Virus record (IMG/VR): IMGVR_UViG_3300027708_001750
Coordinates: 1-32,083 of that record
Source of the DNA: a virus
DNA: 32,083 nt
Reading direction: 5' to 3' (one strand)
The notes beneath the pieces were generated by a model. The model ran no database searches and had not been told where the DNA came from. It was given only the letters and a program-made list of their open reading frames with translations. Shown here one piece after another: positions 1-32,083 of this stretch; position 1 is the first letter of the stretch; the number at the start of each line of letters is the position of its first letter. The position numbers were made by a program, and so were the translations under genes.

Positions 1-411
1 CGCATGGCCGTTAGATTTGCTGATGTTGTGCTACACGAAGTAGTACATCAACGCCAATTCCGTGCTAGAAATTTTAAGAATATTCCCGGCTATCAAAGTA
101 CAGCAGAATACGCCAAAGAGCGTAAGCGACAAGAGTACTATGGAGACCGAGATGAAATGGGTGCCCATGCATTTAATTGTGCATGTGAGTTACTCGATCG
201 ATTTGGTTACGATCCTACTACGATTGGCAAATACTTAGATTCAAATCAATGTCGTCGACATAAAAATTCTACTTGGAATGATTATTTGAAAGCATTTGAT
301 TGGAATCACAATCATCCAATTATACGCAGAATGAGAAATTTAATCATGCGTAATTTGGAAAATGCCTACTACGGCAAGCCATTTAAGACCACAAACCACT
401 TGACATACTGA
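1..411 (+). CDS. HExxH putative metallopeptidase, possibly 5'-partial
   Basis: The first ATG in view is at position 4, but the frame is open to the window edge, so the true start may lie upstream. From that ATG the protein has 135 residues. It contains a zincin-type HEVVH motif (His11, Glu12, His15). About 35 residues later comes DEMGAHAF, whose Glu51 could be a third metal ligand. This arrangement is typical of small phage proteins with a metallopeptidase-like fold, but no family can be named with certainty. The C-terminal half is rich in Asn, Arg and aromatics, with no signal peptide or membrane segment. It ends just inside the promoter of the ligase operon, so it belongs to an upstream unit. 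The metal-site reading comes from motif spacing only; substrate is unknown. Confidence 0.6.
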   Translation, partial: RMAVRFADVVLHEVVHQRQFRARNFKNIPGYQSTAEYAKERKRQEYYGDRDEMGAHAFNCACELLDRFGYDPTTIGKYLDSNQCRRHKNSTWNDYLKAFDWNHNHPIIRRMRNLIMRNLENAYYGKPFKTTNHLTY

Positions 412-428
412 TAATTACACTGTATAAT
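400..428 (+). promoter_or_regulatory. Consensus sigma70 promoter of the ligase/radical SAM operon
   Basis: TTGACA (400-405) and TATAAT (423-428) are separated by exactly 17 bases, a perfect host-type sigma70 promoter. It overlaps the end of the HExxH gene and lies 32 bases before the ligase start. No equally good promoter was seen before 10220, so it probably drives everything from 461 to 10223, as an early or middle unit read by host RNA polymerase. Confidence 0.85.
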
Positions 429-460
429 ATAAACTTATACAGTTAACTATCGGAGTAAAC

Positions 461-1786
461 ATGAGCGTTTGTGCTAGTCATATTTGGGATTTGGAAAGTC
501 ATCCTTCCCGTCTAAACAAAGAAGCCATAATTGAAGCCATTGCCCAGTCAGGCAATAAGGAATTTTTTGAAGGCTGTCGTCTAGCTCTTGATCCTATGAT
601 AACTTTTGGTATTAAACAAGTTCCGGAGAAAACAGATGAAGATGGTCCTAGTTTACCTTGGGACAGTTTTACTCTCGCTCTTACTGGCTTTGTCACACGT
701 CAAGTTACTGGTAACACAGCACGTGATGTAATTGCCGCTATGATGAAAAGCGCCACTAAGAAAGAGTGGAATGGATGGTATCGACGCATACTGATCAAAG
801 ACTTGCGTTGCGGTACCAGTGAAAAAACAATCAACAAAGTAGTGGAAAAGAAATATGCTAGCTATGCTATTCCTGTATTCGGTTGTCAGCTTGCTCACGA
901 TAGTGCTAATCACGAGAGCAAGGTATCAGGCAAAAAACTTATCGAAGTTAAACTCGACGGAGTTAGAGTACTTACTATTGTACGTAGCGATGGTCGGGTG
1001 GATATGTTCAGTCGAAATGGTAAAGAACTTGTTAATTTTCCACACATTGTAGAACAGATTAGTCGTGTGGTCAAAACACACGGATCTAGCAACAATATGG
1101 ATGTTGTACTAGACGGTGAAATTATGTCGTCTAGTTTCCAAGATTTGATGAAGCAAGTACATCGCAAGGACAATGTTGAAGCAGGCGATGCAGTTCTTAA
1201 TTTGTTTGACGTTATTCCTTTAGAAGAATTTGAAAAAGGTTTTTGGGATAAGACACAAACTACTCGTAGCGATATGGTCTACTACTGGCACAAAACTTAT
1301 AAAGACATGTTGCCTAATGTAGCAGTTGTTGGACACGAACTTGTAGACTTAGATACCGATGAAGGCCAAACTCGTTACAAAGAAATTAATGCCAAGGCAA
1401 TTGCTGGCGGATATGAAGGCATTATGCTCAAAGACCCAGAAGCACCTTACGAATGCAAACGTAGTGTGGCCTGGCTGAAGTTAAAGCCTTTCATTGAAGT
1501 AAGTCTTGCTATTGTTGAAGTAGAAGAAGGTACAGGTAAGAATGTGGGCAAACTAGGCGCATTTGTATGCGAGGGAGATGATGATGGTAAACTTATTAGA
1601 GTCAATGTCGGAAGCGGATTTAGCGATGATAATCGCTCTACTTATTGGTCCGGTCGGGATAACCTTATCGGTAATGTTGTCGAAGTACGTGCAGACGCTG
1701 TTACACAAAATCAAGACGGATCATACAGTTTAAGGTTTCCACGTTTTAAAGGATTCCGCGGCTTTGTGCCCGGAGAGAAAATTTAA
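461..1786 (+). CDS. lig: ATP-dependent DNA ligase, T4 type
   Basis: This 441-residue protein seals nicks in duplex DNA through an AMP-lysine intermediate, in phage replication and repair. The nucleotidyltransferase motifs are complete: motif I KLDG with catalytic Lys164, FSRNG near residue 183, motif III VVLDGEI (about 215-221), motif IV YEGIMLK (about 318-324) and motif V WLKLK (about 338-342). About 160 residues precede motif I, matching the N-terminal DNA-binding domain of T4 ligase (catalytic Lys159) rather than the short T7 enzyme. The C-terminal 100 residues fit the OB-fold domain. The ATG at 461 has GGAG at 452-455. It is the first gene of the operon behind the 400-428 promoter. All key residues are present, so it should be active. 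Confidence 0.95.
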   Translation: MSVCASHIWDLESHPSRLNKEAIIEAIAQSGNKEFFEGCRLALDPMITFGIKQVPEKTDEDGPSLPWDSFTLALTGFVTRQVTGNTARDVIAAMMKSATKKEWNGWYRRILIKDLRCGTSEKTINKVVEKKYASYAIPVFGCQLAHDSANHESKVSGKKLIEVKLDGVRVLTIVRSDGRVDMFSRNGKELVNFPHIVEQISRVVKTHGSSNNMDVVLDGEIMSSSFQDLMKQVHRKDNVEAGDAVLNLFDVIPLEEFEKGFWDKTQTTRSDMVYYWHKTYKDMLPNVAVVGHELVDLDTDEGQTRYKEINAKAIAGGYEGIMLKDPEAPYECKRSVAWLKLKPFIEVSLAIVEVEEGTGKNVGKLGAFVCEGDDDGKLIRVNVGSGFSDDNRSTYWSGRDNLIGNVVEVRADAVTQNQDGSYSLRFPRFKGFRGFVPGEKI

Positions 1787-1795
1787 AAGGAATTT

Positions 1796-2161
1796 ATGAT
1801 GAATCCATTTCGTGATCAAGAAAAGTTTATGAAGGCTTGCGGCCAAACAGTTGGCGGCGAGTTTAATGAAGATCAATTTAATTTATATGTTAATCTAATT
1901 GAAGAAGAAGCAAATGAACTGGCTGATGCTATTCGAGCGCATGATCAATTAGAAACGCTTGATGCACTAGTTGATATTTTGGTTGTTACTATTGGTGCTA
2001 TCCATAGTATGGGGTCGGATGCTGAGGGTGCATGGAAAGAAGTTATGAGTACTAACTTTGCAAAAATTGATAAAGAAACTGGTCTAGTACGTAAGCGTGA
2101 AGATGGCAAAGTATTGAAGCCGATTGGTTGGGTTCCGCCCGATCTAAAACCGTTTGTTTAA
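1796..2161 (+). CDS. MazG-like nucleotide pyrophosphohydrolase
   Basis: This 121-residue all-alpha protein carries the MazG/PRA-PH signature: EEEANEL (Glu36-38, Glu41) followed by ETLDALVDIL (Glu53, Asp56, Asp60), which together bind the metal ion. Such enzymes hydrolyse NTPs or dNTPs to the monophosphate; phage versions are thought to clean the nucleotide pool or adjust alarmone levels. The C-terminal STNFAKID and GWVPPDL segments are typical of short single-domain phage members. AAAAGGAA (1785-1792) precedes two consecutive ATG codons (1796 and 1799), and either could be used. It lies 9 bases after the ligase stop in the same operon. The fold assignment is secure; the exact substrate is not. 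Confidence 0.85.
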   Translation: MMNPFRDQEKFMKACGQTVGGEFNEDQFNLYVNLIEEEANELADAIRAHDQLETLDALVDILVVTIGAIHSMGSDAEGAWKEVMSTNFAKIDKETGLVRKREDGKVLKPIGWVPPDLKPFV

Positions 2162-2170
2162 GGAATTAAA

Positions 2171-3010
2171 ATGAGATCACACTATTGGACATGTAGCAAG
2201 TTTGCCGATTGGGTTCGTGGCACTGCCAAACTCAGTGCTGGCACGAGTGAAGAATGGGACAACTGGACTAATGCGGCTCAAATGAAACACAACTTTCGTT
2301 ATTGGTTGGCCGAAGAAGGAATTGATTATGTTCAAAAATTTGTATATTATATACCGGACAAACTAAATGACATACGCTATTATATTAATAATCGCTGGGT
2401 TTCTCACAGCCATGCTCTTACCGCACATCCTCGAGACATCAAACCGGGTAATTGGAGCGATGTTGGCAATCGCTTTCTTCCTTGCATGTTCAATGAGCTT
2501 GTGGATTTTGTTGAAATAGAACAAGCATGGCATCACTGCATGTGGAGTGATGATGCTAAAACCGAATTCGAAGTGCCTTGGTGGCGTAGTGGGTGGTTAC
2601 GACTACGTACATGGCGCAGTCCAGAAGCTGGCATGGAATATCTCAAGTGGGCCAGCGGACTCGTAGTAGACGAAAACATGGGGTCTAATCCTAGTGAAAA
2701 AGGATACGGTGAGCCAACTTACCAAGCCAAGTCCGCTAAGGAAATTATTGAGCTGTATACCTGGTGGACTGTTACCTATCGCAATCGTCCAGATCCATAT
2801 GAAGCAAGTGGTTGGAGTGCGTATTGTGACGCTATGCGAGTAAAGTATCCAGGCAGTTTCTTTTCTAGTCTAAACAGCAAGGATGCTGAAGATCGTAAAG
2901 CCAGCGACAAGGCACATAAACTGCTTACTAAGATTGAAAAGGCTTACGAAAAGGAAGATGAAGAAATGATGATTCGTCTTATTAAAATTAGACAAAGTCT
3001 TTGGACCTAA
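2171..3010 (+). CDS. Conserved-looking phage protein, unknown function, Trp-rich
   Basis: The 279-residue product is not recognised. It is unusually rich in tryptophan and tyrosine, for example YWTCSKFADWVRGT near the N-terminus, PWWRSGWLRLRTWRS in the middle and ELYTWWTVTYRNRPDP near residue 200. It ends in a charged helix (about residues 240-279). There is no signal peptide, no transmembrane segment and no clear catalytic motif. The ATG follows TAAGGAATTAAA, a usable ribosome site, 9 bases after the MazG-like gene. Its stop overlaps the first radical SAM start as TAATG, implying translational coupling. It might be a partner of the radical SAM block or simply a core phage gene. Confidence 0.75.
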   Translation: MRSHYWTCSKFADWVRGTAKLSAGTSEEWDNWTNAAQMKHNFRYWLAEEGIDYVQKFVYYIPDKLNDIRYYINNRWVSHSHALTAHPRDIKPGNWSDVGNRFLPCMFNELVDFVEIEQAWHHCMWSDDAKTEFEVPWWRSGWLRLRTWRSPEAGMEYLKWASGLVVDENMGSNPSEKGYGEPTYQAKSAKEIIELYTWWTVTYRNRPDPYEASGWSAYCDAMRVKYPGSFFSSLNSKDAEDRKASDKAHKLLTKIEKAYEKEDEEMMIRLIKIRQSLWT

Positions 3011-4422
3011 TGAAGGGCGATGAAGTAACTAACATAAACGGCCGATTCGAATCAAAATACCTAAATGATTCCGAGTCGGTCTTTTCTGCCCTTAATGAAG
3101 TCAGCCCTAGTTTTTGTCTTGCCAAGTGGTATAACGTAAGCATACACATACCCACAGGCCGTACACACAGTTGTTATCATCCTCCCACACATCAGATTCC
3201 TCTAAAGGAAATCGCCATTGATGTGTCAGCACTACACAATACCCGGTATAAAAAGAATCAGCGCAAGCTCATGCTTAAAGGTGAACGTCCGATCGAGTGC
3301 GGATTTTGCTGGCAAATTGAAGATAGTGGCACACAGTTAAGCGACCGTGCCTATCGTAGCAAGGATGTTTACGAACCAGGACTTATAGAGGAAGCACTTA
3401 CTATAGAGAATCCTAATCCACGCTATGTGGAAGTAAACTTCAATCAAGCCTGCAACTTAAAATGTAGTTACTGCTCGCCACACCTAAGTACAGAGTGGAA
3501 CAAAGAGATAGACCGACACGGTGCGTATCAGTTAGCTGATGGCAAAACGCATAACGACACACAATGGATGAAGAACCAAAATATGGTTCCTAACAACAGT
3601 TTAGACAATCCGTACTTGCTGGCATTTTGGGAATGGTTGCCTAGTATATACCCAACGTTACATACGTTTCGTATGACCGGCGGCGAACCTCTAATGGATA
3701 AGAATACGTTTCGTATGTTTGACTATGTTAAGGAGCACCCAAGTGAAAAGCTACATCTAAGTATTACGTCTAACTGTTGTCCGCCCAAAGGGCAATGGGG
3801 CAAGTTTATGACCAGTTTGAAAGAAATTACAGACAAGGATGCTATCAATCACTTTATGTTGTTCTGTAGTTTAGACAGCTGGGGCGCACAAGCAGAGTAT
3901 ATTCGTAACGGGCTTGACTTTTGTACCTTATATACCAATATAACTGACTATTTGAAAAACAGTCGCAAGCATAGCCTTACCTTTATTATCACATTTAACG
4001 CACTGAGCTATACAGGCTTTGTTAAGTACATTGAGAACATACACAAGTTACGTCAAGAACACAATACAGACAGACAACTAGTTTGGTTTGATATTCCCAT
4101 GCTGAATGATCCTATGTGGATGAATCCTAAACTGCTACCAGATATGGTAACTGAGTTAGAACGTGCTATGGCATTTATGAAGACTAATGAAGAAGGCGAA
4201 CATAATCGCTTTAAGGGCTTTAAAGATTTTGAAATTAGTAAAGTACAACGACTAATTGATTGGGTGAAGAATGACAGCAAGTTTGACAGAGCAACAGCAA
4301 TGAAAAACTTTTACTTGTTCTTTAGCCAGCATGACGAACGCAGGGGAACAAGTTTTTTAAATACATTCCCTGAACTAACAAACTTTTGGAACAACTGTGA
4401 ACAAAAAACATTACGAAACTGA
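3010..4422 (+). CDS. Radical SAM protein 1 of 4, with N-terminal cysteine cluster
   Basis: This is a 470-residue radical SAM enzyme. The core motif is CNLKCSYC (Cys148, Cys152, Cys155; CX3CX2C), which ligates the [4Fe-4S] cluster that cleaves SAM; MTGGEPL is the SAM-binding glycine motif. Before the core, Cys36, Cys55, Cys97 and Cys100 (FCLAKW, HSCYHPP, ECGFCW) form a C...C...CxxC set suited to an auxiliary Fe-S cluster, as in 'twitch' or SPASM-type enzymes, although here it is N-terminal. Start chosen at ATG 3010 (TAATG overlap with the previous stop) rather than an in-frame TTG at 3001. It ends 26 bases inside gene 2. The family is clear; substrate and product are unknown. Confidence 0.85.
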   Translation: MKGDEVTNINGRFESKYLNDSESVFSALNEVSPSFCLAKWYNVSIHIPTGRTHSCYHPPTHQIPLKEIAIDVSALHNTRYKKNQRKLMLKGERPIECGFCWQIEDSGTQLSDRAYRSKDVYEPGLIEEALTIENPNPRYVEVNFNQACNLKCSYCSPHLSTEWNKEIDRHGAYQLADGKTHNDTQWMKNQNMVPNNSLDNPYLLAFWEWLPSIYPTLHTFRMTGGEPLMDKNTFRMFDYVKEHPSEKLHLSITSNCCPPKGQWGKFMTSLKEITDKDAINHFMLFCSLDSWGAQAEYIRNGLDFCTLYTNITDYLKNSRKHSLTFIITFNALSYTGFVKYIENIHKLRQEHNTDRQLVWFDIPMLNDPMWMNPKLLPDMVTELERAMAFMKTNEEGEHNRFKGFKDFEISKVQRLIDWVKNDSKFDRATAMKNFYLFFSQHDERRGTSFLNTFPELTNFWNNCEQKTLRN

Positions 4423-5752
4423 TTTAGATTATAAAAAGCGTTTGATAGACCGCATCAGTCCTACGTACTGTGGTGCTAAATGGTACAACGCTACTATCTG
4501 GCTTGGCTCGGGACGTACAACGTCTTGTCATCATCCACCTGCACATAATGTTAGTGTTAAAGAAGTTGTTATCAACTTTAAAGCACTACATAATACAGCA
4601 CAAAAGAAAGACGATAGACGTAAAATGCTAGCTGGTGAAAGACCCGAAGGCTGTGACTACTGCTGGCGTATCGAAGACATGGGTACAGACAAAGTAAGTG
4701 ATCGTGTTTATAAAACTGTAGCATACAATGACGAGTCCAATTTATTGGCCGCGCAAACACCTATAGATCAAGATGTTGATTTGCAAACACTTGAGATAGC
4801 ATTTGACCGCACTTGTCAGTTTGCCTGCTCGTATTGTAATCCGGCATTCAGTACAACCTGGGTTAAAGACATTAAAGTTAAAGGGCCTTACAAGGATCTA
4901 ACTACAGACGGCCGTGGACATTTTACACACATCCACGAACACGACCAACTATATGACTTTCACGAAACTAATCCTTACATTGAAGCGTTCTTTGCTTGGT
5001 GGGATGATAGCCTGCATCGTACACTCAGAGAGTTGCGCATTACAGGTGGTGAGCCACTAATGAGTGGGCATACTTGGAAACTCATTGACTGGTTTAAAGA
5101 AAATAAAAACAAAAGTAAAACAGAACTTGCCATCAACAGCAACTTAGGTTTTGACAGAGAACTGGTAGATAGATTGCTTACATCAACTGAAGGTATTGCG
5201 TTATCTGTATATACTAGCAATGAAAGTATGTTTGGACAAGCAGAATACATTCGTGATGGGTTAAAATGGTCACAATGGTTAAACAATGTTACATATTTGT
5301 TAGAAAGCAAACGGCTTAAAAATTTAAACATCATGTGTACTATTAACGCATTATGTTTGGACAGTTTACCGGAGTTTCTTGATTTGATTGCTGGATTAAA
5401 ACGCAAATATGGTTGGCAAAGTCTTTACATTAGTCTAAACATCATGCGCTTTCCTAGTTTTCAAGGTCCATTAGTACTGCCTGAACACTTACGCCAATAC
5501 TATAAGAACAGACTTATTGAATGGAATGAATCGAATAAGGATGAAAAACTGTTTGGTGAATTTGAACTTAATCATCTTGAACGTTTAATTGATTATCTTG
5601 ACATTGTTAAGACTCCGCACAGCGAAGGCTTTGAGCTTGTTAGTCATCAAAAAGATTTTAAAGGTTTTTACGAACAATATGATGTACGTAGGGGTAAGGA
5701 TTTCCGCAAGACATTCAGCCCAATTATGTTGGAGTGGTATGAATCCATTTAG
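4397..5752 (+). CDS. Radical SAM protein 2 of 4, paralogue
   Basis: A 451-residue paralogue of its neighbours. The N-terminal set is Cys25 (TYCGAKW), Cys44 (SCHHPP), Cys86 and Cys89 (GCDYCW). The radical SAM core is CQFACSYC (Cys140, Cys144, Cys147), followed by LRITGGEPLMS. The GTG start at 4397 has GGA at 4388-4390 and lies inside the end of gene 1; no in-frame ATG occurs until after the first CxxC region, so GTG is the only start that keeps the whole N-terminal domain. The last residues, EWYESI, overlap the ribosome site and start of gene 3. Shared wording with gene 1 (SCHHPP, ALHNT, GERP, CW.IED) shows tandem duplication followed by strong divergence. Confidence 0.85.
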   Translation: MNKKHYETDLDYKKRLIDRISPTYCGAKWYNATIWLGSGRTTSCHHPPAHNVSVKEVVINFKALHNTAQKKDDRRKMLAGERPEGCDYCWRIEDMGTDKVSDRVYKTVAYNDESNLLAAQTPIDQDVDLQTLEIAFDRTCQFACSYCNPAFSTTWVKDIKVKGPYKDLTTDGRGHFTHIHEHDQLYDFHETNPYIEAFFAWWDDSLHRTLRELRITGGEPLMSGHTWKLIDWFKENKNKSKTELAINSNLGFDRELVDRLLTSTEGIALSVYTSNESMFGQAEYIRDGLKWSQWLNNVTYLLESKRLKNLNIMCTINALCLDSLPEFLDLIAGLKRKYGWQSLYISLNIMRFPSFQGPLVLPEHLRQYYKNRLIEWNESNKDEKLFGEFELNHLERLIDYLDIVKTPHSEGFELVSHQKDFKGFYEQYDVRRGKDFRKTFSPIMLEWYESI

Positions 5753-7025
5753 ACAATTTACTTCTGAAGGCAAACAAGATGCTATAAGTCCTACCTATTG
5801 TGCGGCTAAATGGTTTGAAGGAACTATTTGGCTACATAAGGGCATGACTGCCAGTTGTCATCATACTCCACTGGATAGTATTGATTTGGATATTAATTTT
5901 CCTAGTTCGTTATTTAATACCACAAACAAAATAATAGACAGAGCAGGAATGTTAAGTGGGGTCAAAGTAGAAGGTTGTAATTATTGCTGGAATATTGAAG
6001 ACAAGGGTGGAATAAGCGATAGACGAATTAAATCTAAGTCGTTATTAAATAGTGTCCAATGGTACAAAAAGACTGATTTATTTCCTACACCAGTACAATT
6101 AGAAGTAGCGTTTGATCGTACTTGTAATTTAGCATGTGCATATTGCGGGCCGGCATTTAGTAGTAAATGGGCCAATGATATTAAACAAAACGGACCTTAT
6201 ACCAATTTAATTACAGACAGTAAGTATACCAACCCGGACAAAGTCATAGACGAAGATAATAATCCTTATGTTACAGCATTTTTTAACTGGTTACCAACCT
6301 TGTCAAAAACATTGAAAGTATTAAGGATCACCGGTGGAGAACCATTGATGAGTCCTAACTTTTGGAAATTTATTGATTATATTAACGAACACGGATTTGA
6401 TGGTGAACTACATATCAACACAAACCTTGTTAATCATAAAGGAGAAGTAAGTAGATTAATTGAAAAAACAAAAGATTTTAAGATTAGAATACATACCAGT
6501 TTGGAAAGTAGTTTAGATCAAGCAGAATATGTTCGATCAGGGTTTGATAAAAATGCCTGGCTTACTAGTGTTAATACTATCATGTTGCAAACCAATTGGA
6601 TCGTAAATGTTGCTACGGCTGTTAGTAGTTTTACTGTTTGGAATTATATTGATTATCTTGATCTTATGTTAATATATAAGCAAACACACGGAGATGATCG
6701 TGTAAGAGTTACTTGTAATTTTGTGAACTATCCGGTATTCATGCGCACCGATTTAATACCAAAAAATAAAAGAGAACCATTAGCTTTAGAAGTTAATGAA
6801 TGGTTAATCAAAAATAAAAAACATTTGAATAAAAATGAAATAGAACAAGTTGATCGATTTGTAACGGTTGTTGCCAGCAGTGAAAAAGCAACCAATGACA
6901 TCTATACTAAATTAGAAGATGCATTACAAGATTTAAAGACATTTGTTCCGCAGTACGATCAACGTCGTGACCAAAGTTATAAATGTTTAGACAATCGTTT
7001 TGTGGAGTGGTATGAGTCAATCTAA
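5739..7025 (+). CDS. Radical SAM protein 3 of 4, paralogue
   Basis: A 428-residue radical SAM paralogue. Auxiliary cysteines are Cys21 (TYCAAKW), Cys40 (SCHHTP), Cys80 and Cys83 (GCNYCW); the core is CNLACAYC (Cys129, Cys133, Cys136) with LRITGGEPLMS. The frame stays open upstream into gene 2, but the first sensible start is ATG 5739, with GGAG at 5731-5734; the GGAG and ATG are built from the codons for EWYES at the end of gene 2 (14-base overlap). The gene is more AT-rich than its neighbours. It ends with EWYESI like gene 2, and the same junction is reused to start gene 4. Substrate unknown. Confidence 0.85.
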   Translation: MNPFRQFTSEGKQDAISPTYCAAKWFEGTIWLHKGMTASCHHTPLDSIDLDINFPSSLFNTTNKIIDRAGMLSGVKVEGCNYCWNIEDKGGISDRRIKSKSLLNSVQWYKKTDLFPTPVQLEVAFDRTCNLACAYCGPAFSSKWANDIKQNGPYTNLITDSKYTNPDKVIDEDNNPYVTAFFNWLPTLSKTLKVLRITGGEPLMSPNFWKFIDYINEHGFDGELHINTNLVNHKGEVSRLIEKTKDFKIRIHTSLESSLDQAEYVRSGFDKNAWLTSVNTIMLQTNWIVNVATAVSSFTVWNYIDYLDLMLIYKQTHGDDRVRVTCNFVNYPVFMRTDLIPKNKREPLALEVNEWLIKNKKHLNKNEIEQVDRFVTVVASSEKATNDIYTKLEDALQDLKTFVPQYDQRRDQSYKCLDNRFVEWYESI

Positions 7026-8190
7026 TTGGTACTGTAAATTGCCATGGACTGGGTTCAGCAATGATCCAGACGGCAAGGTACGACCATGCTGTGTATACAA
7101 AGGTTACATTGTAGACGAACTAGGTAAGGAAATGTATGTACAGACTCACTCTGTTAAGGAAATCTTCAGCAGTAAGTATATGAAAGAATTACGTGAGGAG
7201 TTTAGAAGCGGAGGCAAACCTGCGGGCTGTTCTACTTGCATGGTAAATGAAGCCAATGGCTACACCAGCAAACGTAACATATACAGTGGTGCTATGGACT
7301 ATTCCAGCGAACCCGATGTGCCTGTTGAATATCAAATGATCTTGAGTAATGCCTGTAACCTAAAGTGCCGCAGTTGTAGTCCTAGCCACAGTAGCTTGTG
7401 GCAAGCAGAGCATAAAGTACTTTGGGGACACACTGGATTTAAAATGCCTCATGGACAAAGTGGAGAAAACGACAGCGTATTGTGGAGCAAGCGTGGCGAA
7501 TGGATGTCTAGTTTGCAACGACTGGAGATTGTTGGTGGCGAACCGTTTTATATCAAGCGGTGGCGCATCTTGTGGGAAGAACTGATCAGTCAAGGCTTGA
7601 GCAAACACATACAAATGGACATGAGCAGTAATGCTACCTTGTTTGAAGGCACAGTTGTTGAGAATCTCATTGCCAACTTCAAAGGTATTGGACTAGGACT
7701 CAGCGTGGATGGTATGGGCAAGGTGTTTAATTACTTGCGCCATCCTGGTATATGGGAAGAAGTTCGAGAGAACATGCTCAAGTATCATGAGATTAAACAG
7801 CGTAGTCCAGCAAGTTTTATCGTTAGCGTGAGCCACACCATAGGTTGGGTTAATGCGTGGGAACTTCCGGAATTCCATACCTTTATTAAAACTGAAACAC
7901 CCCAGTTTGTTATCTGGAACAACATCATACACAGTCCTGAACACATGGCCATATGGTGTATACCTGCTGGACTAAAGCAACGTATACAGGCCAAGTGGCG
8001 TGCCTATGACTGGGGCAAGTATAAAGATGACATCGAAGGTATAATTACCTACATGAACAGTCGTCAACCTACAGATGATGAATTGCGTAAACACTATACA
8101 ATATTTGCCACACATGATAAACTACGTGATGAAAACTTGCTGGCAATATTGCCAGCAGATATAGTAGAAGAGATCATACCCTATGCCTAA
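7012..8190 (+). CDS. Radical SAM protein 4 of 4, N-to-twitch type
   Basis: A 392-residue radical SAM protein closer to the common bacterial and phage form with a 'C.LPW...G..RPCC' opening. N-terminal cysteines are Cys8 (YCKLPW), Cys26-27 (RPCC), Cys73 and Cys76 (GCSTC); the core is CNLKCRSC (Cys115, Cys119, Cys122) followed by LEIVGGEPFY. The spacing of the four auxiliary cysteines matches proteins 1-3, so all share one architecture, but the sequence is the most divergent and it lacks the SCHH motif. ATG 7012 with GGAG 7004-7007 is chosen over an upstream TTG at 7000. It overlaps the next gene by 8 bases. It may act on a different substrate or step from proteins 1-3. Confidence 0.87.
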   Translation: MSQSNWYCKLPWTGFSNDPDGKVRPCCVYKGYIVDELGKEMYVQTHSVKEIFSSKYMKELREEFRSGGKPAGCSTCMVNEANGYTSKRNIYSGAMDYSSEPDVPVEYQMILSNACNLKCRSCSPSHSSLWQAEHKVLWGHTGFKMPHGQSGENDSVLWSKRGEWMSSLQRLEIVGGEPFYIKRWRILWEELISQGLSKHIQMDMSSNATLFEGTVVENLIANFKGIGLGLSVDGMGKVFNYLRHPGIWEEVRENMLKYHEIKQRSPASFIVSVSHTIGWVNAWELPEFHTFIKTETPQFVIWNNIIHSPEHMAIWCIPAGLKQRIQAKWRAYDWGKYKDDIEGIITYMNSRQPTDDELRKHYTIFATHDKLRDENLLAILPADIVEEIIPYA

Positions 8191-8707
8191 GATATGGATA
8201 TTCGGTGATAGTTTTGCGGCCAGCCAAAATAAACATGCCTGGACGCGATTATTAAATTGTCAAGTTATCAATCGGGCAAGCAATGGTAGTAGCGAATATA
8301 GAATCTGGAAGTCGTATCAAAAAGCAAAAAAAGATATCGACCCGAGCGATAAAATAATTTTTTGCCATACAAGTTACAGCCGTGTTTATTTAAAAAATAC
8401 AATTACTGATTTGATGAGTAGATGGTTGTCTTCACATCGATTCTGCGATATAATCATATCCGATATACAGCACAAACAAGAAATTAAATTTATCAAGATA
8501 CTTGACAGCATTTGGGATGATGTGTATTTCTACGACAACTATAACTTACTAGTAGAAGATTTAAAACGTGTACCTAACAGCATACATATAAATTTCTTTG
8601 AAAACGGTGTATACAGATCTGCATATCTATCGCATCTTGGCGATATAAATCATATGACTAAAGAAGGCAACTTAGTAATAGGTATGCATGTAGGGACACT
8701 TATATGA
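8183..8707 (+). CDS. SGNH-hydrolase-like protein 1
   Basis: A 174-residue protein with features of the SGNH/GDSL hydrolase fold. Block I is IFGDSFAAS with Ser10 as candidate nucleophile. NRASNGSSEYR (about 30-40) fits the oxyanion-loop block. The C-terminal LGDINHMTKEGN supplies Asp154 and His157 in a D-x-x-H arrangement. Family members deacylate lipids, acetylated sugars or peptidoglycan-linked glycans. There is no signal peptide, so it should act in the cytoplasm or be packaged. It overlaps radical SAM gene 4 by 8 bases and the next gene by ATGA. It is short for the family, and the central GxND block is not obvious, so activity is uncertain while the fold is likely. Confidence 0.65.
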   Translation: MPKIWIFGDSFAASQNKHAWTRLLNCQVINRASNGSSEYRIWKSYQKAKKDIDPSDKIIFCHTSYSRVYLKNTITDLMSRWLSSHRFCDIIISDIQHKQEIKFIKILDSIWDDVYFYDNYNLLVEDLKRVPNSIHINFFENGVYRSAYLSHLGDINHMTKEGNLVIGMHVGTLI

Positions 8708-9414
8708 GAATAATATCGTTTGGTAGTAGCCACACCGTTGGATACGGATTAAGCGATGTGGCTAACAGTCATTATCGTACTGTTAGTAAGTTTGCCTATC
8801 CTAATATTGTAGCACAGCATTTTGATTGTCCTTGTATAAACTATGCTAAGTGTTCAAATTCATTAGAACAAATGCATTTGGATATACTAAGTTATTTTGC
8901 TGAAAGCAGAGACGATGATATTATCATCGTGCAAATATCCACTAACCCTAGTTGGACTACATTAATAAATCCAGATAATGACATTGTATTTGTAACGAAT
9001 CCTGATTCGTTAGACAACAAAGGCTCGGCATACAAAAAAAGTTTGCATGGATTATATGGAATATTGACAGGTGCAAATCATTGGAATAGAATTTGGTATT
9101 TGCATTTTTACAGCATTATAAGTTTGTTACATTACAGCAACAAAAAATTCGTTTGGTTCTTTGATAGATATCCAAATGAGTATTTTAAATTCGATGAAAC
9201 TATTTTGAGCATGCCTGCCGCAATTGCCAAACAGATTATTAATATCCGAAACAGTTGTCCGGATCCAAGTGCTACTCAAATTAAAGAAATATATGCAGAC
9301 TATTTGGTTAACCACTGTCCAGAATGGATGTTTGAAGACGGGCATTTTAATGAAAGTGCCCACATGGCATGGGCTAATCATATATTGATTCCAGAGATTA
9401 AAAAACGCTTATGA
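8704..9414 (+). CDS. SGNH-hydrolase-like protein 2
   Basis: A 236-residue protein resembling SGNH hydrolases. Block I is ISFGSSHTVGYG, with GSS in place of GDS and Ser8 or Ser9 as candidate nucleophile. NYAKCSNS (about 46-53) and VQISTNPSW (about 75-83) resemble blocks II and III. DGHFNESAHMAW near the end supplies Asp212, His214 and His220. It may remove or transfer acyl groups on a sugar or lipid. It follows SGNH protein 1 with an ATGA overlap and is followed by the glycosyltransferase-like gene with another ATGA overlap, implying coupled translation. Two different SGNH proteins in a row suggest two steps rather than a recent duplication. No signal peptide is seen. Confidence 0.65.
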   Translation: MRIISFGSSHTVGYGLSDVANSHYRTVSKFAYPNIVAQHFDCPCINYAKCSNSLEQMHLDILSYFAESRDDDIIIVQISTNPSWTTLINPDNDIVFVTNPDSLDNKGSAYKKSLHGLYGILTGANHWNRIWYLHFYSIISLLHYSNKKFVWFFDRYPNEYFKFDETILSMPAAIAKQIINIRNSCPDPSATQIKEIYADYLVNHCPEWMFEDGHFNESAHMAWANHILIPEIKKRL

Positions 9415-10223
9415 ATAAAAAAATTACATTATTTTTCTGTACTTATTATGCGGATTTTGATTTATTAAAAAGAGCTATTGACAGCATCTACGATGCTTGG
9501 GACCATAGCACTATCGAAGAGATAGTTGTAATACTAAACGATCAGCTTGATACTATGGAAGAATTGACTAACATTCTTGATGGATTTAGCAAATCTATAA
9601 GCATACGTCTAGTACATGCATCAACATTAAATCCGATTGAACAATACGATTGGCATAGTCAGCAAGCACTTAAACTTCTTGTTTCGGAAATCATTACCAC
9701 AGACTGGTATATTATATACGATTGCAAGGATTTTTATTTGGTGCATCCTAAAGAAAAAATTACTCCTAAACTATTTTTTAATACGGATGGCAAAGCAATA
9801 GATGTTTTACGAATTGGGCCGCAAACCGGCGATAAAGGTCATTACTTTATTGATCAATATCAACGAGCTTATAATATTTGGGGATTAAAGTTTGATCCTG
9901 CTGGGAGACATTGTAAAGTTACTACACCGTTTATATGTAATACTGCCGTTATACGAGATTTAATAGCAGAATTAAAAATAAAATTTCCATTTTTATATGA
10001 ATTGTTATTTTTGATCGAGATTAATCGCCAACAATATATTACTGAATTTACAATTATTAGTGCATATTTGGAGTACAAAGGTCTGTTTGATAAATTGTAC
10101 GTATCCTTTGAGCAAGAATCCAAAATGCATACTGAGCTATACCAAAGAAGATTTCAAAATAAATTTTTGAGAAGAGAAAATTGGCATAAATCAATCGAAG
10201 AAGGCGATGCTTCCTACGGTTGA
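9411..10223 (+). CDS. Glycosyltransferase-like protein
   Basis: A 270-residue protein that looks like a GT-A-fold glycosyltransferase. It opens with ITLFFCTYYADFDLLKRAID, a beta strand, loop and helix as in nucleotide-sugar-binding folds. YIIYDCKDFYL (about residues 101-111) sits where a DxD-type metal motif is expected, here as DCKD. TTPFICNTAVIRDLI and TEFTIISAYLEY further on recall acceptor-side segments of DUF6492-like transferases. It starts with an ATGA overlap with SGNH protein 2 and ends in the -35 box of the next promoter, so it is the last gene of the operon. Sugar donor and acceptor are unknown. The alternative is a non-catalytic nucleotide-sugar-fold protein. Confidence 0.55.
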   Translation: MNKKITLFFCTYYADFDLLKRAIDSIYDAWDHSTIEEIVVILNDQLDTMEELTNILDGFSKSISIRLVHASTLNPIEQYDWHSQQALKLLVSEIITTDWYIIYDCKDFYLVHPKEKITPKLFFNTDGKAIDVLRIGPQTGDKGHYFIDQYQRAYNIWGLKFDPAGRHCKVTTPFICNTAVIRDLIAELKIKFPFLYELLFLIEINRQQYITEFTIISAYLEYKGLFDKLYVSFEQESKMHTELYQRRFQNKFLRRENWHKSIEEGDASYG

Positions 10224-10248
10224 CATGTCAGCCAAATGACGCTATAAT
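10220..10248 (+). promoter_or_regulatory. Consensus sigma70 promoter for the 10279 gene
   Basis: TTGACA (10220-10225) and TATAAT (10243-10248) are 17 bases apart, as in the promoter at 400-428. The -35 box overlaps the stop of the glycosyltransferase-like gene. A strong ribosome site (AGGAG 10269-10273) follows before ATG 10279, predicting high expression. Confidence 0.85.
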
Positions 10249-10278
10249 ATATACATTGTTAAACAAACAGGAGCAGAA

Positions 10279-11484
10279 ATGGCTACTAAAGCACCAGCAA
10301 AAAAGTCACGCATTACTAAGAAACAAGTAACTGCACATCGTACCCGTGCAGTTAAAGACCACAGCCCAGTTTGGGAAGGATGCGAAACTTGGGATGCCGA
10401 CACATTCCACCGTCATTTCAAACGTTCGATGGACTACTACCGTTTGGAAAGCGACATCAAATCTTATAAGCCGGCTGTTGTTAAATGGATGGAAACTGTT
10501 GGTTGTACCAAAGCAGACATTACAGCGTTCAAAAAAGTTAAAGACTCGCGAGTTGGTACTACAATGGGTGCCGTAGCGTGTTGTTTGAATCGTGGAATGA
10601 CTCCACAACGTGCTGATTTTAATAACGGTCGTGACACTGCTGGTTGGTTGCGAGCTGAGATTGTCAAAGTTATTGCGGCCGGTAAGGACGACATCGACGA
10701 AGTTGAGGCTAAAGCACTTGAAGCCGCAAAGCCAGCAGTATATACACCTAGTATCCAAGAACGTGTACGTGATGCGGCTTATCGCATGACTGAAGAAATT
10801 GAAAATGCTATTGAAAGTTTCCAAGCTGATGCTGAAAACTTTGATCCAAAAGCATTTAAGATGCTTAATATGCTCAAAGCAGTAGAAGCAAAAGCCGCCC
10901 ATGCTCGTATTATCAAAGAGTTTTACAGTAAGGACTTGGCAGAGCTTGAGGAACTTGCTAGCGGTAATGCTGACGAGCAATTGAAAGAAGGTTACAGTCA
11001 TCGTAGCCGTAAGCAAATTAAGAACTTGATTGCGTTCTATCAAGAAATTATGGCGGCTTGTACTATGTTGGCACAGGAAGCTAAGGTTAATCGTGCGCCA
11101 CGTGCTAAGAAGGCAGTTCCAGCAGAGAAGATTGTGGGTAAGATGAAGTATAAAAAGACTGACGAGCCATTAAAGCTGGTTAGTATTAACCCTGCCGATA
11201 TCATTGGGTGCGGTGAACTGTGGATCTTTAACACTAAGACACGTAAACTAGGCAAGTATGTTGCTAAAGAATTTAACACATTAGGTGTAAAAGGCACTAC
11301 AATTACTAACTTTGACGAGTTTAAGAGTATTCAAAAGACTATTCGCAAGCCCGAGGAAAAACTCAAAGAGTTTAAAGCCGCAGGCAAGGTGCAGTTGCGT
11401 AAGTTCTTAGACGATATTAACGCTACAGATACTAAGATGAACGGTCGTATTAACGAAGATACTGTCCTACTCAAAGTAGCATAA
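10279..11484 (+). CDS. Unknown abundant Lys-rich protein, monocistronic
   Basis: The 401-residue product is not recognised. It begins with a basic tail (APAKKSRITKK) and is rich in Lys, Ala and Glu throughout. A helical, probably coiled, middle spans about residues 160-270, including KAVEAKAAHARIIKEF and DLAELEELASG. A basic linker (RAPRAKKAVPAEKIVGKMKY, about 271-290) leads to a more beta-like C-terminal part. No catalytic motif, signal peptide or membrane segment is seen. It has its own consensus promoter, a strong ribosome site and its own terminator, which suggests a highly expressed nucleic-acid-binding or scaffold-like protein; this is inference from charge and expression signals. A long minus-strand frame across the gene is a coding shadow. 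Confidence 0.85.
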   Translation: MATKAPAKKSRITKKQVTAHRTRAVKDHSPVWEGCETWDADTFHRHFKRSMDYYRLESDIKSYKPAVVKWMETVGCTKADITAFKKVKDSRVGTTMGAVACCLNRGMTPQRADFNNGRDTAGWLRAEIVKVIAAGKDDIDEVEAKALEAAKPAVYTPSIQERVRDAAYRMTEEIENAIESFQADAENFDPKAFKMLNMLKAVEAKAAHARIIKEFYSKDLAELEELASGNADEQLKEGYSHRSRKQIKNLIAFYQEIMAACTMLAQEAKVNRAPRAKKAVPAEKIVGKMKYKKTDEPLKLVSINPADIIGCGELWIFNTKTRKLGKYVAKEFNTLGVKGTTITNFDEFKSIQKTIRKPEEKLKEFKAAGKVQLRKFLDDINATDTKMNGRINEDTVLLKVA

Positions 11485-11486
11485 TT

Positions 11487-11517
11487 AAAAAGCCCAGTTA
11501 ATCCTGGGCTTTTTTTT
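11487..11517 (+). terminator. Intrinsic terminator after the 10279 gene
   Basis: AAAAAGCCCAG pairs with CTGGGCTTTTT around the loop TTAATC, giving a GC-rich core of at least seven base pairs followed directly by a T run. It lies three bases after the stop codon and insulates the gene from the late-promoter unit at 11542. Confidence 0.92.
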
Positions 11518-11541
11518 GGCTTTTATGTTTGTGTCTTTTGG

Positions 11542-11549
11542 TATAAATA
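11542..11549 (+). promoter_or_regulatory. T4-type late promoter before the fibre gene
   Basis: TATAAATA at 11542-11549 is the exact T4 late promoter consensus and needs no -35 box. It lies 18 bases before the ATG at 11568, with AAGGA at 11554-11558 between, immediately after the preceding terminator. It implies a gp55-like late sigma factor elsewhere in the genome and late expression of the fibre gene. Confidence 0.8.
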
Positions 11550-11567
11550 TACAAAAGGACTGCCTAC

Positions 11568-13067
11568 ATGAGCCAACTATTCACCATATTAGACGATAAA
11601 ATTGTTATTAACAAGGCCCTGCTACGTTATGTAGAAGGTCCTACTTCCCTTACTGGATCGCTAGAAATTATAGGCGGGGCGAGTGTAAATGATAACTTGA
11701 TTGTGAGAGGCAAGATCATTGCCGATGTTATCGAAGTTAATCAGATTATTAACAAGGGACTTGGCGGAGGTAGCGGAGACACTACTAATTTTAGAGCCGA
11801 AACTGAAGAGTCATTGAACGGACAGGGTGTTACTTGGAACGTAGGTGATACTGAAAGCACTCTTGTATACCGTCCAGGCAATAGATTATACACCAACTTG
11901 CATTTGGATTTGGAGCGTGGTCGTGCTTATAAAATTGACAATATCGAAGTACTGACTGGCAACACATTGGGTAGCAGTATTAGCCGTTCAAGTTTACGTC
12001 AATTGGGACCATTGAACAATTTGATTGTAAACGGTAACGTTGAAATTGGACAGTTTGTTTACATTGATAGCGACACAGGCCGAGTTGGATTTGGTACAGA
12101 AAGTCCTAACGGATCATTTAGCATTGTTGATAACGGTACAGAATTTGTTATGGGCAGTCCGGTAACTGGTACATTTAACATTGGTACTTATACTAATCAC
12201 GACGTTGCCATTACTACGGACAATATTGCCCGTGTTACGGTTAAAACAGGTGGCGATGTACACGTTGGAAATATCACAAGCCGTGGTGCCAAGTTGGTAG
12301 TACACGGTACTATTCAAGCTGAAAACATTGTTACCGAAACAAAGATCGAACGTACTGACAGTGTTAAATTTCTAGCCACCGATGGCAGTGTATTTGGTAT
12401 TGGTTTACAATGGGTTGGTTCAGGCAGTCCTAAACAACTTATTTTACGTGCCGATCCAGATAGAATTTGGGCCAGTGAACATATTGAATTAGCGGCCAAC
12501 CGTAATTTGATGATTAATAATCAAGTAGTGTTAAACTCAACTACGTTGGGCGCAGGTATTACCGAATCTAGTTTGACATCATTAGGTGATCTATCATCGA
12601 TCACAGTAACAGGTAACACATCATTGTTAGGTAGTACTTCTGCTCAGTCAATTCATGCAAATGAAATTAACTTTGGGGAAGGTAGTCAACTAGTCAAAGT
12701 TAATGATAGAGGATTAAGTACTAGCCTAAGTTTCAACTTAACTGTTGGCGAACAAAATATTATCTATGCCGACAGCGGCAGTGTTACTATTGGCTCTTCG
12801 GAAAATACTCGTAGACAAATACGGGCATTTGGAACATTGAGTGTTAATGTAAACAATCCAGATCCAGAATTACAGTTTGCAGTGGCTGGTAATATTGGGT
12901 TCGCTGGTAGAAAATTTATTACTGGTACGGGTGCGCCTGAACAAGGTAATTACAATGTTGGCGACATTTGCTGGAATACTACTCCGCAAATTGGAGGACA
13001 TGTTGGTTGGATTTGCTGTAGTGCAGGCACACCAGGCATGTGGTTTAAGTTTGGCATGATCGGTTAA
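11568..13067 (+). CDS. Virion fibre-like structural protein
   Basis: The 499-residue protein is rich in Gly, Ser, Thr, Asn and Val, with repeated short beta strands typical of trimeric phage fibres: SLTGSLEIIGGASVNDNLIV near the start, LNNLIVNGNVEIGQFVYID, SSITVTGNTSLLGSTSAQ and GSVTIGSSENTRRQ. Recurrent 'S.L..LG.L..L.V.GN..' units (about 142-156 and 335-352) suggest a repeated beta-helical segment. GRVGFGTESPNGSFSI resembles a common phage-fibre element. The C-terminal stretch GNYNVGDICWNTTPQIGGHVGW looks like a tip domain. It is the only gene between a late promoter and the queD promoter. Its place in the particle (fibre, baseplate or neck) cannot be decided here. Confidence 0.8.
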   Translation: MSQLFTILDDKIVINKALLRYVEGPTSLTGSLEIIGGASVNDNLIVRGKIIADVIEVNQIINKGLGGGSGDTTNFRAETEESLNGQGVTWNVGDTESTLVYRPGNRLYTNLHLDLERGRAYKIDNIEVLTGNTLGSSISRSSLRQLGPLNNLIVNGNVEIGQFVYIDSDTGRVGFGTESPNGSFSIVDNGTEFVMGSPVTGTFNIGTYTNHDVAITTDNIARVTVKTGGDVHVGNITSRGAKLVVHGTIQAENIVTETKIERTDSVKFLATDGSVFGIGLQWVGSGSPKQLILRADPDRIWASEHIELAANRNLMINNQVVLNSTTLGAGITESSLTSLGDLSSITVTGNTSLLGSTSAQSIHANEINFGEGSQLVKVNDRGLSTSLSFNLTVGEQNIIYADSGSVTIGSSENTRRQIRAFGTLSVNVNNPDPELQFAVAGNIGFAGRKFITGTGAPEQGNYNVGDICWNTTPQIGGHVGWICCSAGTPGMWFKFGMIG

Positions 13068-13076
13068 CCAATACTA

Positions 13077-13104
13077 TTGACCTTTACAATTAAACCTGTA
13101 TAAT
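13077..13104 (+). promoter_or_regulatory. Sigma70 promoter for queD
   Basis: TTGACC (13077-13082) and TATAAT (13099-13104) are 16 bases apart. Transcription would begin about 13111, at the base of the predicted leader stem starting at 13112, giving a leader of roughly 67 bases before the ATG at 13178. Confidence 0.75.
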
Positions 13105-13111
13105 TACTATA

Positions 13112-13172
13112 TGCGGACTCAGGCATTCATCCCGCAATATAAACTCTGCATGCCATTGCTTAATCAAGGAGA
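13112..13172 (+). promoter_or_regulatory. Structured queD leader, candidate pseudoknot or preQ1-like riboswitch
   Basis: TGCGG (13112-13116) pairs with CCGCA (13132-13136). The 15-base loop contains GGCAT (13122-13126), complementary to ATGCC (13150-13154), and CAG (13120-13122), complementary to CTG (13146-13148). Either pairing makes an H-type pseudoknot with an A-rich strand ATATAAACT between, the layout of class I preQ1 riboswitches. The position before a 7-deazaguanine-pathway-type gene fits. Sequence match to the known consensus is only partial, so this is a candidate. Confidence 0.35.
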
Positions 13173-13177
13173 TTACA

Positions 13178-13663
13178 ATGGCAAAATTTTACTCAACAAA
13201 AACTTACGGAAACGACAGAGGTTTATCCTGCTGTTTTAGACAATGGCGTGCCACACACAGCCATTGCTCAACATTGCATGGTTACTCAATTGGTATCAAA
13301 CTGATCTTTGAATGCGACACATTAGATGACAAAAACTGGTGTATGGACTTTGGAGGTCTTAAAGAATTCAAAGCATGGGCAGATCACATGTTTGATCACA
13401 CTTTAGTTATTGCTCAAGACGATCCTCATTTAGAAATATTCAAACAGCTAAATGAAATCAAAGGCGGATTCGAAGATAGTGGCTTATGTGATCTACGTAT
13501 TGTACCAGGTGTAGGCTGTGAAATGTTTGCCAAAATGGCTTATGATCAAATGGCTGAACTATTGGCTAGTGGCGATATGCGTTATCCAATCAATCCCACA
13601 GTGAGAATCAAATCGGTTGAAGTATTTGAACACGGTGCTAATTCGGCTACATACGAAGGCTAA
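13178..13663 (+). CDS. queD: QueD-like 6-carboxytetrahydropterin/6-pyruvoyl-tetrahydropterin synthase
   Basis: A 161-residue member of the QueD/PTPS family; QueD makes 6-carboxytetrahydropterin for preQ0, queuosine and other 7-deazaguanines. Visible motifs are CCFRQWRATHSHCSTLHGYS (candidate metal ligands His27/His29 and His34, catalytic Cys30), NWCMDFGGLK, MFDHTL (Asp73, His74) and VEVFEHGANSATYE with late glutamates. Where the classical enzyme has HGH, this one has HGY (Tyr36), so one usual zinc ligand is replaced, which puts it in a divergent subfamily. AAGGAGA (13166-13172) precedes the ATG. It has its own promoter and structured leader. No other deazaguanine gene (folE, queE, queC, dpdA) is visible here. 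Confidence 0.82.
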   Translation: MAKFYSTKTYGNDRGLSCCFRQWRATHSHCSTLHGYSIGIKLIFECDTLDDKNWCMDFGGLKEFKAWADHMFDHTLVIAQDDPHLEIFKQLNEIKGGFEDSGLCDLRIVPGVGCEMFAKMAYDQMAELLASGDMRYPINPTVRIKSVEVFEHGANSATYEG

Positions 13664-13709
13664 ACAATTTTGGTATATTTTATAGAGACAGTGTTTAAGC
13701 ATTATTAGA

Positions 13710-14576
13710 ATGATTAAAAAATACATTTGTTTCTTTAAAAAAAATGACGAAGTTAAAACTTTAACTTTTTCTATTAATCAAAATACATTAACAGAAGTAT
13801 GGAGTTCTACTATTGAAACAGCATTGTCTAGAGGACAAAATAGTTTAGTAGGGCTCCAGAATTTGTTTAGACCCGAAGCTACTACTGAAACAATTACAGA
13901 ACCGATCTCTAATATTGTTAAGATTTTAGAAAAGTATAATCCAATATTTGTTAATTCTTGGCCACCGAAATCTGATATTATATCAGGATTAAACAATTTA
14001 CATTATAAATTTCAATTAACACAAGAATCAAATATATCACCATTATCTTTTTCTAAAGAATATAATGATAATCTTAACTTGTTAAATGCAAAAATACACG
14101 AAGCAGAACATGTATTAAGTGATGGGAAAAATTATGCTGTTTGGTTCATTAACCAATCATCAAACTATGGTATAGAAATAACAGATGATTTACGAAAATA
14201 TTGGGGTGTAAAATTTATAAAATACAATCCGGCAAGGACACTGTATTTAGGCTATCATACAATAGGAAAAGATTTAATTACTTGCTTTATTGATAATGAT
14301 ACGGAAGTGATAAGAACTGAAAGTCTTAGACAGCAACTATACATTTCTACAGAAACTTTGTTTCGACTTAACCCTATGATAACTACCAATCAAAATTTAG
14401 CTATAAAAAGATGGTTAACTCGAAATAACTTAAATTCTTTTGTGGATTTGCAAGACCCTAAATATAAATATAATCAGCAACTTCCAGTATTGGGAAGGCT
14501 TACAGACAACTTATCTAATAATCAAATACTAGAAATTTGGAAAAATTGGACTTTTTTCAAAGTTGATGCAGAATAA
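13710..14576 (+). CDS. AT-rich orphan gene, unknown function
   Basis: The 288-residue product is not recognised. By eye the gene is about 25-33% GC, well below its neighbours, with codons ending mostly in A or T and many Asn, Ile, Lys and Leu residues. The N-terminus (IKKYICFFKKNDEVKTLTFS) looks like beta strands; NYAVWFINQSSNYGIEITDD and YWGVKFIKYNPARTLYLGYH in the middle suggest an alpha/beta domain; and the C-terminus is helical. No signal peptide, membrane helix or catalytic motif is evident. The ATG has no clear ribosome site. Composition suggests a relatively recent arrival from a different gene pool. The real start could be slightly different. Confidence 0.65.
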   Translation: MIKKYICFFKKNDEVKTLTFSINQNTLTEVWSSTIETALSRGQNSLVGLQNLFRPEATTETITEPISNIVKILEKYNPIFVNSWPPKSDIISGLNNLHYKFQLTQESNISPLSFSKEYNDNLNLLNAKIHEAEHVLSDGKNYAVWFINQSSNYGIEITDDLRKYWGVKFIKYNPARTLYLGYHTIGKDLITCFIDNDTEVIRTESLRQQLYISTETLFRLNPMITTNQNLAIKRWLTRNNLNSFVDLQDPKYKYNQQLPVLGRLTDNLSNNQILEIWKNWTFFKVDAE

Positions 14577-14744
14577 AATAAATTAGTTACGTAAACTTTG
14601 GCGTATTTGGGCCAAGGCTTTAGGAGAAAAATCAGGCAGTTCGGACGAGAAATCGGACCGAATTGCTTGCATTAGAACGCTAGTTGTGTTAATATACATT
14701 ATCACAAACTTTTTTATAATCGCAGGCGTCATAAGGCATTGGTA
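14577..14744. other. Intergenic gap before uvsE
   Basis: This 168-base stretch has no plus-strand gene. It contains TATAAT at 14715-14720, 24 bases before the uvsE start, with only a poor -35 candidate, so promoter use is uncertain. On the minus strand it holds a short open frame at 14583-14699 (separate entry). Confidence 0.4.
14583..14699 (-). CDS. Possible 38-residue minus-strand ORF
   Basis: A minus-strand frame from ATG at 14699 encodes 38 residues ending SPKALAQIRQSLRN, an amphipathic helix-like, gene-like tail. The frame is also open upstream into the start of uvsE, giving longer but less likely versions (for example from an ATG shortly upstream reading MTPAIIKKF). No clear ribosome site precedes it. 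It fills an otherwise empty gap, which slightly favours a real gene, but it could be chance. Confidence 0.25.
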   Translation of the reverse strand: MYINTTSVLMQAIRSDFSSELPDFSPKALAQIRQSLRN

Positions 14745-15773
14745 ATGGGAAAAATAGGCTTCGCATGTAAATGGATCGATCATGCAGATCAAGTAAACGG
14801 CATCAAAAAAGATGACGATGCTAAACAATACAACACTGGTACAACTACCATAAGTTGGTTAAATAGACAGTCAAAGGATATAGCAGAGCAAAAGCTCTGG
14901 GATCTAATGGTCCAAAATCTTGCGGCTACACAAAAACTCGTAGACCGTGTTGGAGAACTCAATGAAAATCTTAGGATGGTTCGCCTTAGTAGCGATATTC
15001 TCCCTGCTTATACCGAGCCTACTTGGAGTTATTTTTGGCGTAAGCCTGACGTTGTCAGCTATTTGGATCGCAATTTTAGCCTTATTGGTCATAGTGCTCG
15101 TGCAAGCGGTACCCGTGTTAGTATGCATCCTGGGCAGTTTGTTGTGCTGGCTAGCATTAACGAAGGTATCGTCGGACGATCAATAGATGAATTCGAATAC
15201 CACACCGACATGGCCCGCTACATGGGTTATGGAAAAACCTTCCAAGACTTCAAGATCAATGTACACATATCGGGCAAGCAAGGCCCTGAAGGCATACGCA
15301 GAGCATACGGACGTCTTACACCAGAGGCCCGTAATTGCCTTACTATCGAAAATGAAGAAAATTCTTGGGGTCTAGATGACTGTTTATCTATTAGCGATAT
15401 CGTTCCTATTGTGCTTGACGTACACCACCATTGGATTCGCGAAGGGGAGTATATCCTTCCGACAGACGATCGTGTTAGGCGTGTCGTTGATAGTTGGCGT
15501 GGTCTGCGCCCTACTATGCATTACTCAGTTAGTCGTGAAGATTACCTTGTGGAGCATGACAAACTTGTCGCACCTGTTCATGCCCAACTCCTTCTAGACG
15601 GATATAAGAAACAAAAACTAAGGGCACACAGTGACTTTTATTGGAATCAAAAAACAAACGAATGGGCAATAACTTTTCTAAACCAGTTCGACATAATGTG
15701 CGAAAGCAAGGGCAAAAACCTCGCCAGCCTGGAACTGTACAATCAAGCCAAAAGCTATCTCGAGAACAACTGA
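14745..15773 (+). CDS. uvsE: UV damage endonuclease, UvsE/UVDE family
   Basis: A 342-residue TIM-barrel enzyme that nicks DNA 5' of UV photoproducts and other lesions. The strand-end motifs of the family are present in order: IGFACKWID, VRLSSDILPAY, VSMHPGQFVVL, INVHISGKQG, LTIENEENSWGLDDC, IVLDVHHHWI, MHYSVSREDY and RAHSDFYWN; their His, Glu and Asp residues form the metal site. The start is set at ATG 14745, with AAGG at 14733-14736, rather than an in-frame TTG at 14739. Length and motifs match active phage and bacterial enzymes. UvsE is a common repair gene in aquatic T4-like phages. Its last 112 bases overlap the next small gene. Confidence 0.92.
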   Translation: MGKIGFACKWIDHADQVNGIKKDDDAKQYNTGTTTISWLNRQSKDIAEQKLWDLMVQNLAATQKLVDRVGELNENLRMVRLSSDILPAYTEPTWSYFWRKPDVVSYLDRNFSLIGHSARASGTRVSMHPGQFVVLASINEGIVGRSIDEFEYHTDMARYMGYGKTFQDFKINVHISGKQGPEGIRRAYGRLTPEARNCLTIENEENSWGLDDCLSISDIVPIVLDVHHHWIREGEYILPTDDRVRRVVDSWRGLRPTMHYSVSREDYLVEHDKLVAPVHAQLLLDGYKKQKLRAHSDFYWNQKTNEWAITFLNQFDIMCESKGKNLASLELYNQAKSYLENN

Positions 15774-15892
15774 TATTTAGGTTGGAAACTCTTAGGGAAG
15801 AGCTAGAAGAAAACCCCGGTATCAGCGAACAACGAAGAGTTCAGATACAGGGGGATATGGCTCGATATTCAGAGCAACTAAACAAGTTTTAA
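15662..15892 (+). CDS. Small basic/coiled-coil protein overlapping uvsE
   Basis: A 76-residue product from ATG 15662 in a different frame from uvsE, overlapping its last 112 bases. The first 35 residues are basic and Gln/Pro-rich (NVRKQGQKPRQPGTVQSSQK). The second half is a strongly helical, charged segment (LETLREELEENPGISEQRRV) ending in SEQLNKF, which reads like real coding sequence. No good ribosome site lies before 15662. Other starts are a TTG at 15641 or initiation near 15780, where only the helical part would be made. The unique part after uvsE and its position right before a terminator support a real gene; the start is uncertain. Function unknown. Confidence 0.5.
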   Translation: MGNNFSKPVRHNVRKQGQKPRQPGTVQSSQKLSREQLIFRLETLREELEENPGISEQRRVQIQGDMARYSEQLNKF

Positions 15893-15921
15893 TATAAGGG
15901 CATTGCGCCCTTATATTATTT
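15891..15921. terminator. Convergent hairpin terminator
   Basis: AATATAAGGGC (15891-15901) pairs perfectly with GCCCTTATATT (15907-15917) around the loop ATTGC, an 11-bp stem, then ATTTT on the plus strand. It sits between the plus-strand gene ending at 15892 and the minus-strand gene ending at 15916, and includes parts of both stop codons. The T tract is better on the plus strand, but it may stop transcripts from both sides. Confidence 0.85.
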
Positions 15922-16149
15922 TGCCGCTTTTGGAGTACGTGGCTTTTTAGCCGCCGGTGCTTTTTTAGCCGCAGTTTTCTTGGCCGCTGGCTTTTTAGCC
16001 GGAACCATAGATTCTACAACTGCTTGGGTAGCTTGTTCTGTAACAGTACCGTCAGCCTTAACAACGGGCGTTTCAACCTTGTAAGGCACCTCTACAACCG
16101 GTGCTTCTTTAGGACCAAATCCAAATAGTTTTTTAATGTGATGTAACAT
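15916..16149 (-). CDS. Small Lys/Ala-rich, histone-H1-like basic protein
   Basis: A 77-residue protein. The first 12 residues (MLHHIKKLFGFG) form a short amphipathic segment. A Val/Thr/Glu-rich middle follows, and the last 28 residues are repeats of Lys-Lys, Ala-Ala and Pro (PAKKPAAKKTAAKKAPAAKK) ending in PRTPKAAK. Such a tail is like histone H1 or bacterial AlgP/Hc1 tails and should bind nucleic acid without sequence specificity. It has an exact T4-type late promoter on the minus strand and AGGAG (complement of 16157-16161), so late expression and packaging with, or compaction of, phage DNA is plausible. The role is inferred from composition only; low-complexity tails also occur in unrelated proteins. 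Confidence 0.75.
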   Translation of the reverse strand: MLHHIKKLFGFGPKEAPVVEVPYKVETPVVKADGTVTEQATQAVVESMVPAKKPAAKKTAAKKAPAAKKPRTPKAAK

Positions 16150-16167
16150 AGTTAATCTCCTGTTTTC

Positions 16168-16175
16168 TATTTATA
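16168..16175 (-). promoter_or_regulatory. T4-type late promoter, minus strand
   Basis: The plus strand reads TATTTATA, so the minus strand reads TATAAATA from 16175 to 16168, the exact late consensus. It lies 18 bases before the ATG at 16149, with the ribosome site AGGAG between, the same geometry as at 11542-11549. Confidence 0.75.
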
Positions 16176-16178
16176 CAG

Positions 16179-16466
16179 TTATAATTGGCCTATAGTTTTT
16201 AAACTACTGGCTGGTATATCCCAAACTTTACGGGCTTCTACTCCTTTCATTTGTGCAAACTTTTTAGGGTCACAATCTGCACACACATGGTAGAAATTGT
16301 TGTTTATACGTTTAGGATCCATTGATCCTTTATCTCGATATATTACTTCGCTACAAGCATCACATTGTAATACAACTACTGTTTTTTTACGTGTATAGGT
16401 ATGAGTAATACCCCTATTGCTGGTGCGTACATGGTGTGATTCTCTAAACTCAGTGCGAATGAACAT
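16179..16466 (-). CDS. Small zinc-ribbon-like protein
   Basis: A 95-residue protein with two CxxC knuckles: CDAC (Cys35, Cys38) and CADC (Cys62, Cys65), 23 residues apart, as in zinc-ribbon domains. The N-terminal 34 residues are basic and beta-like (THTYTRKKTVVVLQ), and the C-terminal part is helical and ends SSLKTIGQL. It probably binds one zinc ion and may contact nucleic acid or protein. The start ATG at 16466 has no obvious ribosome site. It is upstream of the basic-protein gene on the same strand and divergent from erpA, with 58 bases between the two starts holding the signals of both. Function unknown. Confidence 0.7.
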   Translation of the reverse strand: MFIRTEFRESHHVRTSNRGITHTYTRKKTVVVLQCDACSEVIYRDKGSMDPKRINNNFYHVCADCDPKKFAQMKGVEARKVWDIPASSLKTIGQL

Positions 16467-16499
16467 ATACTATTTACATTAAGGTTATAAAATTGCTTT

Positions 16500-16507
16500 G
16501 ATAAATA
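16500..16507 (+). promoter_or_regulatory. Possible variant late promoter before erpA
   Basis: GATAAATA at 16500-16507 differs from the T4 late consensus by its first base and lies 17 bases before the ATG at 16525, nearly the spacing seen at the two exact late sites. If real it would drive erpA, the giant fibre gene and the genes beyond as one late transcript. Confidence 0.4.
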
Positions 16508-16524
16508 TCATATCGAGGGCAAAT

Positions 16525-16848
16525 ATGATTACTATATCAGCGTCAGCAAAGACAAAAATCAAAGATCTTCTTTACGAAGAAGGCAATCCTAACTTATCAT
16601 TACGTACTTTTGTACAAGGCGGAGGATGTAGCGGATTTAGTTATGGTTTTACATTTGACGAAATAGCAAATGATGACGATTTTGAAATCCCGTTAGATGA
16701 ATTTAAGGTGCTTGTGGATGCAATGAGTATGCAGTATCTTACAGGTGCAGAAATAGATTATAAAGAAGAACTAATGGGTTCATCTTTCACAATTAAAAAC
16801 CCAAATGCAAGTACTACTTGCGGTTGCGGTTCTAGCTTCGGAGTTTAA
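16525..16848 (+). CDS. erpA: A-type iron-sulfur carrier, ErpA-like
   Basis: A 107-residue A-type carrier that delivers Fe-S clusters to apo-enzymes. The three cluster cysteines are present: Cys35 in [16 protein letters not shown], and Cys99 and Cys101 in [10 protein letters not shown]. The segments [20 protein letters not shown] and IKNPNA closely resemble bacterial ErpA rather than IscA or SufA. Start chosen at ATG 16525 with GAGG at 16515-16518 instead of a TTG at 16498. A host-derived auxiliary metabolic gene is likely; HesB-like genes occur in other aquatic T4-like phages. In this phage it could load the four radical SAM proteins at 3010-8190, although it sits beside the late fibre genes. 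It ends six bases before the giant fibre gene. Confidence 0.9.
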
Positions 16849-16853
16849 TAAAC

Positions 16854-19800
16854 ATGTCACGTCAAGAAATAGATATTGGTATACAAGGTAATGATGGAAC
16901 AGGCGATAGTATTCGTGACTCGTTCCGTAAAGTAAACGAAAACTTTACTGAAATTTATGCTGTTTTTGGAGCTGGTGGAACCATTAATTTTACTGCATTG
17001 GGTGATACTCCGGATTCATATACAAATAATCAAATATTCATTACCAATGATGCCGGTACTGCAATTTTAGCTAAAACCTTAGTTGGAGTGGGCGGTGTAA
17101 CTATTGACCAAACTTCAACTCCTGGAACTATAAAATTAATAGGATCGCAGAGTAATTTATATGCTGACGGTGCTCCACGATTGGGCGGCCCGCTAAACGT
17201 TAATAATTTAGCTATTGGTAATATTCCAGATCCTAGCGATTCGTTAGTGGCCAGTTTCAATTCAACTTATGCTAGCCTTGGAATCTCAACAACTATTGGA
17301 AAACTTGCAATTAGTAAAGGATATGCTGACAGTCATTATGTTGGTAAAGGCGATGGCAATCAAGTAATTGGTGCGTTAAATATTCGAAGTGAACCGCTTA
17401 GTCCTGAAATTGCTGATCCAAATTATGATCCAACATTAACAGGTAATTACTTAGCTACAGAAGCATTACCGCGTAAATCCGCTGTATATCGTGGTGGAGA
17501 TACAATGTTAGGTAAACTAACACTAAGTGATCATCCATCACCCGTAGCAGGATTTGGAACTCCAAACAGTGCAGACGATAAACAAGCCGCTACTAAATTC
17601 TATGTTGATAACGAAGTATTTGTTAGTTCGACTAACTTGTATGTTCGCACCGACGGTGATGATACCCAATTAAAAACACCTCCTGGACGTGAAGGTCGTA
17701 ACTGGGCTCACGCTTATAAAACTATTAGTGCGGCCGCATTACAAGCTGAAACTTTACAAGGTTTAGCAAACTTAGAGCCAGGCCCATATCGTCAAAAAAT
17801 CAGTTATACTATTAGTCCTAACACATATACTTCAACAGTGCAAAGTGTTGGATTGACTGGCGGCAACAGCGCAGTACAAGGATATGTTGATGCGGCCGCT
17901 TTATTAACTGCAAACAAAGCATTTATCCAAGCAGAAACTATTGCTTATATCAATAACAAATACGTTAACGTATTCACATATGACCAAGTAAAATGTCAAA
18001 GAGACGTTGGCTTAATTTTATCAGCCATTGGTACCGACCTTGTAGTTGGCACTAATTTTAACAGTGTCCAGGCCGCTACTTCATATTTTGAAAAACAAAG
18101 TTCAACAGTATTATCTAGTCAATTAATTCAAACCATTGATGCTATCAACTATGCACGAGATCAAGTATTAGCATTTGCATATGATTCAACTTCTCTTACT
18201 ACGTATCTTAATACTGTAATTGATGCATTAAACTATGATATGGTGTTGAATTCCAACTATCAAAGCCTTACTGCGGCCAGATATTTTCCATATGCTGGAA
18301 CTGGATTAAGTATAACAGAAATTGTTGGGGCACTGGGTCAATTAAAACTTGAACTAGCCAACTTAGCTAAGATCAATGCATTAACTGTAGACCTTGCTGT
18401 AACTAGATATAACAATAATATTAACAGTATGATCACAGTTGTTCAAGGAGGACTTGAACCAACAGTATCTATGGTCGAAACTAGTGCATCAAGTACAGCC
18501 AAGAAAAGTGCTAGAACATTATTATTAAACAATATTCCGTTTGTAAAAGCTGAAATAGTTGCGTGGCTAGCCGCTAATTATCCTAAATTAGCATATAGCC
18601 AAACAACTTGTAAGAGAGATATACAGTATATCATCGAAGCTATAGCGTACGATCAGTTATATGAAGGTAACAGCCGTACTATCTATGCAGGACAACGTTA
18701 CTGGTCTAATGCAACACGTCAAATTGCCTACAGTGAATTGGCCGCTACTAAAGGTGCTTACATTTATTTAAAAACACTTTTACAATCGGTAATTAGCAAT
18801 ACTAGTCCTGCACAAGTTTATCAAAATTCAGTTATACAGTATCAAAATCAAACCTACACAGGTGGTAGTTCTCAAGCCAATACTATTAAAAATTTAGTAT
18901 CTTTAATTTCTGGAACCACACTTGCCATTACAGCTACTAGTTCTTCAACAGGTATTACAACAACCAACAGTTCCGATCTAACACTTGGCATGGTTGTAAC
19001 GATAGACAATACAACTCCTATTACTGTAACTGGTTTTAGCAGTAAAACTGGTTCAGGCCCGTATCTAGTTACACTAGTAATTCCAACACAAACTAGTATA
19101 CCTGTAACAAATTCATCATTTACAGTAGCTGGAAATAGTAACACTAGTTATAATGGTACTGTTACTGTTAACTCAGCTACATCAACTACCGTTGTATTAA
19201 ATTACTCGATTGATCCTGGAGTGTATGGCGGTGGTATAACAACCATTACTCCATACTTTGGTGGATTGACTGCTGGCGGAACATACTATATTGTAGAGAT
19301 TGCAGACAGTACACATTTCAAATTAAGTTCAAGTCAGGGTGGCAATGCGGCATCGTTAACTAACACACAACTTACAACAAATGTTTCTTGGGCTGGATTA
19401 TTAACTATCAATAGTCCTCCAACTAATACTCCTCCAACATACAATGCAGGCGCGGCTCCGCTTCCTACAGTTTATGGTAATGTTGGTAGTGCCAAGGCCA
19501 CTGCAATTACAAACATAATTACATTTGTTAATAATACATATCCGTATATTAGCAATTCTCCTGCCATTACACAAATTAATAATTTATTCAAAGTAATGAC
19601 AGACATATTGGCAGGTAGTTTGGCTAACAGAACTGTTGTAACTATAACTAAACCTGCATCTACTAGTAGTACTAATCATAGTGCGGCACAATTATTGTTA
19701 CTTAATAGCACATTTATTGCGGCTGAAGTGATTGGGTGGATTAAACAAAACTACGCATCTCTTACCTATGTAGATGCTGACGGTCGAGATCAATGGGAAA

Positions 19801-22800
19801 AAGATATACAGACATTTGTTGAAGCAGTTGCATATGATTTAAACTATACAGGGTTAAGTGGTTCAACTACCGCGGCTAATCAGTTTTGGACAAGTGCATT
19901 AGTAAATGGTGTAACTACGTATACTAGCGTTATCGATCCGTCAGAAAAAGCGGCCAAGGTTGCTAGTATTGGTTATGCGCAAGCCATGTCTGCGTATATT
20001 ATCGGTAATAATGCACCGGTAGGATTATATCAAAGTCAAATACCAAAGACTGCGATTTATGCTAGCAAGTCAGGTGTAGCACCAAATATACTAGTAACAC
20101 TCACAATCCCAACAAGAATTGTACCTATTGCTGTAGGATCAAATGTTACTGTGCAAGGAAATTCAACAGTAGCATACAATGGATCATTTGTTGTTGATGC
20201 TAGTACAGCATCTACCGTCACACTGATATATCCAACAGACCCGGGCGCATGGAGTATTGCTACTACTACATATTTTAGTATTGCTCAGGTTACTAGCGGA
20301 ACTTATGTAGACGGCGCAGGTGCTGTTACGGTAATGAACGCTAAATGGGACAGGCTAGTTACAGTTGTTGATACTAATCCTCCTAATTTAGTTACTGCCG
20401 GCCCAGATTTAACCGACAGTTCATATGCTAGTACCGGTTATGTTGCCGTTAGAAATGTGATTATAGGCAATTCTTCAACAGTAGCTCAAGCAACTACCAC
20501 ATATCTAAATACCAAATACAAAGGCGGCTTTAGTTATAATGAAGCAACTTGTCGACGTGACGTTGGTTACATTGTAGATGCAATGAGCATTGACTTGCTA
20601 ACTGGCGGAACATATCAAAGTATTAACGCAGGTAAAAGCTATTATAGAAATGCCAGTGCTAAAGCTGTTGCTATTGGTACACAGAATACAGAAACAATTG
20701 ACGGCATTATATATGCCAGAACACTAGCATTACAAGTTTTAAATCAAACTGTTGCTACACGTTATCAAGTATTATCAACACAGACATCTGATGTAACTAA
20801 AAATGCTAATCGAGGGTATACAGCTACCGCTACATATTCAAGTGCATCCACTGTTACTTTGAATGTGACAAGTGTTAGCGGAACCATTAAAGTAGGTATG
20901 ACTGTAACTGGTACTGGCTTTAGTGCTGGACAAGTTGTTACGGCTGTAAATGGAAATCAACTTACCCTAAGTGCGGCCGCTAATGATATTATTTCCGGTA
21001 CTCCAGCACTGACATTTACACTTACTGCCATAACAACATTTACTAACAATTATAATACAATGTTAAGCATTGTACAAAACGGTATTGGTGTTGCACCTAC
21101 GGCAGATTTTGGAACTGGTATCTATACTATTACATTCAGTAACGGTGGTAACGGATATGTTGACCAATGCCCTCCTGGCGATTATAATATTTTACCAGGA
21201 AAGATTCTTAAGGGTGTTAACTCAAGTGCTACCGCTAACATCTTAAGTTATGCTCCAGGGAATGGTTCAAATGTTGATACAATTACTTGCCAATTATTGC
21301 AACCTGGATTCTTTACTACCAGCGAAGAATTAGAGTATGCTGAAAGTGTCGGTGCTAATCAAATTGTTATCTTTGTCGAAGCTGGTGTTTACGAAGAAGA
21401 TTATCCAATACGATTAACCTCTGCTGTGTCTATCAAAGGCGACGAATTCCGTAGAACAATTATACGACCAAAAGATCGTATAAGTCAAAGTCCATGGCGC
21501 AAATTATTCTTCTATCGAGACTCCGTAATTGACGGTATGCAAATTGGACCTATCGATACCAGTAACGACTTTGTACCAACTACACTTATTACTAGCTTTT
21601 CTAGTAAAACTAGTGCGGGTGGGGGTGCGTATGATGTTGTATTCAACATTCCAACACAAACATATAAACCAAGTACATCGATAACATATACTGTTACAGG
21701 CAATACTAATTTGTCATACAACGGTACATTTACATGTACCGCTAGTTCAACCACACAAATTACCTTACGTTACCCAAGCGATCCTGGTACATTTAGCATA
21801 GCAACATTGACTAGTATAAATCCGTTAGTTACTGCTACTATTAGCGGAACAACTGGTAAAATTACAATTACATTGAGTAGCAATGCGCAAGCCAGTGTCG
21901 ATTGGCTAGGTTATGTTTTCCAATCTGATGTATTAGATTCAAACGGTAAACCTGGAAAGGCGTTTGTTGACAGCGTGTCTGGTAATTTTATGAACTGTAC
22001 AGTAATGTATCCGTTCACTCAAACTGGTGTTGCTTCAATTAATTATACCAATGCTTATACATTTACTGTTGGTGAAACCATTACACAAAGCGGAACATCA
22101 AGTAGTGCTACTGGAGTAGTTATATCAGCAACTTCAACGGCAGTAACTTATAAAGTTACCTCTGGCATTATGAATACTACCAACGGTGCTATTATTGGAG
22201 CATCAAGCGGGGCACAGGCCAGCGTAAGTTCTATTTCGTTTGGTGTTCTTGCACCAACATCATGGCACTTATACCTAACTAAGAATTATGGACGTCATTA
22301 TTTGGTAGATCCGTTAGATGTTAACAGTACTCCGTTGAACAATAAAGAGTGCGATGTGTTCTTGTGTGCAGATGCAGTACGTGTTAATAACTTGTCAATC
22401 CAAGGACATGGTGGATTTGCCATGGTATTGGATCCAGAAGGTCAAATTAAATCTAAATCACCATATGGGCAAGTGTGTACTAGTTTTAGTCGTAGTCAAA
22501 ACAAACAAGTGTTTGCCGGTGGACAGTTCGTAGATGGATTTACAGGACGACTATTTGGACAAATTACAACAGCAAGTGCAGATGGATTTACATTAACTGT
22601 AACCGGCGGTCTTAATAGTGGTTTAGACATACGTGCTCCGCAAACACCAACGGCTTTCTTTGTTAAAGGTGGACGTTATCAAGTCAATACTGTAAGCAAT
22701 TATGCTCAGACATTTGATGTTAACGGCAATATTATTGGTGGTAGTGTACAATTAAATCTTGGTGCGTCTACTCCATGGTTAGGCGGTGCTGGTCAAAACA

Positions 22801-25800
22801 TTAATATTGAAATGGCTGGTAATAAGAGTATGTTGGCCAATGACTTTGCTATGATTAACGACTTAGGTTACGCAATTCTTGCAACTAACGGCGGTATCAC
22901 TGAACAAGTTTCAACGTTTACATACTATACATGGACTAGTTTCTGGTCATTGAACGGCGGACAGATTCGTTCTGTTGGTTCATCATCAGCACATGGTACA
23001 TACGCTTTACGTGCTACTGGATATGACGTAACTGAAAAACCAGATAGTGTTTCACTTGCACAAAACTTAGCGCAAACAGCACGTATTTTTAACCCAACAA
23101 CCTTACCACAAAGTTCACAAGGTAATGCGTTCTACGGTAACATGAATACTACTGCTATTAGTGTTTACATTTACGGTTACGATTATTTTCCAACACAAAT
23201 TACTGAACTTGAAATTGATCATACATTAGCAGGTAAAGGCATTGTACGTTATCAAATTAACTCAATAAGTCATACAACTGTTTATGTTCCAGTAGGTAGT
23301 ATTGGATCTAACTTTGCTTACACTACTGCTACATTTGCTACCGGCAGTACCTCAAGTAATATCATAACTGTCAACAGCAATGCCAATATTAAAATTGGAC
23401 AAACTGTAACAGGTACTGGATTTACACGCAATCAAAAAGTTACTGCGGTTAGTTTAGATAGTATTACTGTAACATTAAATGGAGCACCTGATTCGACTCC
23501 AACAGGTACATTGTATTTTAGTGACACTATAACTGTTGGTGGTTCTAGTTTGGGTGGTATTTCAAGTACATTCAGTGCCAATACTGCTAATGGTTTAAAT
23601 TATCTAGCTAGTGTAGGAACATTGGCCGCGATACGCCCTAGCCCTGCATTATTGATACAGGGGTACCTAAGCAAAACTGGAACAGGCCCATATTTGGTAA
23701 CATTCCAAATACTAACACAAGCTTCAAGTCCAGCACTTACCGCTGGATATGTTGTTAGTGGTAATACAAATTCAAGCTATAACGGTTCTTATACTGCAAC
23801 TGCAAGTACAACTACTAGTGTTACATTAAGTTATGCCAGCGATCCCGGAGTATTCAGTAGCACAAATTACACGGTAATTATGCCGCCGTCAACAACAGCC
23901 GCAACTTACTTAACAAAAACTGGAAGTGCTCCAACCGTAAATGTTACATTTACTATTTCGGCAGTAACTACTTTACCGTTAGTAGGCGGACAATTTACTA
24001 TTGCTGGCAATGGTAATGCCAGTTACAATGGAACATTCTTATGTACTGGTAGTACATTAACTAGCATAACATTACGTTATACAGCTGATCCTGGTGTAAG
24101 CAGTGGATCAGCTACAACTTATAACTTCAACGGTTCAACTATCAGTGGGCCCAACGTTCCGTTTAATTCTACTGCATTGGCGACAACTGGCGGTAATACT
24201 ATTATCTTAAGCAATAATGCTACAGCAACTGGTGCTGGCTTAACATTTAGTTCAAATGCGGGTAACGATTTAACAGCCTATGTTACTGGACTTGTTAATA
24301 CTGCGGTGTCAACATTTACCTATGCTGGTAATGCCGTTCCTGGAGGTAGCGCAACATACTCAAACTTGTATCAAACTTTGAGCAGTGCTATCGGTGTATA
24401 TGCAAACTTTAATATCACAGTAACACCAAATTTTGCAGGTGGTACTATTGGTACTATTGCAGGTAGCGGCACACAAGGCGCACCGTGGACAGCAACTATT
24501 ACTGGTATGACTTCTACTACTGGTATGGTAGTTGGTAACACATTAAGTGCTACCGCAGGTACAGGTACATTGTTTGGTGGTACTCCAACAACAGTTATTA
24601 TTACTAGCATTGCATCCGGTACAAGTATCACATACGCAGTTGTAGGCGGTACTACACCGACAGCTGGAACAGTCACAAGTATTTTAACTGCTAGTGCATA
24701 TACAAGTGCTACTATTGGCGGACAAAACGTTTTACTATTGACATTGAGTACCAGCGGCTCAGGCGGAACATCAAGTACTGGCTTAGCCGCTCCGTTGTAT
24801 GACGGACAACTTATTCAATTACGTGTATTACAAAACTTTAAGTTTTATGAAATTGATAACGTTAACCCAACTCGTCCGAGTACTGCTGTTCAGTTCACAG
24901 ACAATTTGGGTAGTATCTATCGTGTTCTTACATATAACTTGACAGAAGCTACAAACGAGATACTACCTGCTAACCAAGCTGTGTTAAGTACAGATCAATC
25001 ATTCTCTTATTATCTGTTCCAAGCAGATACTGGAAACATTACCAAAGTTGATCCAGTAGACGGTGGCACAAAGACCATGGGTGCTACTCCCGGCGATACT
25101 CGTATTGCTGTTACTTTATTTGGACCACAAAGCTCGATTGACCAAATTAATAAAGGCACATACGCTTTTGCATTCGGTGGCAAAGTGCATACCATCAGTA
25201 GTTACACTCCGCCTGTTACAACCACAATTATTTCCGGTTATAACCCTACTGGATCAAGTACAACTACTCTTGTATTAGGCGGAGTATTTACAGGAACTAT
25301 TGCTAACAGTTCATCTACAATTACATCTGTAAGTAGCTTTACTGGACTAGTAGTTGGTGAAGCAATTACAGGTTTTGGTATTCCTGCCGGTACAACTATT
25401 ATTAGCATTAACACCGGTACTTCAACTATCGGTCTAAGTGCGGCCGCTACCGGTACAGGTAGTGGTATAAGTTTTATTTACGGCAGTGTTGGTCAACCAG
25501 GCGCGGCCGCGCCAATTACCACCGGAATGGTTATAACCGGTGTTGGATTTACTACTGGACAATCTGTTAGCAGTATTGTTAGTAACACCATTGCATCATT
25601 TGTTATTGCAGACACAGTTGGAACTATAACTGTTACTAGCAGTACTTACGTAGTTGGTGAAGCTATTACTATTAGCGGAACATTTGGTGGTACTGGTTCT
25701 TTAGTAGTTGGTGGAACAACATACAGTTCAGTTGGCACTAGCAACTTAACTGCTGGTGTTATTTTCTATGTTGGTAAAGTAAACAGTGCTACTAGTATTC

Positions 25801-28800
25801 AGTTGTCTAGTACATACGCCAACGCCATTGCAACAAGTCCTGTGTTTATTACTAGTACAACAGGTACACCAACAGGCTTAACTTATTCAAGAGTTAGTAA
25901 TACAGTAGTTTTAACTGCTGGGCCGTCCAGCACTCCAAGCGGTAGTTTGACTTTCACCAAGTCAACAGTTCCGTATATCACATTGGGTGCTACCAAATAC
26001 AGTATCACCAGCACAAGCGCAAGTCCAATTACCATTATAAGACCACAAAGCATAGGTCAAGTTGCGGCCACTTATGTACCAACCGGAAACTTTACTGGTA
26101 ATATCACCAGTGCCAGCACCAGTATTATTGGTGTAAGTAGTTTAACAAATCTTAGCGCAGGAACAAGTATCGCTGGAACAGGTATACCTGGACAGGCAAC
26201 AATGATTGCAGTAAGTACAACCAGCCCAAGCACAATCAATCTCAGTGATGCCAGTGGTTTGGCTGTTGGTAATCTGATCACATTCGATCCAACACAAACA
26301 ACGTTTGGTGGTATTCCAGTTGCTGGCCAATTGAACGCTTCATCAACCTTTGCAGGATCTGGTGCTACTGGTCTTAGTGTAACTAGTGCGGCAACATATA
26401 CTGCTGTGCCAACTAAATCTAGTAACGGTACAGGTACTGGTGCAACATTTACTATTGTTAAATCAGGTGCCGGTACAGCCTATGCAAGCAACGTAACTAT
26501 AACACTAGTATATGGTGGCGCTGGTTATGCTGTTGGTAATACTATTACTATTTCTGGTATACATTTAGGCGGCTCTGACGTTACTAATGACATGACATTT
26601 ACTATTGCTGGTGCTGTGGCACAAGCTAGCTATTATGTTAAAACAATATCTACTAATGCTATTACTATTGCTACCACTCTTGGTGGCACAGCAATTACTG
26701 GTATTAGCACCGTGGCCGCTACAAGCACTATTGCATCATTTGCATTTGCAGATAGTGCTGGCACTGCTACAGTTACTAGTGGAACATATACTGTTGGGCA
26801 AGCTATTACAGTTACTGGCACATTTAGTGCTGGTGCTATTTCAGGTTATGTCACTGGTACAACATATTATATTGGTAAGGTAACTAGTGCTACAAGTATT
26901 CAAATAACCAGTTCGTTTACTAAAGCAACTGCTAGTACACCAGTATTTGATTTATCGACTAGTATTGGAACAGCGACACCCGGTGCTACATTTACACTAA
27001 CTCAAAGTACCATCAATGCTAGAACAGACAATCCGATTGTAAGCACCAGTAGTACTACAGCATTTACCGGAACTCCAACTAATGGCAGTGCTACACTAGC
27101 AAGCATTAGTAGTTTCACTAATTTGGTTGTAGGTGCTCCAATTAGTGGAACAGGTATTACAGCTGGTACAACTATTGTATCGTTGAATACTGGTGCAAGT
27201 ACTATTACAATGAGTAATCAAGCTGGATCAGCTGGATCTGGTAGTGCTCAAACAATAACTTGTACAACAAACACTGTTGTATTATCAGCACCTGCAACCG
27301 CTACAGCCAATACACAATACTTGACTTATAATAATTTAAGTACAAGCATACTAGTATACACTAGCGACCGTACCCAGTATATTAAAGCAGGCATGACTGT
27401 AACTGGTAATGGATTCACCAGCGGCCAGACCGTTGTTAGTGCAACAGCAAGTACAAGTGGTGCACCTACTACTACTATTGTAGTAAGTTCGTCTCCAAAC
27501 AGTACACCATTTGGTGTAGTAGGGTTTACTGATTTAACTAGTTTAACTACACCATTCTATATAACATTACGTATACCAGATCAGGCCGCGGCGCCTGTTG
27601 TAGACACGTTCTATCTAGTGTCGGGAAATGGTAATGCTGATTACAACAAATATGTTCAGTGCGTTGCCAGTACAACTGGAACTATTACACTTGCATATCA
27701 AACCGATCCACAAAGTACTGTAACAACTACTTACAATCCTACGGGAAGTTTAGTTTCAATAACAGCAGGATTGACTATTAAAGTTGCAAGTTCTACTGGT
27801 ATTAATATTGGAGATGTTATTAGAGGCGGTGGCACTGGTGGCTTCTATGCAGGACAAACTGTTACTGGTATAAATGCAGACGGGGTTACATTGACTATTA
27901 GTGGTAACCCAGCAGGAACTCCAACAGGCAACTTAAACTTTACTGCTCCGTTCCAAACTGTTGCAACTACAACTATTACTCCAATTATTACTGGTATTAG
28001 TCGCCCGATGAACGGCACTGTAGCGCAACCGTTACGTGCTGGTTATTTGCAAGGGGCGGCCGCACAGATTACTACACGTATTAGTACATGTCGTGTTACT
28101 GCTCATGACTTATTAGATATTGGCACTGGTGGTTATAATACTACTAACTATCCATATCAAATTTATGGTAACCCATATCAGAAGGCGGATCAAACTAAGG
28201 AAGTATTAGAAGAAACTGTAGGCCGTGTGTTCTATGTAACTACTGACCAAAACGGTATTTTCCGCGTAGGTCGATTCTTTACAGTTGACCAAGGTACTGG
28301 TACTGTTACATTCTCAGCTTCAATTGCGTTGAGTAACTTGGACGGTTTAGGATTTAAACGTGGTGTTACAGTTAGTGAGTTTTCAACAGACAGCTCAATG
28401 ACCAACGATGCGTCAGATACTGTGCCAACCCAAAGTGCTGTACGTGGATACATTGATAATCGTTTAGGCGTACAACACTCAGGTGCTACTACTCCGGCAA
28501 CTGCATTAATTGGTTCTGGTTATATGAACCTAAGTGGACAGTTGCCGATGAAAGGTAATATGTCAATGGGCGGCTTCACAATTGGTAGTATGGGCTTGCC
28601 GATTTTACAAACAGATGCAACTAACAAATTGTATGTTGATAACGTTGTTAATGCTCGTGATAGCTTTTATAAATTAAAAGATACCGCGGCAACAATGCAA
28701 TACAATACTGTACAAAGTCAAATTGCAGTATGGGGTTTTACAAATACTAATAACACTGGACAAGCAGGCGCATGGACCAACGCTAGTTTTGCCAGCACAT

Positions 28801-30734
28801 CCGATTTACTTATTAACTGGGACGGCTCAACTTTAACCAGCACTGTCCAAGGTGCTGTTGTTGCTACAACTTATGTTAGTGGCGGTACAGCGGGTAGTGG
28901 ATCATTTACAGGAGCAATCAGTGGTAACGTATTAACTGTAACCGGATCACCATCTGTAACCATTGTTAAGGGTATGATATTAACTGGTGGAAGTGTTTCA
29001 GCAGGTACTTACATTATTGATACCGGTTTAACTACAACATCTGCCAATGGTACAGGCGGTGTTGGTACATATATTCTTAATAATAGCCAAACAGCAACGT
29101 GTACTGGCGGTACTGTATTCTTATTAACATTAAACAGTTCAACTGGAATCTTGCCAGGGATGATTATTAGCGGCACTGGTTATACAGGAAGCCAGTATGT
29201 AACAGGTATTACTAACACAACCGTTGTTACAATGAGTGCCGTTTATAACAGTACTCCAAGTGGAAGACTAACATTTACACGTAACGGTAGTATTATTGAC
29301 GGTAAAGTAAGTTCAACGGCCGCTGTTGCACAAAGCAAATTAGCATTGCAATTGTCCACTGCCTCAAATGCAGTAGCACCAACACTAACAACAGTTAACG
29401 CAGGAAGTTTTGTTATAGGCAAGCGTTATAGAATTAGTAGTGTCGGGACAACAACCAACTGGACTATTCCTGGAAATGCTAACTGGGTAGGCGCAAGCGG
29501 TGCTGGAGTAGTTGGTACAATATTCCAAGCTGTCTCAATTGGTAGTGGTGATGGGCAAGCCATCGATATGGATGCGTTACAAGCCGCTACAGGGTTAAGT
29601 CAATACGACAGCACACAATTTACAATAACTGATGGTTGGGTTACTGTAAAAACAGCTACAGATAATAGTACAGGTATACCTGCAACTAAATTAACATGGA
29701 TTGCGGCCAATAGTGTATTGGCCAATATTAGTGGTGTTGTTGGCGCAGTTAGTGTTACAACTACACAGGCTATGGTGGCTAACGGTGATGGTATACGTAA
29801 TCAAGATATTCCAGCTACTGGCACTAGTACCAATTTACCGTCAGGCAACACAGCGGCCGCCAACTCAGCTACCACTGGAGCTGTAATCAGATCTGGTACT
29901 AAAGCATACGGTGTTATTGGTGTTACGGCTACCGGTGGTAACTATAGTTTAGTTCAAACAGATAGTAACGGTGTTATTGATGTTAAAGGTATCAAGATTA
30001 ATTCGTTGCCAACTAGTGGAAATATTTTTGCAATTTCCACAACAACGTTAGAATTTTACACACCGGGTAATGTTAAATTCATGCAGAGTGTTGGAGCTTC
30101 AACAGCTACTAATACATTCTATGGATTAAATGATTTTAGTCAGACTGGTGCCACATTACAAACTAAGACACTAACAACTGGTGCAAGTGGAACTGGCGGA
30201 ACTGTAACTGGTAATTGGCAATGGGCATCGGGCAGTTATCTTGATGCATCATTGGTTACTTTAAAATCTACTACAATTACTACAGGCGCTGATGCAACAG
30301 GCGGTACTATACAAGGCACCTGGACCTTGGTTGGTGCAAGTAAATTACAAGCTACCTACGCTGACATTGCAGAATACTATGAAGGCGACAAAGAGTATGA
30401 GCCAGGAACTGTGTTGGTGTTTGGTGGAGACAAAGAAGTTACAACTACTGATGCAATGAACGACACACGTTCAGCTGGTGTGGTAACAACTAACCCAGCC
30501 TACATAATGAACGAAGGCCAGACTGGTGTGCGTGTTTGTATAGCATTGGCTGGTCGTGTTCCATGCAAGGTAGTGGGTCGTGTTAAGAAAGGCGACATGC
30601 TGACAACATCAAGTACACCCGGTTATGCTGTAAAGGCAACTGATCCAAAACTTGGTAGCATTATTGGCAAAGCACTGGAAGACAAAGACAACGGCGAAGC
30701 TGGAATTATCCAAGTTGCTGTAGGGAGAGTATAA
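16854..30734 (+). CDS. Giant modular tail fibre / adhesin, 4,626 residues
   Basis: A single uninterrupted frame of 13.9 kb, rich in Thr, Ser, Gly, Ala and Val and poor in charged residues. Residues 1-43 hold a docking-type motif (GNDGTGDSIRDSF, KVNENFTEIY) shared with the next gene. Four copies of a helical 'C.RDVG.I..A' module follow. Next is a conserved core at about 21380-23090 (GVYEEDYPIRLTSAVSIKGD, HYLVDPLDVN, VRVNNLSIQGHGGFAMVLDP) that looks beta-helical. A long tract of beta modules and GTGF..GQ.V elements extends to about 27900. A second conserved region is at about 28100-28700 (NDASDTVPTQSAVRGYIDNR, DATNKLYVDN). The C-terminal domain (about 30360-30731, from ADIAEYYEGD) resembles terminal chaperone-like or peptidase-like modules of long fibres. 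GGAG at 16840-16843 serves ATG 16854. It is probably a host-binding fibre; exact particle location unknown. Confidence 0.88.
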   Translation: MSRQEIDIGIQGNDGTGDSIRDSFRKVNENFTEIYAVFGAGGTINFTALGDTPDSYTNNQIFITNDAGTAILAKTLVGVGGVTIDQTSTPGTIKLIGSQSNLYADGAPRLGGPLNVNNLAIGNIPDPSDSLVASFNSTYASLGISTTIGKLAISKGYADSHYVGKGDGNQVIGALNIRSEPLSPEIADPNYDPTLTGNYLATEALPRKSAVYRGGDTMLGKLTLSDHPSPVAGFGTPNSADDKQAATKFYVDNEVFVSSTNLYVRTDGDDTQLKTPPGREGRNWAHAYKTISAAALQAETLQGLANLEPGPYRQKISYTISPNTYTSTVQSVGLTGGNSAVQGYVDAAALLTANKAFIQAETIAYINNKYVNVFTYDQVKCQRDVGLILSAIGTDLVVGTNFNSVQAATSYFEKQSSTVLSSQLIQTIDAINYARDQVLAFAYDSTSLTTYLNTVIDALNYDMVLNSNYQSLTAARYFPYAGTGLSITEIVGALGQLKLELANLAKINALTVDLAVTRYNNNINSMITVVQGGLEPTVSMVETSASSTAKKSARTLLLNNIPFVKAEIVAWLAANYPKLAYSQTTCKRDIQYIIEAIAYDQLYEGNSRTIYAGQRYWSNATRQIAYSELAATKGAYIYLKTLLQSVISNTSPAQVYQNSVIQYQNQTYTGGSSQANTIKNLVSLISGTTLAITATSSSTGITTTNSSDLTLGMVVTIDNTTPITVTGFSSKTGSGPYLVTLVIPTQTSIPVTNSSFTVAGNSNTSYNGTVTVNSATSTTVVLNYSIDPGVYGGGITTITPYFGGLTAGGTYYIVEIADSTHFKLSSSQGGNAASLTNTQLTTNVSWAGLLTINSPPTNTPPTYNAGAAPLPTVYGNVGSAKATAITNIITFVNNTYPYISNSPAITQINNLFKVMTDILAGSLANRTVVTITKPASTSSTNHSAAQLLLLNSTFIAAEVIGWIKQNYASLTYVDADGRDQWEKDIQTFVEAVAYDLNYTGLSGSTTAANQFWTSALVNGVTTYTSVIDPSEKAAKVASIGYAQAMSAYIIGNNAPVGLYQSQIPKTAIYASKSGVAPNILVTLTIPTRIVPIAVGSNVTVQGNSTVAYNGSFVVDASTASTVTLIYPTDPGAWSIATTTYFSIAQVTSGTYVDGAGAVTVMNAKWDRLVTVVDTNPPNLVTAGPDLTDSSYASTGYVAVRNVIIGNSSTVAQATTTYLNTKYKGGFSYNEATCRRDVGYIVDAMSIDLLTGGTYQSINAGKSYYRNASAKAVAIGTQNTETIDGIIYARTLALQVLNQTVATRYQVLSTQTSDVTKNANRGYTATATYSSASTVTLNVTSVSGTIKVGMTVTGTGFSAGQVVTAVNGNQLTLSAAANDIISGTPALTFTLTAITTFTNNYNTMLSIVQNGIGVAPTADFGTGIYTITFSNGGNGYVDQCPPGDYNILPGKILKGVNSSATANILSYAPGNGSNVDTITCQLLQPGFFTTSEELEYAESVGANQIVIFVEAGVYEEDYPIRLTSAVSIKGDEFRRTIIRPKDRISQSPWRKLFFYRDSVIDGMQIGPIDTSNDFVPTTLITSFSSKTSAGGGAYDVVFNIPTQTYKPSTSITYTVTGNTNLSYNGTFTCTASSTTQITLRYPSDPGTFSIATLTSINPLVTATISGTTGKITITLSSNAQASVDWLGYVFQSDVLDSNGKPGKAFVDSVSGNFMNCTVMYPFTQTGVASINYTNAYTFTVGETITQSGTSSSATGVVISATSTAVTYKVTSGIMNTTNGAIIGASSGAQASVSSISFGVLAPTSWHLYLTKNYGRHYLVDPLDVNSTPLNNKECDVFLCADAVRVNNLSIQGHGGFAMVLDPEGQIKSKSPYGQVCTSFSRSQNKQVFAGGQFVDGFTGRLFGQITTASADGFTLTVTGGLNSGLDIRAPQTPTAFFVKGGRYQVNTVSNYAQTFDVNGNIIGGSVQLNLGASTPWLGGAGQNINIEMAGNKSMLANDFAMINDLGYAILATNGGITEQVSTFTYYTWTSFWSLNGGQIRSVGSSSAHGTYALRATGYDVTEKPDSVSLAQNLAQTARIFNPTTLPQSSQGNAFYGNMNTTAISVYIYGYDYFPTQITELEIDHTLAGKGIVRYQINSISHTTVYVPVGSIGSNFAYTTATFATGSTSSNIITVNSNANIKIGQTVTGTGFTRNQKVTAVSLDSITVTLNGAPDSTPTGTLYFSDTITVGGSSLGGISSTFSANTANGLNYLASVGTLAAIRPSPALLIQGYLSKTGTGPYLVTFQILTQASSPALTAGYVVSGNTNSSYNGSYTATASTTTSVTLSYASDPGVFSSTNYTVIMPPSTTAATYLTKTGSAPTVNVTFTISAVTTLPLVGGQFTIAGNGNASYNGTFLCTGSTLTSITLRYTADPGVSSGSATTYNFNGSTISGPNVPFNSTALATTGGNTIILSNNATATGAGLTFSSNAGNDLTAYVTGLVNTAVSTFTYAGNAVPGGSATYSNLYQTLSSAIGVYANFNITVTPNFAGGTIGTIAGSGTQGAPWTATITGMTSTTGMVVGNTLSATAGTGTLFGGTPTTVIITSIASGTSITYAVVGGTTPTAGTVTSILTASAYTSATIGGQNVLLLTLSTSGSGGTSSTGLAAPLYDGQLIQLRVLQNFKFYEIDNVNPTRPSTAVQFTDNLGSIYRVLTYNLTEATNEILPANQAVLSTDQSFSYYLFQADTGNITKVDPVDGGTKTMGATPGDTRIAVTLFGPQSSIDQINKGTYAFAFGGKVHTISSYTPPVTTTIISGYNPTGSSTTTLVLGGVFTGTIANSSSTITSVSSFTGLVVGEAITGFGIPAGTTIISINTGTSTIGLSAAATGTGSGISFIYGSVGQPGAAAPITTGMVITGVGFTTGQSVSSIVSNTIASFVIADTVGTITVTSSTYVVGEAITISGTFGGTGSLVVGGTTYSSVGTSNLTAGVIFYVGKVNSATSIQLSSTYANAIATSPVFITSTTGTPTGLTYSRVSNTVVLTAGPSSTPSGSLTFTKSTVPYITLGATKYSITSTSASPITIIRPQSIGQVAATYVPTGNFTGNITSASTSIIGVSSLTNLSAGTSIAGTGIPGQATMIAVSTTSPSTINLSDASGLAVGNLITFDPTQTTFGGIPVAGQLNASSTFAGSGATGLSVTSAATYTAVPTKSSNGTGTGATFTIVKSGAGTAYASNVTITLVYGGAGYAVGNTITISGIHLGGSDVTNDMTFTIAGAVAQASYYVKTISTNAITIATTLGGTAITGISTVAATSTIASFAFADSAGTATVTSGTYTVGQAITVTGTFSAGAISGYVTGTTYYIGKVTSATSIQITSSFTKATASTPVFDLSTSIGTATPGATFTLTQSTINARTDNPIVSTSSTTAFTGTPTNGSATLASISSFTNLVVGAPISGTGITAGTTIVSLNTGASTITMSNQAGSAGSGSAQTITCTTNTVVLSAPATATANTQYLTYNNLSTSILVYTSDRTQYIKAGMTVTGNGFTSGQTVVSATASTSGAPTTTIVVSSSPNSTPFGVVGFTDLTSLTTPFYITLRIPDQAAAPVVDTFYLVSGNGNADYNKYVQCVASTTGTITLAYQTDPQSTVTTTYNPTGSLVSITAGLTIKVASSTGINIGDVIRGGGTGGFYAGQTVTGINADGVTLTISGNPAGTPTGNLNFTAPFQTVATTTITPIITGISRPMNGTVAQPLRAGYLQGAAAQITTRISTCRVTAHDLLDIGTGGYNTTNYPYQIYGNPYQKADQTKEVLEETVGRVFYVTTDQNGIFRVGRFFTVDQGTGTVTFSASIALSNLDGLGFKRGVTVSEFSTDSSMTNDASDTVPTQSAVRGYIDNRLGVQHSGATTPATALIGSGYMNLSGQLPMKGNMSMGGFTIGSMGLPILQTDATNKLYVDNVVNARDSFYKLKDTAATMQYNTVQSQIAVWGFTNTNNTGQAGAWTNASFASTSDLLINWDGSTLTSTVQGAVVATTYVSGGTAGSGSFTGAISGNVLTVTGSPSVTIVKGMILTGGSVSAGTYIIDTGLTTTSANGTGGVGTYILNNSQTATCTGGTVFLLTLNSSTGILPGMIISGTGYTGSQYVTGITNTTVVTMSAVYNSTPSGRLTFTRNGSIIDGKVSSTAAVAQSKLALQLSTASNAVAPTLTTVNAGSFVIGKRYRISSVGTTTNWTIPGNANWVGASGAGVVGTIFQAVSIGSGDGQAIDMDALQAATGLSQYDSTQFTITDGWVTVKTATDNSTGIPATKLTWIAANSVLANISGVVGAVSVTTTQAMVANGDGIRNQDIPATGTSTNLPSGNTAAANSATTGAVIRSGTKAYGVIGVTATGGNYSLVQTDSNGVIDVKGIKINSLPTSGNIFAISTTTLEFYTPGNVKFMQSVGASTATNTFYGLNDFSQTGATLQTKTLTTGASGTGGTVTGNWQWASGSYLDASLVTLKSTTITTGADATGGTIQGTWTLVGASKLQATYADIAEYYEGDKEYEPGTVLVFGGDKEVTTTDAMNDTRSAGVVTTNPAYIMNEGQTGVRVCIALAGRVPCKVVGRVKKGDMLTTSSTPGYAVKATDPKLGSIIGKALEDKDNGEAGIIQVAVGRV
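17919..20658 (+). repeat. Four helical 'C.RDVG' repeats in the giant fibre
   Basis: Diverged protein repeats of about 55-65 residues lie at roughly 17919-18090, 18537-18703, 19710-19890 and 20461-20658. Shared pattern: an 'A..I.YIN.KY' helix, then 'Y....C.RDVG.I..A...DL..G' and 'AG..YW/F'. Clear examples are VKCQRDVGLILSAI, TTCKRDIQYIIEAI and ATCRRDVGYIVDAM; the third copy has lost the Cys and reads EKDIQTFVEAV. Similar units occur in large structural proteins of aquatic T4-like phages. Confidence 0.75.
19027..27740 (+). repeat. Six copies of a beta module with GN.N.SYNGT ... DPG
   Basis: A module of about 75 residues recurs at about 19027-19240, 20053-20280, 21586-21825, 23652-23885, 23907-24129 and 27543-27740. 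Pattern: 'S.KTG.GPYLVT..IPTQ', then 'V.GN.N.SYNGT', then 'AST.T.ITL.Y.SDPG'. The fourth and fifth are adjacent; the others are inserted between unrelated domains. The last has degenerated to GNGNADYNKY and TDPQ. It probably folds as an Ig-like or beta-sandwich domain for binding or spacing. Confidence 0.75.
20887..29280 (+). repeat. Nine or more 'G..V.GTGF..GQ.V' elements in the giant fibre
   Basis: Short elements of about 35-45 residues appear near 20887, 23389, 25348, 25516, 26152, 27124, 27382, 27802 and 29149. Examples: VGMTVTGTGFSAGQVV, IGQTVTGTGFTRNQKV, VGEAITGFGIPAGTTI, VGAPISGTGITAGTTI and PGMIISGTGYTGSQYV, usually followed by a beta strand ending in TLS or TMS and 'STP.G.L.F'. They look like repeated beta-hairpin units that lengthen the shaft. 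Confidence 0.7.
25590..27000 (+). repeat. Long duplicated module pair in the giant fibre
   Basis: Two segments of about 90-100 residues, at roughly 25590-25900 and 26728-27000, align along most of their length. The first has TIASFVIADTVGTITVTSS, VVGEAITISGTF, YVGKVNSATSIQLSS and ATSPVF. The second has TIASFAFADSAGTATVTSG, TVGQAITVTGTF, YIGKVTSATSIQITS and ASTPVF. This marks an internal duplication younger than the shorter modules. Confidence 0.7.
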
Positions 30735-31111
30735 TGACACAACAAACTATCAACACTGGTACGGCGGCCAACAGCAAAAACGGAGACCCGTTGCGTACAG
30801 CGTTTACTAAAGTAAATGCAAACTTTACTGAACTGTATGGTAACTACGCAACGCAGTTAATTACTACATCAGTATACACTGCTACTACTGCTGATCGTTA
30901 TCTTGGAGTTAACTATGCCGGGCCTGTGACTATTATGTTACCTAGCACAACTGACGGGTCACTATTAACAATCAAAGACGAAAGCGGATTATGTTCTCTT
31001 AATCCTATCTCACTCATAGGTACTATAGATAATAGTACTGGCGGTGTAATTTTAACAATTAACAACGGAGCTTTAACCCTGATTTACAGATCAGGATGGA
31101 GAATAATCTAA
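30734..31111 (+). CDS. Small fibre-associated protein with the docking module
   Basis: A 125-residue protein. Its first 40 residues (NTGTAANSKNGDPLRTAF, KVNANFTELYGNY) repeat the N-terminal motif of the giant fibre. The remainder is beta-rich: RYLGVNYAGPVTIMLPST, LLTIKDESG and ILTINNGALTLIYRSGW, resembling the C-terminal strand-rich tip of small phage structural proteins. The ATG overlaps the giant gene's stop as TAATG and has GGGAGAG just upstream, so translation is coupled. It probably attaches to the same virion site as the giant fibre, as a short fibre, cap or adaptor. Confidence 0.78.
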   Translation: MTQQTINTGTAANSKNGDPLRTAFTKVNANFTELYGNYATQLITTSVYTATTADRYLGVNYAGPVTIMLPSTTDGSLLTIKDESGLCSLNPISLIGTIDNSTGGVILTINNGALTLIYRSGWRII

Positions 31112-32083
31112 TGACATACCTAATTAATAACACCCTGGCTAATGCGCAAATTAATAGTCACAATCGACTACGTATTACAGATTATCAATCTGTTTGGTTT
31201 AATACTTTTCAATTTAGTAAAGAAACAGACAACTGGGACGAAGCGACCGTTACCGGCGGATCAGCTACCTGGAACGCTAATAATAGCGGAGTAGATCTTG
31301 CAACAACCACTGCCAGTGGTGCTAGTATTATTAGACAGACTATACGAGTTATTCCTTACATTCCGGGTCGTCCTGCACAGCTTAATCAACAGATCAAGTT
31401 TGCTACTCAAACTGCCAACTTGACTCAGCGTGTTGGCTTGTTCGATGAAAATAACGGATTTTTCTTTGAACTAGTAGGCGCCAGCACACTCAATTTTGTA
31501 ATTAGAACCAGCACCAGCGGCTCAATGCAGGAAACAAGGATAGCCAGATCCAGCTGGAACGGCGACAAGTTAGATGGCACAGGTGCTAGTGGTATCACTC
31601 TTGACTTAACTAAACAACAACTGATCAGTTTCGATTACGAATGGTATGGTGTCGGTGCTGTTACACTAGGGTTTATTATCAACGGTTCTATCATAAACTG
31701 TCATACTTATTATACTGCCAACATACTAACTACTGTTTGGTGTAGCACTCCTTTCCTTCCTATTAGATTAGAACTATTCAATACAGGTACAACCGCAAGT
31801 TCAAGCACAATGCGTCAAGGATCAAACAGCGTTACTTGTGACGGACCATTTAGCCCTAACATGGGTGCCAGCAACAGTTTCGCTAGTCCCAGTGTTGTCA
31901 CAATGAGCCTTGGTACATACGTTCCTGTGATTAGTATTAGACTACAAAGCTCAGCACTTAATGGTGTTTTAAAACCTACATATCTTACAGCAGGCGTAAC
32001 TACTGCCGCAGGAGCAGTTGTAGTTGGTGCATATAGAATTATTAAAAATGGAACGCTAACAAGTCCTTCTTGGACCAATAGTG
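31111..32083 (+). CDS. Virion structural protein, 3'-truncated by the window
   Basis: The frame opens with ATG 31111 (TAATG overlap with the previous stop; GGAGA at 31098-31102) and stays open to the window edge, giving at least 324 residues. N-terminal LANAQINSHNRLRITDYQSV is followed by GGSATWNAN and by ASIIRQTIRVIPYIPGRPAQ. Then come RVGLFDENNGFFFEL and FDYEWYGVGAVTLGFIINGS, a set of beta segments seen in structural proteins of aquatic tailed phages. It is rich in Ser, Thr, Asn and aromatics. It continues the late structural operon. A minus-strand frame at about 31815-32078 is a shadow. Exact role is not determinable. Confidence 0.75.
   Translation, partial: MTYLINNTLANAQINSHNRLRITDYQSVWFNTFQFSKETDNWDEATVTGGSATWNANNSGVDLATTTASGASIIRQTIRVIPYIPGRPAQLNQQIKFATQTANLTQRVGLFDENNGFFFELVGASTLNFVIRTSTSGSMQETRIARSSWNGDKLDGTGASGITLDLTKQQLISFDYEWYGVGAVTLGFIINGSIINCHTYYTANILTTVWCSTPFLPIRLELFNTGTTASSSTMRQGSNSVTCDGPFSPNMGASNSFASPSVVTMSLGTYVPVISIRLQSSALNGVLKPTYLTAGVTTAAGAVVVGAYRIIKNGTLTSPSWTNS

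Follow-up and report, generated by a model that had tools for sequence, protein, structure and literature searches.

Modules rich in radical SAM genes have already been reported in T4-like phages (PMC2853527, PMC5332604, PMC7029224), and the locus described here is a further type. In each of the Campylobacter phages CP220 and CPt10, an amidinotransferase gene and five radical SAM genes make up what has been called an interchangeable module (PMC2853527). For the T4-like TARA_ERS488813_N000010, an A-type Fe-S carrier was reported alongside 12 radical SAM genes (Nishimura et al., PMC5332604). In pelagimyophages the host-recognition clusters differ by cassettes of radical SAM genes; the glycosyltransferases of these phages were proposed to modify the host surface, and the radical SAM genes were left unexplained (PMC7029224).

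We analyzed a virus record of 32,083 bases (the window, i.e. the whole stretch of DNA), which contains four consecutive radical SAM genes. As in the CP220/CPt10 module (PMC2853527), several radical SAM genes of a T4-like phage lie together in a stretch that differs by exchange among close relatives. The window genes, unlike that module, include no amidinotransferase, but one is present in the radical-SAM-rich region of the related phage G002. The CP220/CPt10 proteins reach at most 35 bits against the family model NF033640, which all four window proteins pass, and membership in the same family was therefore rejected. With TARA_ERS488813_N000010, compared by its published description, the window shares an A-type carrier, here ErpA, accompanied by numerous radical SAM genes. 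Like the pelagimyophage cluster (PMC7029224), it has on the tail side a hypervariable region in which glycosyltransferases occur with radical SAM cassettes. The features of the window considered below are as follows.

2171..3010, + strand: conserved 279-aa protein (family f26), constant upstream flank, with a stop codon overlapping the gene 1 start
3010..4422, + strand: radical SAM gene 1, ATG start, 470 aa; NF033640 306 bits; constant member of the cassette
4397..5752, + strand: radical SAM gene 2, GTG start, 451 aa; NF033640 282 bits
5739..7025, + strand: radical SAM gene 3, ATG start, 428 aa; NF033640 244 bits; 33% GC
7012..8190, + strand: radical SAM gene 4, ATG start, 392 aa; NF033640 268 bits; LPW...PCC type
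8183..8707, + strand: SGNH-like protein with a GDSFA motif and, towards the C-terminus, a conserved INH; overlaps gene 4
8704..9414, + strand: SGNH/GDSL-like protein, weak GDSL match (E 0.12); GH.NE.GH..WA motif in the alignment
9411..10223, + strand: DUF6492 protein (PF20102, 30.7 bits, cut-off 22.9)
10279..11484, + strand: phrog_11903 protein, constant downstream flank
11568..13067, + strand: tail-fibre-like virion protein, constant downstream flank
13178-13663: QueD-like 6-pyruvoyl-tetrahydropterin synthase, outside the run of overlapping genes
16498..16848, + strand: ErpA/A-type iron-sulfur carrier (NF010147, 159.8 bits, cut-off 117; PF01521)

The sequence-only reading had placed four consecutive, overlapping radical SAM genes at 3010-8190, and these coordinates are exact, with all four on the + strand. 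The list of open reading frames started genes 1, 3 and 4 at 3001, 5589 and 7000, respectively; the sequence and its relatives favour the ATG codons at 3010, 5739 and 7012. The overlaps between genes 1 and 2, 2 and 3, and 3 and 4 are 26, 14 and 14 nt, and overlaps of 1–26 nt join all genes from the one at 2171-3010 through the four radical SAM, the two SGNH-like and the DUF6492 genes up to 10223. Such overlaps suggest one co-translated unit, probably an operon. The f26 protein at its head is found directly 5' of gene 1 in 10 loci and has no Pfam, NCBIfam or confident PHROG match.

All four radical SAM proteins match NF033640 (N_Twi_rSAM, twitch domain-containing radical SAM; curated cut-off 170 bits) over nearly their full length. 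The alignments contain the N-terminal cysteine set, the CX3CX2C core and the GGEP motif in each of the four, as had been noticed from the sequence, and the four N-terminal cysteines are invariant in both the gene 1-3 and the gene 4 types. The motifs SFC/TYC..KW, SC.H.P and C..CW.IED, which the first three proteins had been said to share, are present as SFCLAKW, SCYHPP and CGFCWQIED in gene 1, as TYCGAKW, SCHHPP and CDYCWRIED in gene 2, and as TYCAAKW, SCHHTP and CNYCWNIED in gene 3, and they set these genes apart as a distinct subgroup within NF033640. The assignment of gene 4 to the LPW...PCC type was also borne out; it is the single gene of the four with a Pfam SPASM match above the cut-off of 21.5 (30.9 bits, residues 12-80), genes 1-3 having no such match. 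The gathering score of PF04055 is exceeded by gene 3 alone, gene 2 falling narrowly below it. Among 282 full-length relatives from related viral loci, CX3CX2C is kept in all 282, the N-terminal CxxC in 281 and GGEP in 280, and this conservation excludes chance as the origin of the motif set. Loss of core cysteines in relatives had been named as an argument against four active enzymes; no case was found in the 282. The original observation is thus correct and more general than first described. Our literature search found no paper on the function of NF033640, and we know of no host pathway for the N-terminal-twitch radical SAM family.

AlphaFold2 (AF2) models were obtained for gene 2 (pLDDT 89.0, pTM 0.86) and gene 4 (pLDDT 85.5, pTM 0.84). 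They matched viral predicted structures of the same architecture at TM 0.6-0.76. In the PDB fold search, none of the solved structures listed exceeded a TM of 0.41 over the query and all matches were partial, so no reaction can be read from the structure and the N-terminal-twitch architecture, as modelled, appears to be without a solved structure. The solved SPASM/twitch enzymes (SkfB, CteB, anSME and SuiB; BlsE and MoaA) have a radical SAM core and, in several cases, an auxiliary cysteine domain, as here; they differ in that the auxiliary domain of the window proteins is N-terminal, and the best TM is 0.41.

Identity to gene 2 is 23-38% for genes 1, 3 and 4. In a tree of 116 representatives, a clade of 56 rows (support 99) unites genes 1-3, which nevertheless belong to separate orthologous groups within it, that of gene 3 comprising six rows (support 100); gene 4 belongs to a distant group, the joins among the long gene 4-type branches being unsure. 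Gene 3 evolves fastest, with pairwise dN/dS ratios of 0.2-0.3, against about 0.12 in gene 2 and about 0.03 in gene 1; for gene 4 the ratio is about 0.03 between the related loci L017 and L020, dS being saturated against the window. By these measures the four copies are old paralogues under purifying selection, and their separate old orthologous groups together with this selection make redundancy unlikely. The proposal that the copies have distinct substrates or serve sequential steps is supported as regards distinct roles by these data and by the age of the split between genes 1 and 2 (see below); a modification pathway is plausible from the context, namely the SGNH-like and DUF6492 genes of the operon and the glycosyl-, carbamoyl- and amidinotransferases of related loci, and sequential steps on one substrate are conjectural.

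Public viral contigs contain relatives of gene 1 at 77 loci, with identities of 61-96% in nearly every case. Arrays of two to seven family genes are common in related viral contigs, and at least three family genes are present in 40 of 59 non-redundant viral loci, many of which lie on truncated contigs. The 281-kb contig of phage G002 has 18 family matches and a 302-kb contig has 11, some of them below the cut-off. Cultured carriers are Vibrio phage K566, with six family matches (two over the cut-off), and KVP40, with weaker ones (114-131 bits). Direct TBLASTN against cultured phages gave no match for gene 2 and, for gene 4, Vibrio phages K566/K567 alone (22% identity).

The f26 flank is common to ten loci, the window included. 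In those with enough sequence, gene 1 is next to it or nearly so, and several loci end in the same downstream gene pair, f39/f40. Comparison of gene content between f26 and f39/f40 shows that gene 1 is constant and that the remaining cassette genes are exchanged between fixed flanks: the window and the loci L016-L020 carry genes 2-4 (where the contig is not cut) and two SGNH genes; in L036, L041 and L090 the second gene is another one, accompanied by other genes of the LPW type and by an additional radical SAM protein (f7). The comparison with L016, made inside one phage lineage, gives identities of 96%, 76%, 53% and 69% for genes 1-4, respectively. Between L017 and L020, gene 1 is less alike (83%) than genes 2 and 4 (90%), a pattern that indicates mosaic exchange. 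With its f26 and f39/f40 flanks, varying content and T4 gp9/10 domains, the locus is, like the Campylobacter-phage module, an exchangeable block of a T4-like phage set between constant flanks.

These T4 gp9/10 N-terminal domains are found downstream of the cassette in a 4626-aa protein and in a small protein, and together with the tail-fibre-like protein they mark the window, by gene content, as the part of a T4-like phage genome that encodes tail and baseplate (host recognition). The downstream genes of the window also include a UvdE gene. ErpA is the likely supplier of clusters to the radical SAM enzymes; host inference from ErpA was not informative, the identities to the genomes tried being 37-46%. 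The DUF6492 protein, by its sequence pattern a putative GT-A-like glycosyltransferase, had no relative in the viral scan. The SGNH-like protein at 8183-8707 was assigned by motifs in the alignment, with no library match above the cut-off, and profile searches with both SGNH-like proteins found no solved relative. The window's own glycan enzyme calls are weak, DUF6492 being a domain of unknown function and the SGNH proteins having no match above the cut-off, which counts against the glycan reading given below.

Outside viruses, genome contigs with gene 1-3-type genes come mostly from Bdellovibrionota, the close chromosomal counterparts being concentrated in predatory bacteria of the Bdellovibrio type. 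The family model was positive in 35 of 114 sampled genomes of this phylum, in 3 of 299 genomes of Pseudomonadota and in 2 of 198 of Bacteroidota, each sample including its own seed genome. Hits on contigs with tail and glycosyltransferase genes (L097, L099, L100, L107, L132 and L133), which look like phage contigs in mis-binned genomes, were not treated as cellular. On a contig of Bacteriovoracaceae UBA6144, a 46%-identical relative of gene 1 is followed by a 51%-identical relative of gene 2, as in the phage, and four gene 4-like genes lie near the pair. The pair adjoins genes that we take to be obgE and its ribosomal-protein neighbours. In the tree, the phage groups of gene 1 and gene 2 stand beside different Bdellovibrionota groups; since each gene has its own chromosomal relatives, the split between them is older than the split between phage and cellular copies. 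A 30-kb island in one Bdellovibrionia genome contains about 14 genes of the family.

The neighbours of the chromosomal relatives include genes for GT4 and GT2 glycosyltransferases, an ABC-2 exporter, a carbamoyltransferase and a DegT aminotransferase. In a distance test within Bdellovibrionota, PqqD, DegT, another radical SAM family and the family g2, of unknown function, were enriched close to the genes; glycosyltransferase and ABC-2 genes were not clearly so, GT4 standing at 3.9% both within 2.5 kb and at 5-7.5 kb. The proximity of glycosyltransferases in this phylum is not strong evidence, because it does not exceed that in the background flanks.

The best reading of these data, to which we give a probability of a little under one half, is that the genes form a swappable glycan-tailoring cassette in the tail/baseplate region, with four non-redundant N-terminal-twitch radical SAM enzymes. 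The cassette would comprise these enzymes, two SGNH-like hydrolases or acyltransferases and the putative glycosyltransferase. Each radical SAM enzyme would bind S-adenosylmethionine at its CX3CX2C cluster and, if the substrate is a saccharide (a sugar nucleotide or a glycan), abstract a hydrogen atom from it, while the N-terminal auxiliary cluster may serve as an electron acceptor or a substrate anchor. The expected products are sugars that have been epimerised, oxidised or deoxygenated. Gene 1, being constant, would process the common substrate, and the final structure would differ between phage lineages according to the swapped genes; it would decorate the host surface or the virion. The gene neighbourhoods favour glycans. 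Of 59 non-redundant phage loci, 42 have close to the array a member of family f2, whose profile hits GT8 glycogenin at 4e-6, and carbamoyltransferase and GDSL/SGNH-like proteins recur in related phage loci. Phage G002 (281 kb) and the Bdellovibrionia island have amidinotransferases that are each closest to a streptomycin-pathway enzyme, and both carry Asp/Asn-hydroxylase-like and aminotransferase-like genes.

The main rival, less likely in our judgement, is that the enzymes modify peptides or proteins by changes to side chains or backbone (epimerisation, cross-links or thioethers), as SPASM/twitch maturases do, the substrate being a host protein or a protein of the virion, for instance the tail fibre. 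Gene 4 has a SPASM-like domain and its profile matches SkfB at 4.8e-11, the PDB fold matches include CteB, SkfB, anSME and SuiB, and PqqD-like proteins lie at most 2.5 kb from five chromosomal relatives. The fold similarity is low, however (TM at most 0.41), and extends to BlsE, DesII and viperin, enzymes that act on sugars or nucleosides; the neighbours of the relatives are mostly glycan enzymes, and there is no PqqD-like match among the window proteins scanned. A separate precursor peptide gene inside the operon was considered and rejected, because the genes overlap throughout and leave no gap for it. The absence of precursor and PqqD genes may be compatible with a structural protein as the substrate of a RiPP-type maturase. 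Both the peptide maturases among the fold and profile matches of gene 4, such as SkfB, and the PqqD-like proteins adjoining some bacterial copies speak against glycans as the substrate.

It is improbable that the enzymes hypermodify nucleosides or DNA and so protect the phage genome in concert with the QueD-like protein: this protein is encoded in the window and some related contigs have a QueE-like gene, but QueD lies outside the operon, the flanks of the swapped cassette contain no modification genes, NF033640 is not a QueE model and the QueE-type scores are weak. We attach similarly little weight to auxiliary metabolic genes that aid the host at low oxygen, a role suggested for the Campylobacter phages (PMC2853527), as most related contigs are from lake or marine samples, judged by collection name alone, and the enzymes are encoded on the tail side, in a cassette that is exchanged rapidly and has no metabolic context. 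That the copies are decaying, or are redundant and maintained for gene dosage, can be dismissed in spite of the tandem arrangement, given the low identity to gene 2, the separate old groups, the catalytic motifs kept in all copies and the purifying selection.

A wider version of the glycan reading, which is speculative and which we consider rather unlikely, is that the phage cassettes and the Bdellovibrionota islands are two homes of one undescribed system. Batteries of N-terminal-twitch radical SAM enzymes would act there with amidino-, carbamoyl-, amino- and glycosyltransferases in building aminocyclitol-like surface glycans, and phages would carry swappable subsets that redecorate virions or hosts.

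Since 2010, radical-SAM-rich modules have been described in T4-like phages with no function assigned, and one type of them is now tied to a single family. Its copies are, by the tree and the substitution ratios, old and separate and have kept their catalytic motifs; a constant gene and exchangeable genes lie between fixed flanks, and the gene 1-gene 2 pair is also found on a Bdellovibrionota chromosome. What had been a vague label of auxiliary genes can now be put as testable questions: what step is catalysed by the constant enzyme, and whether surface-sugar chemistry is swapped between phages as a cassette.

A D..R motif lies close to the C-terminus of all four radical SAM proteins (for example, residues 429-432 of the gene 2 product). 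This C-terminal D..R is invariant across the alignments; it reads YD.RR in most sequences of the type represented by genes 1-3, and D..R in the gene 4 type.

An island on a Bdellovibrionia chromosome (L173/L174, G008:C1:738000-777000) holds about 14 N-terminal-twitch radical SAM genes within 30 kb. The island also encodes Asp/Asn hydroxylases and a StrB1-like amidinotransferase, and one of its genes is aminotransferase-like. In G002, a 281-kb phage contig (L178-L180), the radical SAM family model has 18 matches. G002 also encodes a StrB1-like amidinotransferase (1.1e-94), and its hydroxylase-like and aminotransferase-like genes are similar to those of the Bdellovibrionia island. Among the families neighboring the Bdellovibrionota radical SAM copies, the most clustered is g2 (about 320 aa; for example, L101:11373-12335), with 17 occurrences at 2.5 kb or less from such a copy and none past 5 kb. 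Searches of g2 against Pfam, NCBIfam and PHROG gave no match.

The contigs of five further loci (L097, L099, L100, L107 and L132) sit in genome bins assigned to Pelagibacter, Rickettsiales, Verrucomicrobia, Betaproteobacteria and Neomarinimicrobiota. Since these contigs carry tail-fibre and glycosyltransferase-like (GT-like) families and thus resemble T4-like phages, these bins seem to contain phage contigs.

In the window, the following genes lie outside the radical SAM cassette:

13178-13663, QueD-like 6-pyruvoyl-tetrahydropterin synthase, near the cassette
13710-14576, 288-aa gene
14739-15773, UvdE UV-endonuclease, near the cassette
16498-16848, ErpA/A-type Fe-S carrier, phage-encoded (159.8 bits, cut-off 117)
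16854-30734, single 4626-aa reading frame with a T4 gp9/10 N-terminal domain at its start
30734-31111, small gene directly after this frame, again starting with a T4 gp9/10 N-terminal domain

The 288-aa gene has a GC content of 28%, well under that of the adjoining genes, and the family search gave no match for it. The 4626-aa product is a predicted giant baseplate or tail-fibre protein. The phage ErpA may supply clusters for the four radical SAM enzymes.
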